Shown here in pieces: positions 1-64,000 of a stretch of 64,000 nt of DNA. The notes beneath the pieces were generated by a model, which had not been told where the DNA came from, searched no databases, and worked only from the letters and a program-made list of their open reading frames with translations. Source of the stretch: Gracilariopsis chorda (lineage: Eukaryota > Rhodophyta > Florideophyceae > Gracilariales > Gracilariaceae); contig NBIV01000276.1 in assembly GCA_003194525.1 (NCBI GenBank), forward strand, positions 1 to 64,000, in the 5' to 3' direction. The position numbers and the translations under genes are program-made. Positions within the stretch are counted from its first letter, which is position 1. Each line of letters opens with the position of its first letter.

Positions 1-266
1 CCCCGGAACAATGCCGAACTTCTGGTAGTCTTCCATCCACTCTCGAAACGACCAACAAGCGTACTTCATCCTACCCGAGTCATCCGCAGCGAAGAATCCC
101 TTATTCCCTGCATCCTCCGGGCTCAAACGAAAAGAGCAGGTCACACAACTTTACACATTCCAAATCGCGGGGATTTGCTTGTGAAGGAAGCATACCACAA
201 CTTCTTCCTCGCCGATACCGGATTTATCTTTGATTGTACTTGTCTTCCAGGTATCGAATCGTATAT

Positions 267-540
267 CTAAAGCTCATATGCAAATCGTTCGTCATATTTA
301 TTTATCGCTTCAGAACGCATTTGCAGCTTGAGATGTCTAATACCAAAGCTCCCAGAGGGACCATGTCCATGTTTACAACCATTTAAATTAGCCACGTAGA
401 TCATTCCACCATCTTCCTCCTGCCCAGAATCCTCCGTCTTAATCGTTATCGAGAAGAGGCATTGCCTCATCTTGTTATTGTATTGATCGCACTTCAAGAT
501 TCCCTTCTTCAGCCCCCTTCTATTCCCACGTTAAGCACCA
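267..540 (-). pseudogene. FAR1/GCM1-like zinc-finger segment of the Mutator-like element
   Basis: The minus-strand frame reads a Cys-x(10)-Cys pair followed about 40 residues later by a Cys and an His-x-His (CKHGHGPSG). This spacing is that of the WRKY/GCM1-type zinc finger at the start of many Mutator-like transposases (FAR1 family), where it binds the element ends. A Met lies inside the domain, but the frame stays open upstream to about 540, so the annotated Met is probably not the true start; this may be an exon of a longer protein. Beyond 267 the frame stops, and no transposase DDE core can be followed in the remaining 266 bases. Family placement rests on motif spacing only. Confidence 0.4.
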
Positions 541-1082
541 CGACTCTTCGGAGACTTTGCCTTATCCGGAGATCGCTTTCGTTCTCCAAAGTATATAGAA
601 GTCCTTACTAATAAGCTGTGCCCGAAGCAGTTCGCGATAAATTGAACTTCCTTCACAACCATGACACCAGGAGCGTTGAGAGGAAGGGTTTCCAGATAGG
701 CTAAGACAGCTGCTTTAAAACACTCCTCAATTCTCTCATTCGGTATCGTGTTCTGTACGGATTCCGTGCCCAGTTCTTCATCACCATCTTCTGTCCAGTA
801 CTTTTCGTCCTTCTCTCCAAGGCCATCCTTCTCTTTTGATTCTGCTTTTTCTTTATTCAGGATGCCAACATCAGAGTCTTCGAAGAAGCATGAAGAAACC
901 TCCTCTTCGTCATCTAAGAATAGATCAATGAGCAGCGCCTCCTCTTCTTCAACTGATTGCTCATCTGAAACATGTTGTGCATATGCAACGTTTGCGTTGA
1001 GAGTTTCACTATCCTCACTCATTTTTGAGCCTAACTCGGCGCCCACAGCGCTGTGGGGTGCACGCTCGCATTTTGCGTCCAC
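531..1082 (-). CDS. Acidic open frame of unknown function inside the Mutator-like element
   Basis: This is a 183-residue open frame with a very acidic middle (runs such as SVEEEEALLIDLFLDDEEE) and a basic tail rich in Lys, Arg and Ser. I recognise no domain. It sits between the Glu/Lys-rich frame at 1687-2619 and the zinc-finger segment, on the same strand, so it is probably part of the same transposon transcript or a separate exon of it. The strong composition bias means that even the open state is weak evidence for function. No start signal was seen that favours this Met. Confidence 0.3.
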   Translation of the reverse strand: MDAKCERAPHSAVGAELGSKMSEDSETLNANVAYAQHVSDEQSVEEEEALLIDLFLDDEEEVSSCFFEDSDVGILNKEKAESKEKDGLGEKDEKYWTEDGDEELGTESVQNTIPNERIEECFKAAVLAYLETLPLNAPGVMVVKEVQFIANCFGHSLLVRTSIYFGERKRSPDKAKSPKSRGA

Positions 1083-1686
1083 TGTTTATGTTGAGGAGTT
1101 CGGAGAAGCAGCAGGGGGTCAGCTTCAAAACAGCTAATGCCAAAATCGCCTCTTACGCGACGGTCGACGTTATACGCGTTATCCAGAAGCCCATCCGAGC
1201 ATTTTACATCGTTTACGCCACCTTTCCCGATGCTTTCCCTTGAGATAGGTCCTTGCTGCGGCCTCTTCGGTAGATTTGAAACCGGCCTACCTCCTTCCTG
1301 TGAAACTGAGGAGTGTTGCTTCCTAAGCTCGGGTTTGGGTTCGTGCAATTTTTTTTGCGAAGCACAGCCATCAAAAACACCTCCCCTCTCAGGGCATTTC
1401 GTGCTATGCAACACGTAATAGAAGGGACAAAAGTCCTAAGCCCCACTGGAGTCGCCATACGCCATATCGTCATCGCTACCTGTCTCTGCATCGCTTTGAG
1501 ATCAAAGTCCATTTGAATGCTCTAGGAGGTAGCATGATGAGCTGTTGTAGAACTCGGCTCCCTGGAAGGGGGGTATGGTTCAAAATATGCATGACAGAAG
1601 TACATATTCTCCATTTTTCCGTATGTGCTCTTCCCATTCTTGTAAACGGGAGGCTAAAGAGGAGCGAATGTCCTCAAAACTCCTTC
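1083..1686. other. Transposon interior without a recognisable gene
   Basis: Several short open frames overlap on both strands (for example 1213-1512 minus), but none shows a known motif. The stretch lies between two likely coding parts of the Mutator-like element and could hold introns or decayed coding sequence. Confidence 0.4.
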
Positions 1687-2619
1687 TCACAACATCATCG
1701 GGGCATGGAAGTTGTTGGGGGTGTGCGTGTGTATCAGCTCCTGTTCAATTACCCAACATCTTGCCATGGGATAGAACTTTGCCCGAATGTTAGAGCAGCA
1801 CTGCGACTTGTGCCGCAGACACCGAAATTTTCCGGTGAGCAGAGCAGACGACCTCGATTTCCTCGTCTGGAACACTGAGAAGTATTGTACACTATAGAGG
1901 TAGCAAAAGTTCTTAGCAATGTAGGCAACCAATGCAGGGAGGTCAATGACCTCCTTTAAACCTTTCAGAGCTGAGACAAGCCTCTCGTTTGACATCGCAA
2001 GTTCTGTCTTACATTCAACACCGTCCTGAAGTTTTACATCAACGCCTGAAGGCCTTCCGTTGTTTTCAAATCTCTCTTGGAAGTCTGCCTGAACCTCAGT
2101 GCATGAACCGGTCTTAATAGTTCGTCCTTCACAAATATTCATTGATGGTAGCTCCATGTGTGGCTTCTCCTGTATCTGAGCATCAGAACAGGCTGCCAGC
2201 TCTTCATTCAGCTCTTGAGCTTGACCACCATTCTCAAAAGCCTGCTTCTTCTCTTCAATCTGTTTTTCAGTTTTTGCCTTCAGCTCGGAAGACGGCACGG
2301 TATCCTTCGCTCCTTCTTTAGCTTCAACTTCTACCTGTGCCTGTGTCCGACTGATCGTCTTTGCTGGTGAATGTCCGTCAATTTCCATGTCTAGTTCACT
2401 ACCTTCTCCATTCTGAATCCTTTTCTGCTTCTCTTCTACACCTGATACTCCACCTACTTCAGAACTTCTTCCAGTTTTCCAATCTAGCGCTTTGTGCACC
2501 ACCTCGGAGCTCCGTGATACACATATCTCAATCAATGTGTTCACAATTTCCACTACAACCGGAGCAGAATCAGAAAACTGCACTCGTCGCTTCATGCGAA
2601 TCTTCAGGGGTAGACACAT
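1687..2619 (-). CDS. Glu/Lys-rich protein segment following the Ulp1 protease
   Basis: This 310-residue open frame begins with MCLPLKIRMKRRVQFSDSAP. The same peptide occurs in copy 2 directly after the protease tail (around 23313-23390 plus), where it is joined to it in one frame. In copy 1 the protease frame at 2743-3618 ends shortly before, so the two were probably one protein or exons of one. The middle is highly charged, likely disordered or coiled coil, and the C-terminal part is Cys- and aromatic-rich. No domain of known function was recognised. The first Met is internal to the homologous region and not a trusted start. Confidence 0.45.
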   Translation of the reverse strand: MCLPLKIRMKRRVQFSDSAPVVVEIVNTLIEICVSRSSEVVHKALDWKTGRSSEVGGVSGVEEKQKRIQNGEGSELDMEIDGHSPAKTISRTQAQVEVEAKEGAKDTVPSSELKAKTEKQIEEKKQAFENGGQAQELNEELAACSDAQIQEKPHMELPSMNICEGRTIKTGSCTEVQADFQERFENNGRPSGVDVKLQDGVECKTELAMSNERLVSALKGLKEVIDLPALVAYIAKNFCYLYSVQYFSVFQTRKSRSSALLTGKFRCLRHKSQCCSNIRAKFYPMARCWVIEQELIHTHTPNNFHAPMML

Positions 2620-2742
2620 CCTACTGCTTTGAACAGAACTTTAGTTCAGCTCATGGACACGCTTCATTCGCTGGCTTTTCCGTATAGCATGCGCCTCAGA
2701 GTCACGCGTCCGCAAGGGCATCGGCTGAAGATTCGTCTCTCT

Positions 2743-3618
2743 TCAAGGGTCGTTGAAAACATCCACGACATTTCCTTCTCCTGCATCCCGTTTCCCCAGA
2801 ACTGTATTCACATCCGTTCCCTCTTCCTTTCGAGCTTCTTTCTTTTCAGTCTGCTTTCCAATGCTCCGCTCCACGCTTCGTTTCTTACGCTGCCGTTGTT
2901 TATCTTCCTTCCTCATGAAAAGGAGTTCTAAACGATGCTCTGACCGGAGCCAAACGACCATTGTTTCAGTAACAATATCGGTTTGAAAGAACTCCTTCGC
3001 CATGAGTATGTGTAGAATCCGGATTCTAATGGACATCCATCTAATCCTCTCAGTCAACGCTCGGCTGTACCCAGAGGCGCAGATTCGCTTCGGGATACAG
3101 CCGTGGTCTGCACTGAACATATTGAAAAGGGAAACAACATAGCAACCACAGCTGTGCGAGTCCTTTTGTCGCTTAAAACCTTTTACCTGTAGCATGTAGT
3201 TCCGCTCCGATGTCACCGCACGTAGTGCTTCGTCTCTTGTGAGGCAAAAGGGAAACAAGAAAGAGAACAGTTTCAGAATCCTTCGATCAACAGACATTCC
3301 AAGACTTTCTCCAAACCAAACTGTCCATCGTTGCGTTCCTCGCGCCACATTGACAATTTTCTTCCCTACCAAAACACCCCAGTGGCTGTTAGACATGTTC
3401 AAAGGGACTAAAACGGTGTTTATCTCTGTAACACCATTACCTTTAAAAGTAAACCACTTCTTGAACACTTCCAAATTCTCTTCCGGTATGTTTTCCTTCT
3501 TTCTCTTGAATGACTTTGATAGTCTTGTCAGCATCACTCTAATAGAACATGAGGCAGAAGCCACACCAACAGAAGGTACGATGTTCAACACAGCTGTTGC
3601 GATCAAATCGCTACACAT
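2743..3618 (-). CDS. Ulp1/SENP-like cysteine protease (C48) domain of the transposon
   Basis: The 291-residue frame contains the hallmarks of the Ulp1 fold: His79-Trp80 in SHWGVLVG (catalytic His), a hydrophobic strand, then Gln151 and Cys157 in QKDSHSCGCYVVSL (oxyanion Gln and nucleophile Cys). Ulp1 enzymes cut SUMO-like isopeptide bonds; in transposons the role of the domain is unknown. The usual acidic residue after the His region is not obvious; WFGES stands where a Tyr/Trp-Asp-Ser is common. Upstream, a T-rich tract ending in AG near 3636-3650 (minus) matches a similar AG position in copy 2, which suggests an intron 3' end and a further 5' exon. Activity is therefore uncertain. Confidence 0.65.
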   Translation of the reverse strand: MCSDLIATAVLNIVPSVGVASASCSIRVMLTRLSKSFKRKKENIPEENLEVFKKWFTFKGNGVTEINTVLVPLNMSNSHWGVLVGKKIVNVARGTQRWTVWFGESLGMSVDRRILKLFSFLFPFCLTRDEALRAVTSERNYMLQVKGFKRQKDSHSCGCYVVSLFNMFSADHGCIPKRICASGYSRALTERIRWMSIRIRILHILMAKEFFQTDIVTETMVVWLRSEHRLELLFMRKEDKQRQRKKRSVERSIGKQTEKKEARKEEGTDVNTVLGKRDAGEGNVVDVFNDP

Positions 3619-3837
3619 TTCCGAATCAGGTTTTGAACTGTGTACCTAAAAAAACAATTATGTTTCTTTGCCTTCTTCGATCAGGATTCTGGCTACATGG
3701 TCCTTCACAACCGCAAAAAGGACTTCGGAACTCGCACTGCCATCGCTGATGCGCATTTGCGTACGCTTTTCAAGATTCTACCAGAACGACGTAAAGGTTT
3801 CATATAGTTCATGTTCTGGGAGAATGTCTACGTAATC

Positions 3838-4275
3838 AGACGCTTTTTTTTGCTCCATTGCTCAAAGCAATATAACAATACACTAGAGTGGTCAGGGAAG
3901 GAGATTGGGACGTAGATAGAGTCAGCAGTCTTGGAAAGGGTCGTCGAAGATGTGAAGGAGGACGTAGTACCTGACGTATCTGTCATTACCACACATTTTG
4001 ACGACGCCGCGCGGTAACCTCGACTGCATCGACATCTGATTTACGTTGTGCTGACTTGGCGGCCGGAGAGAGCAGGGATAGAGGGAATGCTCTGACTCTG
4101 CGGATCTACTGGTTGAAATCCAAAATAGGGGCATATTATTGGCTAAAGTAAGATCTCAAGTGGCACTGGCACTTTTGCAGCTGGCCGTGGCACGTGCCCG
4201 CTGACTCTCTCTTTTTATTGGTGCAAATGCGCACTGACTCGCCTACACTATCTACGTCGTGTAGTTTAGCCCTTT
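3838..4275 (-). repeat. Terminal and subterminal DNA of the Mutator-like element, copy 1
   Basis: About 430 bases here are an inverted, diverged match to 21691-22020. The match reaches to TAGCCC at 4267-4272 (possibly to 4275) and then stops on both copies, marking the element end. Inside it both copies keep a palindromic GGCACGTGCC core (about 4183 and 21757). The opposite terminus was not found, so I cannot say whether this is one of a pair of long terminal inverted repeats or simply the 5' untranslated end. Confidence 0.6.
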
Positions 4276-4290
4276 CCCGTCGAGGAGTAC

Positions 4291-4932
4291 ATTCATAGCT
4301 TCGGCTACAGTACCTGGCTGTCCAGCGAGGACTATGAGAGGTATCCCTTTATGGAGGATTGTGAACTACGAATAGTATGTTCTGGTACTGTAGTGGGCCT
4401 CCACTAATTGTTAGTTTTGTTTTATTTATTTTTAAGATAGTTAGTGGGGAGCCACCCATTTAGGCATTACAGTCAAACTATTGCATGGCTTCGTAGCCTA
4501 GTAAAGGGCGACCTGGCAAGGTGAGGGAGGCAATGGCCAACCAACAACCAACTTCTTAACCCGGTGCTAATCTGGAGGAATCTTAAGTCACTATCCACAA
4601 TGGAGTGCGTTAAGCACCAGTACCAGACGGTATCTGATCTACAGCTCTCGTCCAGATGATTTCCTCATACTACTGTCACCGTTGGGCCTCTTTTCGCCCC
4701 ACTTTCGGGCATTATGTGCAGCTTTCTCAGGTAATCCTGTGCTGTACTCGACGCCGAGATCCCTGGACCCTCCGATCACTGGTCCGTTTTGGGCACTCAC
4801 GAGACACCATTGACTGGGACCCGAGCCTGTGTTTCTAGCTAGTCACCGGCAAGGCAGAACCTGCCTACGTGGTTAGGCTGTGGCTATCCAAACCCGTTAC
4901 CGAGAACCTACAGTCAACGGTGGAATACCACA
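4291..4932 (+). repeat. 5' LTR of gypsy-A
   Basis: The sequence matches 14436-15078 from ATTCATA to the final ACA, after which both copies diverge. The left boundary is approximate because no clear TG start was seen. Shared landmarks include CTACGAATAGTATGTTCTGG and GAGATCCCTGGACCCT. Confidence 0.8.
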
Positions 4933-4937
4933 TAAAC

Positions 4938-4955
4938 TGGTCACTGTACCTAGAA
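4938..4955 (+). other. Primer binding site of gypsy-A
   Basis: Five bases after the LTR lies TGGTCACTGTACCTAGAA. A TGG start just inside the 5' LTR is the usual complement of a tRNA 3' CCA end. It resembles the site of gypsy-B (56579-56594, minus), TGGTCTCCTGACCTAG, so both elements probably use related tRNA primers. Confidence 0.55.
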
Positions 4956-5236
4956 CATAGTTGAAACTGGTGTCCAAGTTCATATGGAGTTTCGTGAAGT
5001 CACATCTTTGTTCGAAATTGGAGCTCGTTTTGTAGTTAGAGTCAGTGAACAGAAGTTTGGAACCGTCGCTACGGAGCTGGTGAAATGAGATGACTCTCCA
5101 GCCCGGGCTTTACTGTTCGCTCAGTTCTTTTCAGTTACCTGAAGCTCATATTTGTTGTTCTGTGATCAGAAGTTAATATTTTTATCGATTTTGTTGGATT
5201 GTATCGCACTCCATAGATAAGTTTCGTTCTGAACAG

Positions 5237-7200
5237 TTGCATTGTTGGTCTGGAACGCTAAAGAGTTCGGCCAGGATGCAGACAAGGAGCTGCTCCCGCG
5301 CCAATAAGCTGGAGGTGGCAGGATCCCGTTTAGCTACATCCACCGAGGTGGGCAATCCTTTATACCGGCAGGCAGGGAGGTCACGTTCAACTGGAGCAGC
5401 CGAAGCCTCTTCGGGTGTACCAACTCCAGCTGCTAGAGGAGCTGCTACCATACCTTTGTCTTGCGCTGGTGACGACAGAACCCTAAGCGCTGAACTGCAG
5501 CAACTCCGCGCGGAATCTGCAACGCAGAAGTTCCGTCGGGAGGAAATGGAACGTCAGGTCAACAGGTTGACATTGTCAGTGGAGACGTTACATGAGGTGC
5601 ACCTTGTCATTCAGAACCAAATGAACGATAATCAGTTACCTGAAACAGTTCAGATTATCCGAAGAGACGTTAATCCCATAATGGAGGAAAGAGGAGAGGC
5701 ACCTAGGGCCCCACCAAGATTACCGGTCACTGTTGAGGAGGTTTTCTCACGCGTTAACCCTCGCCTAGAGCCTCTGAAACAAGTGGTGAACACACCAATA
5801 GAAGTGGATCAGAGTAAGGCGAAAAGCGCCAAACAGCGTGAACTGTCGTCGAAGGGCGAAGACCGCCGTTCCATACAGAATAAGAACCCATGGCGGCGCT
5901 CCAAGAAGAAGTGGAGATCCGCGAGAGACGACTCAGCCCACTAAGATGAGGATTCGGATGTTGCGATGATGATGACTTCGAATCGAATAGCTATGGGGAA
6001 GACGATTCATCTCAGGATGACAGCTCTAGTGAGGACGAGTACCGATGTTCAAAGAGGAGGAGTAGTAGCTTAATGTTACGCCACAAAATGGGACCGCTTT
6101 ATTTAGGCTTGAAACCTCTGCCTTGCACTAATCCGCCTTATTGGAAGATAATAAACTATCGGATGTACCTTTTACGCGTTCGTGAGCGCAATCGCTCTGG
6201 ATGTGAGACTAGAAAGGTGAGATATCACATTCGTCGAATGAAGATTGGGTCCCAAGACCATAGCTTCAACCGAAAGGACCCGATACTCGTGTCTGACTGT
6301 CTAAGCCGATTGGTCGCCGAGGCGAACAAGCTGGATATGACCGAGGCTCAAGCGCTAGTGGCCCTACCACATTTCCTGAAGGATTGCGCTCTCTAACAAT
6401 ATCGAGCCGTGAGTGGCTGCTTAAACGTAGATGATGGCGGTGTCTCCGCGTAGTGACGCGAGAAGTACTGCATGGCCTGAGGCCGTGCAGTACTTCTTGC
6501 GTCACTACGCGATGTCCAAAGCTATGAGGAGCGCGATACTCGATCTCAGGTATGTGACCCAAAATAATGACGAGGACGAGACCAAGGTCAGTTCGAGGCT
6601 GAATAATGAAGCACACATTTGCGGTAGTATTCACTCAATGGATGATAAGATGACACTGTACATCGATGGCTTACAAAAGGCTATCACGTTCCTTGTTGCC
6701 GGTCATCGGGAAAGGCACACCCGTACCAAGTTTCTTGAGCTCGTGCGTTTTGCACCGGCCAAGGTAGATGCCGTCCGAGCTCGTGAGCTCGTGGTGAATG
6801 GCTGAATCACACCCGGAAGCTGTTATCGGAGCAGCATATTGCAAAACAGGGGCCTTTGATGTACATCGAATCTCCTGAGAACAGAAGTGCCTCTGCGCAG
6901 TCTCCTGCAGCAACGGGTCATGATGCGCATGAAGCCCTTTACTATTTGGGAGAGCCCATTGGATCTGTGCCAACTACATAGTTACCCTCCACCGAAGAGA
7001 GTGACCTGTTGGCCATGGAGCAGCGTCCGTACCCTTATCGAAGGGAAGGAATGGTCCCGCCCCCGGTACGATTTACGTCGAAGAAGCTAGGATGGGTTGA
7101 TACCCGTGTCTCTCATGCCCAAGGAAGATTCACCAGGGATAACCTGATTTGCTACAATTGCTATGCAAAACATCACGTGTCCTCGGAGTGAACACTCTCT
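5237..7200 (+). pseudogene. gag region of gypsy-A
   Basis: The first part encodes a Gln/Glu/Arg-rich segment with coiled-coil character (about 5470-5680). The middle matches the gag of gypsy-B in layout, including an LTR-retroelement capsid-like stretch around 6290-6800. A zinc-knuckle-like CYNCYAKHH motif lies near 7148-7180. The region is broken and is treated as a fossil. Confidence 0.7.
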
Positions 7201-7649
7201 TCCAAAGAGCTTTCCAGAATCATCCTGAATTATGTGGCTTTACACCAAGCAGAGAGGTAACGTGTACCCGCGAACTCGTGTTGGAAGGCCAAGGCCTGGG
7301 TAATTGCGAATGGAATGCATCAGACCGCTTCTGTCATTCCAACGACGAACGCACCCCAAGTGCAGTCGTGGCCGAACCCAGCACCTCTATTGGGGAATAG
7401 CAAGCCCGCTCAATCGGGAAACTAGAGGAGGGAGTCTTTAGGCGGTCGGTAAAGATCGATCCCATCTTACCAGCCGGTGTTTCGACATTGCCCTGCTCCC
7501 GGGATTTTAAGCCGAAGGTCCTTCTGAGACCAGAGAGATCTTCGGATGTCAGAAAACGATTGGAGGTCGACTGCGCTTTAAAACGCCCTTGGAGAAGATA
7601 TGTGTGCCCAGAAAGACGGACGGACTAAGTCATGATCATGGCCCGTAGG

Positions 7650-10600
7650 AATTATGAGGTCTATGCCGACATTGGCTCGTCAAAGTCTCTCCTGTCACGC
7701 AGGCTCTCAGTTCTCGACATTGGCGCCGTGCCAAACTTTATCAGACTCCCTGGATTACAGTCCAACGAGCGAGCTCGAATGTAAGAGGAATGCCTACCGG
7801 ATATCCGAGAGGCAAAGAAGAGACTCATCAAGTCTCTTGGAACGATAAAACTTGTCGCTCAAATTGGAAATCATGTTTTCAGGCTGTCGTTTATCGTGCG
7901 TACCACGTTAGCTGCACCAGTTGTGCTTGGTTGTGATTATTTTGACAGGTGTTTTGAAGCAACTCGCCCGAAGAATCGGGAAGTTGAGTTCGACCACAGG
8001 TCCATTGTACCGATAGTGCGGAAGCCATTACGGCGTTCAAACGCAACTGCTCCGCTACCATCTTTGCAGGAGTACGAAGCCCCAGAGGGTAGATCCTCAC
8101 CACGCATTCGTTTGTCTCAGATGGCAGTGGTGCCTCCCCAACATCAGGCTTGGATAAAGGTCACGACTGCGAAGCATGTACTCATTGTCATTCAGCTGAA
8201 TTCGGCACTTTATCATACCCATGGAGTACTTGTCGCTAACGGCATTGACCAAGTGGAGCCCAACAGGCCATTCAAAATCCTGATGAGCAACACCGGAGTG
8301 AATGAATGCAGATTGCACAAGAATCAGGTTCTTGGAACCGCTCTGCCACATCGTTTGGTAGTCACACCTACTCATCTTATGACTGCAGACGTCTTAAGAA
8401 TATCATCTAAGAGTGATTTGCAGCAGACACCGGCACAAACAGCGACGGACAACGTGAAGGAGGAGAAGGTTTCCAAGAGGGAAACTGAAGAAACCTTCGA
8501 GGGCGTGAAGATGGAACACGTACATGAGGAATATCATGAGAGATTACGCAGACTACTGCTGAAGTTTTCACATGGGTGGCATGGCCACCTTGGCCAAATT
8601 GATGCAACAGAGCATCACATCGACGTGTTGCAGGGCACTACACCCATCGCCCAACCGCCATATCGGGCTGGGCCGCCTGCCCGACAAGTCCAACACGAAC
8701 ATGTTGATTCCATGCTGTAGAAAGGAATTATTGAGCCAGCTCAATCAGCATGGGCCTCACCAGTGGTGTTAGTTCTGAAATCATATGGATCGTTACGCTC
8801 TTTTGCGTTGACTACAGGAAGCTGAATGCAGTAACAGTGAGGGATACTTATCCATCGCCGCTCATGGGTGAATGCCTCGATAGCCTTGGTGAAGCCAACT
8901 TATTTACTACGCTTGACGCTAATTCGGGTTACTCGCAGGTACCCGTTGCACCGAAAGATCGCGACAAGACAGAATTTGTCTGCCACGCGAGACCACATCG
9001 TTTCAAGCGAATGCCTTTTGGCTTCCCCAATGCTCGTGCGACATTTCAGCGCACTATCGATATTATACTAACAGTATAAATGGAAGACCTGTTTAGTGTA
9101 CTTGGACGACATCATTGTCTACAGTGGTAATATGGAACACCATTTCTCTGATGTCGAGGCAATTTCAAGCAGTTGGATAATGCTGGCATTTCATTGACGA
9201 TTAAGAAGTGCAAATGTTTTACGAACCAGGTGAAGTACCTCGGACACCGGATCAAACCGGGAAATTTAGAAATCGAGGAGACTTAGACCGCTGCAAAACG
9301 TGAAGCAAAACCTCCGTGGACACAGAAGCAATTACGTGCCTTTTTAGCACTCTGTAACGTTTATAGAAGATTTGTTCCACGCTATTTGCATGTCGCTGCG
9401 CCTTTGAACGCTTCATGGAAAACAGGGGAACCCTCACAGTTGAAGGAATTCGTGGAAGGCAAAATGGACGCTTTCGAAACACTGAAGCAAATGCTGACCT
9501 CAAACCCATTGCTACGACTTCCGAAAACGGATCTACCCTTTTCTGTCTACACGGATTCTACTGACTACCAGCTCGGATGTGCCCTTTTTCAAAAGTACGA
9601 AGACGGTAAGCGTTATCATATTGGATATTGGTCTCGTTCACTGCATCAGGCAGAGAAGAACTACTCCGTTTCCGAAAAGGAAAATTTAGCTGTATTATGG
9701 GCTCTTAAGACCCTTAGGTCTTACATACAGGGGGTACATTTCACCGTCAACACGGCTCATTCTTGCTTAAGATGGTTTCTGCCAATTTCTGACCCCTTGG
9801 GACGCTTCATGTGCTGGCGGCTACTCCTTTCTGAATTTGACTTCACAGTCATGTAAAAGAAAGGGAACTATAATGTCCATGCTGACACGCTTTCGCGGCT
9901 CAGAACTCTGGGCGAGACCAAACTGGAAATTGATGATTGCATAACTTGTTTTATAATGGATGAGCTGGTATTTCCAGAAACGGAAGTGGAATCTTGGGAT
10001 GAAGACGATTACATCACGAATGTGCTGATAGGGCAAACAAAAAATACTGATGCTGACCGGCAGCTTGAACGAATTACGCTCGAGGAGCTACTCCGTGAAC
10101 AGTTCATTGACGCTTTTTGTGCAGCAATCCGCTCACGTCTTAACGGGAGGGAGGTGCTACCTTTTCATCTCGACGATCGCAGAATATTAGTTCGAGTTGT
10201 CTAGGTTTATGTGCAGATTGTAATACTACACTCTCTCATGAGCAGGGTACTGCATCTGGCGCATTATTCCCAGCTATCTGGTAATCTAGTCGGTACGAAG
10301 CATTACCTAAATCTATGAAGAGATTTCTATTGGCCAGAGTTGGCAATAGACTGCCACGCCACGGCTAAATTGTCCGCAACGTGCGCTAAGAACAGAGTGA
10401 AACAGTGGAAGAAGAAGCCACTGAAGCTATTTCCGGCGAAAGCGCCTTTGGAGTAGGTGAGCATAGATATACTTAGAGAATTAACTCGCTCTAAGCGAGG
10501 GAACAGGTACCTCTTGGTAATTACCAATTGCTTCTCGAAGCTGATGAAAACTGTTCCGCTTAAACGGATTACCGCTCCCGTGATAGCACGAGCTCTTATC

Positions 10601-11000
10601 CACCATTTGGTTTATTATTACGGATCCCGGATAATCTGCTCTCAGATAATGGAAAGCAATTTGTTGCTCGCTTCTTCCAGGTCGTATGCAGGATGCTGGG
10701 TGTGAAGAATGTGTTTACCACGACACATTATTGGCAGTGCAACGGCCAGGTGGAACGGTTCAACCATACTATACTAGCCGCTCTTCGGCACTACATCGCT
10801 GATCATCCAAAGGATTGATATCTGTATACTGACACGATCGGTTATGCGTACAATACACAGGTTCATTCGACGAAGAGGGATGTCACATTCGAGCTGGTGC
10901 TGTCACGCCGACCAGCGCCTCTACCGATCGAGGTTAGCTCGAAGAACGAGGAGCTCAAAGACATGCCGAGCCAGCTCAATTTCACCTACGCTGAAGGCAC
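7650..11000 (+). pseudogene. pol region of gypsy-A: protease, reverse transcriptase, RNase H, integrase
   Basis: The protease end is seen around 7890-8050 (PVVLGCDYFDR, shared with gypsy-B). Reverse transcriptase lies about 8530-9330, with CVDYRKLNAVTVRDTYPSP and a YLDD-type catalytic site near 9100. RNase H lies about 9470-9860 (SVYTDSTDYQLGCALFQ). Integrase follows with its zinc-binding part near 10240-10400 and core near 10450-11000. All parts are in the normal Ty3/gypsy order. Many breaks are present. Confidence 0.85.
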
Positions 11001-11269
11001 GAGCGGCGCGTATGTGCCGTGCAAGCCACAAATCCAATGGGAAAGAACCAAGGACGGTTTAAACGCAATTATGACGCTACGATTAGACCTTCTATTGCGG
11101 ATTTGTGGATTGGAGCACACGTAGTCGTGAGCATACAGAGAAGGACGGGAAAACGCCCGAGTAAAACTGAGAACGACGACGCTGTCACAAGCTAGCCCCA
11201 ATTGCGACGGCACCGCATGAAGTAGTCGAGATCGACAAGGACATAGTTGTCATTAGGAGAGGGAAAGAA

Positions 11270-12382
11270 GTGGAGCGCATATCACGTGATCATGTGGTGA
11301 GTGCACCAATGGCTGAGGCTGACACGCAGGAAGCGGTGGCCTCTCGTGCAGATTCGCTGGAGTTGACGCCAATCCAGCCACTCACAAGGCAGAACCCCCG
11401 TGATGTGACACCACAGGCCAGATTAATTTCGAAAAAAGTGCCACCTGGCGATACGGGCCATAATGACCGTTTTGCAGAGCGCAACGGCGCGTTGCCACCA
11501 TACAGTGCGTCCATGGACGATATTACTGATTCAGGGGACCCTGTGAAGACAGTGAAGGCGACGTGTGTCGTACCAGGACCGCCTCCCGCCACTGCGACCG
11601 AACGCAATGAACGAGGAAGTGTGTCGAGTGACGAGAATTGCGAAGCTGAAGGCGACAACGCCACCAGTCAAGCACTCGAATCGCGTGACGAGAAAGAAGG
11701 TGCAACTGCACATGTAGAAACCGTAAAGTATCATGGAGACAGGGAGAGGAAAGAAAGAAATAAGGTTCAAGTGGCATGGTCACAAGGGAAGCTTGTTTCG
11801 GCCGAGCCTACTGTAGGGGAGGTTGGACAAGAAGGGGAACACCCCCACCACACCGTCCACCGTAAGCCCGCGGTTAGGGAGGCCTTCGCAGGCTATTCTC
11901 AGGTCTACATTGACGAAGTAAATCACGTCTTCGTCGATTGAATCGGTTATAATGAATGTTGAGTTGGGAAAACCGGCCTACCCAAAAAGGAGAGAAAATC
12001 CAGAAGACTGGCTATTAGACGCCCATCGGCGGGCATTTCGGAACGGGATACCGTCGATGCGGACGAGAGGTCACCAAATGAAATCGATGTTGAGTGAAGT
12101 CAGCGACCCACACACGAGGGGCGTAAACCATTGCTTACTGACAGGGACACAACCGCAGCTGAGGAACTCGACATCGAGAGTGAGGACTTTATTAAACGTA
12201 TCGTTTCCAATGGACGGGATGAGGACAACAGTTTACGGGTCAATGTAAGATGGTACGGGTACGCACCCAGTAGCGATACTTGGGAGCCAATTGGAAATTT
12301 ACCACTATCTCATGTACCGTCGTACTGCAAATGGGCTAGCATAGCCATCCCTAACAACATTGATGACGCTCTTATCTGTTAA
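11270..12382 (+). pseudogene. Integrase tail linker and chromodomain of gypsy-A
   Basis: A long open, hydrophilic linker (11270-11941) follows the integrase. A chromodomain is recognisable about 12170-12345, with VNVRWYGYAPSSDTWEP, the aromatic-rich core that binds methylated histone tails and steers integration in chromoviruses. The same domain ends gypsy-B. Broken. Confidence 0.75.
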
Positions 12383-12639
12383 ATGGATGAAGATCTCGTT
12401 GATCAATCAGAAGCTTAGAAGGAAGCATGAAGGAGAAGCTCTTGTTCGAGAAGTAGAAGAAAAAGTGAAGAATCACGTAAGGAAGAACCATTAGGATGGA
12501 AAGGGATGATAAAGATGAAGCAAGATGACCCAAGCCTCAAGAACATACAATTAACACAAGCTATACTATTCAAGTGAAATCACTACTGATGTTCACAGAG
12601 AACGAGAGCGTTATGTAATCGTATTGGGCGTACCGTTTA

Positions 12640-14261
12640 TGCGAGCGGGCAGGAGGTTAACCATTTGTCGGCGGCTATTCGGGATCTGTCCCGGCGGAAC
12701 ACCCGAATCCAGGAGGAGGAGCCTCAGACAATGGAGCTCAGCCTAACCTTGTAGTGTTGGCATGCGAGCAGGCGTTGAAGCAGACTCCTGTATTGCAGCA
12801 GGAGTGGGCTCCACGTCGTTTGGTGCGTCCACCTCCTCTTCGGGTTCTCCCATCGCAACATCGTTAACTACCTACTCGTATTCGTCGACGAGAGCGTCAG
12901 AGTTCACCGGCATTGGATCAAATAGGTAACCAGTAGGCTGCGTTGGCGGCATCGCTCGCCTATTTTCGCGCAGATGCTTGGCCTGTCTGCCATCCATGTA
13001 CTAGCTCTTCCAGGGACCATACCAGTTGAAATCACCACCAGGACCATTTCTCCCAGGAGAATGGTCAATGCGAGGATTTATTCTTGAACTCTGTTCTGCG
13101 GGGACGAGAGTCCAGTTCAATTGATTAATAATGTCGAGAAGGCGACGAATTTCCTCTTGCTTGGCTCGGGAGCCTAGGATGAAGGAGAGGTCGAGTTCTC
13201 GTCCGTAATGGCGAGCCATCGAAGTCATGTAGCACAAGCAGTAGTTGTCATAAACGTCCCAGAGGACATACTCTGCCATTTTGGCCATAAAATCTGTTTA
13301 GATCACTACCCAATACCCCGAAAACGGATCGTTTGTTAGCAGGGATCCTGTATAGGTCAGGGCTGGAGGCAGCTCCACCGCACAGCTTGAGGACACTCGA
13401 TTTCATGCCAATGTCTTGGAATGGGGATGTAGCGCCCAATGCGCGAGCGATACTGGGCACAGTCAATCTCAAGCAAATGGTAGGGCACGAGGTACCCAAG
13501 TCTTGAACTGGTCTGCCTTTACCATCGTGGGTACTCCCATTAATGGATTTCACGCTTACGCAGGTATCGGAACTCCGTTCGGAGTTGAGGACTGTCGAAG
13601 CAGAGAGCTACAGGGGACACGCTACCACGGGCACCACGGCACTGACGGACTTCTAGGCTCGCAAGATTCTCGAAGTACAAGTAAGCTTCCCCGTTGGTCC
13701 TAGGAACCCAGGTTTCAAAGTTTCAATCTTGATTGTGGGGAACTGTCCCAATGACACGCCGCATTCGCGAATAAACCAATCGTACAAACTGTCTGCGGGC
13801 GTCCGCGGACTGATCGCACTATCTGGAAGAGCACAGTAGCTCAGCCAATCGCTCGTGTACAGCGCAAACCACGGAACACAATCAGGGAGTCGACCAGCGA
13901 CCACGTATGTTCCAATAAGACTTTCATTGTGGAAAGGCGGTTGGAAGAACCATGGTGCGCGTGAGTACGAGGCCAAATGTTCCAATGGCTTGCATCCGAC
14001 CAGTTCCCCATAAGACAGGAAGTTGTTTACACCAGGATTAGGAACCAGCTGGTTCGGTGTGGCAGGAAGAAGGTAGGGTGGGATCACCTGATTCGATGCT
14101 GATTGCGGCAGGGAAGCCGTCTGTGACGCAGGCTTCAGCGGGTTTTGCGAAGCAGGCGGCTGGTGAAGAGCGTCAAGGTCGTCAAAACACGCAGGCGGAT
14201 TCACGTATGGAGGGAAACTCATCGGATTAAAAGTAGGATTGCTTGGAAAACTTGAGTGCAA
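12640..14261 (-). pseudogene. Antisense coding-like block between chromodomain and 3' LTR of gypsy-A
   Basis: Three open stretches on the minus strand (13653-14261, 13248-13553 and 13001-13288) have balanced, protein-like composition and follow each other in one direction, opposite to gag-pol. The first begins with a Pro/Asn/Gln-rich leader and continues into aromatic-rich sequence. No domain was recognised. Some plant gypsy elements carry additional antisense frames at this place (for example Grande and RIRE2), which is the closest precedent known to me. Alternatively it is a host fragment captured by the element. It is broken, and no function is proposed. Confidence 0.4.
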
Positions 14262-14435
14262 GAGTTGTTTTGGCTTGTGAGCATGATAGGAGAAGCAAAA
14301 AGGAATGCAGAGTGCTAGTGGCCCGTTTTTTTACGTTGCTCGTGTGGCAGGTGCTTCACGCTTAATGGGTGTGATATGCAGCATTCGAGATGCATTGGCA
14401 TCGGATCACCGAATGATAAGTTTAGTAGAGAACGA

Positions 14436-15078
14436 TATTCATACATTTCGGCTACAGTACTTGGCTGTCCAGCGAAGACTATTAGAGGAACCCTTTTATG
14501 GAGGAATTTGAACTACGAATAGTATGTTCTGGTACTGTAGTGGGCCTCCACGAATTGTTAGTTTTGTTTTATTTAATTTTAAAGCAGTTAGTAGAAAGCC
14601 ACCTATTTAAGCATTACAGTCAAACTATTGCATGGCTTGGTAGCCTAGTAAAGGGCGACTTGCCCTGGTGAGGGAGGCAAAGGCCAACGAACAACCAACT
14701 TCTTACCCCGGTGCTACACTGGAGGAATCGTAAGTTGCTATCCACAATGAAGCGTTTTCAGCACCAGTAACGGACGATATCTGAAGTACAGCTCTCGTTA
14801 CGAGGATTTCCTCATATTCCTGTCACCATTGGGCCTCTTTTCGCCCAATTTTCGGGCATTACGTGGCGCTTGGTCAGGTTATCCTGTGCTGTACTCGACT
14901 CCGAGATCCCTGGACCCTCTGATCTCTCGTCCGTTTGAGCACTCACGAGACACCACTGACTGGGACCCGAGCCTGTGTTTCTAGCTAGTCGCCCGCAAGT
15001 CAGCACCCGCTTACGCTGTTACTCTATGGCTATCCATCTCCGTTACCGAGACCCTACAATCAATGGTGGAATACTACA
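14436..15078 (+). repeat. 3' LTR of gypsy-A
   Basis: Diverged partner of 4291-4932. It ends ATACTACA at 15078 where the other copy ends ATACCACA, and then unrelated pogo-like sequence begins. Confidence 0.8.
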
Positions 15079-16112
15079 ACCGGGTATCAATGAAGCCAGC
15101 GGTAAGCGCGGCAGATGACACCGGCCTACCTCTAGTTGTGTTGAAAGGCAATCGTTTACCCTACCGCGCTGTTGTCTGCAACGGTAAATAAGTTCAAGAA
15201 ACACCCTCTGTTAGTTTACCGGGTGGCACCATGGCTGGCACTAAAGCTGATAATTGTGGTGGGGATAGTGTAAACTTTTATTCATGGGCCCAGAAGTGTT
15301 TAGAGTACGTCAAAGATGTGACTGCTAACGGATGGAAAGTTCTTATTTTGTACGGTGCGTACAGGGCACATATATCTCTAGAAGTATTGGAACTATTTTA
15401 CGAAAACTGTGTAATGTTTTACACCCTGCCCGCCCATACTCGAGGAAAGACGCAACTTTTGGACGCAGTAACGTTTTCAGCTTTCAAATCACATTTGAAT
15501 AAAATCAGCGCAGTGGTTACTATGAACAATTGTATTACTACTATTGACTTGTTTTCGTTTATATCTATGCTGCTTAAGGCGTACTACAGTACGTTCAGTA
15601 GGGATGTAATTAAGGCAGGTTTTCGACCCTCTGAATTGTGGCCTATTGCCCCTGACTAATTGCTAGGAGCGCGTCGTCCTGCAACTGCTGCAGTGAATAA
15701 GTTCCTGTCTTTAGAAAAGTTGGAGGTACTATTTGAAGAGTGGTTCGCTGAATATAAGGACAAAGTTTTGGGTTCTGATGCGAGATTATTGAATTGTGGC
15801 TACGTGGATACCACGAGCGGCTGCGTAATGACGTCGGACACAGTCATGCACATTACGCGGTCTAAACGAGCAGCTGATGTGAGGAAACGCGCACAAGAGC
15901 AACAGAAGCAGTTACAGCGACCTGGCACAGCGGATGAACGTTTACAAGTTCACTTGCAGGCAGTGGAGCGATCCAATGTGGAGCGCTGTCGTGTTCGGGC
16001 TATGTTGTGTGGCACAAGCGTCGAGTTTTTCAACGTAAGACAGCGTCCGATGTCTTTGAAGCGAGCGATAGCAGGACGTCGAGCCGCTGTGGGAAGGCAA
16101 ACGTTTTCGTGA
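15079..16112 (+). pseudogene. pogo-like (Tc1/mariner superfamily, DDE_1) transposase remnant
   Basis: From 15090 the frame reads ADDTGLPLVVLKGNRLPYRA, then WKVLILYGAYRAH, LPAHTRGKTQLLD and FSAFKSHL, the successive conserved blocks of DDE_1 transposases of the pogo/jerky group. These cut and paste DNA at TA sites. The first catalytic Asp lies upstream of the preserved part. The second Asp, normally in a D-G/N-A-x-x-H block, is Gly here (YGAYRAH). The third Asp is kept (QLLD). Two in-frame stop codons (TAA 15189-15191 and TAA 15657-15659) interrupt an otherwise continuous frame to 16112. The C-terminal part is basic. AATAAA follows at 16136. The 5' part is lost at the junction with gypsy-A. Confidence 0.75.
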
Positions 16113-16978
16113 CGTGTCGAGAGCGCTCGCATTCAAATAAAGGGCTCTTTGTTGGGCCAATGCGCCGTGGCTATCAGATCAATTGCGGCCTTTTTATTTT
16201 CAGACAAACGAATGGGGTGTTTGGCAGTTTGTAATATTATTTATGCCATTCGCTGTCATATTCCAGTCGTAAAATAACCGGATTGTAACGCTTCTTTTGA
16301 CACCAGAAACCGCTCTTAAGCCAGTCAGGTGATGGAGATAAAGCATCTTCTTTGGACTTTGTCCAACTATTGCTGCCCACTCTTTATGATCAACCTCATA
16401 CGAAGAGGTTCATCACTCATTCCGTCCAAAGCGTTGCTCGACACCATAATTGTCGTTTTGGGGGCTGGTTCTCTCTCATTGGCTACAAGTTCTATTGATT
16501 TACTGTTTTTTGGGCTTGACCACCGTGTCGTTTACTGCCATGGGTAAAGCGTATCCATATTAGTCTTGAAGAAGGCCAATCCCTACAGAATGAGGTGATC
16601 TTTATTTTGATGGATGTTCTGTTGATATTCGGAAATTTTTGTTTAACGACGTCGACGTGACAAATAGTTTCCAGTGAAGTTTGGATCGTGCTCTGATCTG
16701 CCTTGGGTGTTTGATTTTATTTGGAGGGCGACGCCTTCGAGTTAAAACTATTACGATACCGTTGCTATTTTCGAGGATCTTAGCGAAAAAGTGCATAAAT
16801 ATTCTGTCATTGAGGGAGTGTTCCTTGACCTTTTCGGAGCCTTCTAGAAATCGAGAGAACACATCCCATGACCTTTGTTCTCTTAACTAAACTACGAGTA
16901 TTTCCTCGGATCTCTAAAAAATGTGGATGTCTGTTGCGAGAGAACGAGATTCAATGAGAAGGCCAAATTATGATTACT
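16113..16978. other. No gene recognised
   Basis: AT-rich sequence with short frames on both strands and no recognised motif. It may contain the decayed left end of the gypsy-like remnant that follows, but no matching repeat was found on the other side. Confidence 0.4.
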
Positions 16979-19900
16979 CTAGAACGCAGTGATGGTGTTT
17001 GAGGATTTGGTCCAAGTTACTGTATTATGAAGTGCCAATGATAATGAAGATCTGGAGAAGTGGGTTTGCTCTTTCGTCTCCGAACAGAACGTTCTGGGAC
17101 CGCACGGTGCACTACACGTGCTGCGTCTTCCGAAAAGGGTTCTCCGCAGGGAAGCTCGGGCTGATACGCAAACTTTTTTTTCGCTTGGGAAGATCATCGA
17201 CCAGATCACTGATCAGACTACGCAAGCCTCAAAATCGCTTACGAAGCGCATGGACAAGATCATCGATCAGATTGGGCACGTCTCTTTGCTGATAAAGAAG
17301 GATCAGTCGTCGGGCTCGCACAACGACGCAGAGCAGTTGTGCTTGTAGTGCCAGTGGCCTGGACATTACGCCAATTCTTGTGACATCAACCCTCACCACG
17401 ACACCAGATGTACTTCATGCGGGATGATTGGGCATTTTATCGCGATCTACTGGAAAAAGTCCTCAACTGGCGACTGGTTGGGGATTAACCCCGTTGAATA
17501 CAAGGTCAAACTTCGAAGTCGAGCTCGCCCTCTGAGTTCAAATCAAGTCGACCAGGCGTCCAATACTAAGTCTAAGCAGGTTAGCGTCGTGAAGGAAGGC
17601 ATAAAGACAGCGTCGACGTCTTTGCTGCTACTAAGAGAATGTCGGATGGTGCTTCGGCCGAGAAGCAGGCACGTATAACCGGTTCTCTCGATATATCGTC
17701 ATTCCTAACCGTTTTAGGCTCCAAGTACCGGAAGCGCAATTATCGAAAAACGTGCCCTGAGACAGCGCGAGAAGGTAAAAGGGTCTGCCTCAAAGATGTT
17801 ACCGTGCAAATCCAAGCTTCAGGAGCATGCTTGGAAGTAGAATTCCGTAGAAAAGTTGGAAAACGCGTCCACTGAGTTGAATGTCGGCCAGTCGACTAGA
17901 GGTGATTCAGACGATGGCGAGAAGCACATTCGTCGTATCCTATCAGGAGGGATTTGGAAAAGGGGCATCTTTGCTCATACTACATCTAACGCCAAGAGGC
18001 TGAATGTAGTGCAAATAATTCTGTATGGTAAGGTGGTGCAGGCTCTGTTAAGCTCAAAAGATACTGAAAAGAAGAAAAAGTTAGTTGACGGTACCACCTC
18101 TCCCGTGAGATGTGATTACTGTTATAATTCTCTGTGACATTGGGCTTTGTTCAAGTCCCACTCGACTTCTCTGTAATAGATAAAACGCCTTTCGACTTCA
18201 TTTTGGGCTTTCCAGCACTTGAAACATTACATGCCAGTTTGGACCGTGGACATCACGAAGCGAAAATTATATATGATGGGAAGCCCATCACATTTGGCCA
18301 AGAAGTTGATCGGTCGGGACTGGATGAACATTTATCGCTTTTTGGGACGGACAGCGAGCACTTCATATCCGACTTGGACGCTGCATCTCCAGAATCTGAT
18401 TTCAATGACGACTGAATGCTCATTTTCTCTCTGAAAGGCGCGGCCAGTTTCATTACTAGGAACCGTGCTGAGTACGAAGAGATGGAGGGTTTCTATAGTG
18501 ACGACTCAGACAATCGTGTAGACAACTTTGGGAATGTTTTTGTAGTCAATATGGAGCCCGAAGATCGGGAAAGAACGGAAGAAAGCCAGGAAGATGAAAA
18601 GAACGCAGACATCCGTCAGCCACTACTGCCAGCAGTGGAGACAGCATCCCGGAATTTCTGAGATCCGAAACGATCACAGGAAAAATCGTGTTTCAGTATC
18701 TGTTTTTCAAATCACGTTCAATGTCCAAACATATCAAAATGTGAAACATATCATGAGGGCATAAGGTGTGAGAACACTAAACAGGAAATCAATAACCAAT
18801 GTTTTTTTATGGCTCGGCCTATTCAATTCATCCTGAGCCGATATTATATATTCTTACTAGAACTGATACTATCTTGCTGGAACATTCTGGATCCTATGGG
18901 CGTCCAGGGCTCTTGAAAGTTCAGGTTTACATGCTTCTCTCCTCATTACAGGCCTGGGATCCGCTTCCAGTACATTTAGGAGAACTCTTCATAGGAGATA
19001 GGTTTGCACTCGGCATCGATGAACGCGAGAAGCCAGTGATTTTCAACTTCAACGACTCAAAGGAAACGCCAGCAGCGGTGACTCTTGATAGGGCTTCTGC
19101 TTTGGACGACGATGAAGGACAGCATGGTCAGGGCGAAAGTACAGGAGATGAGAAAGGAGGGGCTCCTACATGCTTTTGACCCTCCCGATTCTGAAGAAAA
19201 GCTTGTTTACAATGATTCAGGAGATAGCAGGAGGCAAGAAAAAGATTCTGGGTATCCCAATCTTCTCTGGGAGGATTCTGATAGGGCAGTAAAAGAATCG
19301 GTGCTATCTACGTCAGAAGTGGCGATGAAACAGGAGCGCGATCCGCCCATAATGGAGAAGCTATCTACCATCCAAAACCATTACAGGAACAACTTGCTTA
19401 TGTGCTAGAATATTTGCGTGTATTGGCATAGTTCTTGGAGAACTGCCACTCTGATGATATCGCAGACAAGCACTAATTCTCCTTGGAAACAGGACCCCTG
19501 ATATTGTCTCTGGTTTCTGGCCTACTACCAAAGCATGATGAGACAGCAATGGAGGAGGTTGATAAAAAGCTCTCTGCAGGAACCATCAAGCATGTTTGAT
19601 CTGCGTGGTAGCTTCCAGTTCTATCATTTTATCTGCTGACCATCCGTTTCACAGAATTCCGGACAGACTTCCGGCGATTTTGAATGTTGAAGAGCAAAAA
19701 GCGTTGCGCCGGATGCTCCATGACAAATTGATGTACTGGAACTTTGTCACTACTAGAAAGTGCATAGCCGACTATTTCTTTTTGGCCGAATATTGTGCGT
19801 GTGTGTCGGAATATGTTGGGACTTGTGATAGATGCAAATTTATAAAGCCTTTATCATCTTACCAAACTGCACAGCGCGTAGATGTCCTTAGAATCTTTCA

Positions 19901-20460
19901 CATATTCTCGATGGTTTTTGCAGGCTCATTTCCAGCGGCGATGTATGGGAACCATTTCATGGTGATTGCGGTTGCACATCTCAGCTGTTAGCCTTTACCG
20001 CTTGTGACAGGTAGCGCTACGGCCGTTATGGTACTATACTTCCTCAAAGCCTATATGATCAGTACATTAGGACTTCTTCGGTTCATTGTATCTGATGACA
20101 TTGCCACCTTATGTAGATATCTGTAGGATGCATCGCAGAGAAAAAGGTTATTGCCTAGAATCCTGTCGTAGCGTACGCCCCGGTTTTCAACGGTCATGCT
20201 GAACGCAAGATAGAAACGCTCAAACATACAACCACAAACATTATCACTACGGATGAATTCGAATTGGCTCTGGCCCTACCTATCGTTATTTACGGCTATA
20301 GACGCCATACGCTTTTTGATGGCTTTTCTCCTTTGGACCTGATGTATGGTGGCAGAACACGTATGCAGCAGTATGACACAGCTGCCCTACGCAATTTTCA
20401 GCAGCATTTTATCATTCATAGGAGCTTTTGGCCTCTTTATGTGCCCCTGCTGCAAGGATG
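16979..20460 (+). mobile_element. Gutted gypsy-like retroelement remnant (gypsy-C)
   Basis: A gag tail with two zinc knuckles (CQWPGHYANSC and CTSCGMIGHF, about 17345-17460) is followed by a retropepsin-like block (FDFILGFPALETLHASLD, about 18185-18250). Then come an integrase zinc-binding end (GTCDRCKFIKPLSS, about 19815) and integrase core traces to about 20460. Reverse transcriptase and RNase H are essentially absent from between protease and integrase. No LTRs could be paired. It is the most decayed of the three retroelements, with many breaks, and is of a different lineage from gypsy-A and gypsy-B. Confidence 0.7.
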
Positions 20461-21690
20461 AACCTACGACAAGATCGATCAAACACCTGCAAGCGAAACA
20501 TTGGGTTTTAGGTAGAAGATCACGCCTTCCCTATGTCAGGGAAAGCCCAGAAACCGAAAGTAATGCGGCAGGCTTTCAAATGCAATTATTATGGATCTTG
20601 TACAGTGGTATAGGCCAGGTACCATTGTTCTGAGCTGGTGCAAGATGATAAGTAATCTACCAGAGAAGGAATTCATGCTCGCCACTTTCCTTCTTATCAC
20701 CTCCGCCCTGTTCGTTCTGATGCCTGAACCAAGAACTATAAGCATGGGCGCTGCGGCAGGTCGCAGGGCGAGAAGGTATGTATCTGAACGTGGTGAAAAA
20801 ACGTTGACCTGGACGATGGAGCATTGATTCCCATGGTGATTCCAATTATGGTCGCCTAAACCATTTAGAACCATGATGATAATCTGCACATGAACTTCGT
20901 AGTGGCCTGCCATATCTCGATGTGGCTCGTACCCCTCAAAAGGCTCGCCAATATTCGGTAAAAGATGGTCTGGCACCTGCCACGTCTGTGTTTTTCGATA
21001 TACAATATTTTTGATGCGTACCTCAATCCTGAAATCTTTTGGAAAGTTCTATCTCTGGTAGACCACTCGGACCACAAATTTTGAAATGAGTTGAGCGTAC
21101 ACTTTTTAGTATATTTGACCATTTTGAAGTCTGTCAATACGGATTATATCGCAGACAAGCACGTACACCAGCGTTTTTTGCAGTTTTGGACGACACTGAA
21201 CTGGTCAGTCGTTTTTACAACGATATGGCCCGAATCAGAACCGTATTGACATACTATTCACTTTTAGATTCAGGTTGGTGTAATATTTGACGTTTGGGGT
21301 GAACAGAATGTTTGTATTTGGTCGCCGGGCGTAGCAGTGGCTAAAAAAAGGTTTGAGAAGGAATGGAAAGCGTGCAGAGCAAGAGGGTTACTACAAGGCT
21401 GGTTACACGCATGAAATATATTGTCACAAGTTATTGTTGTGAACCGAGTAAAATGCTCCATTACAGCACCTACCCGTTCGCAATCATATGGTTCAAAAAG
21501 TCAAGGAAAGTGAATACTGCCTCTGAGTGACCAACATGGCAGCCATTTAACGCTAATTACATGCCGTTGCGTAGAACAATCAGGTAAGAATCCGGAACAT
21601 AGCCCGGGATTTTGGTGGAGACACAGAAAGAATGTACCTTCAGACACGCAATGCAACTGTAGCGCAGTTGGATTGGGCCTCGTATAGAGA
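20461..21690. other. No gene recognised
   Basis: Short frames on both strands only. A 17-base sequence, ATATCGCAGACAAGCAC, at 21146-21162 also occurs at 19457-19473 inside gypsy-C. This could be a trace of that element's repeats, but it is too short to decide. Confidence 0.35.
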
Positions 21691-23391
21691 AAAGGGCTAA
21701 ACTACACGACTTAGATAGTATAGGTGAGTAAGCGCGCACTTGCACCAAAAAAGAGTCAGCGGGCACGTGCCACGGCGGGCTGTGCATGTGCCTACGCAAG
21801 TTGAGATCGTACTGTAGCCAATTATATGCACCTATTTTGGATTTCAACTAGTAGATCCGCAGATTTAGAACAATCCCTCTATCCCTGCTCTCTCCGGCGG
21901 CCAACTCCGCACAATTTAAACGCGACGTAAACAAAGACGAGGTTACCGCGCGGCGTCGTCTCAATATGTAGGAATGGCCAATACATCAGGTACTACGTTC
22001 TCCTTCACATGTTCGACGATAATTTTAAACGATGCTGACTCTCTGTACTTCGTATTTTTTTTTCTTGATTGCTTTCCTTGCCTGTTTTGTTGCTTTGCGC
22101 AATTCAACAACAAAAAGCATTTTATTACGTTTACGTACTCTCAAAACATAAACTATACGACATTTTACTTCTTTCCGGGATTCTTGTAAGAATCGTACGC
22201 AAATCGGCATCCGAGATGGCACTGCAGGTTCCAAAGCTTTTTTGCGGTTTTGAAGGACCATGTATCTAGAATCCTGACTGCAGAAGCCAAAAAACATCAC
22301 CAATGTCTTTGCTACATAGTGGAAAACCTGATTCAATAATGTGTATCGATTTGATATTACAAGCTCTGTTGAACATGATACCTCATTTTGGTGTGACGTT
22401 TGAGTTTTGTTATATTGGAGTGATGATCACAACACTACCCAATTCATACAAAATAAAGAAAAAAAACCCATACCAGAAGAGGCTTCGGACGTGTTCAAGA
22501 AGCGTTTTACATTTTAAAGCAATCGTGATGCAGATAAAAACACCTCTAAGTCCGTTTGAACAGGTCCAAAAGTCATTGGGGTGTTTTGGCAGAAAAACAT
22601 TAGTTAATGCGACGCAAGGAACCCAGCGATGGGCGATTTGTTTTTGAGATAGTCTTCGAATGTCTCTTGATCGAAGGATTCTCAATTTCTTCTCTTTCGT
22701 ATCTCCCTTTTGCGTCACAGGGTATGAAGCGCTCCGCCCATTGATATCCGAGCGGAACTACATGCTACACGTAAACGGTTTTAAGTGACAAAGGGACTTG
22801 AAAAACTGTGATTGCTATGTGGTTTCCCTTTCACCATGTCCAGTGCGCATGATGGCTGTATCTCGAAGCAAGCCTATGTTTCTGGGTACATCCAGGCATT
22901 GAATGATAGGATTAAATGGATGTCCACTAGAATCAGGATTCTACACACACTGATGGCGAAGGAGTTCTTTCAAACAAACATAGTTACTGAAAAAATGGTC
23001 GTACGGTTCCGGTCGGGGCATCGTAGTGAACTCCTTCGCATGAGGAAGGAAGGTAAAAGCGGAGAAAACGAAGGGTGAAGCGCAAAATTGGGAAGCAGAC
23101 TGCAAATGAAGAAGGAGAGGATGTGAATACAGTTCTGCATGAATGTGAAGAAAGAGAAAAAATGGTCGTGGATGAATTGAAGAACCCTTCTACAGAGGCG
23201 ACGCTTAAGCCGATACCCTTGGGTAGGCAGGACCCTGAGAAACTTGCTGTACGGAAAAGCCAGCGAACAAAGCGTTTTCATGAGCTGAACCAAAGCTCTA
23301 TTCAAAACAGTGCGATGTGTCTACCCCTCAAGATTCGCATGAAGCGAAGAGTACAGATTTCTTATTCTGCTCCGGTTGTAGCGGAAATTGC
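21691..23391 (+). mobile_element. Mutator/Ulp1 element, shortened copy 2
   Basis: This is the opposite-strand counterpart of 2550-4275. It begins AAAGGGCTAAACTACACGAC and carries the same subterminal DNA, the same AG-ending intron-like boundary before the protease (about 22310) and the same protease and tail peptides. Similarity to copy 1 ends abruptly in GAAATTG near 23391, inside what is coding sequence in copy 1, so copy 2 lost its remaining part by deletion or rearrangement. Confidence 0.65.
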
Positions 23392-23395
23392 ATAA
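22303..23395 (+). pseudogene. Ulp1-like protease remnant, copy 2
   Basis: Three frame pieces (22303-22647, 22812-23078 and 23075-23395) follow the copy 1 protein from end to end. The catalytic His-Trp block is lost: where copy 1 has SHWGVLVGKK, copy 2 has SLGCFGRKT. The Cys block is changed to NCDCYVVS. Together with frameshifts and a stop this makes the copy inactive. The tail, KSQRTKRFHELNQSS to QISYSAPVVAEIA, is the best preserved part. It shows that in the ancestor the protease and the MCLPLKIRMKRR segment were translated together. Confidence 0.65.
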
Positions 23396-24399
23396 GTGTT
23401 AATGCGGGGACCACGGGCCGTCTAAGGTTCCAATGGTGAGATCCCAACTACAAAAGGGCTATTGAACTATATGGACGAGGCCTTTAACGCTGAAACAAGC
23501 TGCGGTCGAGCTCTGGGGTGTGGTGGCCAGAGTCGGAGCAGAGGCCTACTTTCTGCGCCTTATATAGACAAAACGACTATTGATTATGCTCTACTATTCC
23601 ATATTGGTATGTTCTGCTAGCTTAGCAGGAGCCTTGAGGTAAGAAAAAAATTTGCACACAAAACATGCTTGTGGCATTATAAAAAATAACTTTTACTAGA
23701 CTGTCTCCGTGCAATGGAACATGCGCTGTAAGAAAATGTCACAGGTGTAGTTTGTACACTATGACAGAATAAATGTGACACGTGCCGTGTTCAGGAGTCA
23801 CTGTCGGCATGCTGCACTTGCTTTCTTTTCTCTTTCAGGTCTGTATTTGTGCATCTTTACTGATTGTTTTTATGGTGTCATTCGTGCTTTGCGGTTCATC
23901 TAATTTCTTCATCATGCGAGTCCTACACTCCTGTTTGTTTTGCAGACGTTGATTGACATGAAAGCCGTCGAGCCTCCAGAAGAAGATACCAATGTATTGA
24001 ATGAATCTAAAGAAGACACCTTCGTCTCTTCTTCGTCGTTTTCATCTCAACCTTCTATCCATTCTCGCCCGCCCCTGTTCTTTCGTAAATCTTTGAGGTA
24101 ACACACAGGGTTTTATGACGAGTACAAAGCTGATGTATGGGAACTACGTGAGATGCTACCGTACTTCATAATGCGCGCGAAAAACCGTTGTACGCGCTCC
24201 GACGATGAGCGTTGATTCTAGTCTCAGAATAAAGGACCCCTTTTCTTCTTTTCCCTTATCACTACTTCTTTCTACTGCCATTTTTTGGCCCCTTTTCTGA
24301 CACAAATGATCAGGAGAAGGTCTTAGTTGGTAATATGAGCCATAACTTATCCACCTCTTGAAGCTTGCTGAGTTGAGAAATTTCTGACAGTCTCTCCAC
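23396..24399. other. No gene recognised
   Basis: The only protein-like stretch is a short plus-strand frame about 23943-24100 (TLIDMKAVEPPEEDTNVLN, then Ser-rich), too short and featureless to call. The rest is AT-rich with no repeat to other parts of the window that I could see. Confidence 0.35.
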
Positions 24400-24570
24400 T
24401 ACAAGAATTTGCATGCGTATGGGGGGGGTTCTTGACTGATGGGAAGCGTTGTGCCACAAAATCACTTTGCACGCCCCCATTTGCGCAGGCAAAACGCCCA
24501 TGTGGCGCAACGCCTCCCTACCATCAAAAAAACAGCAGCACCAGCACCAGAAAAGCGTTCAGTTAATTAG
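24400..24570 (+). repeat. Diverged copy of a local dispersed repeat, left of the Helitron
   Basis: Blocks such as GCATGCGTATGG and TGGCGCAACGCCTCCCTACC recur in the same order and spacing at 31475-31590 and 31935-32055. This copy is more diverged and is followed by CTG/CAG triplets (about 24560-24590). Confidence 0.5.
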
Positions 24571-25430
24571 CTGCTGCTGCTGCTGCATTTTTACTGTGCA
24601 ATGGCTGCTGAATGGCTTGCAATACAATCAAATTGTATTGTCAGCCACTCAGCAGCATAAACTGGCTGTTCATTCCGACACGTGGCAAATTGCACTGCGC
24701 CAGTGCAGTGTATACCGAAGTTTCATCATTGCAGACATGCCTGCAACAGACTTATATACCGCACTGGGGCAGTGCCAAAAGCATCTCGCTTGCTGACCGT
24801 AACCACTATTTTGCATCCCATTCAGGCTTGGCTAATAGCGCAGTGTCATACGATTTGGCTACTTTGGGCACTGTTTGCTGGCCTGGGACCTAGGCAAAGC
24901 CGAGCTCGTGTGCAGGTCGCCACAAGAGTAACTCACTAGGTACCACTGATCTGGGAGAGTTCAGGTGCTTCTCTGTGGTATACTGGTCGTTTGACGGCGA
25001 TCAGGAAGTGTGGGGGTTTCCCGGCCCTAATACCAGCTTGCTGTGCAGGGTGCGGGGTGGCCACCGTGTCGTACCTCTTGGGGCCGGAAAGCAAACTTCG
25101 GTGTGTGAGTAAAGGCAGACCAATCCTTACAACTGGACGCGGATTAAACATCAAACGGCTTGAAAACCGGCTGGGCACACTCCGCCCGTCATAATCCAAC
25201 AGGGGTGTGTCGAGAGTCCCTGTGCTGCACACGACTGCATCGGGTAAATATAAGTCTTGCGGCAGTTTTTTAAATGCTCATGCAACTAGTCCCGGTGGGT
25301 GCAACGCAGCAAACTGCAACCATTCTTTCAATTTCAAATTTGTGGTATATTGGAAATTATTCTGGAACTCTGGCAAATTTTTTAACTGTTTAAAAACATA
25401 GAATTGTTTCTTTCTTTTTTTGGTAAATTG
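24571..25430. other. No gene recognised
   Basis: The stretch holds several short inverted segments, such as a CAATACAATC/AATTGTATTG pair near 24620-24640, and no coding motif. It may include the 5' flank of the Helitron, whose TC start was not located. Confidence 0.35.
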
Positions 25431-25629
25431 AAATGACGAGAGGAGGGCGACTTCCGATCTCTGGTGGCGTCTGATCTAACTCGGGAGGTGCCAGAGACAA
25501 TTCTGGAGGTGCCAGGTTGAATGCAGGCTGTGCAAGGCAAAACGCTGGTGGTCGTCGCGTCGGCAGTGGTGGAGCACGGGCAGGAGCTGGAAGACCCGAA
25601 GAGCACCAGCTCCTCCAGCTCCGGATGAG

Positions 25630-26257
25630 TTGGGAGTAAATGAAAGTGGAGGGCATGTTCAACGACCTATTGTTCCAGCGGTAGAAGAAGACGAAATTAC
25701 TCCTGGACCTACCTTGGTTGCAGCTGCAGTTAGCACAAGACCCGCTGGAACCAGTCGGTCCGTTGCCAGAGGTCTACCAACTTTGTGCCCAGTTCCTGGA
25801 TTTCTGGAGTTTATGAGAGGCCTTCCAAGTAACATTCCACCTCCTTCGATGCCTCCCTCTCTCCCAACGATGCTTGCAGAACAGATGCCCGTTGTGATGG
25901 ATGTGGAAGAGGATTAGATCTTCCCCGCTCCTTCATAGCCACCGCCACCACATCAGCCTGCTCTTCCACAAGCTGAAAAAAGAAAGAACACATGCCGGTC
26001 CCGATGGAATTGGAAGAAGATGAGATCGCCCCGGCTCCCTCACACCCGCCACCTAAGCCTGCGCTGCCACAAGCTGAACAGGAAGAACAATAGATGCCCA
26101 TTCCGATGGAGGGGGAAGAGGAGGAGATCACACCGGCTCCCTCACACCAGCCGCAGCATCAGCCACAGCAACAGCTTGATACGGCGGTCATGCACTGTGC
26201 TGGGCATCCTGATCGAGAACTCTATTGCGTGCATTATGCGTGGGATTCCGTGGTAGC
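25630..26257 (+). pseudogene. Pro/Glu-rich leader of the Helitron protein with short tandem repeats
   Basis: Three diverged repeats of about 20 residues of the type MPVPMELEEDEIAPAPSHPP begin near 25885, 25992 and 26094. The first repeat contains an in-frame stop and the pieces are not all open together. The frame continues as MHCAGHPDRELYCVHYAWD up to the solo LTR. When one copy of the 5-bp target duplication is left out, it continues beyond it as VVAQARNDPAIRASVLKFET. This leader therefore belongs upstream of the Rep coding region. Function is unknown; the CAGHP...CVHYAW part could be a small metal-binding module. Confidence 0.5.
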
Positions 26258-27082
26258 TGTGGTGCAATGCCCCAAAGGGGAAAAACACCGAAAGACGTCC
26301 GGGATCTTCCTCTCACGAGGTGAACCCAGTTGGGTAGAGCCCTCCCAGAGGTGTCACGGCGAAGCCGGTTTGTAAGACCAGGGACACCTGTCGCGACTTG
26401 CGCAGGGAGGTGAAGGCGAAGAATCGGTATCCGCGTGAGCGGGGGGTGATCCTCAGTAGAGATATGTTTCCGCCAAAGTGGGGGTGTGTGTGCGGATGCA
26501 CCGACGAGGGCCGCGGATAGCGGGAGGTGCTACCCTAAAAAGGGGAAAAAGGAAGGGCGAAGAGGAGGAGGAGAGGACGAAGTGAGTTGCGAGAGCGACA
26601 GGGACGAACGGCGATGCCGGTAACAATATCCCTATACAGGGCGAAACACCAATGCAATTGGAACAATTATACTCCCATTGATGGGTCCCTTTAGATGTGC
26701 AAGGGGGTTAGATGTCCCGTGGTTTACGGCGTTTCCCTCCAAGGAGGAGTAGAGTACGCGCGCAAGCGGCAACAACTAGAGCCAATCCCCCAGGTTTGGG
26801 TCCCTTGTTTCGGAAGGCTTATTGGTGCGAAGGCAGTGTGCCGTCTGACTAAGTACTAGCTTCCCAGAAATGGGTGTGAAAATAATAAATAAAATCAACT
26901 AAAATACTCCACATTTCGTGGCAACATCCACTACTGTGGCCAACCGCCAATTGGCCCAAAACAGTGTCTCACGTGTCCATACCCACCATTGTGGGGCGTA
27001 GTTCATATACACACTACACAACCGATAATATCGGGAAAACGATCAACTACCAAGAATCCCTCCCTGAGGGCGTTGCACTTCA
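26258..27082 (-). repeat. Solo LTR of the gypsy-B family inside the Helitron
   Basis: This 825-bp sequence is homologous over its full length to the two LTRs of gypsy-B (48043-48865 and 56598-57432) and lies in the same orientation. It begins TGTGGTGCAATGCC and ends GGCGTTGCACTTCA. It is flanked on both sides by GTAGC (26253-26257 and 27083-27087), a perfect 5-bp target duplication. A full element inserted here and then recombined between its LTRs, leaving one. It shows the same small hairpins as the other copies. Confidence 0.93.
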
Positions 27083-27211
27083 GTAGCTCAGGCAAGGAAT
27101 GATCCAGCTATCCGTGCAAGCGTGTTGAAGTTTGAGACGCTTCCCACTGCAGGCCAAAGGCGATGCAAAATATGAGGCGAACACTCATACACGCTCTCCT
27201 CCTGCCCGTAC

Positions 27212-29340
27212 ATGGACTGGAAATTGAAAATTCATAGCTGCAAGTATAGCGGTTGTGGTTTGCTTGGCAAAGAGGTCACTGGAGTGTGCTGTGGAATGAA
27301 AAGAATGTCAGGATGGGGCGTCACGTTCCGCAGAAGGCGTAGGCGTGAGTTGGTTCGCAGTCTTTATAGCCTGAAAGCCTCTCACAGCCATTTCCTCAAC
27401 TTGAATACACTCTTCGTGACGATGCAAGCGTTCATGGACATGTCGTATGTGACGGGAGGCGGTCTCTCTTTTCTCAGACTTGAGGGAAACTCAGCTCTCG
27501 CGCTATCCACGCAGACCCAGAACAACATGCGCTACAGCGTTCTGTGGGCTACAGGTCCGCCTTCCTTGGATCCATCTCACTATGCGGGTGCCAATTTTGT
27601 GCGTTCATTTAAGACATCAACTTACGAGATATCGTGCTGAAGTTGTACGATGTGATCCAGCCCAAGCCAGACGTGGTGCGTGAGCGGTACCGATTCATGC
27701 TTAGCACGCAACAACAACAACAAAATGCAGAGACCACCATCGATTTCAGCATGCAGGCAGCAGAAGAGGGATTAGTCGTACGTGCATACGAACGAACCCG
27801 AAGTGTCACAGTCAGTGCTCCTCATGCGGATGCTGGCCCTCTCCTTGAAGATATTCCTGGTGGCGGTCCAACCATGATGAGAATGCTCGTCGTGGATCCA
27901 ACTGGCCTGTACCAAGTGGAGTCTCAAATACCGCGCTTGGTACAAAGACCCGTTACCGAAGAGCACGCTGCAGTGACTACTGCTGCTGCTGCTGGAGCAG
28001 GGGCGACTACGGATGCCGCAAACAATGCGCAAGTGCAGTACCGACTTCTAAAACTGGCATCCAACCTTGCAGAGAAGGGCACTTTCCCTTTTCTCTACCC
28101 GTACGGTGATCAGCATGGACGGTTTGGCATCAGCCTGTTTCTGGATGCAAGGAACTCTACACAGCAAAGCTCAGGTCTCAGAGTCAACGAGTGGAAGCTC
28201 CAAAAGCTCACCTGGGCTCAGAACGCGAAGCGACGACTGTACTCAGACAACATCCTCCTAAACAGTGGACCGTTGAAGCAGATGTGGATGCTCCGCACGC
28301 ACAAAAACATTGAAGACATGCGACTAAGTTTCCTGGAGAGAGAACAACAAGCACGTATTGTACAAGAGCAAGAGATGCAGCAAGCACAACAGCAAACAGG
28401 TCATGGTCACCATCCCAGTTCGCAAACATGGGACGCATATTTCTCCCCGATGACTCGGTCAACTGAGCAGCGTACTAGAACAAGCACATGGATGTACAGG
28501 CGATCGTAGTGAAAAAAGAACCGGCTTCTCTGTTCATTACACTCACCATGAACCTCTGACGAGAGGACATCCAGCGCCTCGGGATGGACAACAGTAATCG
28601 TGGCGCATTTACGGCACAGAGTAACCGCCCTCGACCGTTTGACCGACCGGATCTGATTTCAAGGGTGTACAACCAGTACGCAAACCACTTCATGAAGGAC
28701 TTGGAGAAGAACTCGGAGCACATCTTCGGAATGAAGTGCCTGGGGCTTGGATCAAAGCTCGAGTTCGAAGAGCGCAATGTGCCTCATCACCACACGATCG
28801 TGTGGGTCGAAGGAGGTGTGATTGAAGACGTTGATGTGATCGACCAGCTCATTTGTGCAGAATTTCCCCTTCCAGGCGAAGACGACGGGTTGCGTGCCCT
28901 CATTCGTTCCATGCACAGGCACCGCCACTCCCCCTATTGCCGGAATGGCGCTGGGCAGTGCAAGTTTGGATACGACAGCAACATGATTGTGCCGCAGACG
29001 TACATTGAAGAAGGCACGAAGCGCGTGATCTACCGCAGAAGAAGGCAAAAAGACCTCACGATTGTGGCGTACAACCCAACTCTGACCAAGAAATACAGCT
29101 CTCATATCAACGTAGAGCGCACGCAAGGAGGGGGCGCAGTGGCTTATCTGATGAAGTACGCGTTTAAGCAGCCCAAAGCTCAGAAGATGGTGCTCAATGT
29201 GAGTGGTTCTAATGAGACAGGCGCACAGAAAGAGCATCAACAAGAGCCGCAGGCGCAGAAAGACATTCGTGCATACATGCGAGCGCGTGTGGTGGGTGCC
29301 GTCAATGCGGCTTGGAGAATTTTCGAGTTTTGACATGTTC
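27212..29340 (+). pseudogene. Helitron Rep (HUH nuclease) region
   Basis: 27212-27640 encodes the Cys-rich N-terminal region (CCGMKR). 27634-28509 encodes the conserved FPFLYPYGDQHGR block. About 28505-28560 reads SLFITLTMNL, the first Rep motif (usually FITFTCNP). 28584-29333 contains DRPDLISRVYNQ, the two-His motif VPHHHTIVWVEG that holds the catalytic metal, a Cys motif (CRNGAGQCKFGYD), VAYNPTLTKKYSSHINVE, and AYLMKYAFK, whose Tyr is the nucleophile position that attaches to DNA. The key Rep residues are present, but at least three frame changes or stops separate the pieces. Confidence 0.8.
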
Positions 29341-31315
29341 ACATCGTACCAAAAGTAGAGCGACTGGCAATTCACTTGGAAGGAGAGCGAACGTTTTTGC
29401 TCAGAGGTTCAAATCAAATCCATTCTGCATCGCCACCGTCTACGTCGGAGAGATATTTTGCAAGGCGCGAAGCATATGCAAACCTCGACAACCTTTCGTA
29501 CTTTGAAAAAGTTTGATTGTATCGCACGCTTCCAACCCGCTTGGTTAGCCAATACAACGGAGACAGCACTCAGGTGCCCAAAGACGACTGCGACTCGTCC
29601 ATGTACGTGGTACAGCGCACAGAAGACGAGCAGTGCGTCACAAGGATCAGAAGTGTTTCACGGTCCGACATTGAGCTCTTCGCTCTGTGCTTGCTGGTCA
29701 TGAATCACGGCTCGAGCTCTTATGAAGACGCAAGGACTTTCAACGGACAGCAGTATGGAACGTATCGTGAAACCGCCATTGTTAGCAGACTGCTCGCGGA
29801 CGGATCCCAGTTTGATATTGCATTTCAAGAGGCAGTGCAGATCTACAGCACGCCCTCCGAGCTGCGACGTCGGGTTGTGACATTATACCAACAAGGCGCA
29901 GACCCAGAGAAAATGGCAGTCGAAAACTGGGAGACGCTATGTAGCGACATACATAGACGAGATGAGCAGCAACGAAAGCAAGAAATGTATCGAAGTGTGG
30001 TGGAGATCTCAGACCGGCACGGTGGACGACTGCTTCGCGATCAAAGCTTCTTCTCCCAACACCTACAGCAGAACCATGCAGCATTGACTGAGGCGAATCG
30101 AGCTAGAATAACTCGAGAGGGGCGAGTGGTGCGAAATTCGTCAACTTTGCAGTCAAGGTAGGCCACCTTAAAACCTCGCCAAAGACAAGTCATTGGCACC
30201 GTCATTGCCGCATTGCAAAAAATACAGGCGCTGCAGGAGCGAACAAGCACTCCTGGAAACGTGTTCTTTGTGCAAGGATCCGCAGGAACTGGAAAGACAT
30301 ACGTGCTCAACCTCCTTCGTGATATCGCTGAGTCGGAAGGAATGCTCGCCGAAATGACTGCTACAACAGGCATTGCAGCTTCGTTGTACGAAGGTTGCTG
30401 CACTATACATAGCCTGCTTGGAATGGGTGTAGCTGATAGGGACAGCACAAGCAGCACTACAGCCACTTTGTCAAAGTACGGTCCCCGATCTCAACGTGCA
30501 GAACTGCTACGCGAAATAAAACTGTTCGTCTTGGATGAGGCGTCCATGCTCTCACGAAAGCTCTTCAAACTCATGGATGCGCTGCTAAAAGATCTTCGCT
30601 GCAGTGGAATGGAAAACCCACCTCTGTTTGGGGGCTTGACCATCATTCTATCCGGCGACTACTCCCAGCTGCTTCCAGTGGTGCCGCAGTGTACATGGAG
30701 GCCCAGCCAAGTGGAAATGTGAGACAAGTGTACACAAACATGCTCAACGAATTGCCGTGGAAGAGTGATCTGTGGAGATTGTGCTCGGTTCAAGTGCTGT
30801 ACCTCACCGAACAAGTACGCCAAGCCGATGATCCGGCATTTGCGTCGCTGTTACGTTCCATTACACGCAACACAATATCCAACAACGCTCCACTACCACT
30901 CAGATCTACTGGTGGCATGCAAACCGCCTACTAATTCATGTGGAAGTGGCTCACAACACGACGCAAGGAGGATGTGGATCTCAGCAAAATGCTCATTGCC
31001 TCCACAAACCAGTTGGTCGACGAACATAATGCGGCAGCGCTAGATCTGCTTACTGGTGAGCGCTTCACTCTTCCGTCAGCGACAACTGTGCAACCTGATC
31101 GTGGACAGAACCCAGAGTCTGACTTCGCCAGTACTATCGTCCCCGAGTTTGCATATCAGTATGCACCTACTGGAGTACCGCCTCATAACTTGGACTTGAA
31201 GATCGGTGTGCCAGTTATGGTAACTCGGAACGTGCTGCATCCTGCTGTGGTCAATGAAAAGCAGTTTGTAGTCGTGCATGTCAATCAATTTACGATGCAG
31301 GTGGCTCGAGTTTAA
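29340..31315 (+). pseudogene. Helitron PIF1-like helicase region
   Basis: 29517-30161 is the linker found between Rep and helicase (LFALCLLVMNHGSSSYEDAR). 30213-30722 carries the SF1B helicase core: Walker A GSAGTGKTY, motif Ia TATTGIAASL, Walker B LFVLDEASML and motif III GGLTIILSGDYSQLLPVV. 30689-30934 and 30938-31315 continue with the C-terminal half, including LKIGVPVMVTRNV. The domain unwinds DNA during rolling-circle transposition. Frame changes near 30700 and 30930 and stops before 29517 make it inactive. Confidence 0.8.
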
Positions 31316-31339
31316 GAAAACGGACAGGTTCTGGAACGA

Positions 31340-31362
31340 CAGCTCCTACATCGTAGGAGCTG
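31340..31362. other. Perfect 10-bp hairpin just after the Helitron helicase
   Basis: CAGCTCCTAC and GTAGGAGCTG are separated by ATC, about 25 bases downstream of the helicase stop. Helitrons end with a short hairpin some 10 bases before CTRR. No clear CTRR follows, so the link is tentative. Confidence 0.35.
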
Positions 31363-31410
31363 CTTTCTGCACCCTTTTTTCTTCCCACCGCTTTTTATCA
31401 ATCCTATACC

Positions 31411-32400
31411 GCGGCGCGCAGCGCAGCTCGCGGCTGAAGGCCGCTTCCTCTTGTTTCTCCACTATAAATATTTACATGCGTATGAGGAGGGTGTTCTTGA
31501 TTGAATGGAGGTGGTGCGCCAGTAAACCGCACTATATGCCCCTCTACGCGCATGCAAAACTCCCATTTGGCGCACCGCCTCCCTACCATTTATGTAATTC
31601 AACAGCTGCAGCAGCACCAAATCTGGTTGCTTAGTGGCTGGCACTCCCGTACTGACTGCGAGGCCAGCCAGTCATAGAAAGCAACGCCTCGCGCTTTCGC
31701 CTCATTGGCTGGCACTGCAGGTAATTTCGGCACCTACTCACAAACACCTACGGCTTCACATACTCCAGGTGCAGCGGCGCTCCGGGGTTCTACGAGCGCT
31801 ATTGCGAGCGCAAGCGAGCAGAGTGCTCAGAGAGCCTCCGAACGCTACTAAACCGAGAATGCTACAATAAAGGCGCGGTGCGCAGCGCGGCCCACGGCTT
31901 ACGGCCGTTTATACTTTTCTCTCCACTATAAGCATTTACATGCGTAGGAGGGTGATGTTCTTCAAAAAATGGAGGCGACGCGCCAATAAAAGGCCTTTTA
32001 TATCCCTCTACGCGCATGCAAAACACCTATTTGGCGCAAGGCTTCCCTAAAATTAGAAAAACTCAGCAGCAGCAGCAGGTACGGAGCGGGCTGCTTAGTG
32101 GCTAGCACTAAAATACTGACTACAACACCAGCCAGTAACAGAAAGCAACTCGTCGCGCTTTCCTCTAATTGGCTTGCACTGCAGTCAATTTAGAGATCTA
32201 CACACAAAGCTCTACGGTTTCAGATACTCTAGGAGCCGCGGCGCGCCGGAGTTTTACGAGGACTATGGCGAGCGCAGGCGAGCAAAGTGGTAGGAGAGCC
32301 TCCGAATGCTACTAAATCAACAAAGCTACAAAACCAAAATGGCGCCCAGCGCTGCCCATAGCTGAAGGCCGTTTCTGCTTGTCTAACCTAACTAAGGATT
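31411..32400 (+). repeat. Tandem repeat, about 465-bp unit, two copies and part of a third
   Basis: Unit 1 runs from 31411 to about 31873, unit 2 from 31874 to about 32340, and a third starts at 32341 and fades by about 32400. Each starts with a GC-rich GCGC block, then CTGAAGGCCG-type and CCACTATAA-type sequences, CATTTACATGCG, a segment with AAAAC.CC.ATTTGGCGCA, and a GAGAGCCTCCGAA.GCTACTAAA end. The units differ at perhaps one base in four to five. Related sequence lies at 24400-24570. No coding capacity was recognised. Confidence 0.65.
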
Positions 32401-33457
32401 TATGCGACAAAGACCTTTGCATCACTTACAAAATAAGTAAAATGCACGATTTCGTTGTTTTAGCGCAAACTGCGCCAGAACCTGAAATTTTGCTTTACGT
32501 TCAGTTTCTGAGACTCTTTGGTTCGCCAAATTTTTGCACCACTAATAATCAATCGTTTTGGACAACCAAAACGTTTGATTTTCATGTTGGTGACCGCTCA
32601 AGCTCCGGCACTACCACTCTTTCCTGCTGGCAAGATGTAGACGTCGCAACTGCAGAGAAGAGTGGTAGGGCGGCCCTACCACTCTTTCCTGGAGGCAAGA
32701 TGCAGACGTCACAACTGCAGGAAAAAATGATAGGGCCGCAGGCTCTTCTTACCCTTGTACACCATTAAATTTTGCTATTTTCTTAAGGGAGCTCATGGAA
32801 ATTTTTGTGTTTATTTTGTTAGGATCAGCCCCCTGCCTTTTATTGTGTGCCAGACCATTGCGTGCGTGTAAGTGGATCTGTAATAGAAACGTGGAATTTC
32901 TTGTTAGCATACGTGTCTGCATTGCTCGTCACACCGGGAAAGGGACCTCTTTAAGCTTCAACTTTGCTGCTCATCGACTGGGTACCGTCGTACGCTGTCA
33001 ATCCCAGTCATGCATGCACTGCAGGTGCAAAGTAACTGCGCTTCAGCTGAAAGGCAAAGGATGAAGAAGGGAGAGCAGAAAGGCAAAGGGCCTAGTCCTA
33101 ATCACTGCCACGCTTTTCCGACTGTGTACTGCATCGTGTTCACTCTCGATTGCTCATTGCGCTGCAGCATCAAATCATAACACGCATGTGCGATTACTGA
33201 GGCAAATTCATCCAAAAGCATTGCCATCGGCCTCCTGGAGCTCTTAACCTCAGTTCTTCATGGAAGCACCGTGTAACCATCCTCACTTTCTGAAGCTCAC
33301 AAGGACAGGGTGGTGCTTCGTTGTGTGCTCATTTAACTTCCACTTCCCAAAGGCACGAATATACCAACGTCATCCTTTATCGTGGATGCACTACAATCGC
33401 GATTACTCTGGCACAATATGCCCAAACGTCCTGAACCCCACATCCTAAGTCTTTCGC
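32401..33457. other. Upstream region of the VWA gene, no gene recognised
   Basis: The 129-residue frame at 32379-32768 has no motif and contains a direct repeat in its DNA, so I do not call it. The remaining sequence to the TATA box shows no clear feature. Confidence 0.4.
32612..32720. repeat. Direct repeat with a 13-bp inverted repeat between
   Basis: TACCACTCTTTCCTGCTGG-type sequence through the following GCAAGATG.AGACGTC.CAACTGCAG starts at 32612 and again at 32677, 65 bases apart. Between them AAGAGTGGTAGGG (32658-32670) and CCCTACCACTCTT (32674-32686) form a perfect hairpin with loop CGG. Confidence 0.7.
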
Positions 33458-33465
33458 TATAAATA
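33458..33465 (+). promoter_or_regulatory. TATA box of the VWA gene
   Basis: TATAAATA lies 72 bases before the start codon at 33530, the right place for a TATA box with a short 5' untranslated leader. It sits inside a small inverted repeat (CGCT...AGCG). The ferritin-like gene has a TATAAAG at a similar distance. Confidence 0.6.
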
Positions 33466-33529
33466 AGCGAACTACGGCTTTGAGTTTCGTAGTGATCGTC
33501 GCTGAACACACAAAACAGAGTGAATCAGT

Positions 33530-34828
33530 ATGAGGCCTTACATTCCTATTTTATCCGCCCTTTTCGGGCTTTCGCTTGCTTTTACTCCTCCGCCGATTTG
33601 TGTGCTCACTCAATTATTCCCGCATACCTACCCCTACGTGTCAGCACAAACAGAATGTGAGCCATATTCGTCTGGAAAAGCAATGCAATGCCAAAACTTC
33701 GGGCAGTTTGGCTTCGAGTATCGACCATGCGCTCATCCGAACTTCCGCTGTCGCCTTTCGGAATCAGTTGCTGCAACAAATAGGTGCCCCGATAACCGCG
33801 TCATGGTGAACAATGTTACTTTGAGACATCACTTCCCGATTGACATCAGTCTGGACATTAATGTTCCAGGTGACACGCAGGACATTGTTATGCTTGTTGA
33901 TGCAAGCCAGTCTACTCGTGCAAAATTGAATAATGTCAAAGAACAACTCAAGTCCTTCGTTCGTACTCTGGGAGATGTTGGAAACGTTAGTGTTGCTTTC
34001 TACGGTGGAGAAAGCGATATGGGCGAGACAGGCTACTCTGTTGCTCTGAAGGCCACCTCAGATGTGAATCGAGCAGCGGAGGCTCTTGATAACATTCCAA
34101 TTGTCGCGGACGGACCTCGCACATCCATAACAGCAATGTGGTCGATTATGCAGCATCAAGATGGCACTATACCACTGGGTCTTTTTGCAAATCGACGGAT
34201 TATTGTTCTGGTGGGTGATACTCCTGGTAGGGAACCAGAGTGTCGCCACGGGATCAAGAGCGATAGAATGAGCTTTTCCAGTCAGAGAACGAGGGTGATG
34301 GTAGTAAATCTTGCATCGCCTGGACTTAATGCGGCTCTGCCGGCGCCGGCGGCTTGTGGATACATAACTTCGGCCGCAATCCCCGAAGGGCAGGGAACAA
34401 GACTTGCGGATACCTCTGAAGGCGAATTGATATCCCAAGTGACGTCATCCAAACTTCGGGAAAGTATTTTGAAGTTGCGAATGAACGCCGCAAATGGGTT
34501 GCACGGAAAGGGCTCTCACATTTCAGTACTTTCTAAGACGTACACATATACGGAATACACCTGTCCGTCTTCGTTCTGCGCCCGCACGATTACTACTAAG
34601 GGATGTGACGACCGCGTCATTATTCGCAAGTCAAATATCCCAGACTTTGCACACGGCCCGGTGCAAATGACAGGAAAAATATCACTGAGTTTACCAGCAG
34701 GTATATGTCAGCGAGGTCCTTTTTACTGTGAAGTTGAAGTTAAGGAAAGGTTGGAACGTTTCTCTTACTCGCACTGGTCTCTCCCACAAAGACACACGCA
34801 TTTAATTGGAGTCAAAGCGTGCCAGTAG
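33530..34828 (+). CDS. Secreted or cell-wall protein with a von Willebrand A (integrin-type I) domain
   Basis: This is an intact 432-residue intronless gene. Residues 1-18 form a hydrophobic signal peptide. Residues about 40-90 are Cys-rich (six Cys), like a small disulphide domain. A VWA domain spans about 115-310 with a complete MIDAS: Asp124-Ala-Ser126-Gln-Ser128, Thr198 or Ser199, and Asp230 in VGDTPG. MIDAS residues bind Mg2+ and the ligand. The C-terminal 110 residues hold further Cys (CPSSFC and CDD) and may be a second extracellular domain. The arrangement recalls the beta-integrin head, but no integrin stalk or membrane segment is present. It ends TAG at 34826-34828. Role in adhesion or wall assembly is inferred from family. 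The Met is supported by the signal peptide and the TATA spacing. Confidence 0.85.
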   Translation: MRPYIPILSALFGLSLAFTPPPICVLTQLFPHTYPYVSAQTECEPYSSGKAMQCQNFGQFGFEYRPCAHPNFRCRLSESVAATNRCPDNRVMVNNVTLRHHFPIDISLDINVPGDTQDIVMLVDASQSTRAKLNNVKEQLKSFVRTLGDVGNVSVAFYGGESDMGETGYSVALKATSDVNRAAEALDNIPIVADGPRTSITAMWSIMQHQDGTIPLGLFANRRIIVLVGDTPGREPECRHGIKSDRMSFSSQRTRVMVVNLASPGLNAALPAPAACGYITSAAIPEGQGTRLADTSEGELISQVTSSKLRESILKLRMNAANGLHGKGSHISVLSKTYTYTEYTCPSSFCARTITTKGCDDRVIIRKSNIPDFAHGPVQMTGKISLSLPAGICQRGPFYCEVEVKERLERFSYSHWSLPQRHTHLIGVKACQ

Positions 34829-36741
34829 AGACCAAACTGACGTTGGTTGGACATGAATTTGCCTTGCGAAGACATAATTCTTTCTTATAGTCCAACGGCG
34901 AGCATTGAACATCGTAGAACAAGAATTGAATTTTTAAACTATTTTCTGTTGGTCGGTTGACACTTTGTGGGAAGGATACATCCCCGCAATCGATCAATTG
35001 CTTTCCACTTCTACATACCACCGAGATACTGAACACAAAATCATCTGATGCTGTGGCCCCCATGTAGTAAATTGTATTTTACCAAGGGTAATCGACAAGA
35101 GACACTCGTATTGTTGGGGATTCTATGTTTTAGATGGATTGCTTTCATATCTAGTTCATGTTCTGATGATACTCATCACGTTATTGCATTTTTGGAATCA
35201 CAAAAAAATCGAGAGAATTGATCTCCTGCATCGTGGGCTAGTGGGTACGCAATCCACGAATACCTTATTGTACAACAGCAGACATGACAGTAACTCTTTA
35301 CTTTTGCGATAGAGGTATCCTTCCTGAGGCAATCCAGTTATTCGTTTGGTAGAGACAATCAAGGTAATTGTTTGTGCGTAATTGTTTGTTGATTTATAGA
35401 GGGGCATTAGAGTTAAAGACTGGGGTTGTTGCATGTTTGTGTTGTTCAATTTGAACGGTTCAAGGAGTTCTTCAAATGCGCCGAGAGTAACGGGACACCA
35501 AGATGACTCATTTGGAAAGACCCCCTAGTGCATGGTGGGGGTATCATCAGAAATGTAGTAGAACACTGGTGCAACTCCTTGCCCGGCTGACAGAGTACGG
35601 ATCAATATACCATTAAACTACGTGACCGACGGCAACAATAGAATTTATAAAGTCATTTAACGTTTGAAATTCTAGTAGTGGTTTTGTTGAGTAGTGGTTT
35701 TGTTGATCAGTCGCGCGTTTGCGGTCGCTTCGCGTTTCGTGGAAGGGCCAGGCACACGATTGGGCACCCAGGAAAGTCCCGCGCTGATGGCGGATGCCCC
35801 CAGACCTGCAGCGTAGAGTCTGGAATTCTTTATTTGTATTGTTCTGGTCCTTGCTACCTACGACTCGTGGGTGTAAGGTAGTCCAAATTTGTACTCCGAC
35901 CGTTTAGGTCGCAATGTGCTTCATTCTGCACTTGCGTTGCTGGCAGTGCTCCTCCTTCGGGATGCCACTGCTGGTCAGGATCACTTTGCTGCTAAGGTAT
36001 ATCAACAAGTTGAAGCTATTGTCTTAAATCTGTACCCCGAAAAAGGTTGCAGAACGACAAACAATATGCTCTATCAGTATACCTATATACTTGGAGATAC
36101 CATACTTGCATGATAGTTAGATAACCTAGACCGTATTGGACTTTGGTTGCAGTTTGTTTGTCGAACGTGATATGCTAAGTGGCAGTTCGAGCAGCACCAA
36201 CTACTTATCTTGCAGCTAATTTTCGCTTTTTGGCCTTCATGTTTCAAATAGGTCTCTTTTGCCGTGACTCCGGCGAAAGAAGTACAGGACAACGGCCTCC
36301 ACAAGCTGAAACAGAGCCCATGATATTGATTTGAAGTCTCCTATCCACGTCATCTCCACGTATGACAGTATGCGCTACGTGTTTGACGGATTTCTAACGC
36401 CGTGGAAGTAATGTAGCATTAAATAACGTCTGGAACGTCTGGTTACGTTAATTATCTACGTGTTTTGATAATTGATGTATGTACACGTGCATCGCACTTC
36501 TTCCAGCACTTCGTGATCAATGACCAATCGCATCCTTCATCTGACATAGACAGCAAGGCTGGCAAGGGTAATCTCCCCCAGATTTGCGAATCCGCTGTCC
36601 AATAAGGTCACACCAAAACCAATCGGTTCGCCATACGCCTCGTCTCAAACGCTAAGCTCAAGAAGCGCCGCAAATCGAGATTTGCGCTGCCATCTGTTGT
36701 GAAACACAGCACGTAAAACGAGCTCGTTCACAGCCATCCTC
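34829..36741. other. Long intergenic stretch without a recognised gene
   Basis: The best frame, 35889-36113 plus, begins with a hydrophobic, signal-like segment but is only 74 residues and has no relatives known to me. A 16-base unit GTAGTGGTTTTGTTGA is repeated in tandem at 35675-35706. Nothing else stands out. Confidence 0.35.
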
Positions 36742-36813
36742 ACCGCCGCCCACACCGCCGCCCACACCGCCGCCCACACCGTCATCAACATCGCCGCCCA
36801 CACCGCCGTCCCA
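36742..36813. repeat. 12-bp minisatellite
   Basis: ACCGCCGCCCAC is repeated three times perfectly, then three further times with changes. It lies just before a long perfect palindrome. Confidence 0.85.
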
Positions 36814-36841
36814 CCCAGCCTCACCCGAACCGTTACCTGCT

Positions 36842-36878
36842 CGTACGCAGGCCCGCAGGCCCTGCGGGCCTGCGTACG
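36842..36878. other. Perfect palindrome, 18-bp arms, one central base
   Basis: CGTACGCAGGCCCGCAGG (36842-36859), a single C, then its exact complement (36861-36878). As RNA it would need a larger loop and would form about a 16-bp GC-rich hairpin. It lies about 110 bases upstream of the NB-ARC/WD40 relic. Function unknown. Confidence 0.85.
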
Positions 36879-36991
36879 GCATCTCGCTGTACATCGCATT
36901 TCTCAGGACTTTTGCTACCCCTAGCATGTCTCTTCTAGTCGATGGATGACCTCATAAGTTCAGCACTCGGACAACAACCGAATCGTTTGAA

Positions 36992-39900
36992 GTGCTTGCT
37001 AGGTCTGAGTTGTACGTAGACCGATATTGCGAGAGAATGGACTTGGCTGAGGATACGGCTGCGCTGCACTTACGTCTGCTGGAAGCGCACCTAAAGATAA
37101 TACGACTCATTGAGATGATTGAACAAAAGAGTGATTTCGATCGTGAACCTCTATGCAGCGAGTTCATACGACGCAGACTGGACGTCATCAGTTCTCACCC
37201 GGAGAACAGCAACAAAGATCTGATGCTGTGGCTAGGATGCTAAGGAGTTCTGGCGCAATGAGTCGTGTCCGATTGGCAAACGAGACCAAAGGCTAAAGAG
37301 AAAGATATCGCGCCGTTTTTAACATTATGAATGACAAGGTGGTACCTGCGCTCAGAGAAAAACAGGCAACCTATTCAGGCTCCATCAGCAACATATGCGA
37401 CGTACAGGAATGTTCCCCCCGAATCCGCCAGACTGGCACTAGACCACGATAATGAAGATACTTATGAGAGGAAACTGAAGACTACCGCTTTGGAAGGGAG
37501 CGGCGGTACGGTTTCTGGTGTGGTGCCTTCTGGTCTGGGGGTGTTGGGAAGACACGCACCCCGAGGGGACTAGCGAAAAACCCAACAATCAAGGAGATAT
37601 TTCCGGAAGGACTCCTGTACATTCAGCTTGGTACTGATCCTGATATCACGAACATCATCACATGAACCTCGCAGATTATACACAGAACAGATAATAAGCA
37701 GCTCGCTGCAGCCATAAGAGGCCCGGGAAGCTTAACAGAAATAGACAGGACGTGTGCACTGACCACTATCACTGCTTGCAATCGAAGAACAGTAGACCGC
37801 CAAGGGCAGGGGAGAACAGTATAGTGCGCTGATGTTGATTGTGGATAATTCTACTGAGGTCTTAATCTCGGAGAGCTCGAAAGCAGAGATGAGAATGAAG
37901 AAGAGCTTTTTGAGTGTTGTTTTGGGCATTGTGCGTGCTCAAAAAGCAACAGAAGCAACAGAAAACTTGCGGAGATGCTTCAGAAGCTGTGGGACATGGA
38001 TGATTTGCATGAAGCATCGTATCTTGCAGAAAGAATGCACGAAGCATCGCTTGTTTGGATAACATAAGAAGGCAGGAATGTATCTTTGTACAGCTGCGGG
38101 AGTTGGGGCCGGGCACTGCGATACGTAAGGCGTCGGAAAGGTACGAAAAGAAGGCGTGCTTTTCAACTCTTGCGGACAACTACAAGCAAAAAATGGTGGA
38201 CCGCACGAGTTCACAGACGGCACAGGTTGAGAAGCAGTTGTTCAGCGCTTGGTGGAATGTGGCGGACGATGGGTACGTTATTTACAATGTGTACCGAGTT
38301 TTGTACGGAGTGGGTGAAGCGGAGGAGGTATCATGGTTATTGGAAAGAGCACAGGGGCAGTGAGATGGCTGCAGAAGAATGGCGTCAGTGTGTGGAAGAA
38401 GACGTTCGAATCGCAGAGAAGGTGCACAGGGAGACGAGTGGCGAACAAGGGGCTGCGTTGAAGTACCTTGCCATGACAAGTAGCGCCGCTCGGACGCGTT
38501 GTGGTGGCGCGTCGCGAAACCGGTCTGGAGTTTTGCTTCAGCTGCACGGGCGTGTTGTCTGGTATGCAACACAGTGCAAGAGGACAAGCACATTTGTAAC
38601 GGAGATCAAACAACACGTACTTCGACCTTGTGTGAAGCCTCCAGTCGTCCCGTCGGATTCTTGTTTGGTGCTGGTACAACAGTGAGAAGACTAGTAGAGA
38701 AGATGCGCGTAGCTGTATAGGAGGTGAGCGCCTTGCTGTGAGTTGCTTGGCATTAAGTAAAGACGGATCGGAGATTGTTTGCGGTTCATCTGAAGGCGAC
38801 GTTTTATGTTTGGAGTTGGAAACGGTGCTGTCGGAGATACGCGTGACGCACTGACGGAAAGGCGACGTTTTAACTGTGTTGCTGTGAGCAGTGACGCGAG
38901 ACGAGCGGCGTGCGTTCAGGACAATAGCGATGTTCACGCGTGGACTGCGGTTGTGGAAATGGCTAGCAGTGGCTGCAGAGTTGAACGTTTTCGTGATGTG
39001 TGCTGCAGTGAGCATTGATGGAAAAAGAATAGTGTGTGGTACGCGGCAACGTGCTGTTGTGGTATGGGACGTCAACAGCAGTGAGAGTTCGTTGCGATAC
39101 ACGTCGGGGCACTCGAGCGCTAAGCATCGACGGAAGAGTTGCTGTGTCTGGATGGAGTGATTTCACCGTTTGCGTGGGGGATGCTGGCAAAGGCGAGCTG
39201 ATGGGCGCACAGCTGAGGGGACACACAAATCGCGTACAAGGGTAACAACGGATAACGCATGTGGCATTGGGCACAGACTGCAAAGAGATTGTTTCGGTAT
39301 CAGAAGCGGGGACATTGCCAACGCGGGACGTGCAGAGAAATGTGGACACGTGGCGCGATGATGAACGCTTCACAACTGCAATCAATAGACTTAAAAAGCT
39401 TTGCATTCCTTGCCCGAGGCACACAAGCTGTTTTCGGGTCACGTGACGGGTGTGTTCGGTTGATGGACGTTGAGAGCGGACACGGGGTCGGCAGCCTTTG
39501 TGCGATCACACAGCTCTTGTGCATGTTGTTACGCGTAGCGGAGACGGTAGTCGAATTGTGTCGTCGTCATGTGACGATACCGTACGAGTGTGGGACGCAA
39601 ACAGCCGTGCGGCTGTTGGTGAGCCCTTCACAGAAGTGGACGCTGCGTGCGTTGCTGTGAGCAATGACGGCATGCGAGCAGTCGCAGAGCCGCAGAGCCG
39701 CAGAGCCGCAGAGAGGTAGGCAGCGAATTGTGTTCGAAACGGGCAGTGGCAGTGGCCGCATCGTTGCGCATCTCAGCGGCCACAATGACACCGCATGGTG
39801 TTGCGCAATGAGCCGTGACGGCACTCGAGTCGAGTCCGGCGGAGAAGACAACACGGTTCATATATGGGACGTAGCCACGTGCTCGACCGTGGGACCGCCG

Positions 39901-40250
39901 CTTCACGGTCACAAAAATTGGGTGCATTGCTTGGCATGGAGCGCCGACAACAAACGAGTTGTGTCCGGATCATTTGACCGCACTGTTCGCTTGTGGGCAA
40001 GTCACGTGCACACTGCACAACCCATCGGCGATCCGATCGTTCACGACAAAGCGCCCCGTTGCGTGCAAACGGATGCGCACGGTAAAGAAGAAGAAGTCCG
40101 TCGATCGCACAGGTTACGGACGACTGTGGGACATGACGCGAGTGCATCATCACTTCCAGTCACAACCCATGGGGCCAAACCGTGGGCCGCTTGGGATTCG
40201 TTCGCTTTGAGATGCGCCGTCCCTTGTTTGTTGATACGCGAATAATGGTA
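36992..40250 (+). pseudogene. Broken STAND-type gene: NB-ARC ATPase with C-terminal WD40 repeats
   Basis: An open N-terminal piece (36992-37243, 83 residues, helical, with VDRYCERMDLAEDTAALHLR) precedes a P-loop, GGVGKTR, at 37538-37558. The P-loop is read in a frame that continues as EIFPEGLLYIQLGTDPD, the typical NB-ARC start (GGVGKT...FPdGilwvqLG). Further helical pieces follow (about 37940-38060). From about 38740 WD40 blades appear in several frames: VSCLALSKDGSEIVCGSSEG, RIVSSSCDDTVRVWDANS (about 39550), HNDTAWCCAMSRDGTRVESG with NTVHIWD (39780-39870), KRVVSGSFDRTVRLWA (39950) and GRLWDM (40120). APAF-1-like proteins of this layout are ligand-sensing switches. Many frameshifts and stops make it a relic. 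A CAGAGCCG triplication lies at 39683-39714. Confidence 0.75.
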
Positions 40251-41213
40251 CGCAATGCCGCCGGGCAAGAGCGAGTACTGGTGTCTACAGTTACACCTGC
40301 GGCTCGAGTTCGGGACAAGTACTTTGCTACGCAGCATGCACCATCTTCCGTCCCGTTTTGTCATGTGGAACGCACAACGCATTCCGCGTAATTGTTTGCA
40401 TGTCCTCGATCATTGTACAAAGGCTGTAGCTGTCGACTCCGTCTGAATGTCGCTACGGCAATCACACACATTGTCAAAATCTGCTTGCATCCTTCAAAGC
40501 CACAACCACCTTTTGGTTTGCTCCAGCGCGGGTTTCTGATTCGTACCACGAAGCGCGCACAAATTTGAGTGTCACATCGCTTGTTTTCGCGCAGCTAAGA
40601 CTCATGCTTGCGACTTACGCTTACAAGAGAGGCATTGGCTCTAATCGATAACGAATCCCGGGTCTGCAGATTTGGCCACCGAAAGTAGTCCTTACACGAC
40701 TTTCGAAACGCATCCCATGTCATGAATAAGCCTCTGTGGAATAATAGAGACTCTTCAAGACCTTAAAAGATGCTTGAAAGTTCTCAGATCTCGAGCAACG
40801 ATTGCTGGAAAAGAGGGGTATCGTGTTTACCAAAAAACGATAGTTCGACTTCGTCGAGAAGAGTTCATCTGAGCGCTCACGAAAACTTTCAAAGGCTTCG
40901 TTCGGACTCTATCGTGTCTACACTTCGGCCGCTCTCACTTCTGGTCTAAAGTAACGAAGAAGGACATTGCGGCGAAGCCCGCAAGGGAAACCTGTCACTT
41001 TTGGCATGAGAAATCTCAGCAGCGTAACCTCAAAGGTCCTCTCCAGGCCGGCGTGTAGGTTCTGATTCTTCACCTCCTCGGCGTCCGGGCACATCGCTCG
41101 CGCGCCAGTGGGCTCGGCCGTTTCCCAGGTGTTGGGTCCAACTGTTCGCCCCCAAGGGGAACCAGAACCAATCCAAGTAGAACTTTAGACATACTCCCTC
41201 AAATTGCCTTCAG
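40251..41213. other. No gene recognised
   Basis: Short frames only. It includes the tail of the WD40 relic region and the 3' flank of the minus-strand genes that follow. Confidence 0.35.
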
Positions 41214-41655
41214 CTATTCATCGGAAAAGTCTGCTACATAAAATTCGTTCGATTCTGGCAGGTCTGGGCGGGTAATGAGCGGGACTGCGAGCGGCGTCGG
41301 CAGCTTGAGCGGTAAGCGCATTGCAATCTTGAGCGGGTCCATAACAAAGATGTGCGAGACGATGACGCCCACCAACCCGAAGCCGCCCGCCGCCATGAGC
41401 TGCTTCCTAACTCTGCTGACCTGCAGTACACGCCTGAAATTGGCGACCTCCATCTCGATGCAAAACATGGTTGATGGCTGCGCCGTGGCAAATTATCTGG
41501 GTCCAGCCCGAGCTGGTGATACAGACCAGGATCGGGGGGGTCGGGTGCATCCATTGCCAGCCTGCCGCCGGAGACTCTGACGCGGATTTTGTCGCGGATG
41601 TCAAACTCGACGATGTTGACGACACCAAGGCTCGTCTTGGGGACGAAGATGTAGG
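41214..41655 (-). CDS. Possible coding exon(s) downstream of the ferritin-like gene
   Basis: On the minus strand, sequence from about 41652 reads TYIFVPKTSLGVVNIVEFDI and continues RDKIRVRVSGGRLAMDAPDP for some 60 residues. A second frame, 41468-41214, reads VANFRRVLQVSRVRKQLMAA and ends ESNEFYVADFSDE. Both look protein-like and follow one direction. A CTCGTAG just before the first piece could be an intron 3' end. No family was recognised. They may be exons of a separate gene, an alternative 3' part of the ferritin-like gene, or decayed sequence. Low certainty. Confidence 0.3.
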
Positions 41656-41899
41656 TCTACGAGGTACACTAATGCTCGAGTATACAACGAGAGAAACCGA
41701 TCGGGATGTTGGTTGATGTCCACCAATGTCAACATCGACCCAATCACATGCGCCCACGTCGAAGAGGCAACGCGATATGACTAAAAACACTAACAGAACA
41801 ACGCAAATGCGTTTACAACGGACCGAGAGCTTCTGAAAAGAACACACTATCCTCTCCAAGTTGTCGTCGAAGTTGAAGTCAACACGTTCGCCTTCTTCG

Positions 41900-43249
41900 C
41901 TACGTGTTGGCAGGCGGCTCCTGGAATGGCGTGCCGATTGTCTCCCCAGTACCAAGCCCGTTGTCCGCTTTCATTGCCATCGGCGCCAGCGCGCGGAGGG
42001 CACGCATATCTGTAACAGCAGAACTCATATCACTCGGGGTCCCGTTGAAGCTCGACGTGAGCGACACCAGCATGTCGTGGTACTTCCCGGCGAATTTTAC
42101 GGCCTGTTTGTACTCCGAAGAATCTGCCGTCAAGCAGCGGTAGTCCGGGTCGTCCATCATGTTGTAGACCCCCGCGGGGTCTAGCTCGAAGGCCTCGCCA
42201 CTGTACTTAAAGCCAGTGCTCGGATCGTCATTGCGCACGATCTTGCGCCCGTAGAAAACCTCCGAGAACATGAAATAGTGCGCCATATCGCCGGTGGTGT
42301 CATCCACGGGGTCGAGCCCGGTTTCGCTGGCGCCGGGTACGCCGCCCTCGCCCTGCTCCAGAATAACGTTGATGGCCTCTTTTGCATCATCGAGGGAGAG
42401 AATCTTCTTGATGCCAAGGCCGTGCTCCATGTACTCCACTTGGTGGTGCTCGTGTTCAAAAGTGATGGAGTCGTTGTTAAAGAGCGTCTCCATTGACGTC
42501 TTGATTTGTTCGTACATGTAGCCGATAGTGTTGTCCTCTTCCACCAGGTCGCAGGTCTTGTCGACGTACCAAATCCCAGTGGTTTCGTCTTTCTTGGGCA
42601 CGCGCGTCTTCAGAGGCTTTTCAATTTCCATGAAGACCTGCATCTGCTCTATGCTTGCCTTGCGGATGCGCACACAGAGACCTGGGTGCAGCCCACCTGG
42701 CAGTTCCGTGGGGTACGAGATGATGTTGTCCTTATCGGTGAAGTTGGGCTGGCCACTGATGGATACGAGCATGTTACACACTAGCGCGAAGTGCGCCATC
42801 TCCTGGTACACCACGCTGCTGATGGCGGAGCGGATGGCTCCGTTATTGCCCCCCGTGTGGCGGTCCTTAATGCTGTACATGGCACCGAGGTAGGGCGGGA
42901 GGGTGGCCAGCTCCACTTCGGCAGCCAGCTGCAGCGTGTCCTTAAGCTGTTGAGGGTCGTTGATGTCGAACAGTAGTGGCTGCCCGCCTGCGCCGTCGCG
43001 GCCGCTCAGGAATCGGGCGAAGACGGCGCGGAAGTCCTTTGACAGCCCCGGGGGGAACACCCTGTCGTCCGCTCTGGGCGGGTGCGAGCACCTGGCCATC
43101 AGTTCATGCCTGCGGCCAATAACGCCCTTGTAGTCCATGAGGGCGGCCGCCCGCGGGTCGGCACGGTGCTTCTTGAGCATGGGCAGGATGTGGCCTACCC
43201 ATGTCGGGTTGCGGGGGATTTCATCTTCGGGTGCGCAACCGAGCGGCAT
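41900..43249 (-). CDS. Ferritin-like protein of the VioB / iminophenyl-pyruvate dimer synthase type (PF12902-like)
   Basis: This is an intact intronless gene of 449 residues. The ferritin-like four-helix part begins about residue 100: AAEVELATLPPYLGAMYSIK (Glu113 as likely first metal ligand) and VVYQEMAHFALVCNMLVSI (Glu150 and His153, an ExxH pair). Later come EHEHHQ and GDMAHYFMFSEVFYG (about 335), which together resemble the diiron or haem-free ferritin-like fold found beside VioB in violacein and rebeccamycin pathways and in many fungal and algal proteins of unknown role. Residues 1-95 form a basic N-terminal extension with no clear signal peptide. A TATAAAG lies 79 bases upstream of the Met. 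No pathway neighbours are present, so the substrate cannot be named. GC content is higher than in the surrounding transposon DNA. Confidence 0.8.
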   Translation of the reverse strand: MPLGCAPEDEIPRNPTWVGHILPMLKKHRADPRAAALMDYKGVIGRRHELMARCSHPPRADDRVFPPGLSKDFRAVFARFLSGRDGAGGQPLLFDINDPQQLKDTLQLAAEVELATLPPYLGAMYSIKDRHTGGNNGAIRSAISSVVYQEMAHFALVCNMLVSISGQPNFTDKDNIISYPTELPGGLHPGLCVRIRKASIEQMQVFMEIEKPLKTRVPKKDETTGIWYVDKTCDLVEEDNTIGYMYEQIKTSMETLFNNDSITFEHEHHQVEYMEHGLGIKKILSLDDAKEAINVILEQGEGGVPGASETGLDPVDDTTGDMAHYFMFSEVFYGRKIVRNDDPSTGFKYSGEAFELDPAGVYNMMDDPDYRCLTADSSEYKQAVKFAGKYHDMLVSLTSSFNGTPSDMSSAVTDMRALRALAPMAMKADNGLGTGETIGTPFQEPPANT

Positions 43250-43321
43250 GGCTTGTCGATGGGGAAAAGGAATCCGATGGAGACGATGTTCCGTTTCCAG
43301 GGGTGCGTCAGACTGGATGAG

Positions 43322-43328
43322 CTTTATA
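43322..43328 (-). promoter_or_regulatory. TATA box of the ferritin-like gene
   Basis: TATAAAG on the minus strand, 79 bases before the start codon at 43249, similar to the spacing at the VWA gene. Confidence 0.55.
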
Positions 43329-43474
43329 GCGAGGGATCAGCGCTCTTGATCTGGATGATATCTTGATGATTGCTAACCCGTATCTTGAGATCAGCAGATC
43401 GGCTGACGTCTGCAGAATTGCGTAACTTTGCAAGAAGTATGTTTTACAGTATTGGTCGTTCTAAACACATGCTC

Positions 43475-43511
43475 TATGATGAACGAGAACCGTCAGTTCT
43501 CGTTCATCATA
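43475..43511. other. Perfect inverted repeat, 16-bp arms, 5-base loop
   Basis: TATGATGAACGAGAAC (43475-43490), loop CGTCA, then the exact complement (43496-43511). It lies about 150 bases upstream of the ferritin-like TATA box and 445 bases before the Harbinger element. It could be a regulatory hairpin or a remnant of a mobile end. Confidence 0.8.
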
Positions 43512-43955
43512 CAGCGAGAAGTTCCCGCGGCCGGTTTCAGACGGTGTGAGCTGCACTCCCTGCTGCCATAAATATAGGGTCCGTAGGGAGCATAAGGATA
43601 ATCTGTCCGTAATATCTGTGCCGCGCCTGTGAGCCGTGACCCCCGAACTCTGTCGGAGGTTCGAGTTTACTGGTGAGCTAGCCCTATGTAAACTCTGTAC
43701 TGGTGTACTGGAGTCGCCGGCGGTACTTACTGTGCGCGGTCTGACAGTGCCCGAGTTCTGTATGTAGACAACATGCACGAGTATGAATCAGTTGCGAATA
43801 TCGGAAAACTCCGAGGTCAGTTGCCAATGGTGGAGCAGGGATTCCCCTTACGTAATAACATTATAAGACTTTTAAGTAAAAAAAGCATTGCGTGCCTCTT
43901 TGACTTACAGCCTTGCGTGTTGTAATTACGTTCCGAGCGATCGGAGGTTGACAGT

Positions 43956-43978
43956 GGGTCGCTCCGAAAAACACAAAT
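43956..43978 (+). repeat. Left terminal inverted repeat of the Harbinger element
   Basis: 23 bases pairing with 46605-46627 with two mismatches; preceded by the target triplet AGT. Confidence 0.85.
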
Positions 43979-45292
43979 TTGTACCAGCACTCAAATATCA
44001 AAATACGTATTGACAGATTTGATACGACTGAAATGGGCACGAAAAGTCCGTACCAATTTGGCAACTCTCGCACACAATTGTGTGCGAGTACAACACCGAG
44101 TACGAGCGTCCCTATGCCTTCTATATCTGCACTCTTGCTCGCGATGCTGGCGCACCGTCAGCGCCAGGTGCCACGGATCGGCTTACGAAATCGATTAACG
44201 ATTGCAGGAAGAAGACGACGAGACCGCAGAGTAACTTGCCGGGCTTTACAAAGTCCTGCCATTTCCCCGTTTATGGTGCTGCTTCAGTCAATGTGCGATC
44301 AATCTTTGAAAACGGTGACCGGCTTTGACCATTACACGTTTGTTGCTATACTACAGCAGTTTGCTCCACTATATCGCATATTTACACCCTACTCGGAAGA
44401 TGGAGTCATCAGAATCATCGCCTTAACGAATGGCACAAGGGGGAGGCCGAGAAGTATGTCCGCGACTCAGTGTTTGGGGTTGGTTCTTGCATGGCACAGA
44501 ACACGCGGATCGATGTTTACGTTATGCATGCTATTTGGCATTACATCTTCTGTGTGTTCAATTTTCATTCGCTTCGGGAGAAGGCTTCTACTTCGTGTAC
44601 TTTCAAGGGACAGCCGGGCACAAGTACGGATGTCGCATCAGCACGAGATGGAACAGTATAAAACTGCCTTTTCCACTAGGTACATGTCTCTACAAAATGT
44701 GTACGCTGTAGCGGATGGCCTCAAGCTGTAATTAGAGCAGTCTGGGGACTTCGTAATTCAAAACATGTTTTACAACGGCTGGACTCATAACCACTACGTT
44801 GGTAACGTCCTTGTTTTTGCACCGTCGGGGACTATCGTATCATGCGCAATAAATGCACCTGGATGTATGCATGACTCACAAATAGCAGAATAGGGCGGAG
44901 TATACAAAAAACTTGAAGATTGCTACAGGACTTACGGGGGCCAATGTGTGGTAGATTCTGCGTTTTCAAAAGGAGACTATCCGTTTCTCATCAAATCCGC
45001 TCAAGATGAAACTAGGGCAGATGGTGCGGCCGAAGTCGTTCTGTTGAGATAAGCAACTTCTGCAAGACAAGCGTCGGAGTGGGGTATGAGGGCTTTTCAA
45101 GGCTCATTCCCAAGAATGAAGGATCGACTCGTTTATGAAGAACACGGAGAACGAAAGCTAATTCTATACTGTACCGTCCTACTCTTCAACTTGAGAGCTC
45201 GTATGGTTGGTATCAATCAAATCTTATCATCGTATATGCCGCATCTTAGTGCAGAAGTTAACTTTTTCTTGCACGAATCGCTACATATCTAA
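43979..45292 (+). pseudogene. Harbinger transposase (DDE_Tnp_4) with in-frame stops
   Basis: The helical N-terminal part reads FDHYTFVAILQQFAPLY (about 44325), then GRPRSMSATQCLGLVLAWH. The catalytic domain follows: VYAVADGLKL (first Asp), GCMHDSQIAE (second Asp), VVDSAFSKGDYPFL (nearby Asp), ATSARQASEWGMRAFQGSFP (with the Glu-Trp-Gly of the third catalytic block) and LLFNLRARMVGINQI near the end. The frame is never shifted over 1.3 kb but is closed by three stops: TAA 44729-44731, TAG 44891-44893 and TAA 45050-45052. The second replaces what is likely a Trp and the third a Gln. The start is uncertain; homology begins about 44250. Confidence 0.8.
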
Positions 45293-46326
45293 AGTTCTTT
45301 AGCGCGAGCGTTTTGAGCTACACGCATGGTCATCATTTCCATAAGCTGCTGGTGTCGTGTAGCCTCTTCTTGAGCTCTCCTTCTGTTCTCTTCTCGATCC
45401 TCTCGACGACACCTCATATCCTCCTCTCTACGCTGTTGCTCTTGCAACAGCGACATTTGAAAAAGCTGGTAAAAATTATCTCCTTCGGTTTCCCTTGATG
45501 TGCGTGAGAGACGAGCTTGGGACCTCTTGAAGACGATGGGGCGCACTCCCATAGTCGGGCGTAGACTATCAACAGAATCAGCGAGAGTGTTGCTCGGGGT
45601 GGCGGGAACGTGCTCAACATTTGGCGAGTTCGGGGCAGCGAGCTCGTTTTCATCGGCGTCCATTGTGTCATCAGCTTCGTCATCACTGCTCGGTAGAATT
45701 CCACCGATAGTCTCTTCTGCACCTGCACCTTCGCCTATGTCAGCTCTCTCGCACATACGAAAGCGTAAACGCTTAGCTCGTCGCATGTCATTCGGCATCC
45801 GTGGGTCACCGGTTGGAATTTTACGACGGTGGAGTGTAGCAAACTTACGCTTGATTCTATCCACAGTGCGGTTTTCTACGAAAAATGTCTCGCCGTGCTC
45901 TTTTGCAACCATATCCCACTCCTCTTTACAAAGAGGTAGATACTTCTCAATTACATTTAATACACTTTCGACTTCTTTTTGCGTGAAGCCGGTACCTCGA
46001 CTAGAACCAGAACGGCGGCCGCCTCGCTGACGAGGTCGCGGTCTCGGGCGATGAGCAATGGTAGGAGTATGACCACCATTTCCAAGTCCATATGCCTGGG
46101 AACGGGACTGCGAAGCCGCTGTAGAAGTTGCGCGTGCAGAAGGCGCATTCTGCGAAAGCACGGCACCGGCAGTGCGTGGAGGCGGTTGAGAAGCGCCCAG
46201 CAATGGCGCCGGGGTAGTGGGGGGCTGCGGAGAAGAATCGACAGATAGAGGTTCTTCAACGGGAGTGGTTGAAGCAAATCCGGAAGTCGGTGAAGCGGAG
46301 TGAAAAGGGATGTCTGCTGGAGCCAT
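45289..46326 (-). CDS. Myb/SANT-like (DUF6818-type) DNA-binding protein of the Harbinger element
   Basis: This is an intact 345-residue frame. Residues 1-110 are Pro/Ser/Thr-rich and disordered, ending in a basic patch (RPRPRPRQRGGRRSG). Residues about 113-195 form a Myb/SANT-like domain (GFTQKEVESVLNVIEKYLP, then NRTVDRIKRKFATLHRRKIP and GDPRMPNDMRRAKRL), typical of the second protein of oomycete and algal Harbinger elements. It binds the element ends and carries the transposase to the nucleus. The tail, about 275-345, is a Gln/Arg/Glu-rich coiled coil. Its stop overlaps the stop of the convergent transposase. It is open while the transposase is not. Confidence 0.75.
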   Translation of the reverse strand: MAPADIPFHSASPTSGFASTTPVEEPLSVDSSPQPPTTPAPLLGASQPPPRTAGAVLSQNAPSARATSTAASQSRSQAYGLGNGGHTPTIAHRPRPRPRQRGGRRSGSSRGTGFTQKEVESVLNVIEKYLPLCKEEWDMVAKEHGETFFVENRTVDRIKRKFATLHRRKIPTGDPRMPNDMRRAKRLRFRMCERADIGEGAGAEETIGGILPSSDDEADDTMDADENELAAPNSPNVEHVPATPSNTLADSVDSLRPTMGVRPIVFKRSQARLSRTSRETEGDNFYQLFQMSLLQEQQRREEDMRCRREDREENRRRAQEEATRHQQLMEMMTMRVAQNARAKEL

Positions 46327-46604
46327 CTGAAGGGCAACGGTTCCGGACTTGAAACCGCAGGGAGGCGGGAGGGGGAAGGGAGGGGCGGGTGTTTGGTGGT
46401 AAATGGTACGTAAGCCCGCCTTTCAAAAAGGTCGTTCTCAACGCTCAGAGTATGCGTAGCGCGCTTTCTCTTATTGCGCGCCAAAATTTGATATTTGCTA
46501 CATTGGAGCAATCTGTCTGACGAGTGGGTGGCATAACCACTTCGAGCGGTTTGCGCACACTCTTTTGGTGCAAATGCTATCAATTTGAGTACACGCATTT
46601 TGCG

Positions 46605-46627
46605 ATTTGTGTTTTTAGGAGTGACCC
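46605..46627 (-). repeat. Right terminal inverted repeat of the Harbinger element
   Basis: Inverted partner of 43956-43978; followed by the target triplet AGT. Confidence 0.85.
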
Positions 46628-47032
46628 AGTATTGGTTGATAAGTGGGTGGTGATTCCTTACTTTAATCTTTATGAACTCCTGTTCTTATAAGAGACTTTA
46701 CACAAACCAAATTCTCGTGAATTTTGCTCGTAGCCACATATGCCACGAAGTGTACCACGAGTTACGTACGAGAAGTGTAAAACCTGCTTTACGCACATCG
46801 CGTGGAAAGAATCTCGTGAGCCTCTATATCTTCCATGCCCATCTTGGAACGCCCATGGGTTTTCATGGTTCGCCAAACAGATTATTCGATTAGAGCTGCT
46901 CGAATCCGTGTACAGTTCTGCGTGCGGCATGTTTTTCTCGCCAACCAACTTAGCAAAGATCCTACTTTTCTCCTAGTGCTCTGGCGTCGCTTCAAACGGC
47001 CAAAGTCAGACTAACGAAACATTAGGCATCGC
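46628..47032. other. No clear gene between the two Harbinger-type elements
   Basis: Short frames on both strands. The stretch may hold the left end of the second transposon. No inverted repeat partner was found because its right side is interrupted by gypsy-B. Confidence 0.35.
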
Positions 47033-48001
47033 TTGCATATAATTCATAACTATACTTTCAATATCAACGCGCTGTCTGAAGAACAATGCTTAAATTATTT
47101 TTGCTTTCGGCTTAACAATATAAGGCGCATGTTTAGGATGATAAAATGGAATTTACAGCATACAAGCAGAAACCGTATCAGTGCGATGCATTCAAAGCTG
47201 CTTGCATACTATTTAAACCCTTATCCTGCACACAGACTTTGTATGACATGGAACTGATGTTTGAAATGCGGTACAGTCACATCAGTGAAATATTCTGGGA
47301 CGCAATAGAAAAATTTGTAGAATATAAAGGGCATCTCGTAACTAACTTGCAATCAGAACTTCTACGATCTTGCGCTCATATTTATTCTGAAGCCATACGT
47401 AGACTTGGGTCTCCATTGACCAGATGTGTTGGGTTCATCGATTGCACAAAAATAGAAATGAGCCACTCTGGAAGACTGGCAAGCAACAAAAGGTCTTGCT
47501 TCTCGGGGCATACGCGAAAATTGCTTGAAGTACCTAACTATATCTATGCCTGATGGATTAATTGTTTACCTATATGGACCTGAAGTTGGCCGTCGTAACG
47601 ACATGACCGTTATGCGAAGAATTGATATTGAAAGTAATATGGAATCATCTTTAGTAATTAAAGGCATTCAGTACTACCTTTATGGAGATCCGGCTTTTGG
47701 TTTAAGACCCTGGCTTCAAACTGCTTTCGATACGGAAAATGCAACAGAAGATGAGCTAAAGTACAACTGTGCGATGAATACAATTCGTACTTCCGTCGAG
47801 TGGAACTACAAAGATTTGAAACAGAGATGGACGAGGAATGCGTTTTCTAGATTACTACGTGTGAGGCAACTTCTAGTTGCCCTTTTTTACATCGCGTCTG
47901 CCTTGCTCCTGAATTTCAAGACTTGCATTGAGAAAGGAGGACAGGCAAGCTATTACTTTGATTGTGATGCTCCAATTTTTGATGTCTACTCCACTTTGTA
48001 A
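47033..48001 (+). pseudogene. Second PIF/Harbinger-type transposase (DDE_Tnp_4), frameshifted
   Basis: Three frame pieces cover the protein. 47033-47150 begins ALSEEQCLNYFCFRLNNIRR, the usual helical start. 47146-47553 contains YSHISEIFWDAIEKF and VGFIDCTKIEMSHSG (first Asp). 47525-48001 contains TISMPDGLIVYLYGPEVGRR, RRNDMTVM (second Asp), YLYGDPAFGLRP, and SVEWNYKDLKQRW (Glu). There is one frameshift near 47145 in an A-rich run and one near 47515. The protein belongs to a different branch from the neighbour at 43979. The gypsy-B insertion lies 41 bases behind its stop, so its 3' end is displaced to 57433 onward. Confidence 0.75.
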
Positions 48002-48042
48002 CAGCGTTTGCGTACTGGAGAGGTAAGGAATTCGAAGGAAAA

Positions 48043-48865
48043 TGTGGTGCAATGCCCCAAAGGGGAAAAACACCGAAAGAAGTTCGGGATCTTCCTCTCA
48101 CGAGGTGAAACCAGTTGGGTAGAGCCCTCCCAGATGTGTCACGGCGAAGCCGGTTTGTAAGACAAGAGACACCTGTCCCGACTCGCGCAGGGAGGTGAAC
48201 GCGAAGAGTCGGTATCCGCGTGAGCGGGGTGTGATCCTCAGTAGAGGTATGTTTCCACGTAAGTGGGGATGCGTGAGCGGGTGCACACAGGAGGGCCGCG
48301 GGTAGCGGGATGTACTACCCTGAAAGGGGGAAAGGAGGAAGAGTGGGCGAGGGTGAGTCGCAAGAGCGACGAACAAATACGGCAATGCCGGTGGGCAGGA
48401 CTCCCTATACAGGGCGAAACACCAATGTGATTGGAACAATTATACTCCCAAGTGTGGGTCTCTTTAGGTGTGCAAGGGGGTTAGAGGTCCCGTGGTTCAC
48501 GGCGTTTCCCTCCAAGGAGGAGTTGAGAACGCGCGCAAGCGGCAACAACTAGAGCCAGTTCCCCAGGTTGGGGTCCCTTGTTGGGGAAGCTTTACTGGTG
48601 CAACGGCAGTGCGCCGTCGCACTAAGTACTAACTTCCCAGAAATGGGTGTAAAAATAATAAATACATCTAACTAAAATTATTAGAAATACTCCACATTTC
48701 ATGGCAACATCCACTACCGTGGCCAACCGCCAATTGGCCCAAAACCGTGTCCCACGTGTGCATATCTACCATAGTGAGGCGTAGTTCATATACACACTAC
48801 ACAACCGATAATATCGGGAAAACAATCAAGTACCAGGAATCCCTCCCTGAGGGCGTTGCACTTCA
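48043..48865 (-). repeat. 3' LTR of gypsy-B (left on the plus strand)
   Basis: Starts TGTGGTGCAATGCC and ends GTTGCACTTCA; homologous to 56598-57432 and 26258-27082. Contains small hairpins such as CCCCAAAGGGG, CCGCGTGAGCGG and CCTCCAAGGAGG. Confidence 0.95.
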
Positions 48866-48880
48866 TATCCCCCTCCTGAG
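48866..48880 (-). other. Polypurine tract of gypsy-B
   Basis: On the minus strand CTCAGGAGGGGGATA lies directly before the 3' LTR, where plus-strand DNA synthesis is primed. Confidence 0.75.
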
Positions 48881-49121
48881 ACGGGAAAACGACCGCGGAC
48901 GCGGAGGACTCCCAGACGAAAATGGGTGATAAAAGCGCGTGCGCCGTCTCCGGTTCTTCTTTCCTGGCTTAGCCAGCTGGTGTAGTATAGTGTTGTGGGG
49001 CGCTAGCTGCTCCCTTGAATAAACTTTCCCGTTTAGAACGGTGATTATCGTTTGAGTTCCCCGTCTTCGACGGACCTTGCCTTGTTATCCTTTCCTATCG
49101 CCCTTCGCTCGCCCGGCAACG

Positions 49122-50018
49122 TTACCCAACTTGGGCATTGACCAGCGTGGCTGGAGCTGCAGTTCCCGTTTGACGGTGGTATCGCACGACGTGGGACCGT
49201 GGGAGGTGTTCGATTAGCTCCCACGTATCCCCACTGGGGTCATACCCGTACCAGCGGACGCAGTATTGTAGAATACCATCCTGGTCCCAGGTGTGTCCGA
49301 CAAGTCGGTCTACTACGAACTCTCGTTCGTAGACCTGCCGGCCGTACCGGGTGGTGGTTGTACTCCCTTGAGAGGGTTGCCCGCGGTGCGGTATAATGTC
49401 CCTTAGTAGGGTGTTCGGCGACAACTCCGTCGTTGCCGTGCGCTGTGGTAGCGGCCTCTGCTCGTGCGGGAGGATATCCCTCAAGAGGGTGTTTGGCGTC
49501 ATGGTTTTCACCGCCAAGTCATTCCCCATTGGGGCAGGGTCGTTTCCACTTTCGCGGTATTGCGGGCGAACCGCCAGTCGGCGGGGAACTTGGGCTCCGC
49601 CTTGGCTGTTGAGCTCACGAACCGCGAGTTTGCGGGAAGATGACCGCTCCTGCGGAATCAGCGTTTCCACGATCCCCTGGGGGGTCGTGTGCGACGCGGT
49701 GATTGCATGGCAAACCGCCTCCCTGCCAGGCGCACGAGCGCTCTGCACCATACGTTCCGGCGACGCCGTGGTGTCCACGGCTACTGACGGGCTACCTGGG
49801 GCTAACTCCGCTACACCGGTATTTTGGTCCAAATTCCCCTTTGGGGGGTGCCGGGCAGGTGCCGGTGACACCCTTTTCAGGGGCTTGGCCGCTAAGTGTG
49901 GTGCACCGTCTCCATGGGGAGGGGCAGCGTCCGGTACGACCGGTTTCGAGCGTGCGATGGCGCGCGTTTTTCCCGAGTTCCTCGGTTCTTCGCCACAGTG
50001 TTGCGGAAGTTGGCGCAA
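49122..50018 (-). CDS. gypsy-B C-terminal part with chromodomain
   Basis: The end of this frame contains VDRLVGHTWDQDGILQYCVR and WYGYDPSGDTWEL, a chromodomain with its aromatic cage residues, preceded by a Pro/Arg/Thr-rich linker in which the phrase NTLLRDI is repeated. This part targets integration to marked chromatin. Fossil of a retroelement; described by part only. Confidence 0.85.
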   Translation of the reverse strand: MRQLPQHCGEEPRNSGKTRAIARSKPVVPDAAPPHGDGAPHLAAKPLKRVSPAPARHPPKGNLDQNTGVAELAPGSPSVAVDTTASPERMVQSARAPGREAVCHAITASHTTPQGIVETLIPQERSSSRKLAVRELNSQGGAQVPRRLAVRPQYRESGNDPAPMGNDLAVKTMTPNTLLRDILPHEQRPLPQRTATTELSPNTLLRDIIPHRGQPSQGSTTTTRYGRQVYEREFVVDRLVGHTWDQDGILQYCVRWYGYDPSGDTWELIEHLPRSHVVRYHRQTGTAAPATLVNAQVG

Positions 50019-51619
50019 ATTATTCCCCGGAGCGGGGGCTTCGATTCCGTCGACGACGGGAGGCGTTTCCGGCGCCTGCGCACCAGTGTTCCATATGTTA
50101 AGTGTTTCCCGTTGTGACGGCGATATCGTTCCTCGAAAACGAGTGTTCTCCTCCCCCTCCTGAGACGGAGCGGTGGGATAAGGGATAACATTCCCCGCCT
50201 GGCGGGTGTAAATTTGCGCCAGGGGGTGGGCGTGGTAGGGGCGGGCGCTGAGAGGCCCGAATTACCCGGCTGAGCCGGTGAGTCCGACAGGGTTGGTAGG
50301 TCTGAGAGTCCCCGGCTGGGGTGTGGTAGTACCGTAGGCCTAGTACTCCCGGATGATTCCGGTGTTCCAGAGTCCGTAGGAACGGGGTTGCCTGGATCCA
50401 GGACTACCTCTGACGAGGGAGGAGGGGTAAGGACAACACGATTACGGGAAGTCCGTTCGTGCGTGTCGCCCATCTCTACCACGACAGTGTCGGTGTTTAC
50501 AGAGATGACCTTGAATGGTCCGTCCGCCACAGGCGAGAGTTTATGACGCTTCTCCCGTTCCGGATTGTAGTACTCCTTCCTGATGAAGACGTAGTTATTT
50601 GCCCGAATCGGGGGGGTCTTTCCTCGCAAGCGATCATCAAAATCCCGCTTATAAGCGGCTTGGGCCCGTGCCATAGACCTCCGCGCAGCGGGGACCAGCT
50701 TGGAAAGCCATTGCTTCCATTGCCGCCGGTAGATACCCACTGATGGGAAATTGTCCAAGGTAGCTTGGGGTTCCAGCGCCACAGGCGGGGGCATTCTAGA
50801 TAGAACCAACTCGAATGGTGAAACTCCGGTAGTCCAGTGTACCTGCGTATTGTGCGCGAAGGTTAACGCGTCAGCGTAGAGATCCCAATTCTTTGGGTGG
50901 CCAGCGACGTAGGAACGTAGCGCCGCGAGTAACGTCCGGTTAAACCGTTCAACTTGCCCATTACACTGGGGGCGGTAGGTAGTCGTGAACAAGTTCTTGA
51001 CATCCGGGATGCCACAAACATCCTGGAAGAACTTGCTCGCGAATTGTTTCCCGTTATCGGAGAGCACCTCCACAGGAGGACCGTAGACAAAAATCCAGTG
51101 GGTCACAAGAGCCTGGGCCACCGTGAAAGCGGTTATCCTCCGAAGAGGGACAGTCCACACCAGCTTGGAAAAGCGGTCGGTAATGACAAGTAGAAACGTT
51201 TTTCCACGTTTTGTGGTGAGTAGTGGTCCGAGAATATCAATTGCAATAAACTCGAGTGGCGACCCTGCGGGGAATAGTTTCATCTTCTTCGCATTTTTGC
51301 GGAGCTTGACGCGATTCTTCGCGCATTCGCTACAGAACCGCACAGTTGCGTAGCAATCCACCGCCATGGCGGGCCAATAGAAATCCATTCGCAGGGTTAG
51401 GTAGAGTTTTCTCCCACCTGGGTGACCTCTCATGGGGGCGTAGTGTGATAGATGTAACACCCGCGATTGCAAGGAATGTGGTACCACAATCTGTGGGCGG
51501 GATTCCACCTTCCGGACGAGGTAGCCCTTGTTGTCCACCCCGAAAGGGAGATCTTCACCACCGTTAAGACGGGCACGAATCCTCGTGCAGAAGGGGTCAC
51601 CGAACTTTTCTCGGATCAT
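50019..51619 (-). CDS. gypsy-B integrase region
   Basis: The frame contains the zinc-binding region (HLSHYAPMRGHPGGRKLY and CSECAKNR), the DDE core (FIAIDILGPLL, VLSDNGKQFA and NGQVERFNRTL) and a GPY/F-like module (SPVADGPFKVISVN). All parts usual for chromovirus integrase are visible. Confidence 0.9.
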
Positions 51620-51652
51620 CTCTTCCGGTGAAACCGGTACAAAATTTCCCGG

Positions 51653-53296
51653 TCATGGGTTCTCAGAATCATCTCGCGATGCGAGTAGGTCGTCAAAGTC
51701 AGCATCCTCGTCCCAGTTTTCTGGCCCAGCCTCGACGGCACACTCCGGATCATCCGGGTCTATAGCCATGAAGCATGGGACTTCATCATCCTCTGTTGGG
51801 AGTGCTTCCCCACTTGTGGGTAACCGCGATAAAGCGTCGGCCTGGGTGTTCTGCGCACCCTTTTTATAAATGACTTGAAAGTCATATTCCGCGAGGCGGA
51901 GTCTCCAGCGCATGAGGCGTCCCGACGGGTCGGAGATATTCATCAACCACCTCAATGAGGAATGATCCGTGTACACGGTGAAGTGAATTCCCATAAGGTA
52001 GGGGCGCAGAGTGGTCATCGCCCATACGACGGCGAGGCACTCTTTCTCCGATACGGAGTAGTTCCGCTCATGAACATTGAGCGAACGTGACCAATAACCA
52101 ATTGGATGTCGTTCCCCCTCGGGGGTGGTTTGAAAAAGAGCACACCCGACTTGGTAGTCGCTCGAGTCCGTATCTACGGAGTATGGCAACCCAAGTTTTG
52201 GGAGATGTAGGATTGGTGCTGATGTGACAGCCTCCTTTAAGGAGTTAAAAGCTTCCGATTGCTCGGGCGTAAATGTTCCCAGGTTTGGGGAGTTCCCCTT
52301 TCGCAACAACGCGTTCAGGGGCGCTGCAGTATCCGAAAAGTTCGGGATAAACCGTCGATAGACGTTGACCAGTCCCAGAAAGGAGCGCAGATCCGTTTGA
52401 GTACGGGGTTCTTTCGCCTCAACGAGGGATTTGACTCGAGCTTTCTCGATCGCTAACCGTCCAGGAAGGATAATGTGACCCAGATACTTCACAGTATCTG
52501 TGAAAAACTCGCATTTCCTCAACTTGAGGTTAATTCCCGCATCGCGGAGTACGGTCAGCACGTCTCGGACGTGAGTGAGATGGTCGTGCAACGAGTTGGA
52601 GAACATGATAATATCATCAAGGTAGACCAGACAACTCCGCCACTTAGAGCGATTGAGTAGCATATCTACTGCACGCTGAAAGGTGGCAGGGGCGTTGGTT
52701 AACCCAAATGGCATCCGCTTGAAGCGGTACGTTCCTGCGTGGCAGATGAATGCGGTTTTGTTGCGATCCTCCTGTCTGACAGGTATTTGCCAATATCCCC
52801 AATTGGCATCGAGAGCCGTGAACACGGTGGCGTCTCCGAGGGATTCAATACACTCGTCCATACGAGGGATAGGGTACGTGTCCCTAATAGTCACGGCATT
52901 GAGCCGGCGGTAGTCGACACAGAACCTCCAGGTTCCGTCGGCCTTCAAAGCCAGTACAACTGGGGATGCCCAGGGTGATTGAGCGGGCTCAATCACCCCT
53001 GCGCGGAGCATCTTGTCCACTTGGGACTGCTCCTCTTCCCGAGCTTTCGGACCTGCCCTGTAAGGGGGTTGCGCAACCGGTCGCGCACCGGGGATTAGAT
53101 CAATCCAGTGTTCCGTTGCATTTATCTCGCCAAGCGAGCTATCCCACATAGTGGTGAATCCCCGTAACATATTACGGGGTTTGTCAGGGTGCGACTCTGG
53201 CACATGGCTGAAGTCCAGTGCTTCAAGTGCCTTATCCGGATCAATCCGGTCGTTGCTCAACGGAGCATTGTCCTCTTTCACAGGTGTGGTTCGCAA
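51653..53296 (-). CDS. gypsy-B reverse transcriptase and RNase H
   Basis: A 547-residue open frame. Reverse transcriptase motifs: GVIEPAQSPWASPVVL, RFCVDYRRLNAVTIRDTYPI, FKRMPFGLTNAPATFQ and the catalytic YLDDIIMFS. RNase H motifs: YSVDTDSSDYQVGCALFQ, SVSEKECLAVVWA and VYTDHSSLRWL. The order and length are normal for Ty3/gypsy. Confidence 0.93.
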   Translation of the reverse strand: MRTTPVKEDNAPLSNDRIDPDKALEALDFSHVPESHPDKPRNMLRGFTTMWDSSLGEINATEHWIDLIPGARPVAQPPYRAGPKAREEEQSQVDKMLRAGVIEPAQSPWASPVVLALKADGTWRFCVDYRRLNAVTIRDTYPIPRMDECIESLGDATVFTALDANWGYWQIPVRQEDRNKTAFICHAGTYRFKRMPFGLTNAPATFQRAVDMLLNRSKWRSCLVYLDDIIMFSNSLHDHLTHVRDVLTVLRDAGINLKLRKCEFFTDTVKYLGHIILPGRLAIEKARVKSLVEAKEPRTQTDLRSFLGLVNVYRRFIPNFSDTAAPLNALLRKGNSPNLGTFTPEQSEAFNSLKEAVTSAPILHLPKLGLPYSVDTDSSDYQVGCALFQTTPEGERHPIGYWSRSLNVHERNYSVSEKECLAVVWAMTTLRPYLMGIHFTVYTDHSSLRWLMNISDPSGRLMRWRLRLAEYDFQVIYKKGAQNTQADALSRLPTSGEALPTEDDEVPCFMAIDPDDPECAVEAGPENWDEDADFDDLLASRDDSENP

Positions 53297-54110
53297 TTAC
53301 GAGTTACTCGGTATGTTCGACGCTAAAGTAGCGGTTTCCTCCCCCTCCTTAGACTTGACTTCTTCGGACGGCGGGGCGAACTCCTGAGAAGAGGTGGAAA
53401 CTCCGAGTACATCGGCGGCTGTCATCTTCGTTGGCAGCATTCCCATAGGATGGGGGGTTACACTCCCAATTACTTGGTGTTTTACCAGATACTGGGGGTG
53501 TTTGCCAAGGTTGGCAACCAATATCCGGAAAGGGACATCCGGGGAAATGGAAACAATTCCATTAGCCAGTGCCTGCGGGGATTTCTCGTACAACGAGGCG
53601 AGGGGTTGTATAACCCGAAGACCGTGTTGACGGGAATTTATCTGCACCCAGACGTGGGACTCAGGCGGTATAGAAACCGAGGCAGCGATGCGGAGCTTGG
53701 TGGACTCGCGAGACGCGGGCGGTGGTTCCTTGCGCAGCAGGGAGTGGAACTTGTTTCCGAGAGGACCGCTTTAGCGGGCGGTGAACAATCGGAACCGACG
53801 ATCCGTCGTCCAGTTCTACACGCCTGAGGCGGGGCCTGATTGCGTCGACAAATCTGTCGCAGTAATCACATCCCAGTATAACTGGTGCTGCCAATGAACG
53901 GCAAACGATGAAGTCCAACTTCACCGCAGAGGTACCAAGTCTCACGACGAGGTCCACTGTGCCCACCGTTTGTAACCGATTGTTGTTCGCATCCGAAATT
54001 TCGGGTACCGCGTCAGAGCGGATACAAGACCGCACAAGCGGGGGTAACAATGATTCCACAACAAAGTTGGGGCCTGCACCTGTATCCAGGACAGTGAGAA
54101 ACCTCACCAT
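53297..54110 (-). CDS. gypsy-B protease region and linker
   Basis: The frame at 53661-54110 reads VLDTGAGPNFVVESLL, the DTGA active site of a retroviral-type aspartic protease, then PVILGCDYCDRFVDAIRP, the flap and end of the domain. 53297-53647 is the linker before reverse transcriptase (FRILVANLGKHPQYLV). Confidence 0.85.
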
Positions 54111-54357
54111 AACTGGGGATCAAGGCCAAGGTCAGCATAGACCTTATAATTCCGCTTGGCCAAGACCAAGACTCTACCGGGAATCCGGGGATTTTTACTC
54201 CGTACCCACGGGCGACGCAACACACCGAGGTGCGCAGATTCCGCGTCGGCGGTGTCTTTCCTCGAGAGGACTTTCACCGGGGAGCGAGGCCAGGACACCT
54301 CGGGTGCCAACAGCCTCTTGTCTGAGGACGCCTCTCCCAAAGCGGAGACTCCCTCAG

Positions 54358-56160
54358 TTAGTTTTCTGCCTTCGGCGGTGGGTTGGTTTCCTCAACAACG
54401 ACTGCTTCATCCCGTTGACGGGGGTTTCTATACGCATAAGCGGGGGTTGCAACGGATGGTTGCGCGATCTCCCGAATCGGGGTGTATGAAGCTTGCCGTG
54501 CACGCGGGGTTTGTGGTAGGGCATGGGAAAAGTCCGTTTTAGCACGGAGGTAGGAAGCCGTCGGGACGGAACGTTTCTCCTCTGGAGTGAGGGTCTCGTA
54601 GTTTGCCACCACCTTGGCCATATCCTTCAGTGAGCAGATACACTGAGGCGAGGTTTGGCCATGGGCATAACAAAGGTGGCAAATGAGAGCCAACACCGCG
54701 ACACGCGGATTATTATTCCGAGTATCGGAGGAGCGAACCGCAGGGCGGGTGTCAGTCCATCCAGACCGTTGATAACGGGATTGACCGTTTGAAAACGGGA
54801 GTCGTTGGGGTTGGACCCGACCGTTACCACCGTGTAGAATGCGATCTTCTGTTCCCGTATCACGGGTCATCTCCGTCGTTGACGGTAAATCGGTGGTTGG
54901 AATCGACACACCATCCCCCTGCACTAAATGCACGGTATCAAATCTCTGTCTAGGGTTCCCATACGCAGTGAGCGGGAGCGATGAGTAGTCGCTCTTCATC
55001 ATCAACGCCTTGGCGGATTTAGACCGATTGTTTGGAGTTCTTGCACGAAGGGCATCCCCTTCCGCTCGAGCGTGTTGTAACAGCTCGAGATAGGTGATCC
55101 TCCGCTTATCCTCCCGATAACGGGTAACTAAACTCCGGATTGCCGGGTCAAGACCATCGATGAACATGGTAACGCGCTCCCCAGCGGGGTATACGTTACC
55201 ACATCTGTGGAAAGCCTTGTTAAGGCGCACCGAGTAATCGGTCTCGGTCTCTCCAGCACGCTGGCGTGTATCTCGCAAAGCGAGGATAGCCTGCTGAATA
55301 GCGGTGTTTGTGGCGTAGGAATGCAGTAGATACTGCACCGCTTCCGGCCAGCAAGTAAGTCCTCCCTCGGAGGCGCGGGAAGATCCTCTGACAGAGTTGT
55401 ATTGGTCCTCCGCCACTCCCCGTAAGAAATACGGTAAAGCCAAGTAGGCTTGTCCCTCATTCATACCGAGGATATCGGCCTCCGCTACAAAGCGGGATAG
55501 GAAATTCAGTACTAGGACCGGATCCTCTCCAGTAAAATACTGGTTGCGGAGTGAGAGCTGCATTCGCTTAATGCATTCTCGCACCTTTCCCGTACCACGG
55601 GGCGTACGTCCAGGTGACGAATCTTCGAGCCGGTAGTACCGGTATGATAATAACGTCCGGTAATCTGGGTTTGTCAGCTTCAACTCCCAGAGCCCGGGGT
55701 GTCTTCTCCCCTTCTGGCGGGTTTGGATCACACCTTCAGTGGCCGATGACCGCTTCGAGCGGGAGGAGTAGCCTGGCTTCTCGTCCTCCGAGTCGGAGTC
55801 CGAGGAGCTCGACCTAACCGAATGGTTTCGGGATGAATCCGACGATGTCGAAGAATCAGAGTCCGAATATTTTCGGTCGTGTTTCCGTCGATGACGTCGT
55901 TTCTTCTTCCCAGCAAGCTGGTCGTTGTGCGATGCCTCGTTTACTGGATCATCCGGGGATGGTTTGTCCATGAGGACGAACTGCTCCAACATCTCCAGCC
56001 GGGCACCAATCCTATCAAATCGGGCTTCAACTCCTTCGATGAAGGTGGCGGGTTGCCCCATACTCTCCAACACGGAGTTGACATCAGACCGTAAAATACA
56101 GAGGTCCTCGGCAACCTCTTTCACATGGGTTGCCATAACCACCTCTTGGAGGGATTTCAA
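54358..56160 (-). CDS. gypsy-B gag
   Basis: A 600-residue frame: N-terminal helical part, Ser/Asp/Arg-rich linker (about residues 90-150), then the capsid-like region (YFTGEDPVLVLNFLSRFVAE and QAYLALPYFLRGVAEDQY), and a C-terminal part with a zinc-knuckle-like Cys/His cluster (ALICHLCYAHGQTSPQCICS). The DNA here has the highest density of perfect mini-hairpins that I counted. Confidence 0.88.
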   Translation of the reverse strand: MKSLQEVVMATHVKEVAEDLCILRSDVNSVLESMGQPATFIEGVEARFDRIGARLEMLEQFVLMDKPSPDDPVNEASHNDQLAGKKKRRHRRKHDRKYSDSDSSTSSDSSRNHSVRSSSSDSDSEDEKPGYSSRSKRSSATEGVIQTRQKGRRHPGLWELKLTNPDYRTLLSYRYYRLEDSSPGRTPRGTGKVRECIKRMQLSLRNQYFTGEDPVLVLNFLSRFVAEADILGMNEGQAYLALPYFLRGVAEDQYNSVRGSSRASEGGLTCWPEAVQYLLHSYATNTAIQQAILALRDTRQRAGETETDYSVRLNKAFHRCGNVYPAGERVTMFIDGLDPAIRSLVTRYREDKRRITYLELLQHARAEGDALRARTPNNRSKSAKALMMKSDYSSLPLTAYGNPRQRFDTVHLVQGDGVSIPTTDLPSTTEMTRDTGTEDRILHGGNGRVQPQRLPFSNGQSRYQRSGWTDTRPAVRSSDTRNNNPRVAVLALICHLCYAHGQTSPQCICSLKDMAKVVANYETLTPEEKRSVPTASYLRAKTDFSHALPQTPRARQASYTPIREIAQPSVATPAYAYRNPRQRDEAVVVEETNPPPKAEN

Positions 56161-56578
56161 TTCCCCTACAAGGGTGTCGTGGGCAGTCCACAGGGCGCGG
56201 ACCTGGGAATCCAGGGGTGTCCCCTGGGGGTGTTGTCGACCGTTCCACGGGATTTTGATACCGCGACAGCGGGAGTCGATGCATCATTCCCCTGCAGGGG
56301 TGACAACAAGGGCAAAGGAGTGTTCCGGGGTTCCCGTGGTTGGTTTGAATTCCTCGAAGAGGGTCCACCAGCAAAGCTGGAGCCGGTCCGCTTCGGAATG
56401 CGCGATACGAACCGAACTTCGGGGACTTCTCCACCATCGTGGGAACGACTGCGGGTGACTGCACGCTCCGCATCGGAGGGTTGCCTGGACATGAGGAGCA
56501 ACCGTCACGACGGAAACGATTCCGGAACTTCCGGGAAGTGGAAGACAAACCTCGAAAGAGGGAAAACAAACACCGATT

Positions 56579-56594
56579 CTAGGTCAGGAGACCA
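56579..56594 (-). other. Primer binding site of gypsy-B
   Basis: TGGTCTCCTGACCTAG on the minus strand, three bases inside the 5' LTR. Similar to the gypsy-A site. Confidence 0.6.
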
Positions 56595-56597
56595 CTT

Positions 56598-57432
56598 TGT
56601 GGTGCAATGCACCAAAGGGGAACAACACCGAAAGAGGTTCGGGATCTTCCTCTCACGAGGTGAACCCAGTTGGGTAGAGCCCTCCCAGAGGTGTCACGGC
56701 GAAGCCGGTTTGTAAGACCAGGGACACCTGTCGCGACTTGCGCAGGGAGTTGAAGGCGAAGAATCGGTATCCGCGTGAGCGGAGTGTGATCCTCATTAGA
56801 GGTATGTTTCCACGTAAGTTGGGGTGTGTGGACGGATGCGCACACGAGGGCTGCGGGTAGCGGGATGTACCACTCTGAAAGGGGGAAAGGAGGAAGAGTG
56901 AAGGGAAAGGAGGAAGAGTGGGCGAGGGTAAGTCGCGAGAGCGACGAACAAATACGGCAATGCCGGTGGACAGGACTCCCTATAGAGGGCGAAACACTAA
57001 TGTGATTGGAACAATTACACTCCCAAGGATGAGTCTCTTTTGGTATGCAAGGGGGTTAGAGGTCCCGTGGTTCACGGCGTTTCCCTCCAAGGAGGAGTTG
57101 AGAACGCGCAGAAGCGGCAACAACTAGAGCCACCTCCCCAGGTTAGGGTCCCTTCTTGGGGAAGGTTTATTGGTGCGACGGCAGTGCGCCGTCGCACTAA
57201 GTACTAGCTTCCCAGAAATGGGTGTGAAAATAATAAATAAAACTAACAAAAACACTCCACATTCCGTGGCAACGCCCACTACTGTGGCCAAGCGCCAATT
57301 GACCCAAAACCATGTCCCACGTGGCCATATCCACCATTGTGAGGCGTAGTTCATATACACGCTACACAACCGATAATATCGGGAAAGCATTCAAGTACCA
57401 AGAATCCCTACCTGAGGGCGTCGCACTTTAGA
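56598..57432 (-). repeat. 5' LTR of gypsy-B (right on the plus strand)
   Basis: Partner of 48043-48865. It contains an extra short tandem duplication of GGGAAAGGAGGAAGAGTG-type sequence near 56880-56920 that the other two copies lack. Confidence 0.95.
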
Positions 57433-57542
57433 AAAAGGCGACAAATGTCACTCAGATGCGTGTATTTCGGTTGCAAAGCTTCGAACTCAGCAAAAATACC
57501 AGTTCGTACTATTATTAGTATTATCAGCTTATATGGTTGTGA

Positions 57543-59260
57543 ATGGGAGTCCATTCACATCCACATAAGCTGACGGTCTACCTTCGAGATATGAGAAGAA
57601 CCGGTGCTATTGGAGAGTATGTGATCGTCTTTGAACAACCTGAGCACAAAATCGTTCACATGGCTTGTGATGGAGGTAGAGTTACAACAACGCTTGTCAT
57701 CGTTGATACCGAGACAGGCATGCCTCGGGTTCGAGAAAAGCACGTGAAAAAAGTTCTGAAGGGTCTCATGGGTTGGAAGGATCTCTTGCAAGAAGGATTG
57801 ATAGAATGCTTGGATGTGAACGAAGAGAACAACACATTTATCGCAACTTACGAAAAAGATATTGAACATGGGAAAACCACGCATCTTCAAATAGCTCCAT
57901 GGACGATTCTAGGAATCTGTGCAGGCTTGATTCCCTATCCAAATCGTAATCAATCACCGCGTAATACGTATCAATGCGATATGGGAAAGCAAGCAATTGT
58001 TGCGATAGCATACAACCAACATATGCGAACTGATAACCTGCTCTACCTACTCAGCTATACGGAACGGCCTTTGGTGCAAACAAAACAAATACCTATTGTC
58101 GGATTTGAACGACTGCCGGGAGGGCAAAACGCTTCCTCAATGGTAATGTCATAAGGTGGCTATGACATTGAAGATGCAGTTGAATTGAATAGGGCATCTA
58201 TCCATCGGGGATACGGACGTTGCATAATAACTAGAAAGCATGCCACTGGTTGTCGCCGATATCCCAATGGAAAATGTGACAGAATCATGCCTGCCCCAGA
58301 GGACCCCTTCCGAAAAGAGGAAAACTCAAATAGTGGCCGCCCAAAGGTTCATCTGTTTTACTCTTCTCTGGATTTGAACGGTAATGTTGCTCCAGGTGAG
58401 CAGCTTTCGAAAGGAATTGGTGTTTGTGAACAAGGAAGTGCCGCGTGTGGGATTAACAAATGTACCTGGGGGTACAAGCGCCGTCTCCTACCGGCCGCAG
58501 GGCTTTAAAATCAAGGGTGCGTCACCAGTTGTTTGTGACAAGGTTCTCCTAACAAGCAATGATCACGATCATGTGCTTGTGAGAGTAGTGTTGAGGGAAA
58601 CGCGACGGCCTGAAATTGGAGACAAGTCTTCATCTCGGTATGGACAGAAAGGTGTGTGTGGATTGATAGTTTCCCAGGAAGATATGCCATTTTCAGACAA
58701 AGCAATATTCTAGACCTGATCATGAACCCTCGCAGGTTTCCAAGTCGCATGAATGTAGGGAAGATGGTAGAGTTTTTTGCGGGGAAGGCTGGTGTATTCG
58801 AGGGACATTGCGGAGACGGCACGGCATTCCACGATGACAAGATTGAAGTATGTGCTGTCAGCCTGGTACGAGCCAGATACAACTGCAATGGGAAAGACTT
58901 TGTATATAGTGGCACGTCTGGAGAACCACTTCGGGCGTTTGTGTTTTCCGGTCCAATTTTCTATCAAAAGCTGAAGCACATCGTGAAAGACAAAATTCAT
59001 GCTCGGGCAAGAGGGCTGCGTGCGATGTTGACTCGGCAGCCTACTGAGGGTCGAAGTAGAGATGGAGGGCTACGTCTAGGAGAAATGGAACGAGATTGTC
59101 TAATCGGTTACGGCGCTTCCATGCCACTAATGGAACGGCTAGTGGTTTCTTCGGACGAATTTACGGTGCATGATTGCAAGAAGTGTGGATTAACTGCATA
59201 TAAAGAATGGTGTCAGACTTTTGTAGTATGTCCAATGAAACGAAGCAACTTTTGGATGCG
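57543..59260 (+). pseudogene. RPC2: RNA polymerase III second-largest subunit (RPC2), C-terminal half, broken
   Basis: The encoded peptides follow the Pol III RPC2 subunit closely: [124 protein letters not shown] and [13 protein letters not shown] (start of the C-terminal zinc site). RPC2 forms half of the active-site cleft that makes tRNA and 5S RNA. Everything before about residue 530 of the family is missing. A stop (TAA 58152-58154) sits where VMSYSGYDIED is expected, and there are frameshifts near 58410 and 58700. It is intronless in the kept part. Most likely a partial duplicate; the real gene should be elsewhere. Confidence 0.88.
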
Positions 59261-59432
59261 AATACCTACATGCCCGGTGATCATGCAAAGTACCCTTATT
59301 TCTTCATTCAACTTTCGGAGAACGAAGAGCGTGATTTTGACGGCCAACTCGTGTCCGATGCCGTAGTCCAATATCTTCTTACTCACACAGTTACTCATAT
59401 TTTTGTACAGACTCATGGCTGGAACACCCCAC

Positions 59433-59528
59433 GTGAGTTTACGCTTGCTTTCTACCCGTTTCCGCTGAAAATGTATTTGGTGCTAACTTGGCACACATCT
59501 AATCGTGTGTCACTTCCTGTGCATGTAG
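59433..59528 (+). other. Intron 1 of the hydrolase gene
   Basis: GTGAGT donor, TGCTAAC branch-like sequence near 59481, and GTAG acceptor. The length is a multiple of three with no stop, so the frame stays open with or without splicing; the spliced peptide fits the family better. Confidence 0.7.
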
Positions 59529-60436
59529 CGGACAAGGCCGTTGCTGTAGCTTTCACGTATTTTATGGGTGGCATGCAAGATGATAAGGCCATGCCAGATC
59601 CTTCAGATGATTTCCAGCCCATCTTCGTGGCCTTTATATGGCCGGCTCTACCGATCGAATTTGGAAGGACAGATGACGCTCTCACCAAGGCGCAACTGTT
59701 CACGAACAGCGAAAGAGAACAAGGTGAAGACTGGCAAATTGCCCGCGCTTGCGATGCTGCTGAGCGTGCTCAACGAAGATCCGGATGACGATGATCTCAA
59801 GCAAGCCATGCGTAGTTTGGTCGTTGAAAGCCGTGTCGACGATAACGATGACGAAGAGGACCCGGACACCGTTGTTGAGCGAGAACAAGAAGTTTCACGT
59901 CAGCAAGGATCACAGGAAGTGGTTGAGAACCGCGGTCTTAACAATATATTCACCACTGTGATGCGTCCATTTGAAACCGTTGTGTTTGGCAGGCTCATGA
60001 AACGCGGACAGAGAGTTGGTCATGTCATGGGGAGCGTTCTTGGTAAACTAATGAAGGCTACCGAAGACAGAAGGAAGGTCTGTGTGATGGCCAATTCGTT
60101 GGGTGCCCAAGTTTTGTGTGGCTTGTTAAACAGGCCACATCAACTACCGTATAAGATTCACACCATTTTCTTCGTGCAGGGTGCGATCGCCAAGGACTGG
60201 TTCCACCCGGGGGCCAAGTACGGATATGTTCATGAAGTCGTGGCTGGACCTGTATTATGCACGTACAGTCAACGTGACCTCCTTCTTCGTAACATATTTG
60301 GTTGGTTCCACGGCATTGCTATTGGATTTGATGGTACCCCGATTGGTCAGATGATACGCATGAAGCATTTGCATGAAGTCGCGGATGATCCTTACGGTTT
60401 CGGTTGTGAAGCATGGAACAACGTAGATGGAACAGA

Positions 60437-60577
60437 GTAAGTTTCCTTTTGCATCTTATGCATTGCATATTTTCAATGTGCCTAGGCGTCATGTAGCACA
60501 TCAGAAGCGACCCACAATTCTAAGGCTTGTGATCTCATGTACTTCATTTGCGACCAAATGTATTTTGTACTGAACAG
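60437..60577 (+). other. Intron 2 of the hydrolase gene
   Basis: GTAAGT donor at 60437 and ACAG acceptor ending at 60577. Joining completes a Glu codon and continues FIDEGNAVAGG in frame. Confidence 0.65.
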
Positions 60578-60809
60578 GTTTATTGATGAGGGAAATGCAG
60601 TCGCAGGCGGTAATAGCGACTTCAAAGAACACGAAACGACCAGTTTATACTAGTCCGCCATCAAGACGGAGCTCGATGATTCCCAGTACGACTTGGATTA
60701 TCTCATCAACAGAAACACAAAATTCTTTCATTATCGTCACTGTACGATGGTTATGGCCGATATATTAGTGTACAGGTATATACGTGCCGTCGATTCCTGT
60801 TCAAGTTGA

Positions 60810-62000
60810 AGGAGTCAGAAAAAGAAGCGCTCGAGGCTTTTGTTTATGATCCGAAAGTACTAGTAAAAGAATTCTTTCTAGTCTACATCCGGTGTGCTCA
60901 ACAGAGAGCAGTCCCTCTGACCTCCTAATCTATCCTAAGGTTATGAGAGACTGTGGTTCAGCAGTTCCATTGTGTAGAGCAGTGGATTTCTTTACATTCC
61001 ATGTCGTCCACGGATGCCCACCTTCCCAGCTTTCCACTCCTTGCTCCCTCCATCCTAAGTCTAAAAGAGAAAGCAAATGATTGAAACGCTGCTCGCGGTT
61101 TATTTATCGGTCAATGCCACTCAGCAGATTCTCATGGTCCCCCTCCCCTCAGTACACTAAGCCTTCCACAGTAGAGGTCTTACCGCTTTTAAACCGGTCT
61201 ACTAGCAGCCCGACAACCCTGTAGAGTCAGTGTAACTGTCCCCAGGCAGAGTGAAGCTGCGAAGCTGTCACACTCTGCCCATCCCACGAACATGCTGAAA
61301 CCTTGCTCTCAGACTTCCAAAACTGGATATTGCCATCAGTTCACACCGTATGGGTCCCCCCCTGGTAATTTTGATATGTGTTGGGCCGATCTCCACCAGC
61401 AAGACGTCTATTAACCCACGACTTCAATCATCGATGGTGCCAAGACTCTGTCTGTTTCCAGTAAATGGTGCAATTTTCTACACCCCCAACGCCACTATGA
61501 CTTGATCTATTGCCACGGTCGATCCTGATAAAGATTCTTTTACGGACAAAGGTGTTGCCAAAAACTACAGCACGTGTGGTACGGTTAAACTATGTCAATG
61601 CTCTACATGTAATAATGTCACCGTATCTGTCCCGCTTAAGCATAGCGAAAAGTTTACAATCTCCGATAGATGTATCTTGCAGACATCGCATTTAGGTGAC
61701 GTTCCATAACATTCAGAACGTTCGGTGCCATAAGAAAGTGAAAAGTCTTGGCTCCGGTTCGATCAGTCCCTCCATCCCTTCCTTCTTTTAACAAACTGAC
61801 CAAACTCGGTTTTTGAATCGGTCGTCAATTTCCAAGCAGACGTTGGGATACATTTCATCATTAATCGTTCGATACCATTTCGATCAGAGAAACAACAACA
61901 GTTGCTTCATGACTGGGCCATTTTGCCAAAGCCATCCTGTTGCTTGTTGATAGACGTTCTTCTACGCAAAGGATTGTGGACGATGTGGTGAAGAAAATCA
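60810..62000. other. No gene recognised
   Basis: Only frames of about 60 residues without motifs. One inverted pair of GCAGAGTG/CACTCTGC type sits at about 61236-61277. Confidence 0.4.
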
Positions 62001-62007
62001 TGTCACG

Positions 62008-62870
62008 TTAATCAGTTACATGGCGCCAATCCGCTTGGACAATGGGAGAAAACAGAGATTTGGCCATAACCTGTAAACCATAAGCACCACGCACCACAAC
62101 GTCAAAATAAGGCACTTCAGTTAGCTCAATGTCCTTCTCAGCTCCAGCTTCACGCAACTGTTCTATACACTTGGACTGATTGTCAATAATACGTCTGACA
62201 AACGCGGTAGCGGCAGTATCGCCAATAATCTGATTGATAATAAGGTTCTCAACCATAACACAGTCCTTCTCCAACGACTTCACCAACCTCTCACTCTCCG
62301 CCATAGCCAAACCAGTCATTACAGTAACAACAGCAAACTGAGTACGTTTTTTATCCCTTACCAAGTCCCTCAGCTCTTCCATGTTCTCCCGCAATCGTTG
62401 TACTCATTTTGCAGCCTTATCTACAGCATCAGGTTTTCCATCCTTTCTACGGATAACACTGCGCAGCTTGTCAATTACCGAGTCCAGTCGGTTCTTGAGT
62501 CGAATAACCTTTCCCAAAAGCGTATCCAGAAACTCTGGAAAACTCAACAGACGTAACGTGTGACCGGTCACCGCAGTATCCACGTCAACGCGGTCAAAAT
62601 CGCCAAACTTGACGAGTTCCATAACCTGCGTAAGCGCAACAAGTTCGTCAATCCCGGGCGGCGCATTATCCAAATGTGCAGCAAACTCCTCCAACCCCAG
62701 CTTCCTTGCAATATCGACACCGGCACCACGCCTACCCTTCGTAACAAAATCATTAGCCAGCATTACAAAATCCTTGATAGCTCCCTCAGTGTCAATTTCC
62801 ATTGAGAATAACTCACCCCCTGCACCATCCAGGGAAACTGGCGCACCCCCATCGCCTTCACGCGGTGTGC
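62008..62870 (-). pseudogene. GET3/ArsA-type ATPase, C-terminal part, 5'-truncated
   Basis: The minus strand reads GGELFSMEIDTEGAIKDF, NAPPGIDELVALTQVMELV, DVDTAVTGHTLRLLSFPEFL (the switch II region, usually DTAPTGHTLR), TQFAVVTVMTGLAMAESERL and VPYFDVVVRGAYGLQVMAKS. GET3 proteins insert tail-anchored proteins into membranes; this type resembles the organellar or ArsA-like branch. The N-terminal third with the P-loop is missing. One in-frame TGA (62404-62406) follows the peptide DAVDKAAK in an otherwise single continuous frame. Homology ends near 62870, and from 62928 a different broken gene begins, so the 5' part was replaced by a rearrangement or insertion. Confidence 0.85.
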
Positions 62871-62927
62871 ATGACTTCTCTCACGATTTTCATCCAAGGC
62901 GCCGAAGCAAGGACTTCCCAGTGGTAC

Positions 62928-63945
62928 TTACTGTAACTTCCGACCCAACATGTCCATAATATTAAGAAACTTGTTTCGCTCTTCCATTGCCTGTATACGC
63001 TGGCGCTTTTCCAACTCGAAGCGCTGCTGATGAAGTTTTAAACGCTGTAAAGATTCTTTCTGTTGTAATTCAAACTTCTCCCGCTCTATTTCCACGTGAT
63101 CTGCATCCAGCCACTGCCGCTTCTTAGCTTGTTTGATAAGAAAAGTACTGATTGCATCATCGGAAGTTGATGGTTTTGACTTCTTCATTCTTTTTTTTGG
63201 CGGGAACCTTTGACTCTTGAGTCCTGGTACTATCACTACGATCCGTTATACTAAAGCGCTTAAGCGCTCTCTCTCTTATGGACTCACCCGCTCGTATTAA
63301 CTGCTGCTCGTTCATGTTCTGCTCTTCTTTCATTAGCCTTGTTGTCTCTGCTCTTTCATCCATTTCTAGTATTAAATCATCCAACAGCGATTCCTTTTCT
63401 CCATATGTTTCCGCTATTCCGGAAAATGCCATATTTATCGTATTATCTGCTCTTCGCATGGAAACAAGACGTTTGCATCTATCTATCAGAGTCTTAGTTG
63501 ATGGGTGATTCATTTAAATAAAAACAGTACATGGTACGCGCTTCAGGAACGTTTCAAGAACTCTTTTCTAAACGGATTCCAGTTCTCCCCATTTTGGAAT
63601 GTGAGCGTCTTCTTTCCGAACAGCCCGTGGAAGGAACAAGTCGAAAGTCTCTGTAAAGCGAAAGCGTTTAATCTTTGTATGCGAAGAAAAGTTAGAGTCG
63701 TTTCAGCTGGTTTCTCTCTCTTTTGGCTTGGGAAACGTTGGTTCTATATCGTCAGAGAGGTTTTGCTGCTTGTTTCGTGCGATATCCGCGGCTGAATGAG
63801 AGTCGTTCATCGTGGACACGTAGTCTACGGAAGTAGTCGTCACGCTTTCTGTCTTACAGACTGTACGAGAAGTTTCTAGTAGAAACCAGAGCGCAGACGA
63901 GATTTCGTATGCATTCGTGGTACAATTCTCGGCCACGACGGTCAC
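62928..63945 (-). pseudogene. Myb/SANT-like DNA-binding protein with coiled-coil tail, broken
   Basis: Reading down from 63945: a variable N-terminus, then KIKRFRFTETFDLFLPRAVR and EDAHIPKWGELESV (Myb/SANT-like domain), then TLIDRCKRLVSMRRADNTI and SGIAETYGEKESLLDDLI, then QAKKRQWLDADHVEIEREKF and a Gln/Arg/Glu-rich coiled coil ending LNIMDMLGRKLQ. This layout belongs to a family common in oomycetes and algae that is probably transposon-derived. One frame holds from 63945 to about 63190 except for stops TGA near 63703, TAG near 63565 and TAA near 63514. A run of eight A (63185-63195, minus) then shifts the frame. Confidence 0.65.
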
Positions 63946-64000
63946 GTAAAATTCGTGTACGCTCTGTATACGATATTTTTACGAGATTTGGCTGTGCTTA

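What the first reader, a model, noticed from the sequence alone, without database searches (positions are those of the whole stretch)
48043..57432. A retroelement whose whole length is packed with perfect mini-hairpins
In gypsy-B, both LTRs and coding regions contain many perfect short inverted repeats. In gag between 54411 and 54885 I count ten with stems of at least 5 bp and loops of 1-5 bases: 54411-54422, 54449-54463, 54471-54481, 54558-54569, 54696-54708, 54717-54729, 54766-54778, 54785-54798, 54854-54866 and 54873-54885. Examples are CCGTTGATAACGG, CCCGTATCACGGG and CCGTCGTTGACGG. With equal base frequencies about two or three would be expected in 475 bases. Five more lie in 51809-51960 (RNase H), including TGACTTGAAAGTCA and TCCGCGAGGCGGA. 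Most begin CC and end GG. The reading frames stay open, so codon choice appears bent to keep the pairing. Gypsy-A nearby does not show this on reading. Possible causes: RNA packaging or Gag-binding sites, shielding from small-RNA silencing, or repeated reverse-transcriptase template switching that perfects imperfect palindromes. I know of no description of it.
Basis: partly seen in the sequence, partly recalled or inferred. Interest (0 to 1): 0.88.

Follow-up and report, generated by a model that had tools for sequence, protein, structure and literature searches.

The report
Retrotransposon packed with selected mini-hairpins
A jumping gene, probably from a red alga, carries a short perfect hairpin about every 60 letters along its length, and natural selection appears to keep those hairpins paired, which points to a structural signal spread over the whole element.

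Summary
All 10 gag and 5 RNase H hairpins exist. The Ty3/gypsy element has 19.1 perfect inverted repeats per kb against 6.2 in the rest of the window; its four ORFs exceed codon shuffles by z 5.0-12.1. The unit is stereotyped: 4-5 bp stem, 3-5 nt loop, span 12-14 nt. Among 23 RT rows of this genome the trait marks one clade of five families, Gypsy-A included (1.98-4.48 times expected); the other 18 loci, sister family included, show 0.62-1.30 once nested gypsy-B DNA is masked.

It looks maintained by selection. In gag, 0 of 294 stem sites carry a variant shared by three or more copies, against 77 of 1,406 outside hairpins, while private mutations fall equally on both. Shared double changes mostly restore pairing (6 of 7 types; slid partners 3 of 15), and private mutations do not perfect near-palindromes, against template switching. 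G-U pairs gain no tolerance, so the strand is unresolved. Function is unproven; I favour dispersed Gag contact or condensation sites.

The parts
48043..57430 (-). Ty3/gypsy LTR retrotransposon with chromodomain, gypsy-B, packed with mini-hairpins
   Evidence: LTR pieces 88-93% identical; Pfam RVT_1, RT_RNaseH, integrase, Chromo; 19.1 perfect inverted repeats per kb
48038..48042 (.). target-site duplication GAAAA, left
   Evidence: read; the same five bases at 57431-57435
57431..57435 (.). target-site duplication GAAAA, right
   Evidence: read
48043..48865 (-). 3' LTR (TG..CA), 9 hairpins (loop 1-4) in 48043-48863 vs 2.7 in dinucleotide shuffles
56598..57430 (-). 5' LTR, 9 hairpins (loop 1-4) in 56598-57428 vs 2.9 in dinucleotide shuffles
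54358..56160 (-). gag ORF (600 aa); relatives and a young copy bear a CX2CX4HX4C zinc knuckle, which the window copy's reading does not match
   Evidence: 31 hairpins vs 7.9 codon-shuffled
54411..54885 (.). the ten hairpins of the finding
   Evidence: 10 of 10 verified; 12 in a full scan with loops 1-6
51653..53296 (-). reverse transcriptase and RNase H ORF (547 aa), densest in hairpins (38 vs 6.7)
51809..51960 (.). five RNase H hairpins of the finding
   Evidence: 5 of 5 verified
49892..51619 (-). integrase ORF (22 hairpins vs 7.5)
49122..50018 (-). ORF with chromodomain (15 hairpins vs 4.5)
5000..13000 (+). Gypsy-A, a decayed clade mate (RT 52% identical), hairpin excess about twofold; limits approximate
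26258..27083 (.). match to the gypsy-B LTRs (86-87%), no other part of the element matched beside it: probably a solo LTR

Best explanation
Gypsy-B belongs to a clade of LTR retrotransposons whose whole genome is kept, by selection acting while the element replicates, as a dense array of stereotyped mini-hairpins (4-5 Watson-Crick pairs, a free 3-5 nt loop, span 12-14 nt, one with a stem of 5 or more about every 58 nt). SHOWN by sequence: the excess, its fixed size, its restriction to one clade of five families among those sampled in this genome, less shared variation in stems at equal private mutation, and pairing restored in shared double changes. INFERRED: the hairpins act in bulk rather than as single signals, because their positions turn over between families while the excess stays. 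INFERRED, LESS SURE (about 0.35): what must fold is the packaged genome (RNA and probably its cDNA), and the hairpins serve as dispersed contact or condensation sites for Gag, whose relatives bear a conserved zinc knuckle.
For: Excess over codon shuffles in all four ORFs of the window copy and in a young RT copy, 36 vs 6.0. Exact size classes: loop 3/stem 5 42 vs 3.7 expected in a young copy. One clade, support 100/99, with sister family L070 at 1.08; 18 of 18 non-clade loci at 0.62-1.30 after masking nested gypsy-B DNA. Hairpins are common to most of 28 gag copies and break in single copies. Shared variants avoid stems: gag 0/294 vs 77/1406 sites (p 5.5e-7) and LTR plus leader 18/214 vs 144/1008 (p 0.02), private variants equal. 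Shared double changes are Watson-Crick in 6 of 7 types, slid partners 3 of 15; gypsy-B to F3 9 of 12, slid 16 of 57. Zinc-knuckle residues invariant in 13 of 13 aligned Gags, the young copy included.
Against: In PR-RT the deficit of shared variants in stems is not significant (6/283 vs 44/1122, p 0.21). Between families, four-fold sites in stems are significantly more conserved in only 2 of 8 comparisons. Gypsy-A shows no excess of paired double changes (gypsy-B to Gypsy-A 7 of 25; slid 39 of 155), and L070, which lacks the trait, does (19 of 34; slid 43 of 212), which I cannot explain. No G-U preference as expected of a sense-RNA structure. No loop motif and no regular spacing, so no direct sign of a Gag site. 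Nothing here is experimental.
Confidence: 0.45

Rival explanations
1. Mutational origin: during reverse transcription (or host replication) the growing strand snaps back and copies itself, turning imperfect palindromes into perfect ones; no function is needed. The clade limit would reflect a property of the clade's RT.
For: Strict Watson-Crick pairing without strand preference, paired double changes and the clade limit would all follow. One window-copy hairpin (8 bp stem) differs from the young copy at three places that all complete it. The mechanism is known in principle (template switching between inverted repeats; PMC8604942, listing with abstract start).
Against: Private mutations at mismatched pairs of near-perfect stems are not biased to repair: 61/220 vs 3674/11140. 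The strict size limit and the highest density in the conserved RT-RNase H ORF are not predicted. Shared single breaks are rare in gag stems without a matching crop of compensated pairs there (0 of 294 sites vary). Caveat: most private mutations arose after insertion, so errors of the last copying cycle are diluted.
Confidence: 0.2
2. Selection at the DNA level: the integrated copies benefit from palindromes able to extrude as cruciforms or other non-B DNA, for example for chromatin state or centromere association.
For: No strand or G-U preference, LTRs included; short dyad symmetries are reported as enriched at centromeres of several species (PMC9070824, passages).
Against: Stems of 4-5 bp are short for extrusion (recalled). 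Copies lie on many contigs, the window's beside ordinary ORFs; no centromere map is held. The same paper finds dyad symmetries not to be a main feature of Drosophila melanogaster centromeres except the Y.
Confidence: 0.12
3. Sense-RNA structure that shields the transcript from small RNAs or from antiviral sensors, like genome-scale ordered RNA structure of RNA viruses.
For: Folding energy below dinucleotide shuffles in the young copy (mean z -1.27 sense; background -0.13).
Against: The antisense strand is as structured (-1.19); G-U is not tolerated above A-C (19 vs 19 shared variants; 126 vs 118 between families).
Confidence: 0.18
4. Artefact of base composition, codon usage or the host's mutation spectrum.
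For: The element is richer in GC (0.55) than most of the window.
Against: Dinucleotide and codon shuffles, mirror repeats, non-coding LTRs, and L070, a sister family with GC 0.54 in the same genome without the trait.
Confidence: 0.02

Closest known systems
Genome-scale ordered RNA structure (GORS) of positive-strand RNA viruses (PMC7642675, PMC3695492: listings with abstract start)
   Same: Structure beyond base composition along the whole genome, coding parts included
   Different: Here an LTR retrotransposon; a repeated unit of fixed size; no G-U tolerance; no strand difference. That GORS stems are of mixed length with G-U pairs is recalled
Dispersed packaging signals of RNA viruses (PMC6281560: listing with highlights)
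   Same: Many hairpins spread over the genome
   Different: No shared loop motif found; no capsid contact shown; far more hairpins per kb than I recall for such signals
Coding palindromes in mitochondrial genes of Nematomorpha (PMC6649704: abstract, passages and Discussion read)
   Same: Perfect inverted repeats kept inside conserved coding sequence, gained and lost between species
   Different: Those repeats have arms of at least 15 bp, mean 43 bp, and their authors raise repeat conversion; here 4-5 bp stems of one size class, with no repair bias in private mutations
Cis-acting RNA structures of Ty1/Ty3 (PMC5454406, PMC4974528, PMC8396678: listings with abstract start)
   Same: LTR retrotransposon RNA with hairpins and Gag interaction
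   Different: What the listing shows for Ty1 concerns the 5' terminus; no genome-long array of fixed-size hairpins appears in those listings

Membership tests
Ty3/gypsy LTR retrotransposon with chromodomain (chromovirus type) | RT-RNase H upstream of integrase | tested here: met
   ORF order on the minus strand
Ty3/gypsy LTR retrotransposon with chromodomain (chromovirus type) | chromodomain downstream of the integrase core | tested here: met
   PF00385 in ORF 49122-50018, E 4.7e-9
Ty3/gypsy LTR retrotransposon with chromodomain (chromovirus type) | LTRs and short target-site duplication | tested here: met
Ty3/gypsy LTR retrotransposon with chromodomain (chromovirus type) | Gag zinc knuckle (CCHC) | tested here: met
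   invariant in the young copy and 12 relatives aligned of 46 found; the regular expression finds none in the window copy
Genome-scale ordered RNA structure | folding energy below shuffled controls along the genome | tested here: met
   mean z -1.27 sense and -1.19 antisense over 48 windows of the 4.8-kb young copy; background -0.13
Genome-scale ordered RNA structure | genome of a positive-strand RNA virus | tested here: not met
   LTR retrotransposon
Genome-scale ordered RNA structure | pairing in the RNA strand (G-U kept) | tested here: inconclusive
   19 G-U vs 19 A-C shared variants; 126 vs 118 between families; no tolerance seen, strand unresolved
Dispersed packaging signals | common recognition motif in the loops | tested here: not met
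   loops diverse, commonest seen 3 times among 60 in the young copy
Dispersed packaging signals | capsid or Gag binding | not testable with these tools
   needs binding experiments
Template-switch (quasipalindrome) mutation product | new mutations perfect near-palindromes | tested here: not met
   private variants 61/220 vs control 3674/11140, p 0.11 in the opposite direction; shared variants 36/89 vs 1461/4749, p 0.063

The most novel reading that the evidence does not exclude
A new kind of genome-wide structural code: a retrotransposon lineage in which strict Watson-Crick pairing of a fixed-size mini-hairpin, in a family-specific dialect of stem bases, is selected along the entire genome without regard to strand, so that both the RNA and its cDNA fold into beads; single hairpins are interchangeable and only their density is conserved.
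Probability: 0.35. Interest if true: 0.9.

Novelty: new variant of a known kind. Interest (0 to 1): 0.8.

Why it matters
The cis-acting signals of LTR retrotransposons that I know of (recalled) are mostly local. Here selection seems to act on a uniform small structure over kilobases, protein-coding sequence included. If so, packaging, reverse transcription or protection of a retroelement genome can depend on its bulk fold. Because five related families in one genome have the trait and their sister family does not, the genome offers a natural comparison for finding the protein change that goes with it.

Tried and rejected
Composition or codon artefact: rejected by shuffles, mirror repeats, LTRs and the sister family. 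DNA-binding dimer site: disfavoured, since arm sequence is arbitrary, spacing varies from 3 to 5 nt and dialects differ. Template-switch perfecting: not supported. Sense-RNA wobble tolerance: a gag-only hint (7 G-U of 9 variants in two or more copies) vanished over 4.8 kb (19 G-U, 19 A-C, 16 other). Polarity of flanking bases: A/C-rich beside hairpins in gypsy-B gag, gypsy-B RT and F2 (0.68, 0.64, 0.70) but not in the gypsy-B 3' part, F3, L058 or Gypsy-A (0.42, 0.44, 0.50, 0.54), so dropped. Regular spacing: none, CV 0.96 against 0.76 for random rods. Two apparent exceptions outside the clade, L056 (1.81) and L059 (1.68), came from nested gypsy-B-like DNA. One search aligned copies in mixed orientation and is replaced. 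In one search the pooled third-codon count and the codon shuffle over the 3,300-base stretch of L041 assume one frame, which holds 15 stops; these two numbers are not used. Rows dropped: gag alignments use 28 of 30 loci (L034 and L042 lack full flanks); searches use all 30. Scans of viral and prokaryote contigs and Rfam at gathering score found nothing.
Full report
What is there. The window lies in a 91.3-Mb genome of 1,081 contigs. At 48043-57430 on the minus strand sits a Ty3/gypsy-type LTR retrotransposon: LTR pieces 88-93% identical, RT, RNase H, integrase and chromodomain, and GAAAA on both sides. Among named hits the best RT relative (71%) and six Gag relatives (45-63%) are from the red alga Agarophyton chilense, so the host is probably a red alga; this is inference. 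The family is numerous: 79 scored RT hits, the window's own included, at 92% amino-acid identity or more, and 40 scored gag hits, the window's own included, the other 39 at 93-95% nucleotide identity; both are lower bounds.

The observation. All ten gag hairpins and all five RNase H hairpins are where stated. The element stands out along the window: 13-25 perfect inverted repeats per kb in each kb of 48001-57000, against about 5 expected and 6.2 elsewhere. Codon shuffles that keep the protein give z 5.0-12.1 for the four ORFs, and six other ORFs of the window have no such excess. A young RT copy (L072) has 36 against 6.0 after codon shuffling. The non-coding LTRs are enriched too (9 vs 2.7 and 9 vs 2.9). 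The trait is common to the copies: 15.0-22.2 hairpins per kb in the gag part of 30 gag loci and 6.1-14.8 in 20 LTR loci.

The shape. Enrichment is confined to short loops, and mirror repeats are not enriched. Exact stems around free loops in the young copy L041 (4.8 kb): loop 3/stem 5 42 vs 3.7 expected, loop 4/stem 5 18 vs 3.7, loop 5/stem 4 69 vs 14.6, loop 4/stem 4 53 vs 14.6, but loop 3/stem 6 only 2 vs 0.9. The favoured span is 12-14 nt. The outermost pair is C-G in 46 of 60 stems of exactly 5 bp with loops 3-4, the next in 41 of 60; loops share no sequence. In L041, 79 hairpins (stem 5 or more, loop 3-5) have a mean centre distance of 57.7 nt and their stems cover 791 of 4,800 sites.

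Who has it. The tree has 23 RT rows: 20 loci picked from 150 scored RNase H matches, Gypsy-A, a young gypsy-B RT and a further family F3. Signature ratios are 4.48 for gypsy-B, 3.83 for F3, 3.04 for F2 (L067), 2.79 for L058 and 1.98 for Gypsy-A. These five form one clade with support 100/99; the sister L070 has 1.08. In that call the labelled group needed two changes, because L056 scored 1.81; L059 scored 1.68. Both hold nested gypsy-B-like DNA and fall to 0.91 and 1.16 when it is masked; the 18 non-clade loci then lie at 0.62-1.30. I did not rerun the tree test with the corrected label. Some of the 18 are near-copies of each other, so they stand for fewer families. Host genome, codon usage and mutation spectrum are common to all rows, so the trait belongs to an element lineage. 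The dialect differs: L058 has T-A or A-T outer pairs in 29 of 37 hairpins, gypsy-B C-G in 83 of 127.

Selection or mutation. In the alignment of 28 gag copies most hairpins recur in nearly all copies and break in single ones; 24 of 69 centres occur in one copy only. Private mutations hit stems as often as other sites, whereas variants shared by three or more copies, which must have passed through replication, avoid stems: gag 0/294 vs 77/1406 (p 5.5e-7); LTR plus leader 18/214 vs 144/1008 (p 0.02), with loops at 20/63; PR-RT 6/283 vs 44/1122 (p 0.21, not significant). At gag third codon positions shared variants are 3 per 129 stem sites and 52 per 428 outside (where hairpins had to be present in at least 7 of 28 copies). 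Where both partners changed in shared variants, 6 of 7 types are Watson-Crick, against 3 of 15 over six slid controls; private double changes are 2 of 6. Between families gypsy-B to F3 has 9 of 12 double changes paired, slid 16 of 57; pooled over directed comparisons of four families, which are not independent, 86 of 155. Against the reading: Gypsy-A shows no such excess (7 of 25; slid 39 of 155), while L070, which lacks the trait, does (19 of 34; slid 43 of 212), which I cannot explain. Gypsy-B and F3 share 16 hairpins at the same centre, of 34 and 24 compared; gypsy-B and F2 share 4 of 33, so positions turn over. Four-fold sites in stems are significantly more conserved between families in 2 of 8 comparisons. 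If palindromes were perfected by a copying error, private mutations should repair mismatches; they do not (61/220 vs 3674/11140), while shared variants lean that way (36/89 vs 1461/4749, p 0.063). This favours selection, with the caveat that most private mutations arose after insertion.

Strand. A sense-RNA structure should tolerate G-U. That does not show: 19 G-U and 19 A-C among shared variants, 126 and 118 between families, G-U in near-perfect stems 256 vs 287 expected. The folding excess is alike on both strands (-1.27 and -1.19). Either the pairing matters in RNA and cDNA alike, or in DNA, or such short stems are too weak for any wobble. I cannot separate these.

Mechanism. I commit to selection for bulk folding of the replicating genome, most likely for contact with or condensation by Gag, whose zinc knuckle CX2CX4HX4C is invariant in the young copy and 12 relatives (the motif's name is recalled). 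Shown by sequence: excess, shape, clade, stem constraint, compensation. Inferred: bulk rather than local action, and the Gag step.

Compared with what is known. Eight paper searches listed no description of such an array in a retrotransposon; each showed only its top rows and the library is open-access only. Nearest are genome-scale ordered RNA structure and dispersed packaging signals of RNA viruses (listings only), and the coding palindromes of Nematomorpha (Discussion read), whose arms are at least 15 bp and for which the authors raise repeat conversion.

Noticed in passing
G000 contigs C573, C883, C998, C1001 (steps of about 5,680 bases), C225, C509, C755 (about 6,350), C3:100168-119405 (about 8,812): Several gypsy families recur head to tail at constant steps, as if LTR retrotransposons stood in tandem arrays (positions; arrays not inspected).
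   Followed up: no
L041 4.8-kb map, positions 1-1500 (LTR and leader): Hairpin loops vary about twice as often as other sites there (20/63 vs 144/1008 sites with shared variants), in places all three loop bases at once while the stem stays.
   Followed up: partly
L056 2745-3797, L059 2486-3323, L068 1-589, L053 3590-3800: Gypsy-B-like DNA beside or inside other gypsy elements, 80-94% identical.
   Followed up: partly
L070 against gypsy-B hairpins in RT: The sister family lacks the hairpin excess, yet double changes at gypsy-B stem pairs are paired in 19 of 34, against 43 of 212 slid.
   Followed up: no
window 41900-43249, minus strand: ORF with a ferritin-like domain (PF12902); named homologues are bacterial, several of them actinobacterial, the closest (51%) unnamed: possible horizontal gene transfer.
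   Followed up: partly
window 2743-3618 (-), 28584-29333 (+), 45289-46326 (-), 33530-34828 (+): ORFs resembling a Ulp1-type peptidase (PF02902), Helitron N-terminal domain (below cut-off), DUF6818 and a vWA domain (below cut-off).
   Followed up: no
window 31410-32173: Two 300-base direct repeats, 464 bases apart, 76% identical.
   Followed up: no
window 26258-27083: LTR-like match to gypsy-B (86-87%), probably a solo LTR.
   Followed up: partly
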